This document shows, piece after piece, positions 1 through 64,000 of a stretch of DNA of 64,000 nt. The notes beneath the pieces were generated by a model. The model did no database searches and was not told where the DNA came from. It saw nothing but the letters and a program-made list of their open reading frames with translations. Numbering within the stretch: position 1 is the first letter of the stretch; every line of letters begins with the position of its first letter. A program made the translations under genes and the position numbers. The DNA comes from Diphasiastrum complanatum (taxonomy: Eukaryota; Streptophyta; Lycopodiopsida; Lycopodiales; Lycopodiaceae): contig CM055099.1 in assembly GCA_029204225.1 (NCBI GenBank), positions 58,353,982 through 58,417,981 on the forward strand, given 5' to 3'.

Positions 1-689
1 AGAAGATCTCCCTTGAAATTGCCCTTTCCAACTTTTGACTTCCTGCTTGCATTTGGTGGGCGTTGTTGCAAATGAAACTAACCCAAGAAATAGGCTAGCC
101 ATCCATCCCTTGCAAACATCGAGTCGTTTCGTTGTCGTTCACGTGCGAGTACTTGAACTGCAAATCCGCCCCACAGATTTTGTACTCGTCTTTGTTTGAT
201 GATATCAACCTTCAAAAAAAAGCTTCCTTATCGAGCCATCAGCTCCTTGTATCACAAGCAATCATGCAAACCAGACAAAGCACGAGTACTAAGACTCACC
301 ACGAATACATACAAGCAAGACTCTCAGGTAGGTTTACTAACAGGTAACAAAGACAAGGTCCGCCTTTGAGATGGTCCTGCCAATGGACCTTTGCCTGGCC
401 ACGCCCATACAGATCGATCACAGAATCCGCCCACAGAGGACACCCATTCAACTATCCGTGCTTTCACCATTAAGCAGCACATTGCCTCAATCACGCCCCA
501 CCACTTTTTGGTCGATAGCCCTTATAGCTAAACGATCGGCAGATATCCCGCACCGGCAGCTTACCACCCGTGCTCTACACCCAAATTCGAACAGCATATA
601 TGTATCAATGGTTAACCCGTACAGTTCGAATATGTCGCCTCGAACCCCACAAGGCACAGACCGTGCTTTCACCTCCCAATCTACTTGAA

Positions 690-1298
690 TGATCTTTGGT
701 TAGAAAGAAAAATACACTACAATTTCACCAATGTAGAAAAATCAGCATCTACACACAATTTGAGATGCAAACTCTAATAGAACTTGATCAAATTTGAATG
801 AAATGATTATGTACTGTTGTTGTCCGTACAAAACCAGCAAGCTACTGTATTTCACATGTGTGGATCCAAAAATAACAAATATAGATCATTCTACACATAG
901 AATTGCAAGCAATCACCAAGATAGTCCACCAATGGATAGTAGAACCCAAGAGAACCATGTATAAGCATGAAATGAGATAGAGAAGAGAGAAGATGACTCT
1001 CTCCACGAGTTACATCCTTTTATAGTAGGTCCAAACCCTATTTGGCCACTTGGCTTTCCCACCAAAATGCTAACCCTACCAATTTTGGGTCTAGATTCAA
1101 TGTACCCAACTTATTCTAATTGAATCTACTCAAACTCGCATTCTATCTTTTCCACACTTTCAAAAAGTGTTTATTCAAATGAAATTTAGACTAATGAACT
1201 TTGAAAAGTCAACCTCTAAGTCTAAAACAAGTTTTGGCCTCAATATGCCAAATATGGAAATATTGCAAAATGTGATGAAACTAGTTGAATCTTTCACA
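690..1298 (-). repeat. LTR-like insertion in the leader of gypsy B
   Basis: About 0.6 kb interrupts the leader that B shares with gypsy C. It runs from a TG at 690 to a CA at 1298, carries a TATA-like run near 1018-1026 (ttttatag), and contains no coding frame. It looks like a solo LTR. I see no clear target-site duplication, so the boundaries are approximate and it could instead be leader sequence that was replaced. Confidence 0.35.
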
Positions 1299-1432
1299 CC
1301 CCGTTCTGTCGACCACCCGAATCGTGGATGCACCCGTGCTTACACTGTGGGCAGCACCTTGCACAAAAATTGTCCTGATGAACCCCAAACAGTGGCCATT
1401 TCTGTGAGATCTGCGTAGCTGACCGTCCAGTC

Positions 1433-1447
1433 GGCTCTGATACCACA
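1433..1447 (-). other. Primer-binding site of gypsy B
   Basis: The plus strand reads ggctctgataccaca. Read on the minus strand this is TGGTATCAGAGCC after a 2-nt spacer next to the LTR, complementary to the 3' end of plant initiator tRNA-Met. It fixes the element's orientation and one LTR edge. Confidence 0.85.
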
Positions 1448-2769
1448 TGTAGCGCAGGCATCCCAAAGGGAGCCGGGAACCACGACTTAGCTTTCCAGCC
1501 TTCAACTCTTGACGTCCCAACTCACTTGACATACAAGCAGCCAAGTCGCCAATAATGATCAAACTTAACCAACTTGAATTTCGAAAACCAACATTGAGAT
1601 CCAACCTGGCGCCATGCCAAATCGGGGGTCCCGATGTGGGTGACTTCCCTCCAAGCAAGCCGGCCGACATACATCAAACTTAACCAATTCGAAGCTTCGT
1701 TACAAACGAGTAACATCCATTCCAAGCAAGTGGTCTGACTTACATCAGACTTAACCAACTGAAAGCTTCATCACCTGGCGCCAGTTGGAAGCCAACCTAG
1801 CGCCACGCCAGACTGGACAGCCATAAACAGGTAACTTCCACCCAAGCAAGCCATCCAACTCAACCGACAGGGTAGAGCCCGTTCCCCAAGAGCTTAACCC
1901 ATTCACGTTTATGCAAGGAACACTCAGAACCACAAGCCGCGACAGATATGGAGACAACCAGCCCTGGACCAAATGATCTTGACAGCATACCGCTGGCGCC
2001 ACGGACCGAATGGTCCCGACGGCATACCCGTGGCGTCCCGGGATATGACCCTCAGCTATGTGCCAAATTAAAAAAAAGTTTGAAGCGGCCTTACAACTGG
2101 CGCTTTTACCGAACACTGAAATCCAGAAGGTAATCAGAGTGAGTTTGAGAAAAATCCCACTTTATTGATAAATTTGAGAAGGTTACATTTCAAGTGTGTG
2201 ACTGACCCTAGACTCCGGGACGCTGGCATGCCAAGGCGGGCGCTAGGACAACATTCCAGCAAGGGAGGCTGAGACTTGGTTGGAGCTCGCCCTGAGTCAC
2301 AACCTGCACTCTCCTATAGTATTCGTGGGATTCGCCACCTCCCCTCATGCTAAGCACTCTACCCAGGCTGGTAAAGCATGTTTTCTCTCTCTAGGATTTT
2401 TTCTCTCTAGAAAGTCATTTTCTCTCTCTAGAATCTATTAATCCCCAGGCTTCCTTTAATCATGCCTAGATCGTGTGGGGTGATTGCACATCGATCTGAG
2501 CTCTCTGGACTTCGCTAGAACCGATCAAAGATTTTCAGCCATAGGAACTTGGCATCGGTTGGATTCTGGCATTGGCTACGCTGGGAGCAGCAGTGGCGCT
2601 GCTGGCGCCGGGGGCAATGTTGGCGCTAGTGGTGCCAGAAATAAAGCTTGTAAAGGTAGCTTTACAACACGCCGGGAGCGGCACCGGCACCGGTGGCGCT
2701 ACTGGCGCCGAGGGCAGTGCTAGCACCAATGGTGCCAAAAGTAAGGCTTGTAAAGGTAGCTTTACAACA
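1448..2769 (-). repeat. 5' LTR of gypsy B
   Basis: The LTR starts TGTAGCGCAGG next to the primer-binding site and ends TTTACAACA, so it has TG..CA type termini. Its distal part (about 2575-2769) has a roughly 100-bp imperfect tandem duplication. Each unit is a GC-rich GGCGCC/GGTGCC stretch followed by 'gcttgtaaaggtagctttacaac', itself a small inverted repeat. The outer end at 2769 is less certain than the inner end, because the first repeat unit ends the same way near 2671. A second, partial copy lies at 56996-58094. Confidence 0.7.
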
Positions 2770-3072
2770 AAGGCCTTCAGTTTCTGATCAAACTGGGCCA
2801 TTAGCCATTCATTCGGATCTTAAGTGCTTGGCCCGCTCGATGTAATCCCACACCCTTTCTCTTTTTCCTATTTCGACCTTGTTCAATAGGAGAAATGGAC
2901 CTTCCAGGAATTTTTGAGTTTAATGTGTGAAATGGAAAACAACATCAACTTTTACGCCGGTGTCCGCTCGCCATAGATCTCACACGATGTAGAGAAATCT
3001 AATCAGAACTGATGATCCATCATATTTGGGCATTTCAAGACGTGGTGCCCTCCGAACTGCTTGCAAGGGTGC
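2770..3072 (-). pseudogene. Gypsy A gag, downstream fragment
   Basis: On the minus strand this continues the gag frame that begins at 8470 and was interrupted by element C. The first codons left of the C insertion read APLQAVRRAP..EMPKYDGSSV, resembling the start of a gypsy gag domain (the '..FDG..' region), followed by in-frame stops. It is bounded on the left by the LTR of gypsy B, so A was hit twice. Too decayed to be functional. Confidence 0.5.
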
Positions 3073-3992
3073 TGTTGCGCCGGCGCCTCAAAGGGCGCTG
3101 GGACTTGAGCGGTTTCCCCAACACGCGCTTAAGTCTAACATTCATCCATCATGCACTTACATAAAAGCCAACTCAGAAACGTAACAAGCTTAACCATTCT
3201 GACTTAAGAAAACTGGAATCCCAACCAACCCGAAAGCCAACTCAGAATCCGTCCCCAAAAGGTAACCAAAGGCAAAGACAAGCCACACATGAAATCCAAG
3301 GCATAGTGGTCGCCAAACTGACCAATTGGCATAGCGGCAAGCCCCATGTCGATGACAGGGACCCTTAGGCGCCAGCGACGCAAAAAGGTTGTAGTAAGGG
3401 TCCTTCCACTTGGACCAGTCCCGGAGGCGAAACCGAAATGGTAATCATCCCCAAGGATCAACTTTATTAGATTTGGAAGAGGTTACATTCATACATAGAC
3501 TGACCAGTCTCGGGGCCACCAACACGTGCTGGGCATTGTGCCTGGCTCGTGCTGGTAGAGGGAGCTGAGACCTGGCGACTGGATTCCTGGCGCTGGTTGA
3601 GCTGCCCAAGTTTCTGTCTGCCGGACTCCCCCTATAGTTCTGCTGTGATTCGGCGCACCCCCTCTGGTTTGAAACATAGTGCTTTCTGGTAAAGCACGCT
3701 TTTTAGGACTTAGTTTTTATTTTGCTGATTAAGCCTGGCAAGCCTGGCAGAATCAGTCTGGCTCCCGGACATGGGTCCCGGGAGCCGTCCCGGCGGCCGA
3801 ATCAACCTGCTTTCCTGACTAGGCCATGACTCGAGCTCCAGAGCTAGCTCATGACTTTGTGACTACTTGACTGGCTCACCACAGGTCGGAGGCTCAGTCC
3901 TTGACATTCTAACTTGCTCTGGGACCTTAGGGAGTGTCACCCCTTTGAGTCTTACAGGGCACACTGTGTGCACCCAAGTCAGCTTTACAACA
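3073..3992 (-). repeat. 3' LTR of gypsy C
   Basis: It is a direct repeat of 7408-8327 with termini TGTTGCGCC..TTTACAACA. Differences noted from the partner are at the segments agaccagtctc/accggtctc, ttgtgcctgg/ttgtgcttgg, atagttctg/atagtcctg and gcacactg/gcacgctg. It is flanked on the left by the GGTGC target duplication. Confidence 0.95.
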
Positions 3993-4359
3993 TCCTCCCC
4001 TCGTTTGAGAAAGCTGATGTCCTCATCAGGGCCAAACTAGAACCTAAGACTCATGGCACGGGCTTAATTCACCGGCCAGACTTTAGTCACATATACAAGG
4101 GCACGGGCTTGATTCACCGGCCAAAGGAAACCAACTGTAAAGCAGAGTAATGATATTGCATTTTACACCCAGCACAGGAAAAGTGTGGATCTAGTTCACT
4201 TACGTAAAACCTGTGTGAAGCTGCTGCACTTAGACATCAAACTGAAGCTCACTCCTCAATGAGAAATGCGGCTTACTTTTTTAGCATGAAAGAAAAAGGT
4301 ACTCACGGCTCCCTTAAGCCTCAGATATGTCGTTGTCGTCGCACATCTGGATGAGTCCC
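3993..4359 (-). other. Gypsy C 3' untranslated region and polypurine tract
   Basis: Plus-strand tcctcccctcg at 3993-4003 is the complement of the polypurine tract (gaggggagga) adjoining the 3' LTR. The rest has no ORF. Near 4053-4123 a short motif, ggcacgggcttrattcacc, occurs twice. Confidence 0.7.
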
Positions 4360-6573
4360 CTAGGACTCTAGATATTTCGTTTGGTCGTCCAGGTTGAGCT
4401 CCTTGAGCTCTGCATCGGCACTTAGATTCACCTTTGACGTAGAAACTGCAGGCAATGTTGGCTCCATTTGACCTCGCGTCAGCTGGTTTGTCACTGTTGG
4501 ATGTCTTTCATTAAAAAAGTGAGTTTTCGCTTGGTCACACAAGGTGAGCTCCTTGAGCTCTGCATCGGCACTTGAATTCACCTTTGATGTAGAGACTATA
4601 GGCAATTTTGGCTCCATTTGTTCCCGTGTCAGCTGGTCTGTCACTGTTGGTTGTCCTTCGTTAAATAGGTGAATGAGATTGGGAGGAATGGTTGGCTCAG
4701 GTTCATTTGTGTCGTTCTTTTCTAGTTGGTCCCCTGGCACAGCTCTGACGACACAAGGTCTCCTACCATTATATAATAACACAAGGTTAATCCCTTTTGC
4801 CAAGAAGGCCACCACATGTTCGTTAAACCAGCTTAATCCCAAAATAGCGTCGAAGGCATCCATCTTCAAGATTGTGAACGTTAGTCGATTCTTCCAGGCT
4901 CCCAGAGAGATTGGTAAGTTGGTTGCCAATCTACAAGTGGTCATTGTACCTTTCGCGGTCTCCACACAAATAGGAGTCACATTTTCTTCACATTGGATGT
5001 CCAATTCTCCTGTCAGTTTTTCTGACAAGTAGTTATGTGACGCCCCCAGGTCTACCATGAAGTAAATGATCCTGCCTTGAATACAGCCTTTCAGGTATAA
5101 TAACTTGGATCCTCTCGCAGGAGTCGCCATAAGATGTTCACGATAAGCCGCAAGTGCCCCTATCTGTTGCAAGGCATTCAGGTCAGACTCCGTCAAATCC
5201 GTTTCTGGGTCCTCTTCATCATCTTGTTCACCATCTTCTTGATCAAATGCCTCTCTCTCCATCCTATCAAATCCTTCAATGGCAGCCATGATTTGCTTAT
5301 TCAATGGTTTGGGGCATGATCTCCAAGAGTGACCTTGCTGATGACAGTTGAAGCAACGCATGGAACTGCCCACTGTTGGTGAGCTGTTGCTGTGACTAGC
5401 TGAAGGTCCAACATTGTTTCTTCTCTGGAACATGTTCCCTCCATTGTTGCCTTGGTTGCCAAACCCTGTTTTTGTTGGGAATTTATTCACGCTACTCGAG
5501 GCTTGGTTGCCATTTGGAACTGAGTCCCCCCTTGAAAAGAAGCTCGGACTCGGTCTGGATCCACTAAATACTCTTGTTGAGGTTGCGGGAGCAGCTGGTG
5601 CCAATGTGCTCTCATAATCACAAACCATTTCAGCCGCTCGAATAGTTGAATTGAAATCATGGGGCATGTAGCTGTCTATCGCACGTCGGGTCCAGGATTG
5701 CATTCCAGACAATAGGTAATGAGTTTTGTCCGCCTCGGACATATCTTCAATAACCCATACACTCTGTCTGAATCTATTGAGGTACTCTCGCAATGACCCT
5801 TTCTGTTTGAGCCCCGATAATTCTGTCCTCAATCTCATGTGTGAATCCTTCGGTATGAACTCCTCTCGTAACGCGGCTTTGAATGCGTCCCATGTTTGAA
5901 AATGCATTCCTGCCATCCGGTACCAATTTGTAGTGTAGCCCTCAAAATATGCTAATGCCAAGTCAGTTCTTTCTTCCTCAGGAGTGTTCATTAGACGGAA
6001 GTAATGGTCCATGTGAAACAACCAGTCTTCCACAACTCGAATGTCACGCTCTCCTTTGAAAGTAGGCGGTGCTTTCACTTTGGCAGTCTTTCTTGGGCCC
6101 TCCGTGGTTCGCGCTCGTGGTTCTCTTGGTATCTGTGGAGGAGGCGCCACTGCATTCTCCCTAGTTGCTTCCAACTCTTCAAACCTGGCTTCGAGCTGTG
6201 TTAGCCCGTCTCTCATTTCTCTAGCAAGGTTAATTTGAGTAAGATTCATGGCTCGCAAGGATGTTTGCCATTCTTTCCTTTCGGTTTCTCTATCCTTCTT
6301 CACCTCGCTAACCATAGCCGTCATTGCGCTTGATAAGTATTGCCGCATCTTCACTTCAAAGAGGTCTTGTTGTGCCTCTGGCAAGGGTTCATCTCTTGGT
6401 GTAGGTTCAGAAGGGCCACCCATCTCTTCATGGAGGGGCGCCACTGTGGAGTGCATACGCTCTTTCTTTCTCGACTTGGACCTGGTGCCATCTCGATGCA
6501 TGCGAGAGCTGTATTCTCGAGTCAGCTCTTCTCCGTCCGTCAGTGCTCGTAACTCTTCAAGATGGTCCTCCAT
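4360..6573 (-). CDS. Gypsy gag-protease polyprotein (737 aa, intact)
   Basis: The product is a capsid/nucleocapsid polyprotein with a fused retropepsin-like domain. In order: a charged, coiled-coil-prone N-terminus (about 1-150); a retrotransposon gag domain (about 165-320, with WLFHMDHYFRL and TWDAFKAALREEF); a Ser/Asn-rich linker; a CCHC zinc knuckle at C407-C420 (CFNCHQQGHSWRSC); and an acidic linker. The retropepsin-like fold follows, with VDLGASHNYL around D508 and AILGLSWF. The usual catalytic D-S/T-G reads D-L-G, so proteolytic activity is doubtful. The C-terminal tail holds two imperfect copies of a roughly 49-residue unit (TVTDQLTREQMEP and TVTNQLTRGQMEP). The frame is uninterrupted and ends without RT or integrase. 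The ATG at 6573 is the first in frame after the leader. Confidence 0.92.
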   Translation of the reverse strand: MEDHLEELRALTDGEELTREYSSRMHRDGTRSKSRKKERMHSTVAPLHEEMGGPSEPTPRDEPLPEAQQDLFEVKMRQYLSSAMTAMVSEVKKDRETERKEWQTSLRAMNLTQINLAREMRDGLTQLEARFEELEATRENAVAPPPQIPREPRARTTEGPRKTAKVKAPPTFKGERDIRVVEDWLFHMDHYFRLMNTPEEERTDLALAYFEGYTTNWYRMAGMHFQTWDAFKAALREEFIPKDSHMRLRTELSGLKQKGSLREYLNRFRQSVWVIEDMSEADKTHYLLSGMQSWTRRAIDSYMPHDFNSTIRAAEMVCDYESTLAPAAPATSTRVFSGSRPSPSFFSRGDSVPNGNQASSSVNKFPTKTGFGNQGNNGGNMFQRRNNVGPSASHSNSSPTVGSSMRCFNCHQQGHSWRSCPKPLNKQIMAAIEGFDRMEREAFDQEDGEQDDEEDPETDLTESDLNALQQIGALAAYREHLMATPARGSKLLYLKGCIQGRIIYFMVDLGASHNYLSEKLTGELDIQCEENVTPICVETAKGTMTTCRLATNLPISLGAWKNRLTFTILKMDAFDAILGLSWFNEHVVAFLAKGINLVLLYNGRRPCVVRAVPGDQLEKNDTNEPEPTIPPNLIHLFNEGQPTVTDQLTREQMEPKLPIVSTSKVNSSADAELKELTLCDQAKTHFFNERHPTVTNQLTRGQMEPTLPAVSTSKVNLSADAELKELNLDDQTKYLES

Positions 6574-7392
6574 TATAGTCAGAGGTGTACTTCCAACAGA
6601 TTATCGCCTTAATCCTTTTTATATTTGAGGCTCTCCCTTCTGTCAGCCGGGCCCCACAACTCTCTTTTCTTCTTTATTAAATCAGCTTCAATGAAAATAT
6701 CCCTTCCTCAAACTTAGCACGCCCACATCACCTAAGAGCCAAGTAGGAACCAGGTCATTTGTGTCCAAGCAAGCACACGACAAACGGAACATACCAACCA
6801 AAGCAAACACAGAGGATTCCTCTCAAGCCACAAACCCCCCCTGAGACCGGACGTAGGACCTTTGCCTAGCCGCGCCCACACAAATCTATCACAGAATTAG
6901 CCCACGGGGGAAACATCCATCCAACCATCCATGCTTTCACCATTAAGCAGCACATTGCCTCAGTCATGCCCCACCACTTTTTGGTCGATAGCCCTTATAG
7001 CTAAACGATCGGCAGCTATCCCGCACCGGCAGCTAACCACCCGTGCTTTACACCCGAATTCGAGCAGCATCTCTGTATCAATGGTTAACCCGTACAGTTC
7101 GAATATGTCGCCTCGCACCCCACAAGGTACAGACCGTGCTTTCACCTACCTAGGCAGCACTTTGCCTCATCCGTCCTACGTGCAGACAGCGCCAGGCCCG
7201 AACCGCGAGAACTGACCGTGCTTACACCTCGAGGGCAGCACTTTGACTCATCAAGTCCCCCGTTCTGCCGACCACCCCGACCGTGGACGCACCCGTGCTT
7301 ACACTGTGGGCAGCACCTTGCGCAACGGTTGTCCTGACAAATCCCAAAAACGTGGCCATCCCTGTGAGACTTGCGTAGCTGACCGGCTAGTC
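6574..7392 (-). other. Gypsy C leader (5' untranslated)
   Basis: No ORF of consequence. It contains a recurring phrase on the plus strand (gcagcac..ttgcctca, 'accgtgctttcacct', 'cccgtgcttacac') at roughly 100-150-bp spacing. The part at 6900-7140 is nearly the same as 400-680 in gypsy B, showing that B and C share a leader module. Possible packaging or dimerisation function is inference only. Confidence 0.6.
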
Positions 7393-7407
7393 GGCTCTGA
7401 TACCACA
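7393..7407 (-). other. Primer-binding site of gypsy C
   Basis: Plus-strand ggctctgataccaca is the complement of TGGTATCAGAGCC plus a 2-nt spacer, adjoining the 5' LTR. It matches the initiator tRNA-Met 3' end. Confidence 0.9.
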
Positions 7408-8327
7408 TGTTGCGCCGGCGCCTCAAAGGGCGCTGGGACTTGAGCGGTTTCCCCAACACGCGCTTAAGTCTAACATTCATCCATCATGCACTTACATAAA
7501 AGCCAACTCAGAAACGTAACAAGCTTAACCATTCTGACTTAAGAAAACTGGAATCCCAACCAACCCGAAAGCCAACTCAGAATCCGTCCCCAAAAGGTAA
7601 CCAAAGGCAAAGACAAGCCACACATGAAATCCAAGGCATAGTGGTCGCCAAACTGACCAATTGGCATAGCGGCAAGCCCCATGTCGATGACAGGGACCCT
7701 TAGGCGCCAGCGACGCAAAAAGGTTGTAGTAAGGGTCCTTCCACTTGGACCAGTCCCGGAGGCGAAACCGAAATGGTAATCATCCCCAAGGATCAACTTT
7801 ATTAGATTTGGAAGAGGTTACATTCATACATAGACTGACCGGTCTCGGGGCCACCAACACGTGCTGGGCATTGTGCTTGGCTCGTGCTGGTAGAGGGAGC
7901 TGAGACCTGGCGACTGGATTCCTGGCGCTGGTTGAGCTGCCCAAGTTTCTGTCTGCCGGACTCCCCCTATAGTCCTGCTGTGATTCGGCGCACCCCCTCT
8001 GGTTTGAAACATAGTGCTTTCTGGTAAAGCACGCTTTTTAGGACTTAGTTTTTATTTTGCTGATTAAGCCTGGCAAGCCTGGCAGAATCAGTCTGGCTCC
8101 CGGACATGGGTCCCGGGAGCCGTCCCGGCGGCCGAATCAACCTGCTTTCCTGACTAGGCCATGACTCGAGCTCCAGAGCTAGCTCATGACTTTGTGACTA
8201 CTTGACTGGCTCACCACAGGTCGGAGGCTCAGTCCTTGACATTCTAACTTGCTCTGGGACCTTAGGGAGTGTCACCCCTTTGAGTCTTACAGGGCACGCT
8301 GTGTGCACCCAAGTCAGCTTTACAACA
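7408..8327 (-). repeat. 5' LTR of gypsy C
   Basis: 920 bp, TGTTGCGCC..TTTACAACA, about 99.6 percent identical by eye to the 3' LTR. It is followed by the GGTGC target duplication at 8328-8332. A related but diverged and 5'-truncated LTR in the opposite orientation is at 55991-56851. Confidence 0.95.
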
Positions 8328-8808
8328 GGTGCGGCAAGTGCAGGTTGGTCCATTGGATTCATTGATGTTGGTTTTGTTTCTATCTCGATTTGCGTGACTA
8401 CAACTCTGGAGAGGTTTGGAGCTTGATTTGCAATCCTTCTTGGTACTGATCGACCTGATCTGAGATTCATTCGACGAAGAGGTCTAGGGTAGCTGTATCT
8501 TGATGGATCTATGGAAATATGTCTGGATCTTTGAGGATCTAATAAGTTTTGTTGGCCAAAAGTGTGATTTTAGGCCAGTTACGATGGTTTTTTCTTGATA
8601 ACTTTTTACTCCTTGTTCTAATTGGCTTGAGATTTTCACAACAGCTGGAACTAGTGCAGATCTAATTATTAATCCTATCTGCGAAGGTTACTCATGGGGG
8701 GTTGGCTGTGCGAGGTTCTTTCACTATTTTTGAGTAAAAAAAAGCTCTGTTTTCTTCCGATCTGTTGGGAGCTAACATTCACAGACTTGTCAGGAGTTGG
8801 ATCTGATA
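8328..8808 (-). pseudogene. Gypsy A gag start and leader
   Basis: A minus-strand ATG at 8470 opens a frame starting MNLRSGRSVPRRIANQAP, a start seen in many plant gypsy gags. It runs in frame to the insertion point of element C at 8328 and resumes at 3072. The leader is 8471-8808 and ends in a degenerate primer-binding site (ttggatctgata at 8797-8808) abutting the LTR. The coding sequence is broken by C and by stops downstream. Confidence 0.6.
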
Positions 8809-9547
8809 TGGGGGAGAATACAAAGACAGGGCCCTAACTATACAAAGACAGGGCCCTAACTATACTTATTGCTAATTTAGATGCTTACTAACTCCTCCTT
8901 AACGCTAACCCTTTTAACACTACCTCTACTAACTCTAAGCACATACATTTATCATGTTTGTGAAAAGAGAAAGAGATAGAGAAGGAGAGTAGAGATGGAG
9001 GTTAGCTCAAATGCTCAATGTCATGCTTATGGAGAAACCACAATAGCAAAAAGCAATAACAATAGAAACTAGAACAATACGCAAATCACACAAAAACATA
9101 AGCAAGATTGATTATCAAATGAGGATGCTTGAGCTCACAAAATAGTAGAGTCTCCTCCTCTCTATTAAGCATGGAAAATGGTTACAAATGGTGTCGTTTT
9201 ATCTTTGGGGTGACCCTTGCCCCTTGCTTCCTATTGGCTACTTGCAAGAAGGTGGGATTGAAATTCACACCCTTCACAAGAAGCACAAACAAATATATGG
9301 TGTAGGAATAAACACACCCCACCTACCACCATTTGACCTTTGACTACTTCACAAACTTAGAAACTTAAGTTTAAGCTTAACTTTGGCCTTCTAATATTAT
9401 TTTTAGTTACATGATGGTCCAAAGTTTATGTCCAAAATAATTTATTTACAAGTACTCATTGGGCCATGGGCTTACGCACGCAGGATGCCACGACCCTCGC
9501 AACTATTTTCGATTAATTTAATTATTTACACTGTAATACCCTCAACA
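8809..9547 (-). repeat. 5' LTR of gypsy A
   Basis: It has TG..CA termini: plus strand TGGGGGAG..CCCTCAACA, so on the minus strand it begins TGTTGAGGGTATTAC. It abuts the degenerate primer-binding site on one side and an interrupted RT frame on the other, so A inserted into relic K. Near 8819-8864 a 23-bp unit (acaaagacagggccctaacta) is tandemly duplicated. Confidence 0.7.
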
Positions 9548-10005
9548 GACTTCCTCTGTCCAATGAGGTTCCTTGATGAGTTTGTAAATTGGCCTTGCTG
9601 ACTTCGCAAAATCTAAAATGAAGATCTGATAATAGTTAGCATGACCCATGAAAACATAGACCCCAAGAATCATCCCTAGTGGTGGCATATCAACAATGAC
9701 CCTTATCTTTGATAGATCCGTCGCGATTTTGTGTCTTCATACGATATGACCCAATATTAGGCCATGTGTCACTCAAAACTAACACTTTTCAGGGTTCAAG
9801 GATATCCGATACTCGCGACATTGAAGTAACACTTTCTCCAAATTGGATATGTGCTCTGAGTCAGGACGGTGCACACACAGATAATCCAAGAAAATCTCCA
9901 GAAACTTTTGCAAGTATGCTTTGAATGCCACTTGCATGCTCTTTGAAAGGTACTAGGGGCATTACAAAGACCGATGAAGTTATTGTTTTTATATCCAATA
10001 TACAA
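9548..10005 (-). pseudogene. Gypsy RT fragment (relic K, C-terminal part)
   Basis: Minus-strand translation in shifting frames shows GLCNAPSTFQ (the Gypsy RT 'FGLCNAPATFQ' block), then LEIFLDYLCVH-like residues, KIATDLSKIRVIVDMPP and finally LIKEPHWTEEV, where the gypsy A LTR cuts it. Several frameshifts are needed. It is the RT palm/thumb portion of a dead gypsy pol. Confidence 0.75.
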
Positions 10006-11248
10006 GGTGAATTGTCAAATGTTTATTCTCATCTTGTGGAGAGTGGGGGAACTTTGACTTACTATCGTAAGACTCAAAATTAGTTTTTCTTTTCTAAACA
10101 TCCCCCAAAATAGAAACAAATATATGAAGCTTAAAAAATATCAAACTACTAAGTAAGCTTCCTATTGATGTCTAAAGACAAACCAAATTTTGACTAAAGA
10201 TAATACTAAAGCAAGGGATAGAGAACTTTTACCACCATCTCTTGCTCGAGTAAACAAAGTCAAGTACAAAATGCAGAGCCCCATCCGTGGGGTTGTTGCT
10301 TTTCTGAAATCAGCCCAAAATAAGAAGTATATATACTAAATTACTCTGCTAGAATACGAGAGCTTGTGCTGACAGGGCAGATATTTTTAGGTCTACGCTG
10401 ACTGGTTAACAAAATCTCATTGATGGACCCGTGAACTTCAGTTTATCCCATAACAAATTGGTTCTTTAAATCAAAATCCTAAAAATATCTTGGCTAATCT
10501 CCTTCAGAAGATGACAGGTTCAAAATGAAAAACAGGGTTTGTGTGAAATTCAGGTTTGGGGAAGAAGAACATTCTCTTCTCGACAAACAGTCTGATACTT
10601 AGGGCTGATTACAAGTTTTACTGCCAGTTCATTTAAAATGAGAACCTTTATCAAAATTTCGACCCTCAAGCTAAAATCATATCTTACAAGGCTGTCAACG
10701 GAGCTTTTATTGTCATGGTGGTATCAAATTCTTCTCAGTTCGTTCAAACATTAATCTTGGTGGTTGTGTATTTAATTAGCGCGGAATGCTTCAGACCTAA
10801 GTTATGGCAATATGACCTTCAACAAGGGATCGCAACTTCAGCTACAGCTACCTTACCAGCTACATTCAAGCTTTTCAGCAACCAAGGAGGAGTAGTGTTA
10901 CTTTCGTAGGCAACACAATTTACATAGTCCCCTGTGTTACATCCATAGAGTTTCTTCTCAGGAAGATCCACATGTAAAGATTTCTCATCTCTGAAAAAGC
11001 CGCTTGCGAGTCCCTATCTTCTCTTCTTTTTCATGGTGTTCATTGTGGTCATCCATGTTACAATATGGATCCACATAAACCCTAATATCCACCTTCAACG
11101 TGGGTGGGTTCATAACCTATAACCTCACATATACATGGCACACAGACACCGTAAATCTATTTAGGGCTGGCGCCTGCCTTTAAAAAATTTGTCTTGTATG
11201 TGCAGTCTCTTTGTATATTTCGGCTAAGAGTGGCTCAAGAGTGAAAGC
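10006..11248. other. Unassigned insertion within gypsy relic K
   Basis: This 1.24-kb stretch separates RT block 'SFLDDFS' (ending near 11249) from 'GLCNAPSTFQ' (starting near 10000), which are normally about 30 residues apart. It has no long frame, no TG..CA edges and no motif I recognise. Confidence 0.35.
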
Positions 11249-11440
11249 TTCACTGAAATCGTCTAGGAAGCTGAAAGCTTCAACTCCTGGCATTTTCTTA
11301 AGGATTTGTGTAGTTAAGGGTAAGGGGAAATGGTCTTTTTTCGTAACCGCGTTAAGATTCTTTAGATTGACGTAGATACAAAGCTTGCCATTTTTCTTGG
11401 GTACAATCACAATGGGTGATACCCAATCAATATGTTGTTG
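11249..11440 (-). pseudogene. Gypsy RT fragment (relic K, N-terminal part)
   Basis: The minus strand reads LQQHIDWVSPIVIVPKKNGKLCIYVNLKNLNAVTKKDHFPLP..SFLDDFS in short blocks. This is the fingers region of a Gypsy RT (PIVIVPKKNGK, LN..T..D.FPLP). The D in SFLDDFS is the first catalytic aspartate region. It is cut on both sides by foreign DNA. Confidence 0.8.
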
Positions 11441-11690
11441 GAGTTGATAGATCTTCCAAGCTACATCTCAAGAGCAAAATTTTCTCCCTCAAGATGACAA
11501 ATGGTGATTCATTACAGAATCACATCAACCAGTTCAAGAACTTGCTACAACAAATGACCATTGTCGGATCTGTCATAGACGATCAAGATGCAGTAATGAC
11601 ACTTCTTTCAAGCTTGCCAATATCGTATGATAACTGGGTGATGATGATCACCACACACCTAAAGTTGACTCTATCATGGGTCATTACGAT
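11441..11690 (+). pseudogene. Copia D-type gag fragment inside gypsy RT
   Basis: The plus strand encodes SKLHLKSKIFSLKMTNGD..LQNHINQFKNLL..VIDDQDAVMTLLSSLPISYDNWV in short blocks, the middle of a Ty1/copia gag (UBN2-type). It closely matches the gag of copia D at 34260-34524. It is a roughly 250-bp piece with no LTRs, wedged in opposite orientation between two gypsy pol blocks. Confidence 0.75.
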
Positions 11691-12066
11691 AAACAAAGTT
11701 ACTTCGGTATGGCTTAGCCCGAATAGGCTTAGCGTTCTCGTCTAAAGAAATCGTATGGACCGCTATTTCAAGCGGGACCCTTTTCATCTCAGTATAATTC
11801 CACGCAAATACATCTCTATATTTACAGAGTAAAGTCTCTAGATCAACAAGTTGACCTATTATAAGATGGGCTCCGACATGAACAATGTGATCCACATCCT
11901 TATTAGGATCTTTAAGGTTTAACGAGATGGTTTTAGCGGGTCCTTCAAAGGAGAGGGAACTTTGTGTGGGTTTCCGATGTGGCTGTGGTAACTGGATAAC
12001 AATGTCATCCAGTGTGAAGTCTTTAAACTTTTGTGGGAGATCAAAAGGTTGTTCCACAAAGCCCAC
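11674..12066 (-). pseudogene. Gypsy pol, protease-RT linker and RT start (relic K)
   Basis: A 130-codon frame contains LETLLCKYRDVFAWNYTEM and PLEIAVHTISLDENAKPIRAKPYR, the conserved stretch just before Gypsy RT ('..YKDVFAW..M..I..H.I......P..Q..YR'). It should lead into WVSPIVIVPKK, now displaced by the copia scrap. Upstream of GFVEQPFDLP a stop is reached at once, at the join to the plus-strand frame. Confidence 0.75.
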
Positions 12067-12766
12067 TAAAGTTTATGATGATTGGTCATCAACAACTTAT
12101 GACGAATTAGATAGTGTCCCAGTCCAACCAAAAGGCCAATATACAACATCAATAGACATAGTAAATTGGGGTCAAGCATTGGCCACTCTGGACTGTGCTG
12201 ATTCCAACAGATGTCGTATCGAAACTGCTGCAGAGGATGTGTATGTTCTACTTTCTTCTACAGACATTGATACACCCATCATTCCACTTATGATGATTGA
12301 TCCTATTCCTATAGCTTGGTGCCCAGGAAAACCTAGCATCTCTACCGCCCATGTTTTGGAAGAAGGTATTCTTTCCATGAATGATGTTGAAATGATGGAT
12401 GAACATGTACTCCTTTATCTAGATAACAAATGTTATCCGCCAAAATCAATCCCACAAGAGATCAAATCGCCAGGGCCTTTGGCTCATGTGCAAATGATCT
12501 CCAAAGTACCCAACACACAAACATATAGGCCCAAGCCCAAAGTATACACATGGGACGTGTATCCAGACGAAGTCTGGGATACAATAGATGATGACATGAT
12601 AAGCGAGGCAACAACACCGCCCTCTCAACAACCTCAAAAACCTTGGTTACAAAAAACTAAAATTATTGATACAAAATTAATCGAGCATCAAAAACAGATG
12701 CGTGAGAAGCTTAAGCAACCAATTAAACCCTTGTCTAAACAGACAGAAACCAAACAATCCGACTGA
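12063..12766 (+). CDS. Unrecognised open frame, opposite to gypsy relic K
   Basis: About 234 codons are open on the plus strand; the frame also runs upstream to an ATG at 11927, but that part is antisense to gypsy pol. The protein starts near KVYDDWSSTTYDELDSVPV and ends KQPIKPLSKQTETKQSD. It is acidic in the middle, with a Pro/Gln-rich, basic tail. No zinc finger, protease or catalytic motif is visible. It lies exactly between the gypsy protease fragment (ends 12788) and the RT linker (starts 12062), both on the minus strand. It may be the element's own protease-RT linker after a local inversion, or captured sequence. I do not recognise it. Confidence 0.4.
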
Positions 12767-12787
12767 GCTTCCACATCCGGTAGTGCC

Positions 12788-13030
12788 TCAACGGCCAATT
12801 GAGTCAACAATGACTCGTTTGTCATGATTGCCAAAGGTGATTTTGCTACGCTTCCAATCTTGGACAACGCCTACCATCTGTAGCCAAGGTGTGCCAAGAA
12901 GGAGTTGATATGTATTTGCATCATCTGGTAAATCTAGAATGATGTAATCAATGGTAAATTTGACACCTGCAATGCGTACATTGATATTTGATTGATCTTG
13001 GAGTATGATCATATGAAGAAGACATTTCAT
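12788..13030 (-). pseudogene. Gypsy retropepsin fragment (relic K)
   Basis: An 80-codon minus-strand frame with IIILQDQSNINVRIAGVKF, DYIILDLPDDANTYQLLLGTPWL and KITFGNHDKRVIVD fits the C-terminal half of a plant Gypsy/Athila-type retropepsin ('..Y.LLLG.PWL'). The catalytic D-S/T-G half is not found upstream, so it is truncated. Confidence 0.7.
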
Positions 13031-13784
13031 GCAGATCTGCTTGCGCTCTTGCCTACTGCTTCATCGTTGGTCAGACTTAATCTCTGTCTGAAATCGCTGG
13101 TCAGGCTTTATCCTCTCTCTGTGTCAGACTTTCATATTCCTTTTTGATGCGATGGACAAACCTTCATCCTTCTCTCATGTAGCGTATCCATCCATTCCCT
13201 TTAAAACAATCGTTGTTCTACATCTCCCTCTCTTTCAAAACAACTGTTAAACATCTTCCCCTCTCTGAAATTGCTACCTTCCCTCATTCTCTTAGTCGCT
13301 ATACCTCCATCTCTCTCTCACAGTTGCTCCATATCTCTCTCCTTCCTCATCTTGCTGCGCTCTCCATCTGTCTGCATTAGGGCCTTTTTTGAACTCAAAA
13401 AGGGCCTCTTTACTAATCTGGATTAGTGTTAATGACGACACGTGTACCAATAAAAGTGTGACAATTGAGCAGGAATGGTCCATATGACATGGCAGATTAA
13501 ATGGTGTAGATTATATCAAGTGTGGGCCCACAAAGTACACCTCTAGCATTAACCCTACATTAACCCTATATGGATACACTTGAAAGTACCTAGTAACCAA
13601 CAATAACTACACATAGTACTTAGTAGCCAACAATAGGACAACAGCTAGTGCTCTAGGTGAGACATAGACTTGCAAGCGTCATTTACTGCCCAAGTACATT
13701 TCAAATTTGAAACTTGCTTATGAATTTTAATCAACCCACTTTTGTTTCCCCCTTCACATTCAAACTAAGACTACCTCACTTTCA
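13031..13784. other. Unassigned, partly CT-rich DNA
   Basis: 13050-13370 is rich in ctctct/ttcc runs on the plus strand. The remainder carries no long frame and no motif I recognise. Confidence 0.4.
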
Positions 13785-14804
13785 TTAGCCTTTCACATAG
13801 CAAATAATTTATTTTTTTCAGATGGATATCATTTTTTTCAAAATTGACCTTTGGAATACATTTTCATTTCGCCATGGATTTAGTCTGTTTGACCTCAGAA
13901 CCTAAAAAAAAGTGTTTAGAAGTCAATTTGTTTTTATTAGTTTACAAACAAAAATATATTTCGGAGGCCAGTTTTTCGTTTTTTTTGGCCCGAAATCGCG
14001 ATTTTGGGCCGTTTCGCTTCATCAGAAGGCCAAAAATTGCGTTTCGGACCAATTTTTTTTTTTTTTTTTTTCAAAATCACGCTAAGGCGCGATTTTGGGC
14101 CGTTTGAAACGGCCCAAAATCGCGCCTTAGCGTGATTTTGAAAAAAAAAAAAAAAAAAATTGGTCCGAAACGCAATTTTTGGCCTTCTGATGAAGCGAAA
14201 CGGCCCAAAATCGCGATTTCGGGCCAAAAAAAACGAAAAACTGGCCTCCGGGGGATACATTTTTGTTTCGCTATGGATTTAGTCTGTTTGACCTCAGAAT
14301 CTCAAAAAAGGTGTTTATAAGTCAATTTGTTTTTATTAGTTTGCAAACAGAAATATATTCCGGAGGCCAGCTTTTCGTTTTTTTGGCCCGAAATCGCATT
14401 TGGCCGTTTCGCTTCATCAGAAGGCCAAAAATTGCGTTTTGGACCAAATTTTTTTTTTTCAAGATCACGCTAAGGCGCGATTTTGGGCCGCAAACGGCCC
14501 AAAATCGCGCCTTAGCGTGATCTTGAAAAAAAAAAAATTTGGTCCGAAACGCAATTTTTGGCCTTCTGATGAAGCGAAACGGCCAAAAATCGCGATTTCG
14601 GGCCAAAAAAATGAAAAACTGGCCTCCGGAATATATTTCTGTTTGCAAACTAATAAAAACAAATTGACTTATAAACACCTTTTTTGAGGTTCTGAGGTCA
14701 AACAGACTAAATCCATGGCGAAATGAAAATGTATCCTGAAGGCCAATTTGGAAAAAATAATATCCATCTGAAAAAAATAAATTATTTGGTATGTGAAAGG
14801 CTAA
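13785..14804. mobile_element. Foldback element built from two nested palindromes
   Basis: The element is 1020 bp. Its outer ends are inverted repeats (ttagcctttcacata.. at 13785 and ..tatgtgaaaggctaa at 14790-14804), and the outer arms of about 190 bp match closely. Inside are two near-perfect palindromes, centred near 14106 and 14492, with arms of about 130-150 bp (ccagtttttcg..ggccgttt and its complement). They are separated by a second direct copy of the inner left arm (14246-14367). Each palindrome has T-rich and A-rich runs (up to 18-19 nt) facing each other. No transposase and no clear target duplication were seen. It is MITE- or foldback-like; transcription would give a very long hairpin. 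Confidence 0.85.
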
Positions 14805-15283
14805 AAAACATATATCTAGATGAAAAAGAAGAAGAAAAAAAAAATTGAATATTCCACATGGAATTGACCTCGTGAAATCCTTTATATGTGTTTTGATTTT
14901 GAATGGACAATCATTATTTAATGATTGTATAGATGAAAAATGAATGATTGTAACTGTTGATCATGATGGTAATGTGTGATAAAAGTTGTTGTTTGGACTT
15001 GGTGATATTTGTGAGATGTGTGAGCAAGATTGAATGTTTTCATGATTGCATAGTACAACAGTTTCAAGATTTGTAGAAGAAGTAAGGTATAGTGTTGGAC
15101 AGAAAGGTGTAGGTGTGAAGCCTAGCCCCATCATCCTAACCTAGTGGGTGCCATCTTGAAGTAGACAAGGAAAGTCACGCAAGAGGACTGTATTGAAATT
15201 GCATGTCTTGAATGAGTGTTATTCATACTTGATAAAATAAATAAATAAATAAAATTTGTGAAAAAAGAAGAAGAAGAAAACAC
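14805..15283. other. AT-rich DNA without a recognised feature
   Basis: No long frame and no repeat match elsewhere in the window apart from short A-rich runs. It lies between the foldback element and the tandemly duplicated leader of the gag-like ORF. Confidence 0.4.
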
Positions 15284-15735
15284 GAAATGAAAGATGAAGA
15301 GAACTAGCTAAAAAAACTATAAGTATTACAAACTAAGAAAGTCCAATTCAAAATTGAAATCAATCATTATCACCAAAGCTGTAATTGAAAAAATAAAAAT
15401 TATTTCTATGATCATTTCACAACAATCCAATAGAACATATAAAACAAAACAAAAGAAAAAAAAACAATGTCAATGGATGAAGAAAGTGCCAGTCTACCCA
15501 GTTTTAATGGAAATGAAAGATGAAGAGAACTAACTAAAGAAGCTATAATTAATACTAAGTAAGTCCAATTAAAAATTGAAATCAACAATTATTACGAAAG
15601 TCATCTACGTAAAAGTCATTTCTATAATCATTTCACAATAATCTAATAGAACATATAGAATAAAAAAATAAAAAAACAATGTCAATGGATGAAGAAAGTG
15701 CCAATCTACCCAGCTTTAATGGAAATGAAGATGAA
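15284..15735 (+). repeat. Tandem duplication covering the start of the gag-like ORF
   Basis: Two copies of a roughly 0.21-0.23-kb unit: gaaatgaaagatgaagagaact.. at about 15284 and again at about 15510. Each leads to an A-rich run and then caatgtcaatggatgaag. The start codon and first codons therefore occur twice, at 15467 and 15679. Only the second copy is followed by the open frame. Confidence 0.8.
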
Positions 15736-16344
15736 GACGTAGATCTACATATTCAAAGATTTATGAATATGTGTAGACAAAATTATGAAGAAGAAGATGA
15801 TGATATGTTTAGATTATTTCCAGTAACATTGGATAATCTTGCTCTTGAATGGTATTCTGTATTAAATCAAAAGAAAATTTGCAATTGGACAAAACTTAAA
15901 ACAAGCTTCTTGGATAGGTTTAGAAGATGGAATTACTCTTCTGATGTCATCAAATTACTAAGTGAAATTAAATTGAAACAAAATGAACCTATCAAAAGCT
16001 TTGTTGATAGAATCAATTGTTTGGCTAAAATATTAAGTGAAAGATCAAGAGAAGAGTTTTTCTTATCTTGGTTTATATCAGGTTTGTCTGATGACATGGC
16101 ATATAATATTCTCTCAAAAGTTCCTAAGACTTTTGAGGAAGCTATCTCTAGGGCAGTTGCTATAGAACATGCTGATAAGATGTTGACAGAAATAGAAGAA
16201 ATTGATAAGAAGAGTTGGATAGATAGATCCTTGGATGAATTTGATGTAGAAATCTCTTCCTACTATGCTAGAGTATCATCTATTTCTAAATTTTTTACAG
16301 AAAATGAATCTTGTTATTCTGATGATCCTATTCAAACAAATTAA
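15679..16344 (+). CDS. Gag-like protein (221 aa), retroelement-derived
   Basis: The frame begins MSMDEESANLPSFNGNEDED and contains LALEWYSVL..WTKLKTSFLDRF, then INCLAKIL and FISGLSDDMAYNIL. This order (F.G....D, W-Y, W..L...F..RF, and a late F..GL) matches the retrotransposon gag capsid fold. The product should be a capsid-like protein of a gypsy-type element. No zinc knuckle follows. It is strongly AT-biased compared with gypsy C. The start at 15679 is chosen because the copy at 15467 is closed by its duplicated leader. The frames that follow (16369-17678) look like the broken continuation of the same reading unit. Confidence 0.6.
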   Translation: MSMDEESANLPSFNGNEDEDVDLHIQRFMNMCRQNYEEEDDDMFRLFPVTLDNLALEWYSVLNQKKICNWTKLKTSFLDRFRRWNYSSDVIKLLSEIKLKQNEPIKSFVDRINCLAKILSERSREEFFLSWFISGLSDDMAYNILSKVPKTFEEAISRAVAIEHADKMLTEIEEIDKKSWIDRSLDEFDVEISSYYARVSSISKFFTENESCYSDDPIQTN

Positions 16345-16368
16345 CTTCTCAAAGTTAAAGAAAATATT

Positions 16369-17205
16369 ATGGTGCAAGAAGGATGTAGTAAAAATGTTGA
16401 ATATGACTATAAGATTGATCAATCAAATGAAATTACTGCTGTGATTGAAGATAACAGTTGTTGTGAAGATACTCAAGATGTGGTGCATTCCATTGATGTC
16501 TACCCGGAACTGATGGAGTCTTTATATAATGATAATGAAAAACTGGAAAATATATATGATGCTATAATTGATAAATATGCTATTGAGGAAGTAGAACAAG
16601 AAGGTCAATCAAATTTTGTTGATTCTAACTTGTTGTAAAGTCAATGTCTTTTGAAGGAAGAAATGATATCAAATGACATATGTATATCACAACCTGAAAG
16701 TCAAATATTACCATTATTAGATAATGATCAAGAAATTGATGATAGTTTTGTTGGAGTAGAAGAATTCATAAAGGAAATCATTACTTCCAATATGGGTGGC
16801 ATTGATGAAAGGTTTCAAGGTCAAAATATAACTTCCATTCTTCCCAAGGAAAAAAATGATGACCCATCTGATTCAAAGAAAGATCAAAAGGATTTATCAT
16901 CTAAGATGGATGAGTTACAAGTTTTTCATGAATATGATGAAGAGTTAATGCTAAGAGAATTAGAATTATCCAAGTTGGATCACTCATCTTTGAAGCTAAT
17001 TAGTAATGAGCTATATGAAGAAACTAATGTGGAAAACCAAAATGAAAGAGAAATAAAAGATTCTAAAAAAATAAATTCAATATACGATAGATTTGTACCA
17101 AGAATACAAATGAAAATGTTCTTCAAGAGGTTAGCCATTGGAATTATTACTATGTTAATTCATTATATGGTACAGATATTGAAATATCAATCAATGATAA
17201 ATTAG
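16369..17205 (+). pseudogene. Unrecognised acidic ORF series downstream of the gag-like ORF
   Basis: Two open blocks, 16369-16638 and 16651-17205, are separated only by a single stop and a short gap. Both are Asp/Glu/Asn-rich (for example SCCEDTQDVVHSIDVYPE and NDDPSDSKKDQKDLSSKMDE), with no catalytic or zinc motif. They look like one reading frame with stops, continuing from the gag-like ORF. I do not recognise the family. Confidence 0.4.
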
Positions 17206-17678
17206 TGGTTACACTTGTGGATCAAAATGCTATACATGATAGATTGATCAATGACATATCTACTAAAAAGAAAATGAACGAAAGTATTTATAATGAATAT
17301 ATGGTAAATGAATCTTTGGATGTATTACCATATCAATATAGTATTATGTTATCTTTTGTGATTATAATACTCTATCAAAATTTTATGAACTCGGAAAAAT
17401 GTAAATGCATATGAGTATTAAAACCTCTGACTGACGAAATAATAATTAGTAAACATAATAAGAGGTTGACAAATGATTATAGCTATAATAAAGTTGATGA
17501 TATTCAAAATAAAGCCTATGAAAAAAATGGCCAATATAAAAAAAAAACTGAAAAAATCAAAGGTTTCAAATATTACAATATTATTTGTGATAAATGGTAT
17601 AATATGATATTAAGTCATCATACATATGAGATGTTTCATGATAATTATCATAAGAAATATCCCAATAAATTGATATAA
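17205..17678 (+). pseudogene. Unrecognised AT-rich ORF remnants
   Basis: Open blocks 17205-17414 and 17466-17678 have Asn/Ile/Tyr-rich translation (NAIHDRLINDIS, MNESIYNEYMVNESLDVLP). At 17100-17210 the frame before and the frame here overlap in a way that suggests a frameshift. No family recognised. Confidence 0.3.
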
Positions 17679-18476
17679 TAATGATGATGTAAATGTATAT
17701 AATATGATAGTTTTTTCTTTTTAAAATACAATAAAAAAAAAATCCTGAACTTGAAACAATATAAATATATTTTTTTTTAGAAAAATATATCTACTCAAAA
17801 TTGACAAGAAAAAGAAAAAAATCACATAAACAATGGCATGACAATGAGATTATTTAGAAAAATGACTATCATCCAAAGTTGTTACCTTGATCAACTAGAC
17901 ACATAATTTGGCGACATATTTTAATATGTGAATGGAGGATTAAGAAATTTACATATCAATGTGAACTTCATGTTAGAAATATATATGAGCAACCTACGAA
18001 GCTATTGTTTTAGTAGAATATACAATACACAATGACAGTTTGAATGTAGGATTCAATAAAAAATCAAATATGGTGTGTTTATAAATGAAATGTACAGATT
18101 TCAATGGTTATATTTTTACAAACTCAATTTGCCATATCTATCAAATACTTTTATTTTTTATGCTTATAGTAAGGAAAAACTAGTGGTTCGACTACCAATT
18201 GAACAACTAACTTGATTTTTATGACAAAAATGTGTGAGAAGCTATCTTGAGAAAAATATTTCATCTTATTTGAGAAGGATATAATATACACCTTGGAAGG
18301 TGATACACTCTATATGAAGATTGGAGGTAAAATATCCACACACATTACACTTGCTGATTTTCTAGAAGAAAATGTGCTAGATGTATCTCATGTGCACAAA
18401 ATCTGCTATTATGTCACTTTTTACTGATATACGAATATGGCTGTGTTAAAGAGTAGCTATAAAATTCTACTTATAA
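17679..18476. other. AT-rich DNA without a recognised feature
   Basis: Non-coding in all frames beyond short ORFs. It probably belongs to the same AT-rich retroelement-like unit as 15284-17678, but nothing defines it. Confidence 0.35.
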
Positions 18477-18750
18477 GTGACTCTGATGGACAAAAATATC
18501 TATAGTTGTTAATGGCCATTGTTTGCCATGTTGTAATTGATCAATGTATCTTATTTATATCATGATTAATAAAAGATGCCCATGTACCTTTAAGGCATTG
18601 ACTTAAGTTTCAAGGAAAGGTCCAAAGGCTAAGGGTCCTGCAAACAACGACAATCAAAGTTCAGTTCAAGACGAAGACAACCAATCAGCGAAAATACAAC
18701 AATTAAATCAATGATCAACACAAATAATACCCTTTTGAAGATTAAGGAAT
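18477..18750 (+). repeat. Direct repeat, copy 1 (1200-bp spacing)
   Basis: Begins gtgactctgatggacaaaa and continues through ggtccaaaggctaagggtcc. It matches 19677-19950 closely except for a few small indels. The two starts are exactly 1200 bp apart. It may be one end of a tandemly duplicated 1.2-kb unit rather than an LTR, because there are no TG..CA edges. Confidence 0.8.
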
Positions 18751-18862
18751 GTCCTAAGGTTAATGGTCATGAAGACAAAAGGACGTTCAGTCACAGTTTC
18801 TAATGACGAGCAGTTTATGATTCAAAATGTGTAAGTAAAGAACAGAAAAGAAATTACCAGTT

Positions 18863-18953
18863 CAGAATCGCCAATTTAAAGTACTATATCGATTCTCAAA
18901 TTGGAATCAGAATCGCCAATTTAAAGTACTATATCGATTCTCAAATTGGAATC
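18863..18953 (+). repeat. 45-bp tandem repeat, two copies
   Basis: The unit beginning cagaatcgccaatttaaag and ending in caaattggaat occurs twice in a row with no differences that I can see. It lies inside the first 1.2-kb unit. Confidence 0.9.
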
Positions 18954-19676
18954 AATGAGCTAATAATGAAAGTCTTTATCGCATTGAAAAACATGATGAT
19001 CAGACGATTTGCGGTGGCGAGGATTATATTGCCTTTATGAAGTTTCAATTGAGAAGCAATTGTTGATTGCTCACAGAAGATTATTCGAGTTCCAGTTGGG
19101 AATAATAGTTGAGAATATAAAGCACTAAGTCAGGGTATGTGAAAATAAAATGGATGTCAGTTAATTTCTTGGAGACATAAATCGTCCATGTACCTGTATC
19201 TTGAAAGTAATTCAAAGCATGAAAGGAAAATGGTTCTTGAGGCCAAAATAGTTTATAAAAGAGTTGTGTCAATATGAAGACTCATAAGACAATTATGAAT
19301 GCATTTTGCCCTTCAATAAAGGGTGGTTATGAAGAAGAGACACTTCGAATGGTCGGTGGAGCAGTTTCCACTATGGTCTTTTCGATGATTCGAAAAACAT
19401 CCAATTTGCTATGGACACATGTCCAATGGATATGCAAAAGTTTTATGATAATTGGTAGAATTGAATTCAATGGATTGGAATCAATGGAAGGCCAAAAAGG
19501 GATGGTGTTTGGAAGAAAGAGATTGGTAACTGCTCTCCCTCTCTCTCTCACGAGGTATTGGGAAAGAGGCATTCACAGATACAGGCTACATTTGAAGTAT
19601 TGGAGGCAGAGAGCATTCGAGTGTTTTGGTGATGTAGAGAGGCATGGAGTCTTCTGCTACATTCTATTTCATGATT

Positions 19677-19950
19677 GTGACTCTGATGGACAAAAATATC
19701 TATAGTTGTTAATGGCCATTGTTTGCCATGTTGTAGTTGATCAATGTACTGGTTAAACTATGATTAATAAAAGATGCCCAGCAGGTACCTTTAAGGCACT
19801 GACTTAAGTTTCAAGGAAAGGTCCAAAGGCTAAGGGTCCTGCAAACAACGACAATCAAAGTTAAATTCAAGACGAAAACAACAAACCAGCGGAAATATGA
19901 CAATTAAATCAATGATCTTGACAAATAATACCCTTTTGAAGACTAAGGAT
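19677..19950 (+). repeat. Direct repeat, copy 2 (1200-bp spacing)
   Basis: Partner of 18477-18750. Downstream, 20390-20580 aligns loosely with 19360-19505 (gcagtttccactatgg.. against acagttacaccatgg.., both ending aagaggatggtg or gggatggtg). The whole 1.2-kb block therefore seems duplicated, with much divergence. Confidence 0.75.
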
Positions 19951-20639
19951 GTCCTTGAAGAATTAGGACCATGACCTTATCATAAGGTCCAAAAAGATTC
20001 CACAAAATAAAATACGTTGGCAAGTTCAAAATCGTTCAAATAGTAATTAACCATGATCCATCAAAGATTATCGAAGACAATTTGGAGTTCTAGCTAAAAT
20101 CAAGAAACTAGTAACATTGCACCACAATTGAAAGAATTCTGGATAAAAATCGATGAATCCTTATCGATTGAGGGCAAAATATACCAGTCAAAATAAAATT
20201 TTGCAGGTGAAAATGCTTATAAGACATTCAGGTGCCTTGGACGAAAAGAATTGTCGAGGTCGACACAATGCGGAAGATTGAAATACAACCTAATTGATCA
20301 ATTTCGAAATTCTTCGGAGAGGCCAAAACTCATATTCATGTGATGGTTTTCAAACTGAAACAAAGAAATGATAGGAAAGGTATTGAAAGTCGGTTTTGAA
20401 GAAATTGCCCTTCTCGTAGTCATTGGAGACAGTTACACCATGGAGTACAGGATGATTCGAAGCCATCAACCTATCGATTGACACTTGTCAATTGAACTTC
20501 AAGAGTTTTATCAAAGGAAGTAAAATTGAATCCTATGAAGGGGATTCACTGGAAAATAACAAGAGGATGGTGTGGTTGTATCGCTTTCGCACAAATTCCA
20601 ACAGAAAAACGTGTCATCAACATACATAATAGTGTAGGT

Positions 20640-21653
20640 GCTTACGATCTCTTATTACCTACATTACAAACTTATTCATCTCTAATTTAACATCATGGCT
20701 ATATTTAGCATTACTTATGATTGTGCATCTGGGCTAGTTACATTTGGGACATAACACTCACCCTACTAAGCGTTTTTTTTCTAAAAATGAAGACCATGCG
20801 ATTTTTTTCATTACTTGTCATGATCCATGAAGTTTGGGGCCTTATTTGACTAATTTGGGCCTTACAACCATTATAACAAATTCACTATTCACAAATATAG
20901 CGAGGTTGTTCGAGCCACCTTATTAACTGTCCTAATGACTAAATCTAGTCTACTTTAGCTCCATGGCCATATTTTGCAATTCATTAGTAAACTCATGGGC
21001 TAATTACATGCAGCACATGACACTCCCGCTACTTTAAGCATTTTTGCCCTAAAAAATGAATACCATGTAGCTCTTTGTTGAGGGCCATGCTTCACTATCT
21101 GAAGCTTTCAAGTTATGCTATGGTAGAAACCAACGAAATTTCACCTATCTCTCCCTTTGTGGGTCGCGGATGTCTACGGCCTCTTCAAATCTGCTTCTTG
21201 CAAGTATTGCGCCCTTGATCATAGTTTTATAACTACCAAAAACTCTTTCTTCAGAGAGAAATAAGCTACTTTATAGATAAAAACCTTGGCTATGGGATTT
21301 TTGTTGCCTTTTAAGCTTTAGCTATTCTTCCTTTGAGCTCTTCTTGCAGATACCTGTCTGAGAGAGGTCGCCCTACTACAGCTCACTCACTGGAACTGTT
21401 AGATTGCTGATTGGTGAGGAATTGATTGAGTACAGGGTGACAACGCTCCAAAACTTGCTCTTTCAAAGAGGCTTACAATTTTGAATTCCTTGTTCTTCTA
21501 GAGAATGCAGATGTCCCAATGCAACTCAATCAAGTTGCTTGCTGACCAACTGAATCGATTGATTTCAAAGCCTACCATATCCAATTCTTCAAATTCTCCA
21601 AGAATTCGTGTCTAGCTAACCTTGAACTGCACCACCCCCAGACTCTGATACCA
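20640..21653 (-). other. Region before an E-type LTR, possible internal sequence
   Basis: Ends at 21641-21653 with gactctgatacca, a near-perfect tRNA-Met primer-binding site complement adjoining the LTR. The DNA to its left should therefore be the internal leader of a minus-strand E-type element. No coding motif was found in it; the rest may be unrelated. Confidence 0.4.
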
Positions 21654-21982
21654 TGTCAAGGATCTTATTGGCAGTATAGTTAGCTAATTTGCGAGCAATC
21701 TAACATCAATCAAATAAACAGTAAAGAGAGATCACACACCAACCCAAGAAAACACTTCTAAATTGTATTTTACAAAAGAGACTGAAAGGTACATATACAC
21801 GTGGGGTACCATTGCATGGCAATTCGGTCCCCGTTACGGGATGTGTGTCCCAACTTACACTACGTGTACCGTCAAACTGACACTCATGCATACTATCACA
21901 AAAGCAGTAAAAAGTTCAAAATCACTACTAAACACGGAAAGTCATGAACTGTGAGAGAAACTCGGGCTTACTTATTCTAACA
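21654..21982 (-). repeat. E-type copia LTR (5' LTR position)
   Basis: 329 bp, TGTCAAGGATC..TTATTCTAACA. It closely matches the 337-bp LTR at 44881-45217 but has small indels and substitutions (for example cacgtggggtacc against the partner's longer version). The primer-binding site lies on its left, so it is the 5' LTR of a minus-strand copy whose body is not recognisable. Confidence 0.8.
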
Positions 21983-24591
21983 CGTCGGCTAAGCAGTAAG
22001 CGCAATAGCAAACTCTAAAGAACTGAGCTAGAATGCTCAAGAGTGTTCAAGCTTGAAAGCTTGAGAGAGATGCTAACTATGCTTCAATTGATCGCTATGA
22101 TTATGATGATCACGATTATTTCTATAGATGTATGATCAGCTATTTATACTAAGAAATTAGGTCGTCAATTGTGCCATCCAGTTGGGTATGATGTGCTGGC
22201 ATTCGTCCAGTTAGGACTTCCAGAAAATTCTGTTGCTGATGAATTAATGCAAGACGATGGCTTTAATTCCAAATAGAACGTTAATTGTCACTCTACAGGA
22301 ATGAATTGTTTGTCTCGACAATAGAAAAATACGACAATTGAAAAATCCCAAAGTATCTGAAGTGGCCGAGGGCCAAAAAACCCAAAGGCCAAAAATGCGA
22401 CACCTATGCACCATGTCTGAGTAGTTCTATTGTTTGTGTAAAAACACGAAGAAAACTGCAGTCGTTGCTCCATCCATAAAATTTCAAGAGATATACTGCA
22501 TGATAGTAACAATTTCTTTCGAAAATATGCCAATTCTTGCTTGACAAATTTGTGACTCCCTCCATTGAGACTATGCAAAACCTCCTTTGCAAAATGTGAC
22601 TCCCCACCTTTTAGCTTTGTAACTCCCTCCATTGAAACTATTTGATACCTTCTTTTAAAAAAATAGATTCATGCCTTGAAAAAAAGCAGGATCAAATTAA
22701 AAATTGATTCCTTATTTTCTATTAATTTTTCTTTTAGTCAATTGATACTCTATTGATACTAATCAATACTTTTTATGAGCCAAGTGGCAATTTCTATCAT
22801 CTAAGAGAAAATCTCCTAGTAACTATATGACAGTCTACTAGAAAAGTGTGATAGCCCTTTGCTAGAAATGTGAAACCTTACTAGATTTATGTGACTTTCG
22901 AACTGAAAAGTGATTCATGCCAACAATGCGCTAGACTGTATTGGAGATCATTGTACAATGTCTTTGATAAGTATGAAAGTAAAATCATTCGAAAGTAAGA
23001 AATATGCATTGAGATCACTACCATCACTACTTCTCCTTCTGTGTGTCATTGGCACTATTAATATATTTGTTGTGGTGAGGGTGAAAGAGACCATCACCAT
23101 CACCACCATGCATCATTTGTTCTTCTCCCACACCTTAACTAATTGCTTGGTTTTTTATAATGAGTATTTTACTTTTAAAGTCTTTGTCACCCTTCAATAT
23201 CATTCAATGAACTCTAAAGAAAATTTTATTACATGGTGTTGTTAAAAAGGATTTTATAATTATTTTCAAATAAGACAAAACAACTTGATAATGAATAAAT
23301 TTTAGTTTAAGAAACACAACTTTTTCTACGATAAGAATATGGACAAGGGTGAATCCATTGAAAACTCTATATTACTTTTAAGTATCATTTCAAATCATGA
23401 AATTCCACATGGAAAGGCCATTTCACAAACACAACATGGTGTCACAATCATTTTTGAGCACAAGGACCACTCCCATTTGAGATAATGTCTCTAGTTCTAG
23501 CTAAAGTATATTATATGATAACTTTAGCATGTGGGGACTCCAAATTGGGTGGGTGACAAGTCAAGTTTTATCCATGCTTGTGCCACAAATCCTTGAATAG
23601 ATTGACAATAAACTACAATGTATATCATACTGATATATTTTCTAGCTTTGTTAGAGATTTTATGGCATGACACTTTGTAAACTTAGAAAAATTTAGACAG
23701 CCTTGTAGAAATACGTAAGTGCAATGGTATCATGTGGTGACACCAAAATATAATTCTCTTTATTAAATACAATAAAATGATATTGGTTTTAAGAAATGTG
23801 TTGAACAACATAGAAGAGGTCAAGTAATTGGGTGTCTGAATACCTAGTACATTCTCTTGAAAAAAGATGAGCCCAAATTCAAAAGATACATAGTTCTTGA
23901 GCATTCATGTATTGACAAATGGGGTTATTAGACTAATGACAATCACAAGTATGACAGTACTTTTTTAAAGGGATGGGATTGTGGTGATGAATGTGTACAC
24001 AGAAATCAATGTTATTAATGCAAATTCAAGTCAACTTCAATTTTCAACATTGCTTTTGGATCATTTCAATGGAGACCTTAATTGTGCATGAGATTGTATT
24101 CTTCTCTTAGTAAGCTTTTATCTTTTGAAATTGATACATTGTTACTATACGAGTACAAATTTTTTTACCATTTTCTTATCTTCACATATATAGGATAAGT
24201 ACTTAAATAAAAAACTGTGACAAGCATAAACTTGAAAATAAAAATCATATCCTCATTCGAAAGCTAACCAAGTACCCACAATATTGTAGAAAATTTCGTT
24301 ATCCATTATTTACACTCCGAAGATATTTTGGATAAGCATTCTCATGAAATATCTTCATAACATTTTCCATGTAAAATTATCAAATTTATTTTTGCTTGAA
24401 TGGGGCTCATCTCTTGATTGTAATAATAAAGAGTATCATTCACATATTTGAAATTTTATGATGCTTTTTTATTTTATATACTAATGCACGTCAACTTTCA
24501 ATGAACCTACTCTTTGGAACTAATTTGTATATCAAATGTTGGAGATTGAACATCATATATAATGTCTATTGTAAAACTAAAACACCTATGC
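21983..24591. other. No recognised feature
   Basis: 2.6 kb of AT-rich DNA. Only short frames. A minor repeat near 22553-22640 has the phrase actccctccattgaraactat twice. No RT, integrase or host-gene motif seen. Confidence 0.35.
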
Positions 24592-25115
24592 TTATAGCTT
24601 AATATTAAATGTTTTGACATTTAAGCATATGAAGTTTTTGGTTGTATTGCATATGTGCACTAGCCTAAGAAGTTGAGGAATTAACTCAACCCCTCTCTCC
24701 ACCTCCTCCATTTCGAATTGTGATAGTAAGTCGATCTTTAAGGCACATGGATCATCTTTCTTCCTAGTCTCTAAAGGCACATGCACAAAGCAAATACAAC
24801 CAAAGATCCTAAGATGATCTACCTTAGGTTTTTCTTTTTACAACATCTCATATGATGATCTTCCTTCTAATCAAGATTAGGAAGTCTATTACAAAGATAA
24901 TTGGCACATGAAATTACTTCTCCCCAAAAATCTTTTGGAAGAGATGCCTCTAATTTCATTGCTTTTGCACATTCACGTAGAGTTCTATTTTTTCTTTTAG
25001 CAACCCCATTTTGTTGGGGAGAATAAGAACAATTATCAAATCTCAAAGCTTTCAATTTACAAGAAAGTTGATTTTCAATTAAAGCTTTGAATTTAAGGAA
25101 GACATCAAACACCAT
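24592..25115 (-). pseudogene. Copia integrase relic
   Basis: Minus-strand blocks KFKALIENQLSCKLKALRFDN, YSPQQNGVAKRKNRTLRECA and DFWGEVISCANYLCNRLP are the Ty1/copia integrase core and its C-terminal side. The segment between the second catalytic Asp and 'SPQQNG' is deleted, and the catalytic Glu of V-A-E-R-K-N is Lys. A second frame at 24592-24786 carries HVPLETRKKDDPCALKIDL. No LTRs are attached. Dead fragment. Confidence 0.8.
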
Positions 25116-25219
25116 GGATTTAGAATTACATTTTTCACAAGTTTAACTATTACACCTTTTGTAAACATTGTGTACTAAATTTTACTTTTCAAATGCATGG
25201 TTTTCATATTGAATTTTTG

Positions 25220-25346
<127 letters not shown>

Positions 25347-25373
25347 CACCAACCAAACCCGCAGTCAATGAAT

Positions 25374-25417
25374 CCCTTAGGGGGCAGTTAGCTCCCCCTA
25401 AGGGAAAGCTAACTGCC
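25374..25417. repeat. Compact double inverted repeat
   Basis: The stretch reads cccttagggggcagttagct, then ccccctaaggg, then aaagctaactgcc. Two overlapping inverted pairs are present: cccttaggggg with ccccctaaggg, and ggcagttagct with agctaactgcc. It could fold in two alternative hairpins. Confidence 0.8.
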
Positions 25418-25894
25418 CACCAAGGAAGAGTAAATATTTGTAGGCAGATCAAAAGACGGTCCAAAAAAAATTTCTTGTGTAAGCAATCTATCAATGATCA
25501 TTTCCAAAAAGAATTTAGATACGCTTGCTATTAGTCAAAAAACTAAAAACCTCTAAATTATTATTCTTTTTTGGGATTCTTGTTAACTAAAGATTTTTGT
25601 TGGTCACATTTGTGCATTACACAAGTTGTATTGTGACATTGTGAAATACTATGAATGCTGATTATTAGCATGATCTTTAGTACAAGAGGTGTTATAGATC
25701 TCATCAATGTCATGATTATATAGCTCATTATATGAAATTAACATTAACAATTTACTAACATTATAGATAGGTATAATGGATGTGTCACAGTTGATTCTCA
25801 TTCCCCAAATTCATTAAAAGAAGGTGGTCTGTTGCATTCATAAATATAAATCAACGTAATTTAAAATGTTACTTTTTTATTTATCTTATCAGGT

Positions 25895-26046
25895 CTCCAC
25901 CCATGTGCATGCTTCTAGTATAATGCCATGCCTCAAAGAGGGGAAAGCACATGTCAACTACTATGCCACTCTCCACACATGTGCATGCTTCTAGTATGAT
26001 GTCATGCCTCAAAGAGGGGAAAGCACATGTCAACTACTATGCCATG
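25895..26046. repeat. 76-bp tandem repeat, two copies
   Basis: The unit starts ctccac(c/a)catgtgcatgc at 25895 and again at 25971. The copies differ at about four positions. Each has cctcaaagaggggaaagc. Confidence 0.9.
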
Positions 26047-29000
26047 CTTCTAGGATAGTTTTTAGAAAAATGAACAATTCTTGGTCCAATCTTACTCGAT
26101 GAAACCTCCTCTTTTTAAACATTTACAAAAGTCCAAAATTTCACCACTATGGCAAGGCCTTTAAAATATGCCAACAAATTTTTGTTTAGAGTGAATGAAA
26201 TTAGAATAATTGTCTATGAGGAAAATTTTATGGGTGTGGTGTGAAGGTTTCAACATGTAGGACTTGTTGGGACGTACAAGCTTTTAAAGAATTCAAAATA
26301 TTTGTAGACAATAGATGCATCCTACACATAAAATTCAAAATGCATTTGATAGTGTGTAAAATTTGTGCCCAGCGAGTATTTATCATCATATGAAATTTCG
26401 GAATTACCATGCTTGGAGTTCAAGATCTAAATGGTAGAGAGAAGTCACCTTGAAATAAAGACCCAAGAGGTTTGGAGTGGAGACAACACGTGCTATGGTT
26501 CATTATGGCCAAAGGTAGAATTTGGCATCTCATCTAGATCATGGAATGGAGCATAGTTACACTTTATAAATACCTATGAATATTACCTCATAAAAATCTG
26601 TACTATACTACATATCAAAATGTTGATATTTGTATTGCTTAGTTGTTGTAATCTCTACGTTTTGTAGGATCCATGCTTCTATACATTTCGTTCATGTATA
26701 TATTCCGAATTTTACACATGGATACAAACTATTATGAAAACTTCGACCACATAGAGAAATGAAAGTAATTAGTGCATGGCTAGTAGGTCTGTAATATTAT
26801 GAGTACTATGTGACAAATTTAATATTTCAAGATACAAATCTTATTTTATGCAAGTATGGACATAAGAGTGATTCGGCTCTTTGTTGGTTTGTGGATGCAA
26901 TGATGATGAGACAAAGGAGTGTACTTTTGTTTGGTACCATTTAGTCAAAGATAAAACACCAAAGCTACCAGCTAGCGCCCAGACACCAGAGGCGGTAGCA
27001 GGCTGCAGCACGCTGCACTCATACGTTGTATTCCACAAGAACGTTGCAAAATCTTTTAAGGACAAAATAGAAAAGTTCCACAATTACTTTTGTTAATGTG
27101 TGAAACAACAGTCAACGAAAATGAAATAAATATAGAAGCTACGAACACAACTCTCAATTAACTGCAAAGTGGAATACTGCAACTAACTCTGTCAAAGGGA
27201 ATTACTCAGATGATGCTGCTCAGAGTCTTCCTTTGATATTTCCAATCTTTGTTGTGGGAGGCTGGAGCCAACAAGTACTTAGATTTTTCATGAAGGAATG
27301 CCGTGACAGTTCTACAGCTTTACTTTTTGGTCTAGAAGTTGCAGGGCCAATGGACAAGTACTGGGCTTCACACAGACCTTTCAGAGCGCTATGATACAGG
27401 CTACAGCACCAGAAAAATGCACTTGAATTCTCGGTATGTATCTACTGTCATACAGGACAGATACTTACGCAAATTTCCTAGATTCTCAGTACATGCTCAT
27501 TAATTAATAGTCTCACAAGAGAGAATATACTTATCAGTCATACTTAGCAAGCAATCAGAATTCAGCGTAACATTTCGGGGACCCACAATGCTGTTCATTG
27601 GGACTTGGAGAACAAGTCTTTGTATACAAAAAGAAGAAGCAAGTCCATTCATCCTGCTCGGAAGTCATATGTCGAATCTGATGAGTCAGGTATTGAGCCT
27701 CGGAATGAGTAAGTGAGTGGGAGTAGTGAGCAGTGAGCAGCGACTGCCAGCGAGCTGCGAAACCAAGTGCTAGATAGGAGAGAGCTTGAACTTTGGATTC
27801 AGGAATCAGGACGGGCTCAAGTTCTTAACGCATCAGGCGAATTTGCCTAATTAATAGTTATTACGAGTTAGTGTTATTAGTGACAGACGGCAAAGCATAA
27901 ATTGTACATACAAAATACAAAAGGACATGGAATGGCCGGCCATTGTTGGGAATGAATATTTGGACTAGGCTTCTGCCCACACTGCTGCACTTGTCGGGAA
28001 GGAGTGGAACAGGCATGCGTTTGTCAGATTAAGATATCAGGACTGAAAATCGGAAATCTTTCCGTAGGCAAGGTGGGTAGGGGATTGAAAGGGGGAGGGG
28101 GCGGGGGGGCGGGGGCGGCAAGCCCCGGGGCCCGGACCATTGTACGCTCTCGCCAGGATGTTTGGGTCTTCAAGCCCAGAAAGAAACTATTGCTTTCAGG
28201 TCTCGACTCTCGACTCTTAGCTCTCCTCCAGCCTCTCTCTTGCCAAATTATAGCTTAATACCTGCTTGCACAAGCTAGGGGTAAGGACGTAAGGACCGCA
28301 AAATTGCAAATGCTTGCAACATCATCGCACAACACGGAGACACACTCCCTCTCGCTATCTATTCAGTGTGAAATGAAGTGCTTAAATCTTTTTGCATTGA
28401 GATGTACAACGGTGATTACTTGTATTGGCATTACACAACATCAACATGGCATTAATCTTGGGACTCCATGATAATGACCAATATAAGGGTGGTTTCATAT
28501 TACAATCAAATCCCTTTGGCCAGTACTTTTACCCTTTGGCTCGTGCTTTCACTTGCCACCCATTTTTAGAATCTTGGCAAGTGAGTTGACCATCAATGGA
28601 AGGCGTGTATTTCACATTTGGATGATAAGTGTTAAATGAAGGGCTACAATATGATTGGCCCATTTGAATCTTTACATACGATTGGTTCATTTTATTAAGG
28701 TGTTTTGTTTTGAAGTGCAAGTATGAAAATTTTCATGTTAAAAGGTTGAAAGGTGCTCTAAATTTTTGGCCTTGCCTTTTGCAAAGGCAATACTACGTGT
28801 TGAGGTCGGTCAAAAGAGTTTGGAAGAAAGTCAACATTAGAGACTAAATTGTAATGGTGGTCTGAACACTTAAGGTTTGGACCTTGGTGGAAGGCTAAAA
28901 TAGCATGCATGCATGAAAGATTTGCTTAATGGCCATGTGTTAGAGCATGTATTCAGCTATTAAACATGCATATAGCAAAACATGAATAGTTAGCAAAGAT

Positions 29001-29600
29001 GAACGTATCACGCATATTTTCCTTGTACGAAGTTAGCCATGGGGGGGGGGGGGGGGGGGGGGGGGGGGCATGCGAACCCATGAAAAGAGTTATGGCTACA
29101 TGATAGTAGGACCATAGCAGCCATAGCAGAGAAGAGTTGCAGCTAGACCTTAATTTGCCGGCTCCATAGGAGGAATATGAACATTTCTACTGAATTATAG
29201 AATTTCATCTTCCAATCCACGCTGAATCAGAATACCACAAAGTCAATGTCTGATGAGAGCAATGTCATCGTGGTTCCAAAATCTCCCTGTGAATTCATCT
29301 CTTTCGCCTAGATAGGCAAGTTACTGAATTAACATATATACTTTTATGTTGCAGGAATCTGGTTCACTCATTATCACTTGGGTTTGCCTAGCATTGTGGG
29401 CCTTTAAATGGCATTTTTTTGTGCAGAATGGTCGTGGACCCCTTGAGAGCTTGCAGCCTCCATGCCATGATCTCCCACCATGGTGAAATTAATTTTGCCA
29501 ATTTGTATCCATATGAAAAATTATTGAATTTCCAGGTTTGTAGTAGGATTCAATTCCTAGCTCAAGAAATTTTGCTTTACATATTCCTTAAAATAAGCAA
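26047..29600. other. No recognised gene; simple-sequence islands
   Basis: Only short frames (for example plus strand 26881-27096 and 28004-28258), none with a motif I recognise. 28080-28135 is very GC-rich (runs of g and ggcggggg). A homopolymer of 28 G is at 29041-29068. Host-gene exons cannot be excluded but nothing supports one. Confidence 0.35.
29041..29068. repeat. (G)28 homopolymer
   Basis: 28 consecutive G on the plus strand between ccat and catgcg. It is potentially quadruplex-forming and probably length-variable. Confidence 0.95.
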
Positions 29601-30479
29601 AAATTGATAGTACATGTCCCTTTTAGATTGAAGATTTAGCATTATGGGTAATGAATGCTAAATTAAATAGGATTTAAGTTAGGGATTTAAGTTGGATCAA
29701 TCTACACACGTGTGAACTAGTTTTTTGACTAGTCTAATCTATGAAATGCCATTTGGCTCTATTTCCTTGTATGTAGCTAGCACTTCTATGTGAATGAGTA
29801 AATGCTCCCACATGCTAGATGTTGTTCACATGTGTGAAACTGACTGTACTATATCACATGTACATATTCTCCTAGATCCTATTTTGTAGGGAAGATTCCT
29901 ATTTTCAAGGAGACTAGTAGTTGGATTTTAGCTATTAGCATAAGTCAACTTTGTTGTATGGGAATAACTTGCTCCCATTGGTGGATCTAAATGATGTGGC
30001 ACTCTCTACATGTGCCAGACCTACTGAATCAGCATACAGGTCATGCTTGTACTTGATCTATAAGTAGATCACCCACTTCAATGAGAAGTTGATGAGACAT
30101 TGTCATTTTATGCATAGTTCTTGTAATTTCACCAATAGAATTGGTCTTTTATGCTTTGTGAGCTGGCTGAACTTTTGGCCGAATTTTGTGACTGTAATTT
30201 AATAGGATTGTAGATCTCTATCTTAGCTTGAATTTGAGCCAATTTTCAGCCAATTTGGTTGAAAATTGAGAGAGATATGGCATTTCTTGTGAAGGAGGTC
30301 AAATTTTAGCTTTGGTAGGAAATTTGGGAGAGAAGCACTTCAACGTTTAATTACTGAAGTTTTGCTTCTTTGTAAATTTTTTTCAATTCCTTCATTGTGA
30401 AGTTTCATAAAAAATTCTTAAAAAGTAAAATAAAATAAATAAAATAAATTATTGACCTGCCATACAGGATAGTACCGAA
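29601..30479 (+). promoter_or_regulatory. Possible promoter/LTR-like region before ORF series H
   Basis: Contains ctataagtag near 30058-30067 as a TATA candidate and a CACACGTGTGA motif near 29705. It ends with a splice-acceptor-like gacctgccatacag just before the H reading frame. No LTR edges or primer-binding site found, so this is tentative. Confidence 0.3.
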
Positions 30480-31634
30480 CAAACGAAACAAACAGGACAA
30501 CAATTACAAGAAAGGTCAGAGCGAAGATGGGTGGAAATGTACAACAAGATGGTCGCCCGTTTTGATTCTATCTTGCAATCGGCTGGTATTCCACAACAGC
30601 CAATTGATATTTAAACTACTAATCATGAATTGTGTACCACTGTTGATGTCTATGAAACAACGTTTCCTCTAGTCCAAGGGCAAAATTCCAAGCCAAAGGC
30701 AGATATTTTGAGCAAACAAGATCATGAATCTTCTGATAAAGCTATTGATTTCAAGGAAGAAAGCAGAATTCTTGATATTGATCTACCTTCCACAGAGGCA
30801 AATCAATATCAGCAAAGCACCAATGGACAAGTGAATGAAGACCAATTTGAAAATGCGGATCAAATATTGTTCGATAGTTGTAATGATCAGGTCAAAGGTC
30901 AAAATAAAGAGGTATATTATGAGCATAACGAATTTCTATAGTTGCAGCTAACAAGTCATGGAGTACAATCCGATTGTCGGGAATTACATTCTACTCCACA
31001 AATCAGTGGTTATGACCATATTATTGACAATGATCTATTTGGATTAATTTCTGAATATGAATCAACTGAGTGGTATAACACTGATACAAAATTCAAATAC
31101 CGATACAACAATGAGCTTTTTGATGTTGAAATTGGTATTAGCATTGCTTTCATGAAGTCAATAATAATAGATACATCCCAAGATCTGAAGCAAATTTATA
31201 TTCGGCTACCAACAAATGAGTCTAATGTGATATCAACGGAGGGATTTGGTGCAAAATCATCCAATATTCTTGAGTTAGAGAATGGCATCAATCCTATCAA
31301 CAAGAAAAACAGACTGACATGGAATTCAAGACTATCAAACTCCTTGTGTATAGATAACGAAAATGATCCCTTCACTACATGGGACTTGATGAATCCGAAT
31401 GTGGAATGTTGCATTTATTGGATGCATTGGAACTTCAAAATGAAATCAAGAGAAGTGGTGAAGACTACTGAATGTCCTATTGCTTGGATCTTGTTAACTC
31501 ATGCAGAACTAATGCAACTTGAGGCTTTCCTGTGTTTCATCAATCTCTTCCTCAGTGATCTTATCAAATCAATAGAATCAGTTGTAGATCAAAGGTTCTT
31601 TATGAAAAATTCTCGTTGCAACCTTGTTCTATGA
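30480..31634 (+). pseudogene. Unrecognised ORF series H (retroelement-like)
   Basis: Three in-line open blocks: about 30475-30614 (..RRWVEMYNKMVARFDSILQSAG), 30630-30941 (acidic, starting MCTTVDVYETTFPL) and 30942-31634 (230 codons, with SEYESTEWYNTDTKFKYRY and WDLMNPNVECCIYWMHWNF). They are separated by single stop codons in nearly continuous frames, suggesting one ancestral ORF. No zinc knuckle, protease or RT motif is visible. The low-complexity, acidic style is similar to 15679-17678, so both may be gag-region genes of non-autonomous elements. Function unknown. Confidence 0.35.
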
Positions 31635-31903
31635 CAATAAGCAGAGACAACAAAATCCAATGAACGGTAGATGGCTACTGACAAGAATAATACAAGAAAA
31701 GATGTTTCTTATTCAAGGTGGCCAAATCTTGTCAAATCTTGGTGTTTAGATGTAGATCTAAGATCACTTCACATGAGAATGTTCCTCAACCTGTTAAGAA
31801 CCTGAAAACACACTTGCATAATGGTTAACACCTTCCAGCAAATGCTCCAATCAAATTACATAAGGAGAGTTACTTACATGCTCAACAAAGTACACCAAAA
31901 TTT

Positions 31904-32167
31904 ATGCCAAAATTGATCACAATCTTTACAATATGCTCTTCACAATGGAGCTTACAATATGTTCACCCAAAAAAGGGGATCTTTCATCCAAATGGGAGCT
32001 TTGCTCAGCCTTTAGGAGAATTACAACTCACTCAAAAGAGCATTTGTCATCCACTTAAGGAGAAGTTTCATCCACTTAAGGAGAGTGTTCATCCAAGAAT
32101 GGAGATTGTCAACAATAGGATTGAAAAGAACATTGTTAGTATTGAATATGCACAAGCCTCACAATGA
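31904..32167 (+). other. Antisense small ORF in the copia F3 leader (87 aa)
   Basis: Open frame MPKLITIFTICSSQWSL.., antisense to the element. It is preserved in F1 (40991-41254) and F4 (63097-63372), with one residue changed. It has a short repeated phrase, CHPLKEKFHPLKESVHP. No domain recognised. It may simply reflect sequence identity of young copies rather than coding function. Confidence 0.35.
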
Positions 32168-32394
32168 CAAATGATTAGGTGTTATGATCTGATCCAAAAT
32201 AGTTTCTTTTCAGCCTCTGATCTTCAATAGACCTGAAATATGCTTTTGGTCCACAAGTTCAACTCACAAAACAAAGGTTAGTAAGATTTGATCAACAAAG
32301 CAATGCAAAATCATGCTAGAACTTGATCAAACATCCAAATATCACCAAAAATGGAATACTTACTGTAAATAGAAGCCAACCAGCTCTGATACCA

Positions 32395-33048
32395 TGTGAA
32401 AAATACAGATCCTAAGTGGATCTAAACTCCAAGATCATTGGCTTGAATGCTTGCACTCCAAACTACATAAGCTAGGAATTGGCAACACATTCTATGCTAC
32501 CTAGAATGCAAAGAACTTGATCAAAAAGCATTTATCACAAATGGAAACTTCCATAAACATCAAGTGCGGCCCAAAATAGCATTATACAGTCCATAATACA
32601 TCAGCCTACCACTTTTGGAAAGCACCTAAGATCATACACAATAGCTTGAAGACAATACACACAACAATGCTCTCAATGGAGGAAGAAACAATGACAATGA
32701 TCTATTGATCTCAATGAAGCATACAAAAGGTTTCTCCAACCTGTTTTCCACGACTTCCCTACTATTTATGGATGAGGAAGATGACTCTCTCTCCTCTCTC
32801 TAGAAGGTACTTGACCCTAGATATTCCCTATATAGGAAAAATAGCTAAAAATGGCTTATATGACCAAAATACATCAAAATGGTCTCATTTTGAAGGGTAT
32901 GAAGTTTGACACTTCATCATACTGAAAAAATACAGTAAATAAAAACATTTGGCCTGGTTCACACGTGTGAAACTCCAGAACCAAAACTATTTACAATTTT
33001 AGCCAATTTAGGTCTCAAACTAGCTAGGAAATGTTGACAATTTTCACA
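32395..33048 (-). repeat. LTR of copia F3
   Basis: 654 bp, TGTGAAAAATACAG..ATTTTCACA on the plus strand. It contains the perfect palindrome TTCACACGTGTGAA near 32959-32972 with a CACGTG core. Confidence 0.95.
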
Positions 33049-34948
33049 CATGTATCCTTCGGGTTGGATTATGTAGATATCTTCTTGTATGACTCCGTTC
33101 AGATAGGCTGTTTGTACATCAAGTTGATGTACTTTGAGGTCGGCAGCTGCAGCATAAGACAAGAGCATTTGGATCGACGAATGTTTGATGACTGGACTAA
33201 AAGTCTCACTGTGGTCGACATTCGGGATCTAGGTGAATCCTCGTGGTACTAGTCTAGCCTTCCTTCGATCAATTGCTCCGTTGGCATTATATTTGATCTT
33301 AAAGATCCATTTGCAATCAATAATATTGCAGCCAATAGGAGCTTCGACTAATGACCATGTCTGATTCTTGATCAGAGAGGAATACTCTCTGTCCATGGCT
33401 TCTCTCTAAAGATCAAAGTCTGGTTGGCTGAGTGCCTCTTCGACTATCGTCGGTTCCTACATTAAGAGACAAGTAAGAGTATACCTTGTGGGCTGTGTGC
33501 GCACTCGGCTTGATCTTTTGGGATGATTCAAATGATGAACCGCTCCTGGGACTTCTTGCTGGGTAGCAGCAACATATTCGTCTGATTCGTTGTCTCGAAG
33601 TGGGTCGACAATAGACACGTCTGAGCCAGAAGCTCGGACTGTCATGTCAATGGCAGGAGATGTAGGTTCTTCTTGAGCAATATCCTTGTCTTTGAGGTCG
33701 ACAAATTAATCCTCGATAAAGACTGTATCCTGGCTATACAATATTTGTTGGGTATCAGGATCGTACAGCTTGTAGGTGTTCTCAGATGAAGTATATCCGA
33801 TCAGGATGGTCTTGAGACCTTGGAAGTCCAATTTTTTCCTTGTGTCTTCTGAGATCTGTGCATAGGCAATGCACCCGAACACTCTTAGGTTCTTCAAAGA
33901 AGGCTTAGATCCTATCCACACCTCGTGGGGTGTCTTGTCTGAGAGGGCCTTGGTCGAACATCTGTTCTGGAGGTAAGCTGTAGTGGAGACAACTTCAACC
34001 CAGAATCTCTTGGACAACGTTGCATGCGATAGCATACGCTTAGCATATTTGACCAAAGTACAGTTCTTCCTCTCAACTAAGCCATTAGACTGAGGACTGT
34101 AAGGAGTGATGAATTGTTGCTCAATGCCTTGGCTTTGACAGTACTCCTTAAACTCGACAGAGATGTACTTTGTCGTGCTCTTGTTGGTGTACAAGGCGTG
34201 AGAATCAGCTGAGGAACTCGAGGCTTCATTCCTTCGCATGTCTTCCTGCAACAATATAGTAATGACTTTTGAAAGAGTCAATTCTGGATGAGTCGTGATG
34301 ATCATCACCCAGCTGTCGTAAGAACTTGGCTAGCTTGTAAGCAATTGCATCACTGCGTCTTGATCGTCTATGACAGATCCGACAGCGGCCCTTTGTCTTA
34401 GCAGGTTCTTGAATTGATTAATGTGATTCTGTAGAGAATCACCATTTGTCATTTTGAGGGAGTAGAATTTCTTCTTGAGATGTAGCTTAGAAGCTATATC
34501 TCGCACTTTGCATAGTGTGCTCAAGATGTCCCAGACTTCTTTTCATGTCTGAACCTCGAATACATGGCCGATCTAGGTATCCGTGATGTTGAGGATGATC
34601 AGTGTGAAAGCTTTTCCATCCTTCAGCTTCCATCTGGCGATTGTCTCGTCGACTGCTTCGGGTTTCTCTTCTACACCTGTAACAACGTCAAACAATTATT
34701 TTGCCATTAGTACAGTTTTCATCTTAAATTTTCATAGATGGTAATTGGCTCCATCAAGCTTGTCCATGATAGGATTGGCTTTCCCTTGGGAATCCATGTG
34801 GAAGAATTAGTCTAAGTGATAGGAGAAACTATCAGTGACTTAAGTATGAAAATATGATATTTATAGAACAAGAAAACAATTACTCTATCGGCTAGTAGAG
34901 TCTTGTACTATGGAAGCTTATCAAGTTATGAAAATAGCTCTGATACCA
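33049..34948 (-). pseudogene. Copia D, 5' half: gag fused to integrase, then RT start
   Basis: In minus-strand order: primer-binding site complement gctctgatacca (34937-34948); a gag frame at 34330-34524 (RDIASKLHLKKKFYSLKMTN); and a 200-codon frame at 33706-34308. The latter joins gag (MMIITTHPELTLSKVITIL) directly to the integrase core (GIEQQFITPYSPQSNGLVERKN) and its C-terminal GYTS block. A decayed RT start follows (AYLNGVIQEDIYIIQPEGYM), where F3 is inserted at 33048. The zinc knuckle, protease and integrase N-terminus are deleted, so it was defective before F inserted. The second half appears to be 54487-55990. Confidence 0.85.
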
Positions 34949-35365
34949 TGTTGGAGAGAGAGAGAGAGAGTGAGAGAACAAATGACGAACACGAATGAGA
35001 AATAAACTCGAACAAGATCCAAATGAGAAGCGAACTCGAACAGAAAATGTTCGTGTGCAGCGGAATGAATTATTTGACTCTCTCCGTAAGCATGACTATG
35101 CCTATCAGAATGAAGAGAACTTTAGTGATAGAAATCACAATCATTCTACATTACGTAGCCAAACATTTAATGGATGAAGTGCTAGATGAATAATTTGTCA
35201 CGAATTGCAAGACAAATTATCTATCGCAAATGATTCGCGAAGAGCTAGATTGTGCTAAACTGATAATTAGTCGCGAAAGGCAATACTAGAAGTTGATCGT
35301 CTATTATTAGAAAGAGCAACTAGAAAGATCAAACAAAATGAAGAACAAGCATAACAATATTAACA
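34949..35365 (-). repeat. 5' LTR of copia D
   Basis: Starts TGTTGGAGAGAG right after the primer-binding site. It matches the reverse complement of 55578-55990, including tcgcgaatgattcgcg-like inverted repeats (35225-35240 region). The outer edge (35365) is where similarity to the other copy ends and may not be the true terminus. Confidence 0.8.
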
Positions 35366-35705
35366 CAAATCTGAATGCAGAACAAAGAGCTGTATCAGAT
35401 TAAGTATATTATGTATACAAGTTAATAATGTGGCAGAGCACAATACAATAGCAGACAAAACCGCATGCCCTACGAAGCTTGCACCTAAATATGGCATGAG
35501 ATTAGTGAAAGAGTTCCTAGAACTAGACATGTGGGAACTAGCCCCACTATCTATCCACCAGACTTCTTCATTCTTAAAAGAAAAACATGAAAAAGTAGAC
35601 ATCATTAATGAATCCTCTCTTTCACTCTCTACACCCTCACACTCATTCTCATTAGTAAGGTTAGCTTGCCTAGATTGGTTCTTCTTCTTGAAACAGTATG
35701 ATGCA
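35366..35705 (-). pseudogene. Copia G: zinc-knuckle end and protease fragment
   Basis: The minus strand reads (HA)SYCFKKKNQSRQANLT from 35705, then EVWWIDSGASSHMSSSRNSF, the copia protease active site D-S-G-A-S. The coding resemblance fades beyond about 35470, toward the D LTR. It joins in frame to 42137-42863 once F1 is ignored. Confidence 0.85.
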
Positions 35706-36360
35706 TGTGAAAAATACAGATCCTAAGTGGATCTAAACTCCAAGATCATTGGCTTGAATGCTTGCACTCCAAACTACATAAGCTAGGAATTGGCAACACA
35801 TTCTATGCTACCTAGAATGCAAAGAACTTGATCAAAAAGCATTTATCACAAATGGAAACTTCCATAAACATCAAGTGCGGCCCAAAATAGCATTATACAA
35901 TCCATAATACATCAGCCTACCACTTTTGGAAAGCACCTAAGATCATACACAATAGCTTGAAGACAATACACACAACAATGCTCTCAATGGAGGAAGAAAC
36001 AATGACAATGATCTATTGATCTCAATGAAGCATACAAAAGGTTTCTCCAACCTGTTCTCCACGACTTCCCTACTATTTATGGATGAGGAAGATGACTCTC
36101 TCTCCTCTCTCTAGAAGGTACTTGACCCTAGATGTTCCCTATATAGGAAAAATAGCTAAAAATGGCTTATATGACCAAAATACATCAAAATGGTCTCATT
36201 TTGAAGGGTATGAAGTTTGACACTTCATCATACTGAAAAAATACAGTAAATAAAAACATTGTGGCCTGGTTCACACGTGCAAAACTCCAGAACCAAAACT
36301 ATTTACAATTTTAGCCAATTTAGGCCTCAAACTAGCTAGGAAATGTTGACAATTTTCACA
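35706..36360 (-). repeat. 3' LTR of copia F1
   Basis: 655 bp, TGTGAAAAATAC..ATTTTCACA. The last codons and stop of gag-pol fall just inside its inner edge (36356-36360). The CACGTG palindrome seen in F2, F3 and F4 is broken here (cacacgtgcaaaac), as it is in the partner LTR. Confidence 0.97.
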
Positions 36361-39300
36361 CTCCCTCTTCAACATTGGATGCTAGTTTCAACATAGTCTT
36401 TGAGCACATTCCAAGATTAGATCTATGCATTAAATATAGGTCCTTTCCCAATGGTTTGGTGAAGATATCAGCCACACACTCCTTTGAAGAGACATGTTGA
36501 AGCTCCACCTCTTTGGCAATGACTTGATCTCTCACAAAATGGTGAGCAATCTCAATGTGCTTGCTCCTTGCATGAAAAACAGGATTGCTTGCCAAGCTTT
36601 GGGCTGAAAGGTTATCACAAAGTATGATTGGAGTCTTCTCTGGTTCCAGCAAGTGAAGATCCAATAACATCCTTTTGATCCAAAGAATCTCCTTGGTGCA
36701 TGTTGTTAATGCCTTGTACTCGGCTTCGGTGGAAGATAGAGAGATAGTTGGTTGCTTCTTTGATAGCCATGAGACCACTCCATCTCCAAGATAGATTGCA
36801 AAGGCACTTGTTGACTTCCTATCCATTTGATCACCTGCAAAATCTGAATCTGAAAATCCACAAAGGTTAGGTGTAGTACCTCCATACAAGATGCCAAAAT
36901 CTCTAGATCCCGAGATGTATCTAAGTACTCTCTTTCCTAGCTTCCAATGAGCCTCACTAGGATCTTGCATAAATTGACTTAGTTTACCAACCACAAAGCT
37001 TAGATCAGGTCTTGTGATGGTTAACCATATAAGAGATCCTATTAGCTTTCTATAGAGAGTAATGTCCTTGAAGGATCTTTCATTACTTCTTGTAGTTAGC
37101 TTTACATTTGATTCCATAGGAGTAGAAACAACTTTACAATCTTCCATATGAAACCTTTTTAGAATAGAGTTAACATACTTTTCTTGACATATGAATGTAG
37201 ATTTAGAAGTTCTAATAATCTCTATTCCTAAGATATAATGAAGTTTACCAAGATCTTGAATTTCAAACTCTCTTTTGAGTGCCATCTTGATTTCATCTAT
37301 ATCTAGATTGTTACCACCACTTAAGATAATGTCATCAACATAGATCAAAAGTAAAGTGATATCATTTTCATTCAATCTAAAGTAGAGAGAATGATCATAC
37401 TCACTCATAACAAAGTTTTGAGAAAGTAAGAAGGAATTGAGCTTAGCATACCAACTCCTTGGTGCTTGCTTTAGCCCATACAAACTCTTTTGGAGATAGC
37501 ACACATGATTAGGCTCATCATGTGAAACATAGCCCTCGGGTTGCTCCATGTAAATATCTTCTTCAAGATCACCATTCAAGAAGGCATTAGTAACATCCAT
37601 TTGCCACATATCCCAATCATAAAGAGTTGCAAGAGAGATTAGGATTCGAATAGTTACCATCTTTGCCACGGGTGCAAAGGTCTCATCATAGTCAATACCA
37701 TATTCTTGAGCATACCCCTTTGCCACCAACCTTGCCTTGTACTTGTTGATTGATCCATCTTGATTTGTCTTGATCTTGAAGATCCACTTACAACCAATTG
37801 CCTTCTTGTCCTTTGGAAGCTTTACCAACCTCCATGTGTTGCTTTTGATGAGTGCTTGATGCTCATGATCCATGGTTTGGATCCATTCCTTCTTTTGAAT
37901 TGCTTCACCTACACAAGTTGGTTCATCAAAAGAGGTAAGAAAAGCAAAGTTAGAGTTGTCCACCACTTGCTTTCCTTTTTCATCATAGGTTAGCCTTGAT
38001 GGCTTAGCCCTTTGCCTTTGAGTCTTCCTTGAAGTTTGCTTTGGAGTGGCATCTCCATCTTCATCCAAGACATCTTGCACATCATGATGATTAGTAGGCA
38101 CATCAACATCAACATCAACAACATTGGAAACATTCTCTTCATGAAAGATGACATCCCTACTTATGACAACTTTCTTTGTAGAAGGAATGTACACTTTGTA
38201 AGCCTTGCTTACTTCACTATAGCCAACAAACACACCCTTCTTTGATGAAGGATCTTCTTTAGTTCTATCATCAAGTGTGATATTGACAAAACATGTACAT
38301 CCAAAGATCCTACAATGCTTGACACTCGGCCTTCTACCATAAAGAACCTCATGAGGAGTTTTACCATCCAAGGAAGCACTTGTCCATCTATTACATAGAT
38401 AGTTAGCACATGCTAAAGCTTCCCCCCAAAAAGACTTAGCAAGATTAGCATGTAGTCTCATTGCCTTGGCACATTCACAAAGGGTTCTATTCTTCCTCTC
38501 GGCCACTCCATTCTGTTGTGGAGTCCTAGGACTAGACATCTCCCTCTTAATCCCATGTGCTATACAAAAGTCTTTGAACCTATTTGAGGTGTATTCCCCT
38601 CCATTATCAGATCTTAAGCATTTGATCTTTGTATTGAATTGGTTTTCCATTTCATTCTTGAACTTGACAAATGCAGCAAACACTTCATCCTTACTTTTAA
38701 GAAGATAGATCCAAGTATACCTACTAAAGTCATCAATGAAAGTTGCATACATCTTTGCCCCACCATTGCTAGTTGTACTAGAAGAATGAATATCAGAATG
38801 CACAAGTTGAAAAGCTTCTTTAGATCTAGAAGTAGATCTAGAATAAGCAAGTCTATGAGATTTGGACAAGGCACAATGTTCACAAACACTATTGTTTGCA
38901 ACAAGACTTTTAGGGAGACCAAGAACAAGCTCTTTCTTTGCCATTACCTCCAAAGATTTGAAGTTGGGATGGCCCAACCTCTTGTGCCAAACTTCTTGGT
39001 TTGTCAATTGCTCCCTAGCCATACATCCTTCATGATTAGAGATCACACATGCATCAAGCTTGAAAAGTTTACCATGCCTCCTACCTTGAGCAATCAAGGA
39101 TCCACATTTACTTATCAAACATGCATCTCCAATGAACTCCACATCAAGTCCTTTGTCAATCATTTGACTTACACTAAGCAAATTCTTAGTGATTGAAGGA
39201 ATGTACAAAACATTTTCAAGATTTGCTTTCCTATTTGTTGAAAGGGAAATAGGAATAGTGCCTATGCCTTTGATGTCACATTGACCATCATTTGCAGTGT

Positions 39301-40309
39301 AGATGATGTTACCTTCTCCCTCATAAGACAATAAGGATGTAAAGTATTCCTTATGTCTTGTCATGTGAGATGAGGCTCCACTATCAATCCACCAAGGATC
39401 ATTATCATCTATGTTGGCTAACAAACTTGAAGTCATAACAAGTGATTCACATGTGTTATGTTCTTCCTCATCTATTGTAAGATTTCCTTGCCTCTCTCCT
39501 TGCTCTCTTTTCTTCTTATAACATTCATTTGCAAAATGACCTTTTATCCCACAATAAAAGCACTTGAACTTTGACTTATTGTTCTTAGTAGAAGAGGAAG
39601 AGGAAGAGTGATCATCATGATCAAAGTTACCACCTTTGGACCATTTCCCTTTGCCTTTACCTTTGCCCTTGAATTTGCCTTTTGTGAAGAAAGCCTCTTC
39701 ACCTCCACCTTGCAAGGATGCACCATCAAGCTTTGATTGCAACCTATGTTCTTCAGCCAATAAGATTTCTTGCAAGTCAACCACACTTGGCAAGACTCTT
39801 TGAATGGCAAAACTTTGCACAAGGTTAGCATGTTCATTTAGCAAACCATTCAACATAACTTGGACTATTTCACCATCTTTTATGTTCTCATCAATGCATG
39901 CTAAATCATCACTTAGGGACTTAACTCTCAAGATAAATGCATGAGCACTTTCACCCTCTCTTTGCCTACTAGAAAATATTTGTCTCCTTAGGGTCAATAC
40001 CCTAGATGTGGACTTTGATTCAAAGAGCTTCTTTAAGGCATTCCATGCCTCACTTGCACTTTGACACTTTCCAACTTCCTTGAGAAGTTCATTTGTAACA
40101 TTCATTTTAATGATATGAAGAGCCCTTTTGGCCTTCTTATCAAACCTTTGTTGCTCTTGAAGTGTGAGAGGTCTCTCTTCAATTTCTACAACTATGTCCA
40201 TGAGTTCATTCAACTCAAGTAAGGACTCCATCCTCACTTTCCAAGTAGAGTAGTTTGATGAACTCAACCTTTCACTAGACTCTAGCATGATCCCACCATT
40301 GGAAGCCAT
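36356..40309 (-). CDS. Copia F1 gag-pol polyprotein (1317 aa)
   Basis: A complete Ty1/copia polyprotein without stops. Residues about 1-200 form a UBN2-type gag, followed by a Lys/Gly-rich linker. A CCHC knuckle CFYCGIKGHFANEC is at 250-263. The retropepsin WWIDSGASSHM has its active Asp at 309. The integrase has zinc-binding H442..H and CEHC, and catalytic D506, D568 and E604 (DDX35E), with PQQNGVAERKNRTL. The RT starts near 820 and has YVDD at 990-993. RNase H acidic residues are near D1154, E1195 and D1232. The C-terminal block is CVADIFTKPLGKDLY. Order PR-IN-RT-RH is diagnostic of copia. Relative to F2 I count five substitutions. The start is the first ATG, and MASNGGIMLESSERLSSSNY is a usual copia N-terminus. 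Confidence 0.97.
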   Translation of the reverse strand: MASNGGIMLESSERLSSSNYSTWKVRMESLLELNELMDIVVEIEERPLTLQEQQRFDKKAKRALHIIKMNVTNELLKEVGKCQSASEAWNALKKLFESKSTSRVLTLRRQIFSSRQREGESAHAFILRVKSLSDDLACIDENIKDGEIVQVMLNGLLNEHANLVQSFAIQRVLPSVVDLQEILLAEEHRLQSKLDGASLQGGGEEAFFTKGKFKGKGKGKGKWSKGGNFDHDDHSSSSSSTKNNKSKFKCFYCGIKGHFANECYKKKREQGERQGNLTIDEEEHNTCESLVMTSSLLANIDDNDPWWIDSGASSHMTRHKEYFTSLLSYEGEGNIIYTANDGQCDIKGIGTIPISLSTNRKANLENVLYIPSITKNLLSVSQMIDKGLDVEFIGDACLISKCGSLIAQGRRHGKLFKLDACVISNHEGCMAREQLTNQEVWHKRLGHPNFKSLEVMAKKELVLGLPKSLVANNSVCEHCALSKSHRLAYSRSTSRSKEAFQLVHSDIHSSSTTSNGGAKMYATFIDDFSRYTWIYLLKSKDEVFAAFVKFKNEMENQFNTKIKCLRSDNGGEYTSNRFKDFCIAHGIKREMSSPRTPQQNGVAERKNRTLCECAKAMRLHANLAKSFWGEALACANYLCNRWTSASLDGKTPHEVLYGRRPSVKHCRIFGCTCFVNITLDDRTKEDPSSKKGVFVGYSEVSKAYKVYIPSTKKVVISRDVIFHEENVSNVVDVDVDVPTNHHDVQDVLDEDGDATPKQTSRKTQRQRAKPSRLTYDEKGKQVVDNSNFAFLTSFDEPTCVGEAIQKKEWIQTMDHEHQALIKSNTWRLVKLPKDKKAIGCKWIFKIKTNQDGSINKYKARLVAKGYAQEYGIDYDETFAPVAKMVTIRILISLATLYDWDMWQMDVTNAFLNGDLEEDIYMEQPEGYVSHDEPNHVCYLQKSLYGLKQAPRSWYAKLNSFLLSQNFVMSEYDHSLYFRLNENDITLLLIYVDDIILSGGNNLDIDEIKMALKREFEIQDLGKLHYILGIEIIRTSKSTFICQEKYVNSILKRFHMEDCKVVSTPMESNVKLTTRSNERSFKDITLYRKLIGSLIWLTITRPDLSFVVGKLSQFMQDPSEAHWKLGKRVLRYISGSRDFGILYGGTTPNLCGFSDSDFAGDQMDRKSTSAFAIYLGDGVVSWLSKKQPTISLSSTEAEYKALTTCTKEILWIKRMLLDLHLLEPEKTPIILCDNLSAQSLASNPVFHARSKHIEIAHHFVRDQVIAKEVELQHVSSKECVADIFTKPLGKDLYLMHRSNLGMCSKTMLKLASNVEEGV

Positions 40310-41469
40310 GATTCTAATGTTTCTTCAACTTTTAGGTTTTGTCCTAAAGCACTTAGCACTCACTTTTCTCTCAACAAATGATAGATAAAGAGATCTATGA
40401 AGATTTAGGACCCTAAAACACTTCTATCTTGAACCTAGATGGTTTCCAAGCATAGAAAGGAAGATTGAAACACATGCAACACTTTCCACACACTAAGAAT
40501 GGATTACAAAATCAAACCAACCTGAACACACTCTTGCTTAAGCTCTCAAACTTTCCAGCAAGTGACCAAATCAAGTTATGGTGTGAAGAGTTACTTGCAT
40601 TCTTAGAAAATACCCAAAACTAGGATGCCAAGATTACCTAGTAATGAACAAACTTGATCAACATATGATCAACACACTAAGATATTGATTAAACCTGTAA
40701 AACCACATGTAAACCACACTTCTAAAAGTTTATAAACTCCAGCAAGTGATAAATACAAGATTTAGAGGTGAATGAATGAGCACACTTAGTGAATCACAAG
40801 ACTAGCTTCACTATCTTGTCAAATCTTGGTGTTTAGATGTAGATCTAAGATCACTTCACATGAGAATGTTCCTCAACCTGTTAAGAACCTGAAAACACAC
40901 TTGCATAATGGTTAACACCTTCCAGCAAATGCTCCAATCAAATTACATAAGGAGAGTTACTTACATGCTCAACAAAGTACACCAAAAATTATGCCAAAAT
41001 TGATGACAATCTTTACAATATGCTCGTCACAATGGAGCTTACAATATGTTCACCCAAAAAAGGGGATCTTTCATCCAAATGGGAGCTTTGCTCAGCCTTT
41101 AGGAGAATTACAACTCACTCAAAAGAGCATTTGTCATCCACTTAAGGAGAAGTTTCATCCACTTAAGGAGAGTGTTCATCCAAGAATGGAGATTGTCAAC
41201 AATAGGATTGAAAAGAACATTGTTAGTATTGAATATGCACAAGCCTCACAATGACAAATGATTAGATGTTATGATCTGATCCAAAATAGTTTATTTTCAG
41301 CCTCTGATCTTCAATAGACCTGAAATATGCTTTTGATCCACAAGTTCAACTCACAAAACAAAGGTTAGTAATATTTGATCAACAAAGCAATGCAAAATCA
41401 TGCTAGAACTTGATCAAACATCCAAATATCACCAAAAATGGAATACTTACTGTAAATAGAAGCCAACCA
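40310..41469 (-). other. Copia F1 leader (5' untranslated)
   Basis: 1.16 kb without a sense ORF. The part around 41060-41190 has short imperfect repeats (ttctccttaagtggatgaa in the sense direction), which underlie the antisense ORF at 40991-41254. The phrase 'ccagcaa(g/a)tg' occurs repeatedly. Confidence 0.75.
40991..41254 (+). other. Antisense small ORF in the copia F1 leader (87 aa)
   Basis: MPKLMTIFTICSSQWSL..EYAQASQ is antisense to the element. It matches the F3 and F4 versions almost exactly. No domain recognised; coding status unproven. Confidence 0.35.
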
Positions 41470-41481
41470 GCTCTGATACCA

Positions 41482-42136
41482 TGTGAAAAATACAGATCCT
41501 AAGTGGATCTAAACTCCAAGATCATTGGCTTGAATGCTTGCACTCCAAACTACATAAGCTAGGAATTGGCAACACATTCTATGCTACCTAGAATGCAAAG
41601 AACTTGATCAAAAAGCATTTATCACAAATGGAAACTTCCATAAACATCAAGTGCGGCCCAAAATAGCATTATACAGTCCATAATACATCAGCCTACCACT
41701 TTTGGAAAGCACCTAAGATCATACACAATAGCTTGAAGACAATACACACAACAATGCTCTCAATGGAGGAAGAAACAATGACAATGATCTATTGATCTCA
41801 ATGAAGCATACAAAAGGTTTCTCCAACCTGTTCTCCACGACTTCCCTACTATTTATGGATGAGGAAGATGACTCTCTCTCCTCTCTCTAGAAGGTACTTG
41901 ACCCTAGATATTCCCTATATAGGAAAAATAGCTAAAAATGGCTTATATGACCAAAATACATCAAAATGGTCTCATTTTGAAGGGTATGAAGTTTGACACT
42001 TCATCATACTGAAAAAATACAGTAAATAAAAACATTGTGGCCTGGTTCACACGTGCAAAACTCCAGAACCAAAACTATTTACAATTTTAGCCAATTTAGG
42101 CCTCAAACTAGCTAGGAAATGTTGACAATTTTCACA
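41482..42136 (-). repeat. 5' LTR of copia F1
   Basis: 655 bp, TGTGAAAAATAC..ATTTTCACA, next to the primer-binding site at 41470-41481, and followed by the ATGCA target duplication. TATA candidates (minus strand) lie around 41850-41930. Confidence 0.97.
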
Positions 42137-43532
42137 ATGCATAGTGTCCTTTCTTGCCACAGACAAAACACTTGATCTTTGATAGCTTCTTCTTGCCACT
42201 AGATGTTGCACCTTGTGAGGATTGATCCTTACCACCTTATTTGGCTTTGTCCTTCTTGAAGTGTTGTTGTCCTTTGCCATTGCCTCTTGACTTGTCTCTG
42301 ATGAAGAGTGCTTTGTCATCTCCACCATCTTTCAATGAAAGTCTGTTGATCCTCAGCATGTTGTTTTCTTGCCTGCTTTCTTCAGCAATGAGAACACCTT
42401 GTAGTGTCTCCAAGGATGGAAGATCCTCTCTGATAGCATAAGTTTGCACAATATTGTCATACTCATCTCTAAGTCCATTTAGGACTACTTGAACAAGTTT
42501 AGTGATCTTAAAAGCATCACTAATACTAGCTAACTCTTGATGAAGATCCTTAACTCTCATGACATATGATGAAGCACTCTCATCTACTCTTTGATAACTT
42601 AGAAATATTTGGTTTCTAAGTGTAAGCAATCTAGAAGTATTTTTGATTTCATAGATTGTTTTTAGAGTATCCCAAGCTTCCTTGGCAGTGGTGCATGTAC
42701 TGAACTCTCTTAACACTTCATTGGTAACATTCATTTTTATAAAATAAAGGGCAATTCTGGTTCTTTTGTGGAATGCTGTAGCTTCATTAGGTGCAACAGG
42801 TTCTTCTTCAGCGCCACTCACAATATCCATTACATCTTGTAGAATCAACAAATGTTGATCCACCCTATGAAATCTAGCAACAGATGTGAGAGCAAATTCT
42901 CAATACTAAAAATCAATCTATCTTGAATTTGGATCTTGCTTCAGTCACAAAAGAAGAAGCACATGCAAGCAAGAATTCTATCTCTCCCACAAGTTTCAAT
43001 GTACTGAAAAACTCTCTAGGAACTTACTTTCAACTCAAACACAGTAATATGTGTGAAATGAAAAGTCTAAGACCTCAAAACACTCACTTCTATCCAATCC
43101 TACTTGATTGACAATGAAAATTGATGAAAAAGACAGATGTGTGCTCACTTTGGCATATCCCACGACTTGATTACCCTCTCAAACTCTCCGATTGCCTAAA
43201 AATCTTCTAGAAACAAATCAAATTGATTTAGAAACAAGAGCAACACATTTTACTCTCGAATACCTATCCAACAAGCTATAGAACATCAAATTTGGATCAT
43301 TCCTTGAGAAGTAGCACTCATTAATGAGGGCTGAATTCACACGTGTGACCCCTCTGTCCATACAGAGCTCCGCTAGATCAAATCAACCTTGATTTGATCC
43401 ACTTATGATCCATAGATTGCTTGTTTCTCAGCGAGTTTGAATCCTTCTCAAAATCCGAGTTCCTGCAAGCAAAAACACTGATGATCTGATGTATACACCC
43501 TCACTTCTTCAAAGCATGAAGCTCTGATACCA
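42137..43532 (-). pseudogene. Copia G: gag and leader
   Basis: The minus-strand gag frame at 42237-42863 (VMDIVSGAEEEPVAPNE.., HIKMNVTNEVLREF-type block, ..LTLRNQIFLSYQR) is a UBN2-type copia gag. It reaches a stop at 42237. Just beyond come KIKCFVCGKKGHYA, the first half of a CCHC knuckle, and then the F1 insertion; the last Cys of the knuckle (SYC) lies at 35695-35705. The leader spans 42864-43520, and primer-binding site complement gctctgatacca is at 43521-43532. Little of pol survives. Confidence 0.88.
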
Positions 43533-44264
43533 TGTGAGGTCTTTAGCACGTGTGAACTTCACCACACACCTATAGGATCTTACTGAGGTGTTGTGATTGC
43601 ACAAGATTGATCAAAGAACAGTATGCTTGAAAAATCTAAGGCAAGAGCACAATGGCATACATCTGATGAAAAAATCTAACTCTTCACTATGAGAAATGAA
43701 TGTCAGAAATAATTCTAAGTGTTCAGTATGGGAAAAAGAGGCTGCTCTCGAGTAGAGAGAGAAAATCATACATAGAAAACTTGGGTAGAGAGAGAATGAG
43801 TCCAAAACAACAAAATCTCAATACTCACAAATTGGCAAAATATGCCCAACTTTTCCTACATGAGAGAGACTCGAATTCCTACAACGGAGTTGCATGGAAA
43901 GTCCACTTAACTGAACTAATTCACCTACCAGAGATCCACATGTGTAACTGCATGCATGTATGGTGCATGTACTGCATGTCAACTCATAAAATTGCCTAGA
44001 CATGTGTAGATCACAGAAACTAATTTGCATGTTGCATGCACTAATTGCATGTGGCTTGCATGCATACAGTAAAACTTTGCATGCTATCAAAACATCTGCA
44101 TGTCATTACAATTGAACCTATCTAGCTCAAATCCGAGCTACACTAGAAGGATATGTGCTCAATTCACACTCCTTATATGTACAACATGAAATCTAGTGGA
44201 AACTATCATGGTAATGACCCCAAACTCGAGATAGGAAGATAATATTTTAATAATCTTCACAACA
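43533..44264 (-). repeat. 5' LTR of copia G
   Basis: 732 bp, plus strand TGTGAGGTC..CTTCACAACA, adjoining the primer-binding site at 43521-43532. Its outer edge cuts into the RNase H codons of copia D2, so G inserted there. The U3 part carries a dense cluster of TGCATG motifs (43949-44102). Confidence 0.85.
43949..44102. promoter_or_regulatory. Cluster of ten TGCATG (RY-type) motifs in the G LTR
   Basis: Ten copies of TGCATG (some overlapping, as in tgcatgcatg) occur within 154 bp of the U3 side of the LTR. CATGCA/TGCATG is the core RY element bound by plant B3-domain factors of the ABI3/FUS3/LEC2 class. Role here is inference. Confidence 0.6.
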
Positions 44265-44724
44265 AGTTGGGCAAGAGATGTAGACACTCATAAATCCCTT
44301 ATGGATTTACATTCTTCCTCAACAATGGTCCTATTTCATGGAACATTCGCAAGCACTCATTGATAGCTCTATCTTCCACTGAATTAGAGTATATCGCAGC
44401 CTCTCAAGTTACAAAGGAAGCAATTTGGTTGAGGAACCTACTATCAGATATTAGTCTGAATCAATATGCTTTGACGATTTTTTTTTTTGATAATCAAAGT
44501 GCCATTGCCTTATCATCCAAACCTAGGTTTCATTCCAAGAGTAAGCACATTGAAATCAAGTATCACTACATTAAAAGCAAAGTTCTTGACAAAGAGGTTA
44601 ACTTGCAGTACTGTCGAACAACAAGATATAATAGCCAAAGCATTAAGCTTGGTCACACATAGAAAGTTCTATGCAAAAATAAATTTGAAGGTCAAGGCAT
44701 TCATGGATTCAGATTAAGGGGGAG
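44265..44724 (+). pseudogene. Copia D2: RNase H end and polypurine tract
   Basis: The plus strand encodes YGFTFFLNNGPISW, LIALSSTELEYIAASQ, FFDNQSAIALSSKP and SKHIEIKYHYIKSKVLDKEV, the copia RNase H C-terminal half. One frameshift follows, then the terminal TDIIAKAL-type block. The polypurine tract aagggggag is at 44716-44724. The left part was cut by the insertion of G. Confidence 0.85.
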
Positions 44725-44880
44725 TGTTGGATTATTCTCCTACTAATCAACTAATCGGTTTTTAATCTTCATCCAACTGATTATCCAGAATGGAAATGAG
44801 CACAAAGGAATTGTGGATCAAAGTCGCGTGCTCTGAGCTATCTCTGAGTAACTATAACTCTGTCTGAATTAAGCACTTCA
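44725..44880 (+). repeat. Copia D2 3' LTR, 5' fragment
   Basis: Begins TGTTGGATTATTCTCC directly after the polypurine tract. It is interrupted after 156 bp by the LTR of copia E, and the rest is not found in the window. Confidence 0.8.
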
Positions 44881-45217
44881 TGTCAAGGATCTTATTGGCA
44901 GTATAGTTAGCTAATTTGCAAGCAATCTAACATCAATCAGATAAACAAGAGAGATCACACACCAACCCAAGAGAACACTTCTGAACTGTATTTTACAAAA
45001 GAGACTGAAAGGTCTATATACACAGTCTAATTTCTGTGGGGTACCGCTACATGGTAGTTTGGTCCTCGTTACGAGACGCATGTCCCAACTTACACTACGT
45101 ATACCATCAAACTGGCACTCATGCATACTATCACAAAAGCAGTAAAATGCTCGAAATCACTGCTAAACACAGAAAGTCACGAACTGTGAGAGAAACTCGA
45201 GCTTACTTATTCTAACA
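44881..45217 (-). repeat. 3' LTR of copia E
   Basis: 337 bp, TGTCAAGGATC..TTATTCTAACA. A close relative is at 21654-21982. Confidence 0.93.
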
Positions 45218-45229
45218 CTCTCCCTTAAG

Positions 45230-46740
45230 CCCTAGTTTATCTTCTTCACAAAGAGCTTTTCTCTAAAAAATCTCAAACTTATTAGTACTTAAAGGTTTAG
45301 TGAATATATCAACTAACTGATTCTCTGTTTTACAATGCACTACGTCTATTTCATTAGATAATAACTTCTCTCTAATAAAATGATACTTAATTTCTATATG
45401 CTTCGTGCGTGCATGAAATATAGGACTTTTAGCTAGCTGTATAGCACTCTGACTGTCACATCTGATCACAGTAGGCTTATTCTACAGAACTCTAATGTCT
45501 TCTAACATTCTTCTTAGCCAAACTGCTTCCTGTGTAGCTGAACATAGTGCTTTGTATTCTGCTTCTATAGTAGAAAGAGCAACTGTGTCTTGTTTCTTAC
45601 TTGACCAAGAGAATACACCATTACCAACATGAAATACATAACCTGTGGTAGATCTCATGTCATCAATACAGCCTGCCCAAACTGAATCAACAAAGCCCTG
45701 TAAAACTGGTAAAGTATGTTGCCTCTCTTACAACAATCCATGGGTTAACATGCCCTTCACATAATGAAGAATTCTCTTCGCTGCTTTCCAATTAATCTCT
45801 CTAGGAGTAGCCATGAATTGACTCACAATGCTTACAGCATAACTTATGTCAGGATGAGTAGTTATGAGATAAATCAGCGAACCAATTTAATTGATGAAAT
45901 AACGGTGGTATCAACTAGTGCACTCTCATCTTGGTTAGATAGTTGCTTAGCAACCTCCACAGGTGTGGATACTGGCTTGTTGTCGCACATTTTGAAACGC
46001 TTCAAAATCTCATTCACGTACTTTGTTTGTGTTAGTGCGATGCTATTGCAACCTTGCCGTACTTCCACTCCCAAATAGTAGTGCATCAAGCCAAGATCAG
46101 TCATATCAAAGCTAGAAGATAAGTCTTTCTTGATTGCACCAATCAAATTATCATCATTTTCTGTGTTGTCGTCTACGTACAGCACAATCAGTGTGATACT
46201 AGAGTCACAAGCAAAGTAGTAAAGATTAAAATCTGAAGGAGTGCGTGTCAAACCTCTAGATAGGAGATGCTCATCAAAGTGGCTATACCAAGCATGTGGT
46301 GCTTGTTTCAATCCGTACAAGGCTTTCTTCAGCTTGCACACTTTGCCTTCCATGCCATGTATCACAAAGCCACTGGGTTGCTCCATGTACACTTCTTCTT
46401 CAAGCTTACCATTTAGGAATGCAGACTTTACATCCATATGATGTAGATTCCATCCAAATAGTGCCGCCAAAGCAATCATGATGCAAAGTGTATTCCACTT
46501 GGCCACATGAGCGAAGGTCTTTTCATAGTCAATGCTCTTACTTTGCGCATAGCCCTTTACTACAAGCCTTGCTTTGTGTTTTGCAATAGTTCCATCGGCA
46601 TTGTACTTTGTCTTGTATACCCACTTGTTGCCAATGGGTCTTTTGCCCTTTGGAAGATCCACTATCTCCCACGTGTCATGGTGTTTGATGGAATCAATCT
46701 CCTCCTGCATTGCTTTTTGCCATATCTCCTAATTTTTGGC
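45230..46740 (-). pseudogene. Copia E RT and RNase H (broken)
   Basis: The RT frame at 45874-46710 has KRPIGNKWVYKTKYNADG, HKARLVVKGYAQ, the DVKSAFLNGKLEEEVYMEQP block, LKKALYGLKQAPHAWY and catalytic YVDD. RNase H is in a separate frame at 45263-45469, with CDSQSAIQLAKSPIFHARTKHIE and VDIFTKPL. Stops at several places between 45470 and 45873 break it. Confidence 0.92.
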
Positions 46741-46839
46741 CTCCTCAAAGCAAGAGGGTTCAGTAGATGAAATAATATCACTCATAAGTGCAAGATTTAC
46801 CTGAAACCTGTCAGGTTCCTTCCTCTCCCTTGTGGAATG

Positions 46840-47963
46840 TCACAACTCTTTTTCGTTACTAGACTCGGCAATTTCCCCTTCCTTGTCACTCATGAGTTTA
46901 GTGTACCATATAGGTAACTTACGTTGATATTCACTACGAGGTGAATAGGAATCCCATGGTGCATCTTGCTCCTTCCTTTTATCACCTGCTACCTCAATCT
47001 TTTCCGATCCAGTATATTTGTTTCTTACTCTCCATCTCGTCTCTATGGTGGGAGGAGTATCATGTCCCTCATCAACATCATGATGATCTTCTTGTGTTGG
47101 TAGAACTACTATATCCTCTTTAAGAAGAGTACATAGCTCATCATTATCCTTTTCTTCATCCCCAAATCTATGGATCTCATCAAATAAAACATCACGGCTT
47201 ATGTGCACACGTAGCCCCTCTGGATCATAACATCTATATCCCTTGGTTTGTTCATCATAACCTGTAAAAATGCACTTCAAGGCATTTGCCTGCATTTTGG
47301 CTCTCTTGCTCTTAGGTATGTGAACATACACTCGACATCCAAATACTCGCAACCCATCCATCTTAGGCTTCTTACCAGTGAATGCCTCCTCGGGTGTGCT
47401 GTAGGGGCTTCTATTTTGATAGCTTCACCCCATAAAGAATCAGTAACTCCCATATGTGTCATCATTGCCCTAGCTACTTCGACAATGGTATGATTTTTTC
47501 TTTCAGCTACCCCATTTTGTTGAGGTGTATCAACATGTGCAAACTCCTGTTTAATGCCATGCTCCTTGCAAAAATCAATAAAATCTGTGGAACGATACTC
47601 ACCACCACGATCTGCCCTGAGTACCTTGATCTTAGCACCTGACTGATTTTCCACCAATGCTTTGAAGCTTTTGAAGCATCCAAATGTGTCAGACTTTTGC
47701 TTAGCGGTGTAGATCCAGGTCTTTCATGAGTAATCATCAATGAAGGTTAGCAAATAAAATGCTTTACCAATAGACATTACCCTCATTGGCCCACATAGGT
47801 CATAGTGTATTAACTCAAGCACTCGTTTTGCCCTTGTTGCTCCTTCTTTGTTGAACTTCTTCCTGTGTAACTTGCCTAGCATGCACTCCTTGCAAATGGA
47901 CTCTTCCTTGTCATCCAAACTAGGTAAACCTATTACCATCTTGAGCTTACGAAGTAACCTCAA
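46840..47963 (-). pseudogene. Copia E integrase (broken)
   Basis: Three frames: 47724-47963 (CKECMLGKLHRKKF zinc half, LELIHYDLCGPM with the first Asp); 47277-47657 (VLRADRGGEYRS second Asp, PQQNGVAERKNHTIVE Glu); and 46840-47361 (VFGCRVYVHIPKSKRAK, the GYDEQTKGYRCYDP block). Frameshifts lie between them. Confidence 0.92.
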
Positions 47964-47991
47964 GCTCTTGAAGTTCTAATGCCCCATACGT

Positions 47992-48430
47992 CTATGCCAT
48001 AAAATCACTTTGTGATATAGATGTCGATGCTAACATGTTGCACTTCATAACAACAGCATTTAACTTGTACAAACTACAAGTTTTATCCCTAAAGCCATCA
48101 GCAATCACCTTGAAACCCCATTTCACATCCTTGATTTGGCATTTCTTGTCGTTGAACTCCACCTTCAACTTATGATCTGTCATTGTATTAATAGATAAAA
48201 GACTCTTCTGAAGACCAGGAACATACAACACATTTCCAATTACCTTCACATGTCCATCAAAAGATTGAATAGGCACTCCACCAACTCCATGAATTTGGCA
48301 CTCGTCACCATTCGCCTACGCAACTCTGTCTCCTTCATTAGTAAGTTCCAGGTTTTTAAGCCATGATTTGTTGCCAGTCATGTGTCTCGTTGCCCGTGAG
48401 TCCACGTACCAATGTGTATGATCAATGGAA
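47992..48430 (-). pseudogene. Copia E protease (broken)
   Basis: A frame at 47992-48276 has IGNVLYVPGLQKSLLSI. Upstream, WYVDSRATRHMTGNK is the active-site region, with D-S-R in place of D-S-G. Stops are present between the two parts. Confidence 0.85.
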
Positions 48431-48518
48431 TGTTGCGATGCTCATGTTGTCGCAAATGTCATGCCTTGATCTTCATTATCTCTATCATTCTCTTCTTCAA
48501 CAAAATTGGTCAACTGCT

Positions 48519-49307
48519 TCACTTTGCCCCTCTTAATATCCGCCTTCTTCTTGCGACAATGTCTTGCCCAATGTCCAGGCTTTTGGCAATACCTTTCTTC
48601 TTCTTGCCTGATGTGGATCCTTGATTGTCATCCTCCACATTCAACTTCTTGGGTTGCTTCTTGTATTTATGCTTCCCTTTGGCTAGCATTGCTTGGTCTT
48701 CCGATGTAAGAAGTCGAGTTTCTACCACTTCACGCCTTTGTTCCTCCTGTAGGATGATGCCATGAAGGTTTTCAAATGTTGGTAGCCTCTCCCTCGAAGC
48801 AATGCCACTTGCAAACATTTGGAAATTTTTAGATAGGCCATTTATAGTTGTGTGAACCAGCTCAACATCTCTTATTGGCTCTCCAATAGCTATCAACTGG
48901 TGTCGTAACTCCTTTATTCGTGTGAAATAGGACCCTATGCCCTCATTCTCCTCCATGTGAACACTTATGAGTTTGGTCCTCAAAAACATCATTCAAGAGG
49001 GGTTTTCCATTTGAAACTGTGTTTTGAGTGCATCCTAAGCACCTCTTGCTAATACAGCTTCACTAATGTGGGCAATGACATGATCCTTCACTGACAAGTT
49101 TATCAAGGATAAGGCCTTCTGCGCCCTTTTGTCAAATGCATGAATATCGGATGGAGTTGTAGTTGGCCGTTGTTCCACCCCAGTGACAATGTTCCACAGC
49201 TCCTTTTCCATAAAAATACTTTTCATTTTGAATTTCCAAATGCTATAATTCGATACCTCGTTCAATCTACTAGCTTTTCCAAGCATGGATTCTCCCAATC
49301 CTGCCAT
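48519..49307 (-). pseudogene. Copia E gag (broken)
   Basis: Frame 49035-49307 starts MAGLGESMLGKASRLNEVSNYSIW-type sequence. Frame 48519-48992 has IGSYFTRIKELRHQL and LPTFENLHGIILQEEQR. The zinc knuckle CQKPGHWARHC appears only after a frameshift near 48580. UBN2-type gag, non-functional. Confidence 0.88.
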
Positions 49308-49882
49308 TTCACCAAAAATTGCTCCTATAGCGCTTTAAGAGGCCCAATGACAAGCTTATATAGCAATTTAGACTTCTAAACGTCAACTTTAAGGTCTGAC
49401 CAAAAAAGTTTCAGGTTCATTCACCTCTAAATCTTGTATTTATCACTTACTGGAGTTTATAAACTTTTAGAAGTGTGGTTTACATGTGGTTTTACAGGTT
49501 GAATCAATATCTTAGTGTGTTGATCATATGTTGATCAAGTTTGTTCATTACTAGGTAATCTTGGCATCCTAGTTTTGGGTATTTTCTAAGAATGCAAGTA
49601 ACTCTTCACACCATAACTTGATTTGGTCACTTGCTGGAAAGTTTGAGAGCTTAAGCAAGAGTGTGTTCAGGTTGGTTTGATTTTGTAATCCATTCTTAGT
49701 GTGTGCAAAGTGTTGCATGTGTTTCAATCTTCCTTTCTATGCTTGGAAACCATCTAGGTTCAAGATAGAAGTGTTTTAGGGTCCTAAATCTTCATAGATC
49801 TCTTTATCTATCATTTGTTGAGAGAAAAGTGAGTGCTAAGTGCTTTAGGACAAAACCTAAAAGTTGAAGAAACATTAGAATC

Positions 49883-52800
49883 ATGGCTTCCAATGGTGGG
49901 ATCATGCTAGAGTCTAGTGAAAGGTTGAGTTCATCAAACTACTCTACTTGGAAAGTGAGGATGGAGTCCTTACTTGAGTTGAATGAACTCATGGACATAG
50001 TTGCAGAAATTGAAGAGAGACCTCTCACACTTCGAGAGCAACAAAGGTTTGATAAGAAGGCCAAAAGGGATCTTCATATCATTAAAATGAATGTTACAAA
50101 TGAACTTCTCAAGGAAGTTGGAAAGTGTCAAAGTGCAAGTGAGGCATGGAATGCCTTAAAGAAGCTCTTTGAATCAAAGTCCACATCTAGGGTATTGACC
50201 CTAAGGAGACAAATATTTTCTAGTAGGCAAAGAGAGGGTGAAAGTGCTCATGCATTTATCTTGAGAGTTAAGTCCCTAAGTGATGATTTGGCATGCATTG
50301 ATGAGAACATAAAAGATGGTGAAATAGTCCAAGTTATGTTGAATGGTTTGCTAAATGAACATGCTAACCTTGTGCAAAGTTTTGCCATTCAAAGAGTCTT
50401 GCCAAGTGTGGTTGACTTGCAAGAAATCTTATTGGCTGAAGAACATAGGTTGCAATCAAAGCTTGATGGTGCATCCTTGCAAGGTGGAGGTGAAGAGGCT
50501 TTCTTCACAAAAGGCAAATTCAAGGGCAAAGGTAAAGGCAAAGGGAAATGGTCCAAAGGTGGTAACTTTGATCATGATGATCACTCTTCCTCTTCCTCTT
50601 CTACTAAGAACAATAAGTCAAAGTTCAAGTGCTTTTATTGTGGGATAAAAGGTCATTTTGCAAATGAATGTTATAAGAAGAAAAGAGAGCAAGGAGAGAG
50701 GCAAGGAAATCTTACAATAGATGAGGAAGAACATAACACATGTGAATCACTTGTTATGACTTCAAGTTTGTTAGCCAACATAGATGATAATGATCCTTGG
50801 TGGATTGATAGTGGAGCCTCATCTCACATGACAAGACATAAGGAATACTTTACATCCTTATTGTCTTATGAGGGAGAAGGTAACATCATCTACACTGCAA
50901 ATGATGGTCAATGTGACATCAAAGGCATAGGCACTATTCCTATTTCCCTTTCAACAAATAGGAAAGCAAATCTTGAAAATGTTTTGTACATTCCTTCAAT
51001 CACTAAGAATTTGCTTAGTGTAAGTCAAATGATTGACAAAGGACTTGATGTGGAGTTCATTGGAGATGCATGTTTGATAAGTAAATGTGGATCCTTGATT
51101 GCTCAAGGTAGGAGGCATGGTAAACTTTTCAAGCTTGATGCATGTGTGATCTCTAATCATGAAGGATGTATGGCTAGGGAGCAATTGACAAACCAAGAAG
51201 TTTGGCACAAGAGGTTGGGCCATCCCAACTTCAAATCTTTGGAGGTAATGGCAAAGAAAGAGCTTGTTCTTGGTCTCCCTAAAAGTCTTGTTGCAAACAA
51301 TAGTGTTTGTGAACATTGTGCCTTGTCCAAATCTCATAGACTTGCTTATTCTAGATCTACTTCTAGATCTAAAGAAGCTTTTCAACTTGTGCATTCTGAT
51401 ATTCATTCTTCTAGTACAACTAGCAATGGTGGGGCAAAGATGTATGCAACTTTCATTGATGACTTTAGTAGGTATACTTGGATCTATCTTCTTAAAAGTA
51501 AGGATGAAGTGTTTGCTGCATTTGTCAAGTTCAAGAATGAAATGGAAAACCAATTCAATACAAAGATCAAATGCTTAAGATCTGATAATGGAGGGGAATA
51601 CACCTCAAATAGGTTCAAAGACTTTTGTATAGCACATGGGATTAAGAGGGAGATGTCTAGTCCTAGGACTCCACAACAGAATGGAGTGGCCGAGAGGAAG
51701 AATAGAACCCTTTGTGAATGTGCCAAGGCAATGAGACTACATGCTAATCTTGCTAAGTCTTTTTTGGGGGAAGCTTTAGCATGTGCTAACTATCTATGTA
51801 ATAGATGGACAAGTGCTTCCTTGGATGGTAAAACTCCTCATGAGGTTCTTTATGGTAGAAGGCCGAGTGTCAAGCATTGTAGGATCTTTGGATGTACATG
51901 TTTTGTCAATATCACACTTGATGATAGAACTAAAGAAGATCCTTCATCAAAGAAGGGTGTGTTTGTTGGCTATAGTGAAGTAAGCAAGGCTTACAAAGTG
52001 TACATTCCTTCTACAAAGAAAGTTGTCATAAGTAGGGATGTCATCTTTCATGAAGAGAATGTTTCCAATGTTGTTGATGTTGATGTTGATGTGCCTACTA
52101 ATCATCATGATGTGCAAGATGTCTTGGATGAAGATGGAGATGCCACTCCAAAGCAAACTTCAAGGAAGACTCAAAGGCAAAGGGCTAAGCCATCAAGGCT
52201 AACCTATGATGAAAAAGGAAAGCAAGTGGTGGACAACTCTAACTTTGCTTTTCTTACCTCTTTTGATGAACCAACTTGTGTAGGTGAAGCAATTCAAAAG
52301 AAGGAATGGATCCAAGCCATGGATCATGAACATCAAGCACTCATCAAAAGCAACACATGGAGGTTGGTAAAGCTTCCAAAGGACAAGAAGGCAATTGGTT
52401 GTAAGTGGATCTTCAAGATCAAGACAAATCAAGATGGATCAATCAACAAGTACAAGGCAAGGTTGGTGGCAAAGGGGTATGCTCAAGAATATGGTATTGA
52501 CTATGATGAGACCTTTGCACCCGTGGCAAAGATGGTAACTATTCGAATCCTAATCTCTCTTGCAACTCTTTATGATTGGGATATGTGGCAAATGGATGTT
52601 ACTAATGCCTTCTTGAATGGTGATCTTGAAGAAGATATTTACATGGAGCAACCCGAGGGCTATGTTTCACATGATGAGCCTAATCATGTGTGCTATCTCC
52701 AAAAGAGTTTGTATGGGCTAAAGCAAGCACCAAGGAGTTGGTATGCTAAGCTCAATTCCTTCTTACTTTCTCAAAACTTTGTTATGAGTGAGTATGATCA

Positions 52801-53836
52801 TTCTCTCTACTTTAGATTGAATGAAAATGATATCACTTTACTTTTGATCTATGTTGATGACATTATCTTAAGTGGTGGTAACAATCTAGATATAGATGAA
52901 ATCAAGATGGCACTCAAAAGAGAGTTTGAAATTCAAGATCTTGGTAAACTTCATTATATCTTAGGAATAGAGATTATTAGAACTTCTAAATCTACATTCA
53001 TATGTCAAGAAAAGTATGTTAACTCTATTCTAAAAAGGTTTCATATGGAAGATTGTAAAGTTGTTTCTACTCCTATGGAATCAAATGTAAAGCTAACTAC
53101 AAGAAGTAATGAAAGATCCTTCAAGGACATTACTCTCTATAGAAAGCTAATAGGATCTCTTATATGGTTAACCATCACAAGACCTGATCTAAGCTTTGTG
53201 GTTGGTAAACTAAGTCAATTTATGCAAGATCCTAGTGAGGCTCATTGGAAGCTAGGAAAGAGAGTACTTAGATACATCTCGGGATCTAGAGATTTTGGCA
53301 TCTTGTATGGAGGTACTACACCTAACCTTTGTGGATTTTCAGATTCAGATTTTGCAGGTGATCAAATGGATAGGAAGTCAACAAGTGCCTTTGCAATCTA
53401 TCTTGGAGATGGAGTGGTCTCATGGCTATCAAAGAAGCAACCAACTATCTCTCTATCTTCCACCGAAGCCGAGTACAAGGCATTAACAACATGCACCAAG
53501 GAGATTCTTTGGATCAAAAGGATGTTATTGGATCTTCACTTGCTGGAACCAGAGAAGACTCCAATCATACTTTGTGATAACCTTTCAGCCCAAAGCTTGG
53601 CAAGCAATCCTGTTTTTCATGCAAGGAGCAAGCACATTGAGATTGCTCACCATTTTGTGAGAGATCAAGTCATTGCCAAAGAGGTGGAGCTTCAACATGT
53701 CTCTTCAAAGGAGTGTGTGGCTGATATCTTCACCAAACCATTGGGAAAGGACCTATATTTAATGCATAGATCTAATCTTGGAATGTGCTCAAAGACTATG
53801 TTGAAACTAGCATCCAATGTTGAAGAGGGAGTGTGA
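49883..53836 (+). CDS. Copia F2 gag-pol polyprotein (1317 aa)
   Basis: Full-length frame with the same domain order and catalytic residues as F1: CCHC 250-263; protease D309; integrase H442, D506, D568, E604; RT YVDD 990-993; RNase H D1154, E1195, D1232. Differences from F1 that I find are V41A, Q51R, A63D, W628L and T812A (F1 to F2). W628 lies in the conserved F-W-G-E-A block of copia integrase, so the F2 integrase may be impaired. The stop codon TGA (53834-53836) lies inside the 3' LTR, which starts at 53832. Confidence 0.97.
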   Translation: MASNGGIMLESSERLSSSNYSTWKVRMESLLELNELMDIVAEIEERPLTLREQQRFDKKAKRDLHIIKMNVTNELLKEVGKCQSASEAWNALKKLFESKSTSRVLTLRRQIFSSRQREGESAHAFILRVKSLSDDLACIDENIKDGEIVQVMLNGLLNEHANLVQSFAIQRVLPSVVDLQEILLAEEHRLQSKLDGASLQGGGEEAFFTKGKFKGKGKGKGKWSKGGNFDHDDHSSSSSSTKNNKSKFKCFYCGIKGHFANECYKKKREQGERQGNLTIDEEEHNTCESLVMTSSLLANIDDNDPWWIDSGASSHMTRHKEYFTSLLSYEGEGNIIYTANDGQCDIKGIGTIPISLSTNRKANLENVLYIPSITKNLLSVSQMIDKGLDVEFIGDACLISKCGSLIAQGRRHGKLFKLDACVISNHEGCMAREQLTNQEVWHKRLGHPNFKSLEVMAKKELVLGLPKSLVANNSVCEHCALSKSHRLAYSRSTSRSKEAFQLVHSDIHSSSTTSNGGAKMYATFIDDFSRYTWIYLLKSKDEVFAAFVKFKNEMENQFNTKIKCLRSDNGGEYTSNRFKDFCIAHGIKREMSSPRTPQQNGVAERKNRTLCECAKAMRLHANLAKSFLGEALACANYLCNRWTSASLDGKTPHEVLYGRRPSVKHCRIFGCTCFVNITLDDRTKEDPSSKKGVFVGYSEVSKAYKVYIPSTKKVVISRDVIFHEENVSNVVDVDVDVPTNHHDVQDVLDEDGDATPKQTSRKTQRQRAKPSRLTYDEKGKQVVDNSNFAFLTSFDEPTCVGEAIQKKEWIQAMDHEHQALIKSNTWRLVKLPKDKKAIGCKWIFKIKTNQDGSINKYKARLVAKGYAQEYGIDYDETFAPVAKMVTIRILISLATLYDWDMWQMDVTNAFLNGDLEEDIYMEQPEGYVSHDEPNHVCYLQKSLYGLKQAPRSWYAKLNSFLLSQNFVMSEYDHSLYFRLNENDITLLLIYVDDIILSGGNNLDIDEIKMALKREFEIQDLGKLHYILGIEIIRTSKSTFICQEKYVNSILKRFHMEDCKVVSTPMESNVKLTTRSNERSFKDITLYRKLIGSLIWLTITRPDLSFVVGKLSQFMQDPSEAHWKLGKRVLRYISGSRDFGILYGGTTPNLCGFSDSDFAGDQMDRKSTSAFAIYLGDGVVSWLSKKQPTISLSSTEAEYKALTTCTKEILWIKRMLLDLHLLEPEKTPIILCDNLSAQSLASNPVFHARSKHIEIAHHFVRDQVIAKEVELQHVSSKECVADIFTKPLGKDLYLMHRSNLGMCSKTMLKLASNVEEGV

Positions 53837-54486
53837 AAATTGTCAACATTTCCTAGCTAGTTTGAGACCTAAATTGGCTAAAATTGTAAATAGTTTTGGT
53901 TCTGGAGTTTCACACGTGTGAACCAGGCCACAATGTTTTTATTTACTGTATTTTTTCAGTATGATGAAGTGTCAAACTTCATACCCTTCAAAATGAGACC
54001 ATTTTGATGTATTTTGGTCATATAAGCCATTTTTAGCTATTTTTCCTATATAGGGAATATCTAGGGTCAAGTACCTTCTAGAGAGAGGAGAGAGAGTCAT
54101 CTTCCTCATCCATAAATAGTAGGGAAGTCGTGGAAAACAGGTTGGAGAAACCTTTTGTATGCTTCATTGAGATCAATAGATCATTGTCATTGTTTCTTCC
54201 TCCATTGAGAGCATTGTTGTGTGTATTGTCTTCAAGCTATTGTGTATGATCTTAGGTGCTTTCCAAAAGTGGTAGGCTGATGTATTATGGACTGTATAAT
54301 GCTATTTTGGGCCGCACTTGATGTTTATGGAAGTTTCCATTTGTGATAAATGCTTTTTGATCAAGTTCTTTGCATTCTAGGTAGCATAGAATGTGTTGCC
54401 AATTCCTAGCTTATGTAGTTTGGAGTGCAAGCATTCAAGCCAATGATCTTGGAGTTTAGATCCACTTAGGATCTGTATTTTTCACA
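53832..54486 (+). repeat. 3' LTR of copia F2
   Basis: 655 bp, TGTGAAAATTGTC..GTATTTTTCACA. It holds the palindrome TTCACACGTGTGAA near 53908-53921 and TATA-like stretches (ctatatagg near 54047, ccataaatag near 54110). Confidence 0.97.
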
Positions 54487-55577
54487 ACATGATCCAACCC
54501 GAAGGATACGTTCTAGAAGGCATGAAGAATCATGTCTATAAACTCCACAAAGCACTATACGGCTTGAAACAGTCTGCCAGAGCTTGCTTTTAGAGGATCA
54601 ACACATTTCTCATTAAACAAGGATTTAAACCAAGCACTGTTGATTGCAACGTTTATTCACGGTCAGTGCAGCAATCCTTCATTATTATCACCTTGTACAT
54701 TGATGATACGTTGCTCTTCAACAACAATACCAAAATGGTCAAGGATGCAAAGTAGATGTTGTTCTCAAAATTTGACATGACTGATCTAGACGAAGCTCAC
54801 TTCTGTCTTGGAACTCAAATCCACAAAGACAACACAAATCGACTGATTTACATCACTCAACAAAGGTATCTTCACAATGTTCTTAACATATACAATTTGA
54901 TGAATAGTAAATTAGCTCACTAACCAATGGATCCAAGTCTGCATCTGGCAAAGGACCAATGTCCCCAGACCAAGATGAGAGAATATCCGTATCGATCGAT
55001 ACTTGGATCTCTCATGTACTCAATGGTCTATACAAGACCAGATATCTCTTTTGTTGTTAGCTCACTCAGCCAATACATGGCTAATCCTAGAATTACCCAT
55101 TGGAAGGCTCTTATACGAGTCATGAGATATATTCGAGCTACCGTGGACCAGTGCATCTACTATGGAGATGTCAGCAACGACAATCCTCATCAGCTCAATG
55201 GTTATTCTGATGCAAGCTGGGGAGGAGATGCAGACAATCGTAAGTCCACATCTGGATTTACATTCTTCTTCAATGGCGGTCCTATTTCATGGAACAATCG
55301 TAAGCAAACCTCTATCGCACTTTCTTCTACTGAAGCAAAATATATTGCTGCTTCTCAATCTATTAAGGAAGCGTTTTGGTTGAGAAATTTGCTGTCAGAC
55401 ATCGATCTATATCGGTATAGCCCTACAATTTTGTTTTATGATAACCAAAGTGCTATTGCCTTATCGGCCAATCCTAGATTTCATTCTAGGAGTAAGCACA
55501 TTGAGATCAGATATCACTACATCAGGGGCAAGGTTTTTGACAGGGAGGTAAGCTTAACGTACTGTAGATCATATTTG
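54487..55577 (+). pseudogene. Copia D, 3' half: RT and RNase H
   Basis: It starts mid-RT at MIQPEGYVLEGMKNHVYKLHKALYGLKQS directly after F2. The YIDD region at about 54700 follows with stops, then a 218-codon frame (54927-55583) has YRSILGSLMYSMVYTRPDISF, LNGYSDASWGGDADNRKSTSG, SIALSSTEAKYIAASQ and FYDNQSAIALSANP. The expected last codons and polypurine tract are missing; the frame runs straight into the LTR. It continues the reading of 33049-34948 if the segment between is inverted. Confidence 0.9.
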
Positions 55578-55990
55578 TGTTAATATTGCTATGCTTGTTC
55601 TTCATTTTGTCTAGTCTTTCTAGTTTCTCTTTCTAGTAATAGATGATTAACTTTTAGTCTTGTCTTTAACGACTAATTATTAGTCAAACACAATCTAGCT
55701 CTTCGCGAATCATTCGCGACAGATAATTTGTCTTGCAATTTGCGACAAATTATTCATTTAGCGCTTCATCCATTAACTGTTTGGCTACATAATCTAGAAT
55801 GACTATGATTTCTATCACTAAAGTCCTCTTCATTCTGATAGGCATAGTCATGCTTATGGAGAGAGTCAAATAATTCATTCCGCTGCGCACGAACATTTTT
55901 TGTTTGAGTTCGCTTCTCGTTTGTTTCTTGTTCGAGTTCATTTTTCGTTCGTGTTCGTCATTTTTTATCCTCCTCTCTCTCTCTCCAACA
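55578..55990 (+). repeat. 3' LTR of copia D
   Basis: From tgttaatattgctatg to ctctctctccaaca. It matches the reverse complement of 34949-35365. It includes the inverted repeat ttcgcgaatcattcgcg near 55703-55719. The left edge is set by similarity and may be a deletion point. Confidence 0.8.
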
Positions 55991-56851
55991 TCCCTATGGT
56001 CCCAGAGCTAGTTAAAAAGTCAAGGACTGAGCCTCCGACCTATGGTGAGCTAGTCAAGTAGTCACAAGTCATGAGCTAGTTGTGGAGCTCGAGTCATGGC
56101 CTAGTGAGGAGTCAAGTTGATTATGCCGCCAGGACGGCTCCCGGGACCCATGTCTGGGAGCCAGACTGATTCCACCAAGCTTGTCAGGCTTAATCAACAA
56201 AATAAAAACTAAGTCCAAAAAAGTGTGCTTTACCAGAAAGCACTATATTCCAGGACAGAGGGGGTGCCCCGAATCACACGAGAACTATAGGGGGAGTCCG
56301 GCGCAGACAGAAACTTGGGCAGCTCAACCAGCGCCAGGAATCCAATTGCCAGATCTCAGCTCCCTCTACCAGCACGAGCCACGCACAATGCCCAGCACGT
56401 GTTGGTGTCCCCAAGACCACTCAGTCTATGTATGAATGTAACCTCTTCCAAATTTAATAAAGTTGATCCTTGGGGATGATTACCATTTCGGTTTCGCCTC
56501 CGGGATCGGTCCAAGTGGAAGGACCCTTACTACAACCTTTTGGCATCGCTGGCGCCTAAGGGTCCATGTCACCGACGTGTGGCTTGCTACTATGCCATTT
56601 GGTTAGTTTGGCAACCACTATACCTTGAGTTTCATGTGTGGCTTGTCTTTGCCTTTGGTTACCTTTTGTGGACGGATTCTGAGTTGGCTTTCGGGTTGGT
56701 TGAGATTCCAGTTTCCTTAAGTCTGAAGGGTTAAGCTTGTTACGTTCCTAAGTTGGCTTTTACATAAGTGCATGATGGATGAATGTTAGACTTAAGTGCG
56801 TGTTGGGAAAACTGCTCAAGTCCCAGCACCCTTTGAGGCATCGGCGCAACA
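55991..56851 (+). repeat. C-type gypsy LTR, 5'-truncated
   Basis: Reverse complement of 3073-3930 with about 10 percent visible divergence, from tccctatggtcccagagc to ggcgcaaca. Roughly the first 65 bp of the LTR are missing where it meets the D LTR. No internal gypsy sequence is attached, so it is a solo or truncated LTR of gypsy C's family on the opposite strand. Confidence 0.85.
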
Positions 56852-56995
56852 TTAAGTTAGATGCATTTTTTTTAATATTTAGCTTAAAAAGATTAAAATT
56901 AAAAAATTTGGACAGGGTGTCTTTTTGGATTTTTGGCACTTTTTTCTCTTTCTAACTTAATTGCGAGGGTAGGATTAGGGATGTGCGAGGGTAGG

Positions 56996-58094
56996 TGTAG
57001 CGTAGGCATCCCAAAGGGAGCCGGGAACCACGACTTAGCTTCCCAACCTTCAACTCTTGCAATCCAAACCCACTTGACATACAAGCAGCCAACTCGCCGA
57101 CAATGATCAGACTTAACCAACTGGAAGTTCAGAAACCAACATTGAGATCCTATCTGGCGCCATGCCAAATCGGGGGTCCCGATGTGGGTGACTTCACTCC
57201 AAGCAAGCCGCCCAACATACATCACACTTAACCAACTCGAAGCTTTATTACAAACGAATAACATCCATTCCAAGCAAGCGGTCTGACATACATCAGACTT
57301 AATCAACTAAAAGCTTCGTCACGAGCGCTGGAAGCCAACCTGGCGCCACGCCAGACTGAACAGCCATAAACAGGTAACTTCCACCCAAGCAAGCCATCCA
57401 ACTCAGCCGACAGGTTAGAGCCCGTTCCCCAAGAGCTTAACCCATTCACGTTCATGCAAGGAACACTCAGAACCACAAGCCGCGACAGATATGGAGACAA
57501 CCAGTTCCTGGACCAAATGGTCTCCACAGCATACCGCTGGCGCCACAGACCAAATGGTCCCGGCGGCATACCGGTGGCATTCCGGGATACGACCCTCAGC
57601 TATGTGCCAAATTAAAAAAAGTTTGAAGCGGCCTTACAACTGGCGCTTTTACCGAACATTGAAACCCAGAAGGTAATCAAAGTCAGTTTGAGAAAAATCT
57701 CACGTTATTGATAAATCTGAGAAAGTTACATTTCAAGTGTGTGACCGACCCTAGTCTCCGGGCTGGCATGCCAAGGTGAGTGCCTAGACAACATTCCAGC
57801 AAGGGAGGCTGAGACTTGGTTGGAGCTCGCCCTGAGTCGCAACCCACACTCTCCTATAGTATTGGTGGAATTCGCCACCTCCCCCCATACCAAGTACTCT
57901 ATCCAGGCTGGTAAAGCACATTTTCTCTCTCTAGAAAGTCATTTTATCTCTCTAAAATTTATTGATCTCCAGGTTTCCTTTAATCATGCCTAGATCGTGT
58001 GAGGTGATTGCACATCGATCTGAGCTCTCTGGACTTCGCTAGAACTGATCAAAGATTTTCAGCCATAGGAACTTGGCGTCGACTGGATTCTGGT
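56996..58094 (-). repeat. B-type gypsy LTR, partial
   Basis: Same orientation as 1448-2575 and very similar (tgtagcgtaggcatcccaaagg.. to ..aacttggcgtcgactggattctgg). It lacks the GC-rich distal repeats of 2575-2769. No primer-binding site is to its left, so it is a 3' or solo LTR fragment. 56852-56995 between the two gypsy LTRs is AT-rich and unassigned. Confidence 0.8.
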
Positions 58095-59622
58095 TACAGT
58101 GGTGCTAGCTTGAAGCTACACAAATTTGGCAGTCACGAGTGATGGAAGTGCGAGGTGGTACCAGTTGGAAGCCATTGGGCAAGATAGCGAGGACGAACTG
58201 TGTGTGGGACACATGGAGGATGAAGAACAGGTCAATAATCACACTTTGGATGCTCTTGGAGGGTAGTAAGTGTGATGATTTTGCGGTTTTGCAGTTGGTA
58301 GGTCGATTTTGATCAAGTCAAATTAGTTGTGGAGTAGTGTATTAGGTTTGTCATCGAGGAGATACACTTCAACTGCCTATTCTGGGTAAGTCAATCAGTT
58401 GCCTCACAGTCAAAACAGAATAAATTCTCTTTTATTTTAGAAAACAATTGCGTTTATATTCTTGAAATATTGTGTATTGAAATCTTTTTGATTAATTTAA
58501 TGTTTTTAAATTTGTTAGTATTAAAAAAATATATTTAGTAGTTTTTTAATGATTTGAAATTAAGAATTTCAAATATTCTAAAAATTTTAATATTAATAAT
58601 CATTAGCAAAATTAAAACTGCAACGAATTGTCAAGTTTTTAATATTCTAATATTTCGTTGTGTTTTTGTAATTTTTTTTTTGAAAATAATTTGATTTGCA
58701 ATTATTTAATGTTTAAATATTCAATGAACACACATAGGTATTTAGAATATAAGTAAAGATTTAAATACTGACTAAAATTTAAAAAATATTGATTGAAATT
58801 TTTGTCATAATTTAAAAAATATTTTACTTGATACAAGAATTGTAATTTAAAAAACTTTTAAAATTCAAAAAAAAAATTGTTTTGATTAAGCAAAAAGATT
58901 TTTTTTAGTTATTCTAGTAGTTGTGTGTCTAATGATTTTATTTTGAATAGTATTATTATTTCACATAAGCTAATTTGTAGTTATTAATCAAAATCTATTA
59001 ACAAAATTTTAGTAGCTTGATAAATTTTCTTGCAAATTACAACATTTTTTTAGCATTAAAATATCTTTATTTGAAGCATTTTAAATATGGGTATTTTTTA
59101 AAAAATTTAAGAAAATCGAAAAAGAAAAAAAAAATGGGTCTCCATGTCATTTTATTTTTTTTGGTCATCGTGTTACATATCTATCTCTAAATAACTCTAA
59201 ATTGAAACAAATATGAGAGACATGTGTCTATGGCCATATAATACTTTTTGAAGTAGACAACCCAAAAAAATATTGTTAAAATCATGGTGTTACACACTCC
59301 AATATGATACTTCCAGTTTTGTTAATTTTTATCAACATTTAAATGGAAAACTTTGGATGCACGTATCTATCTCTATAGTCCTCAAAATTCAATTTTTTCT
59401 TATAGGCCTATGTTTGTAATCATATAGGATATTTAAGAGCATACATGCAAACAATTAAATGTAAAATTCACAATAATGTAAATTTTTTGATAAATATAGA
59501 TGCATATATGAATAACACACATGTGAAAGGATTTGATGTGATTCATCATAATTTATAAGATACAATTTTTTGAGTAAGTGCTTGAAATGCACACTTTTCT
59601 GTGCATTTTGTGACGACTCTAG
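58095..59622. other. Very AT-rich DNA, no recognised feature
   Basis: 58400-59600 is dominated by A/T runs with no reading frame. It could be an old, unidentifiable element. Confidence 0.5.
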
Positions 59623-60360
59623 TGTTAATGATCAATCTATGCCTATGGCAGAACAGAGAGTGAGAAAAGAAAAGAAGAAGAAGAATTACTACTAAAACTT
59701 GAACTAATTCAAGTAATAAATTGCTCTTTTCTTAACTTATTAGTGAACTAATCTACTAATCTATTTATAGTTGTTGATGGCACAGCCCCAATAGACCACC
59801 TGCCAGATGGGATATGTTAGACGGTCTTTGAAACCTTTGACATTGTCTCAACAATGTGAGTAAAATTTTAGAGTGAGTGGTTAACATTACATAATGATTT
59901 AAAGAATGAAATCCAATAGTCCTCTTTAATATGAACTCATAAAAATTGAGGTATTAAATTGAGCATACTGCTAAACTTAGAATGATTGTCGAATGATAAC
60001 GCTTTAGTAAATATATTTGCTATCATGGGCTTTGTTCAACAAAAAAATTAGAATAATCTCCCTTTTGAGTGCTTTGTCTCTGACAAAATGATACTTTATC
60101 TCGATGTGCTTGCTCCGGGAACGATACCTAGGATTGATAGATAGAGCAACCGAACCATCGGCTTTGTACTTGTTTCAATAAACCCATTTATAGAAAATGA
60201 TATTCTTATCAACTAGCCAGTCTGTAATAGTCCATGTTTGTTTTTTCAAAAGAGATTGATAATCTTTGTCATTGCTGATTTCCATTGCTTTGCATCTAGA
60301 CTAAAAATTGCTTCCGAATAATCGACTGGCTCCTTGACAAAATAACAAGTGGCTATGGCG
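59623..60360 (-). mobile_element. Copia J relic: 3' LTR and internally deleted pol
   Basis: Minus strand. An LTR-like block at 59623-59918 ends ..GATCATTAACA in the minus direction and has a TATA candidate (ctataaatag near 59760-59770). It adjoins a purine run (aaagaggac) and the terminal copia pol words FTKALSFDNHSKF. SKHIEIKYHFVRDKALKRE follows. That RNase H end is fused straight to RT-start words (ADGSVA, KNIIF-KWVY), so most of RT is deleted. The LTR start reads TATTGG where TGTTGG is expected. Confidence 0.65.
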
Positions 60361-61139
60361 TTGTCGATAAATCTTCAAAGAATTGGCTTATTTGGCTGCT
60401 ACTTATATGGGGTGTCGAGTTGTATTCCGAATCGTTGATTGGAGTAGAGTCGAGATTCGAGCTTCATGAAATATCAGGTGTTGATTTGACATTTGTAGCT
60501 TTTTCCGTTCCCATAAGATTGACAAATCTTTTTTAATTCATGAACATAGTTTTACATTATAACTAGTGCATGAAAGACTTGAAACATTCAAAAAAAGTAT
60601 AGATAATATATGAAAACATTCTTCTATATTAGATATCATTTTTGTGCATAGATAAACATTTCTACCTCAAATTTGTCTATTGGAAGAATTTTTTTGGGAA
60701 GTGAAATCATAAAGAAAAAAAGAGAGCCTTGGCCCTTCACCTTAGGTAAGTCATGTAATAGCTCTTAAGTATAACACACATGTTTTTTTTTTTTACTCAA
60801 ATGGTTTTATAAGGTGTTTAATAAGTTTGTCACCATAGGATCCTAGAGTTCCTTCAGCAACAAATATTTGTGGCACACAAGGTTATAAGGTATAATAAGG
60901 CAAAGGCCTTACTAATGAATTGTTTAATTTCAACTATGAAGCACTTGACAAGAAGATATTCTCTAAAATGCAATTATATAACCATTATATTTAACAAGTA
61001 CTATATGTAAACTTAAGTCAATACGCATATGAGTCTTTTTTTCTCAAAATTATATATAAATTAAGTAATTGTGTATAGTATCCACAATAATTACAATGTT
61101 CTACATGGCTAGATTTGCCAAATTTGGCTATTTTTCACA
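60361..61139 (-). repeat. Probable 3' LTR region of copia I
   Basis: The right edge is clear: plus strand ..ggctatttttcaca (61126-61139) followed by ctccccctca, the complement of a polypurine tract. The minus-strand LTR therefore starts TGTGAAAAATAGCC. The left edge could not be found; some of the interval may be unrelated AT-rich DNA. Confidence 0.5.
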
Positions 61140-62233
61140 CTCCCCCTCAAATGTAGCCTTGGAAACAATAATGTATCTATCTACAAATCTAAGACCTGAT
61201 CTTAACATCATAAATGAACCATATTCAGGTTTAGAAGATGACTAATGAGCCCCCAAAGATGATGACATGGCCTATCACCATATCCAAGATAGAGCTTCTT
61301 TGATCTTGATCTCCTCCAAGATGAATTGAAGAGTCTTGATTCTTCCTTGCACCTTTGCACTTGATTTCTTCCATGTTGAGCAAAGATGTATGAACTTGAA
61401 ACTTGCTCCTCCTTGATCTTGATGCTTCTCTTTGAAGGAAATCTGATGTCTCCATGTCTTGTGAAAATCACATTGATCAAGATCACAAAACATGTACTTG
61501 CTACTATTACCAAGATTTATCATGCTAAAATGACTAGTCCACAAACCATCAACAGTAAGCATGATTTTCCTAATCTTGTAATTACAAGTGACCTTGGAAT
61601 TCATGAGGCTACATATTTGCTTATGGATATAAGTGTCCTTCAAGGATGTCACTTATTCTCATAAGAAGCTTACAATTTGCCTCTCCAAAAGAAAAAACAC
61701 ATTTTTTAAATCAATGAGTGATTAACTCATTCTTGCTCTTCCTAAATCTGAGAGCAATCATTTAATCAAACAACCAATTTACTCTTGGTTCATAACAATT
61801 TTTAGATCACTAAGACATAAAAACTTGTTCTCAAATGAGTCATTACACATCTTATCTTCAACTTCCTTCTTGATGAAGCCCTCAAGTTGCCTCATGTAGT
61901 TCTCATAGCATACCTCGGCTTGCCTCATGTAGATCTCATAGCAAAATGGTTCATCAAGCATTGAAGTAAGAAAAGTGTTGAAAGTGAATGGTTGAGAATC
62001 TTCCCCTTGATTACCTTTGCCAAGATAAATGAGCCTTGAAGGCTCGGTCCTTGCCTTTGTGGATCTTCTTGGATCACTTGATCTTTGAGGTGGATTCTCA
62101 AGATCTCCATCAATCTGTTGCTCCTCCTCAACCCTTGCAAGGTCATTGACACCAAGGTTGTTGATTTCACTTTCATTCACACAAGATACTAGATGGATCC
62201 AAGCATCTCTTGTATAAACATCTAAGAATGTTT
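61140..62233 (-). pseudogene. Copia I internal remnant
   Basis: Frame 61779-62180 has SSDPRRSTKARTEPSRLIYLGKG and FTFNTFLTSMLDEPFCYE. This is homologous to the integrase-RT linker of F (AKPSRLTYDEKGKQV..FLTSFDEP). Between it and the polypurine tract at 61140-61149 no RT or RNase H is found (61208-61664 has only unrecognised short frames), so the element lost its RT. F4 is inserted at 62234. Confidence 0.65.
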
Positions 62234-62880
62234 TGTGAAAATTGTCAACATTTCCTTGTCTAGTTTTAGGCCAAAATTGCTAAAAATGGCACATAGTTTA
62301 GGATCTGACTTTTCACACGTGTGAAACAGGTCTAGATATTTTTAGTAAGTGTATTTTTTCAGTATGAAGAAGTGTCAAACTTCAAGACCTTCGAAATGAG
62401 TCCATTTTCATGTATTTTGGACATATATGCCAATTTTACCTATATAGGGCATATTTTAGGTAAGGAGGGTCTAGAGAGAGGAGAGAGAGTCATCTCTCTC
62501 AGCTATATATAGCAGGTAGGCCGTGGAGAAACAGGTTGGAGCAGATCCATTGTATTCATTTGCTTAATGAGAGATTTTTCTATTGGGTTCTCCTTCCATT
62601 GTTGGCATTGTGTAGTGATTGAGTTCAAGCTTTGTGTGTATGATCTTAGGTGCTTTCCAAAAGTGGTAGGCTGATGTATTATGGACTGTATAATGCTATT
62701 TTGGGCCGCACTTGATGTTTATGGAAGTTTCCATTTGTGATAAATGCTTTTTGATCAAGTTCTTTGCATTCTAGGTAGCATAGAATGTGTTGCCAATTCC
62801 TAGCTTATGTAGTTTGGAGTGCAAGCATTCAAGCCAATGATCTTGGAGTTTAGATCCACTTAGGATCTGTATTTTTCACA
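62234..62880 (+). repeat. 5' LTR of copia F4 (chimeric)
   Basis: TGTGAAAATTGTC..GTATTTTTCACA. It has a strong TATA box ctatatatag near 62503-62512 and a 16-bp perfect palindrome, TTTCACACGTGTGAAA, near 62311-62326. From about 62634 to the end I see no differences from F2 54240-54486. Before that, differences occur every few bases. Confidence 0.93.
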
Positions 62881-63096
62881 TGGTATCAGAGCTGGTTGGC
62901 TTCTATTCATAGTAAGTATTCCATTTTTGGTGATATTTGGATGTTTGATCGAGTTCTAGCATGATTTTGCATTGCTTTGTTGATCAAATCATACTAACCT
63001 TTGTTTTGTGAGTTGAACTTGTGGATCAAAAGCATATTTCAGGTCTATTGAAGATCAGAGGCTGAAAAGAAACTATTTTGGATCAGATCATAACAC

Positions 63097-63372
63097 CTAA
63101 TCATTTGTTGATTGTGAGGCTTGTGCATATTCAATACTAACAATGTTCTTTTCAATCCTATTGTTGACAATCTCCATTCTTGGATGAACACTCTCCTTAA
63201 GTGGATGAAACTTCTCCTTAAGTGGATGACAAATGCTCTTTTGAGTGAGTTGCAATTCTCCTAAAGGCTGAGCAAAGCTCCCATTTGGATGAAAGATCCC
63301 CTTTTTTGGGTGAACATATTGTAAGCTCCATTGTGAAGAGCATATTGTAAAGATTGTCATCAATTTTGGCAT
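63097..63372 (-). other. Antisense small ORF in the copia F4 leader (91 aa)
   Basis: Same antisense frame as in F1 and F3, extended by four residues at its C-terminus (QASQSTND). No domain recognised; coding status unproven. Confidence 0.35.
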
Positions 63373-64000
63373 AAATTTTGGTGTACTTTGTTGAGCATGT
63401 AAGTAACTCTCCTTATGTAATTTGATTGGAGCATTTGCTGGAAGGTGTTAACCATTATGCAAGTGTGTTTTCAGGTTCTTAACAGGTTGAGGAACATTCT
63501 CATGTGAAGTGATCTTAGATCTACATCTAAACACCAAATTTTGACAAGATAGTGAAGCTAGTCTTGTGATTCACTAAGTGTGCTCATTCATTCACCTCTA
63601 AATCTTGTATTTATCACTTGCTGGAGTTTATAAACTTTTAGAAGTGTGGTTTACATGTGGTTTTACAGGTTGAATCAATATCTTAGTGTGGTGATCATAT
63701 GTTGATCAAGTTTGTTCATTACTAGGTAATTTTGGCATCCTAGTTTTGGGTATTTTCTAAGAATGCAAGTAACTCTTCACACCATAACTTGATTTGGTCA
63801 CTTGCTGGAAAGTTTGAGAGCTTAAGCAAGAGTGTGTTCAGGTTGGTTTGAGTTTGTAATCCATTCTTAGTGTGTGCAAAGTGTTGCATGTGTTTCAATC
63901 TTCCTTTCTATGCTTGAAAGCCAAATAGTTTCAAGATAGAGGTCATTTAGGGTTCTAAATCTTTTAAGATCTTATCCTTCTTCATTTATTGAGAGAAAGG

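Follow-up and report, generated by a model that had tools for sequence, protein, structure and literature searches.

In the window (a stretch of 64,000 nucleotides from Diphasiastrum complanatum, contig CM055099.1, positions 58,353,982 to 58,417,981), a 28-kb transposon-rich region appears to contain two adjacent segments, Q (10.6 kb) and R (17.7 kb), each of which is inverted in place. The change from the ancestral block order P-Q'-R'-S to the present order P-Q-R-S is forced by three split elements, G, E and F, and the three breakpoints are at 21095/21098, 31725/31726 and 49415/49416 (Table 1). It is probable that three breaks occurred in P-Q'-R'-S and that Q' and R' were rejoined in the reversed orientation, between P and S, by non-homologous end joining. 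A preliminary description of this DNA had proposed a single 17.7-kb inversion, corresponding to R. With respect to its right-hand neighbour, S, segment R does have the opposite orientation, in agreement with that reasoning on F and its host element D, but this inversion is incomplete as a description, because in the copies of G and E that were fetched the sequence goes on differently, with the partner ends at 21095-21098. Since Q, next to R, is likewise inverted and the two have the middle breakpoint in common, three breaks and two in-place flips are needed to account for the change. All evidence on these flips is from the sequence of one assembly.

Table 1. Features of the rearranged region (window positions; position 1 is the first nucleotide of the window).
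Feature	Positions	Strand	Remarks
G, far part	20830..21095	-	end of piece P; equals L069 1517-1782
Junction a	21096..21097	.	filler of 2 bp (TA) separating G (..21095) from the E leader (21098..)
Segment Q	21096..31725		10,630 bp, inverted in place
E, 5' part	21098..21983	-	5' LTR (21652-21983) followed by the primer site and the leader
M, right half	21984..22171	+	interrupted by E
G, internal part	30457..31727	+	equals L069 188-1490
Junction b	31726..31727	.	2-bp microhomology AT common to G and F
Segment R	31726..49415		17,690 bp, flipped in place; corresponds to the inversion of the preliminary description
F3	31726..33048	-	F 5' LTR (32393-33048) and leader
D, 5' part	33049..35480	-	resembles other D copies as far as 35480; LTR spans at least 34948-35374; target duplication ACATG 33053-33049
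F1	35704..42136	-	F copy inside R; both LTRs, target duplication TGCAT
M, left half	44783..44878	+	interrupted by E
E, body and 3' LTR	44879..49415	-	3' LTR 44879-45218; leader cut at 49415
Junction c	49415..49416	.	blunt join of the E leader to the F body
F2	49416..54486	+	remainder of the F insertion, with the 3' LTR at 53832-54486
D, 3' part	54487..55990	+	target duplication ACATG 54487-54491; truncated 3' LTR from 55569

It is confirmed that F3 and F2 are complementary halves of a single copia-like insertion in one copy of D. When compared with the F1 copy, F3 corresponds to positions 40813-42136 (99.1% identity) and F2 to positions 40776-35706 (99.7% identity, gap-free), such that 36 bp (F1 40777-40812) are missing between the two halves, as had been noted before. 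The flank of F3 reads, on the minus strand, ACATG followed by TGTGAAAA, and the flank of F2 reads TTTTTCACA followed by ACATG. This matching duplication, also reported earlier, is what an unrecombined insertion normally shows, as perfect 5-bp target duplications are found in 13 of the 13 other F copies checked. With an LTR at each end and a target duplication of 5 bp, F has the characteristics of an LTR-retrotransposon insertion; the assignment of F and D to copia comes from the preliminary description. The alignment of the F3 5' LTR with the F2 3' LTR, suggested in that description, shows no substitutions and one gap, compared with 1-2 differing sites against each of seven sampled genome copies and 4-6 against the LTRs of F1. 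The LTR variant common to F3 and F2, described earlier as absent from F1, is not unique: the seven sampled copies lack it, which makes it look private to F3 and F2, but it has 244 exact 34-base matches (three of them at this locus), against 5278 matches with the other base. Being a minority form with this many matches, the variant is weak evidence.

Both flanks of the split F insertion are D, in agreement with the preliminary description: both D halves carry CAA, where 18 of the 18 other D copies shown have CAG. This common variant, together with the matching duplication, also rules out an origin of F3 and F2 by unequal recombination between F copies. The D flanks overlap by 21 bp (IIQPEGY/MIQPEGY), which had been overlooked and which means that D contained a small tandem repeat before the insertion of F. 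The joined site has no match in the assembly when up to three mismatches are allowed, and the reverse transcriptase half of D beside F3 has no match in the 80 kb of neighbouring DNA compared. Only one near-identical D copy is seen among the scored matches, and it belongs to a tandem duplication of the right-hand side.

Element G is cut in the middle at 31725. The family comparisons for G, E and M concern the best-scoring copies, which are a small share of each family; within this sample, all 12 other G copies run on from the 31725 side directly into 21095->20976 (minus strand). When compared with L069, 26 bp are missing between the G parts ending at 31727 and starting at 21095. The G frame at 30942-31634 matched no Pfam family at the threshold used, and the same scan finds RVT_2 and a copia-type gag in E and a copia-type gag in the element around F1.

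Element E is cut in its leader at 49415, and its two parts are linked by the interrupted element M and by the leader itself. All eight other M copies fetched pass unbroken from 44878 into 21990 or 22011, from which it follows that the E part in Q and the E part in R are one insertion. In two of the three E copies fetched, L098 and L099, the sequences 21228->21098 (21102 in L099) and 49415-> are found in one leader, standing 608 and 625 bp apart, respectively; the third copy, L097, shows the first leader part only. The target duplication of E is degenerate (CTTCA versus CGTCG), and this mismatch initially favoured separate E insertions in Q and R, which are ruled out by the M copies joining both flanks. 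The E LTRs are 87.2% alike, and the best other copies reach 87.8% for the 5' LTR (whole length) and 90.3% for the 3' LTR. As the similarity between the two LTRs does not exceed that with some other copies, it is M and the split leader that carry the link between the E parts.

The three joins look like products of end joining, having a 2-bp filler (junction a), a 2-bp microhomology (b) and blunt ends (c). They pair G with F, E with F and E with G. The losses at the breaks are 26 bp in G, about 610 bp in E and 36 bp in F; the loss in E is large, which counts against simple end joining. Junctions b and c share an inverted 119-bp stretch within F (72% identity), at least 74 bp from the join, and apart from this they have a 19-bp match in common; junction a shares no sequence with b and c at the threshold used. 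G has left no remnant at 49415, nor has E at 31725.

In the three-break mechanism, one break would have been in repeat G (P/Q'), one in the E leader (Q'/R') and one in the F leader (R'/S), after which both middle fragments, of 10.6 and 17.7 kb, would have been re-ligated in the reversed orientation while keeping their place between P and S. This could have happened by direct mis-joining of the three breaks in one repair event, or Q'R' may have been excised as a circle (joined at 31725/31726), opened in E and reinserted at its own excision site. Both routes yield the identical product, of which the final order alone is visible. The one three-break order accommodates the G, E/M and F/D evidence together, and we infer that there was a single event and that it took place in the organism, not during assembly.

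A simple two-break inversion is healed at both ends by re-inverting the segment. The F/D evidence fits such an inversion of 31726-49415, as originally proposed, and re-inversion does heal F and D; however, it would join G at 31725 to the E leader at 49415, leaving both elements cut in the middle and joined together, with their partners at 21095-21098, and this explanation is therefore very improbable. Two successive inversions, of Q' and then R' or the reverse, using the same middle breakpoint, would give the same final order. They would also require the same base pair to be broken twice, and leftovers of G at 49415 or of E at 31725 are lacking, such that this sequence of events is quite unlikely. 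F1 (minus) and F2 (plus) form an inverted repeat pair with 99.7% identity, and with the 119-bp inverted stretch shared by b and c they could suggest that the flips were driven by ectopic recombination between inverted F copies. The joins are never F with F, that stretch is away from the join, and the breakpoints are not inside paired homologous repeats, which leaves this idea with hardly any probability.

An assembly artefact, in which Q and R were placed in the right order but each misoriented and joined without N, is also unlikely, and is considered less likely than a true rearrangement. Two misoriented contigs would indeed look like a pair of in-place flips from which short stretches are missing; F has many copies that differ very little (the exact 34-base LTR word and its variant having the counts given above), and two nearby F copies, at 71783-78213 and 89950-96380 (window-based coordinates), have no matching target duplications, possibly marking a locus that is hard to assemble. 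Against this, N is absent from 144 kb (the window and 80 kb of its neighbours), and the filler, the microhomology and the losses of 26-36 bp resemble end joining. The contigs C4900, C5100 and C5176, sampled at the tail of the assembly, are 29.3, 26.4 and 25.0 kb long (C5176 being the last, with numbering that appears from the printed lengths to follow length), and all exceed Q and R. Of the ends searched (the Q left end, the Q right end and the R right end), each matches a single near-identical place, with no second such copy among the scored matches. No uninverted or empty copy of the locus is found in the assembly, either among the scored matches or by the search for the joined site, although the absence of a match is not proof.

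The tandem duplication of the right-hand side lies in S and includes a hybrid F, whose parentage changes somewhere from element position 1149 to 1446; the break in F, at element positions 1323-1360, is within this interval. It is conceivable, though rather improbable, that one catastrophe produced both the flip and this duplication. The F leader would then have been broken before replication, one copy of the right end being end-joined to E and the other recombining with a downstream F, which would generate both the hybrid F and the neighbouring duplication of the D block, while the 28-kb block would have left as a circle and come back reversed to its own site. Against this, the hybrid 5' LTR differs from that of the presumed donor F at 3 of 655 sites, which is more than the rest of the duplication predicts.

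The order found here, with adjacent blocks both reversed and their outer ends joined to each other, resembles the change from A-B/C-D into B-A/D-C described for human segmental duplications with circular intermediates (PMC7450558). The block-order change is the same, and breakpoints without homology, located in interspersed repeats, with microhomologies of 1-2 bp and short indels, are described there; the filler, the microhomology and the blunt join seen here resemble these, apart from the loss of about 610 bp at the E break. Unlike in that description, where the copies are at a distant site and the donor is kept, the block here is uncopied and at its own original site, and the losses of 26, 36 and about 610 bp are larger than the indels of 1-13 bp given there. 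The chromoanagenesis described in Populus (PMC8423247) also has clustered breaks that are rejoined in a changed arrangement, but there it is chromosome-scale shattering with copy-number change, whereas here there are three breaks in 28 kb. Chromothripsis or chromoanagenesis, with many clustered breaks and often copy-number change, does not describe this locus, where three breaks are found and each searched end of Q and R has a single near-identical match among those scored; there is, however, the tandem duplication in S. The difference from a simple inversion is the second, adjacent inverted segment, which requires a third breakpoint. For an in-place double flip of the P-Q-R-S kind, no match was found in a literature search of titles and abstract openings, which does not prove that none exists.

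If real, this rearrangement would be an example of three-break repair that reshuffles a transposon-rich stretch in place, visible at base resolution in one genome and without an outgroup. Such double flips would mimic a plain inversion or an assembly error unless the missing half of every interrupted transposon is located. In large genomes rich in repeats, the tracing of split transposons could serve to test for hidden rearrangements and for misoriented contigs without a reference.

It is found that three interrupted elements connect the pieces of this region: repeat G has one part in P and the other at the right end of Q; the LTR element E, inserted in element M, is divided between R (right end) and Q (left end); and F, inserted in its host element D, is divided between R (left end) and S. 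The order that meets all these links is P-Q'-R'-S (primes denote the ancestral orientation), which is taken as ancestral. In the present order, P-Q-R-S, both middle pieces would be reversed in place, and the event would be a three-break, double in-place flip. The single inversion of R proposed in the preliminary description is correct as an observation on that segment, but as the whole event it falls short, being half of the double flip.

Pieces of the rearranged region and the neighbouring element F4 (window-based coordinates)
Feature	Position	Length	Remarks
P	up to 21095		
Q	21096-31725	10.6 kb	
R	31726-49415	17.7 kb	
S	from 49416		
F4	62234 to 67789 (beyond window from 64000)		related element, another subfamily; target duplication TGTTT

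Segment Q also contains 60 perfect GA units (25223-25342) and a run of 28 G (29041-29068). Self-comparison of the window reveals, in addition, a near-perfect palindrome of ~1 kb at 13785-14804, self-complementary at 86-97% in parts.

The F coordinates first described are reproduced by window self-comparison, in which F3 (31726-33048, minus strand) corresponds to 40813-42136 of the copy F1 and F2 (49416-54486, plus strand) to F1 40776-35706, with 36 bp (F1 40777-40812) missing between these halves. The matching ACATG reported on both outer flanks is likewise present; as a base rate, a perfect 5-bp duplication is found in 13/13 other F copies checked (the top 13 entries of the F match list once the window is set aside, best 40 of 695 candidates scored), and that of F1 is TGCAT. 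In the self-comparison, the 5' LTR of F3 and the 3' LTR of F2 differ by 0 substitutions and one gap; 4 to 6 sites differ from the F1 LTRs, and one or two from each of seven genome copies (best matches to F3, best 40 of 695 candidates scored). The LTR variant that separates F3 and F2 from these seven copies is not private to them, being a minority form (~4%): a 34-base word carrying it is matched exactly 244 times, and the word with the alternative base 5278 times.

For the D flanks, comparison was made with 20 loci, among the best 40 scored of 6959 candidates; two of these loci are the window itself and, 23.7 kb further right, a near-identical copy. In all 18 others the RT motif is single and without F, and CAG is found where both window halves have CAA. 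The window flanks (33049-33078 and 54487-54510) overlap by 21 bp, and D therefore carried a 21-bp in-frame tandem repeat in RT before F landed between its two units; this repeat is absent from 18/18 other D copies shown. A joined empty D site without F was not found in a pattern search of the assembly allowing up to 3 mismatches. At 55568-55569, D lacks ~0.7-0.8 kb, a stretch that separates this point from the 3' LTR in other D copies.

A simple inversion, as first proposed, does not heal the left end. The sequence left of 31725 is part of G (best 40 of 609 candidates scored), and past this point 12/12 fetched G copies, including two nearly alike pairs, run into a match to the minus strand of the window from 21095 to 20976, with 84-96% identity. 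In the longer copy L069 the part in Q lies at 188-1490 (with gaps) and the part in P at 1517-1782, so that 26 bp of G are missing in the window; a second, weaker match (70%) is at 20798-20651. That complementary G halves would meet within 26 bp by chance is informally judged very unlikely.

At the right end, the E leader is cut at 49415, and other E copies extend further upstream; their LTR and leader match the minus strand of the window from 21983 to about 21165, with a weak match in the far leader. With 21096-21650 as the query, copies match up to ~2-10 bases from the junction, the best at 87-91% (best 40 of 102 scored). Of three copies fetched, L098 and L099 each hold, in a single leader, 21228 to 21098 (21102 in L099) and then 49415 onwards, with gaps of 608 and 625 bp; the third, L097, matches the first leader part only. 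Separate insertions of the E parts in Q and R were suspected, as the E LTRs have no clean target duplication (CTTCA versus CGTCG) and are no closer to one another than to some other copies. This reading is rejected on the continuity of M: the sequence flanking E on its 3' side (44783-44878) belongs to M (best 40 of 2928 scored), and 8/8 fetched M copies, some nearly alike, continue into a match to 21990 or 22011 onward (74-85% identity). Because M runs from one flank into the other, E interrupted M once, and both E halves are one insertion.

The same picture would be obtained from two misoriented contigs, Q and R, but such an artefact is rather improbable. The window and 80 kb of its surroundings contain no N, and the joins resemble repair, with a 2-bp filler (TA) at 21095/21098, a 2-bp microhomology (AT) at 31725/31726 and a blunt join at 49415/49416. 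Judging from the sampled contigs C4900, C5100 and C5176 (29,306, 26,424 and 25,010 bp), the contig list appears to be sorted by length, with a minimum near 25 kb, and Q and R are shorter, although this minimum may apply to unplaced pieces only. No homology at the joins was found among the breakpoint regions compared; the regions around 31725/31726 and 49415/49416 have 119 bp in common at 72%, inside F and at least 74 bp away, plus a 19-bp match.

To the right, 54487-71782, with F4 inside, is repeated in tandem at 78214-89949, so that the duplication extends past the right edge of the window. With 7 mismatches in 7,748 aligned positions over 54487-62233 and 3 in 3,988 beyond F4, this duplication is young (~0.1% divergence). 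F4, whose LTRs are identical over 649 bp, is probably younger still, because the second copy has its exact empty site. At the duplication boundary stands a hybrid F (71783-78213), whose flanks, ATCTA and ACATG, do not match; it differs from F2 at 5 sites in the 4,416-bp body. The next F (89950-96380) has flanks ATCTA and CCATG, without target duplication, and 8 substitutions between its own LTRs; it is probably a recombinant, since its 3' LTR is F1-like. The 5' LTRs of these two copies differ at 3/655 sites. It is possible that the duplication with its hybrid F was generated by unequal recombination between F copies, or by an assembly misjoin. The parent switch of the hybrid, between element positions 1149 and 1446, includes the F break at 1323-1360; this post hoc overlap, with a ~5% coincidence by interval length, is suggestive.

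The double in-place flip has the same order change as the A-B/C-D to B-A/D-C flip which is explained in PMC7450558 by a circle with ends A and D fused, opened at B/C. Unlike the block described there, the one in the window has left no copy at another site and lies between its original flanks; more sequence was lost as well. The block may have left as a circle that was opened and reinserted, or three breaks in one nucleus may have been rejoined directly; in view of both differences, direct rejoining is an equally good explanation.

With 0 substitutions between its LTRs over 655 bp, F is young, and the rearrangement, which cuts F, would be younger. At a general plant substitution rate near 1.3e-8 per site per year, the upper age bound would be roughly 0.2 million years.
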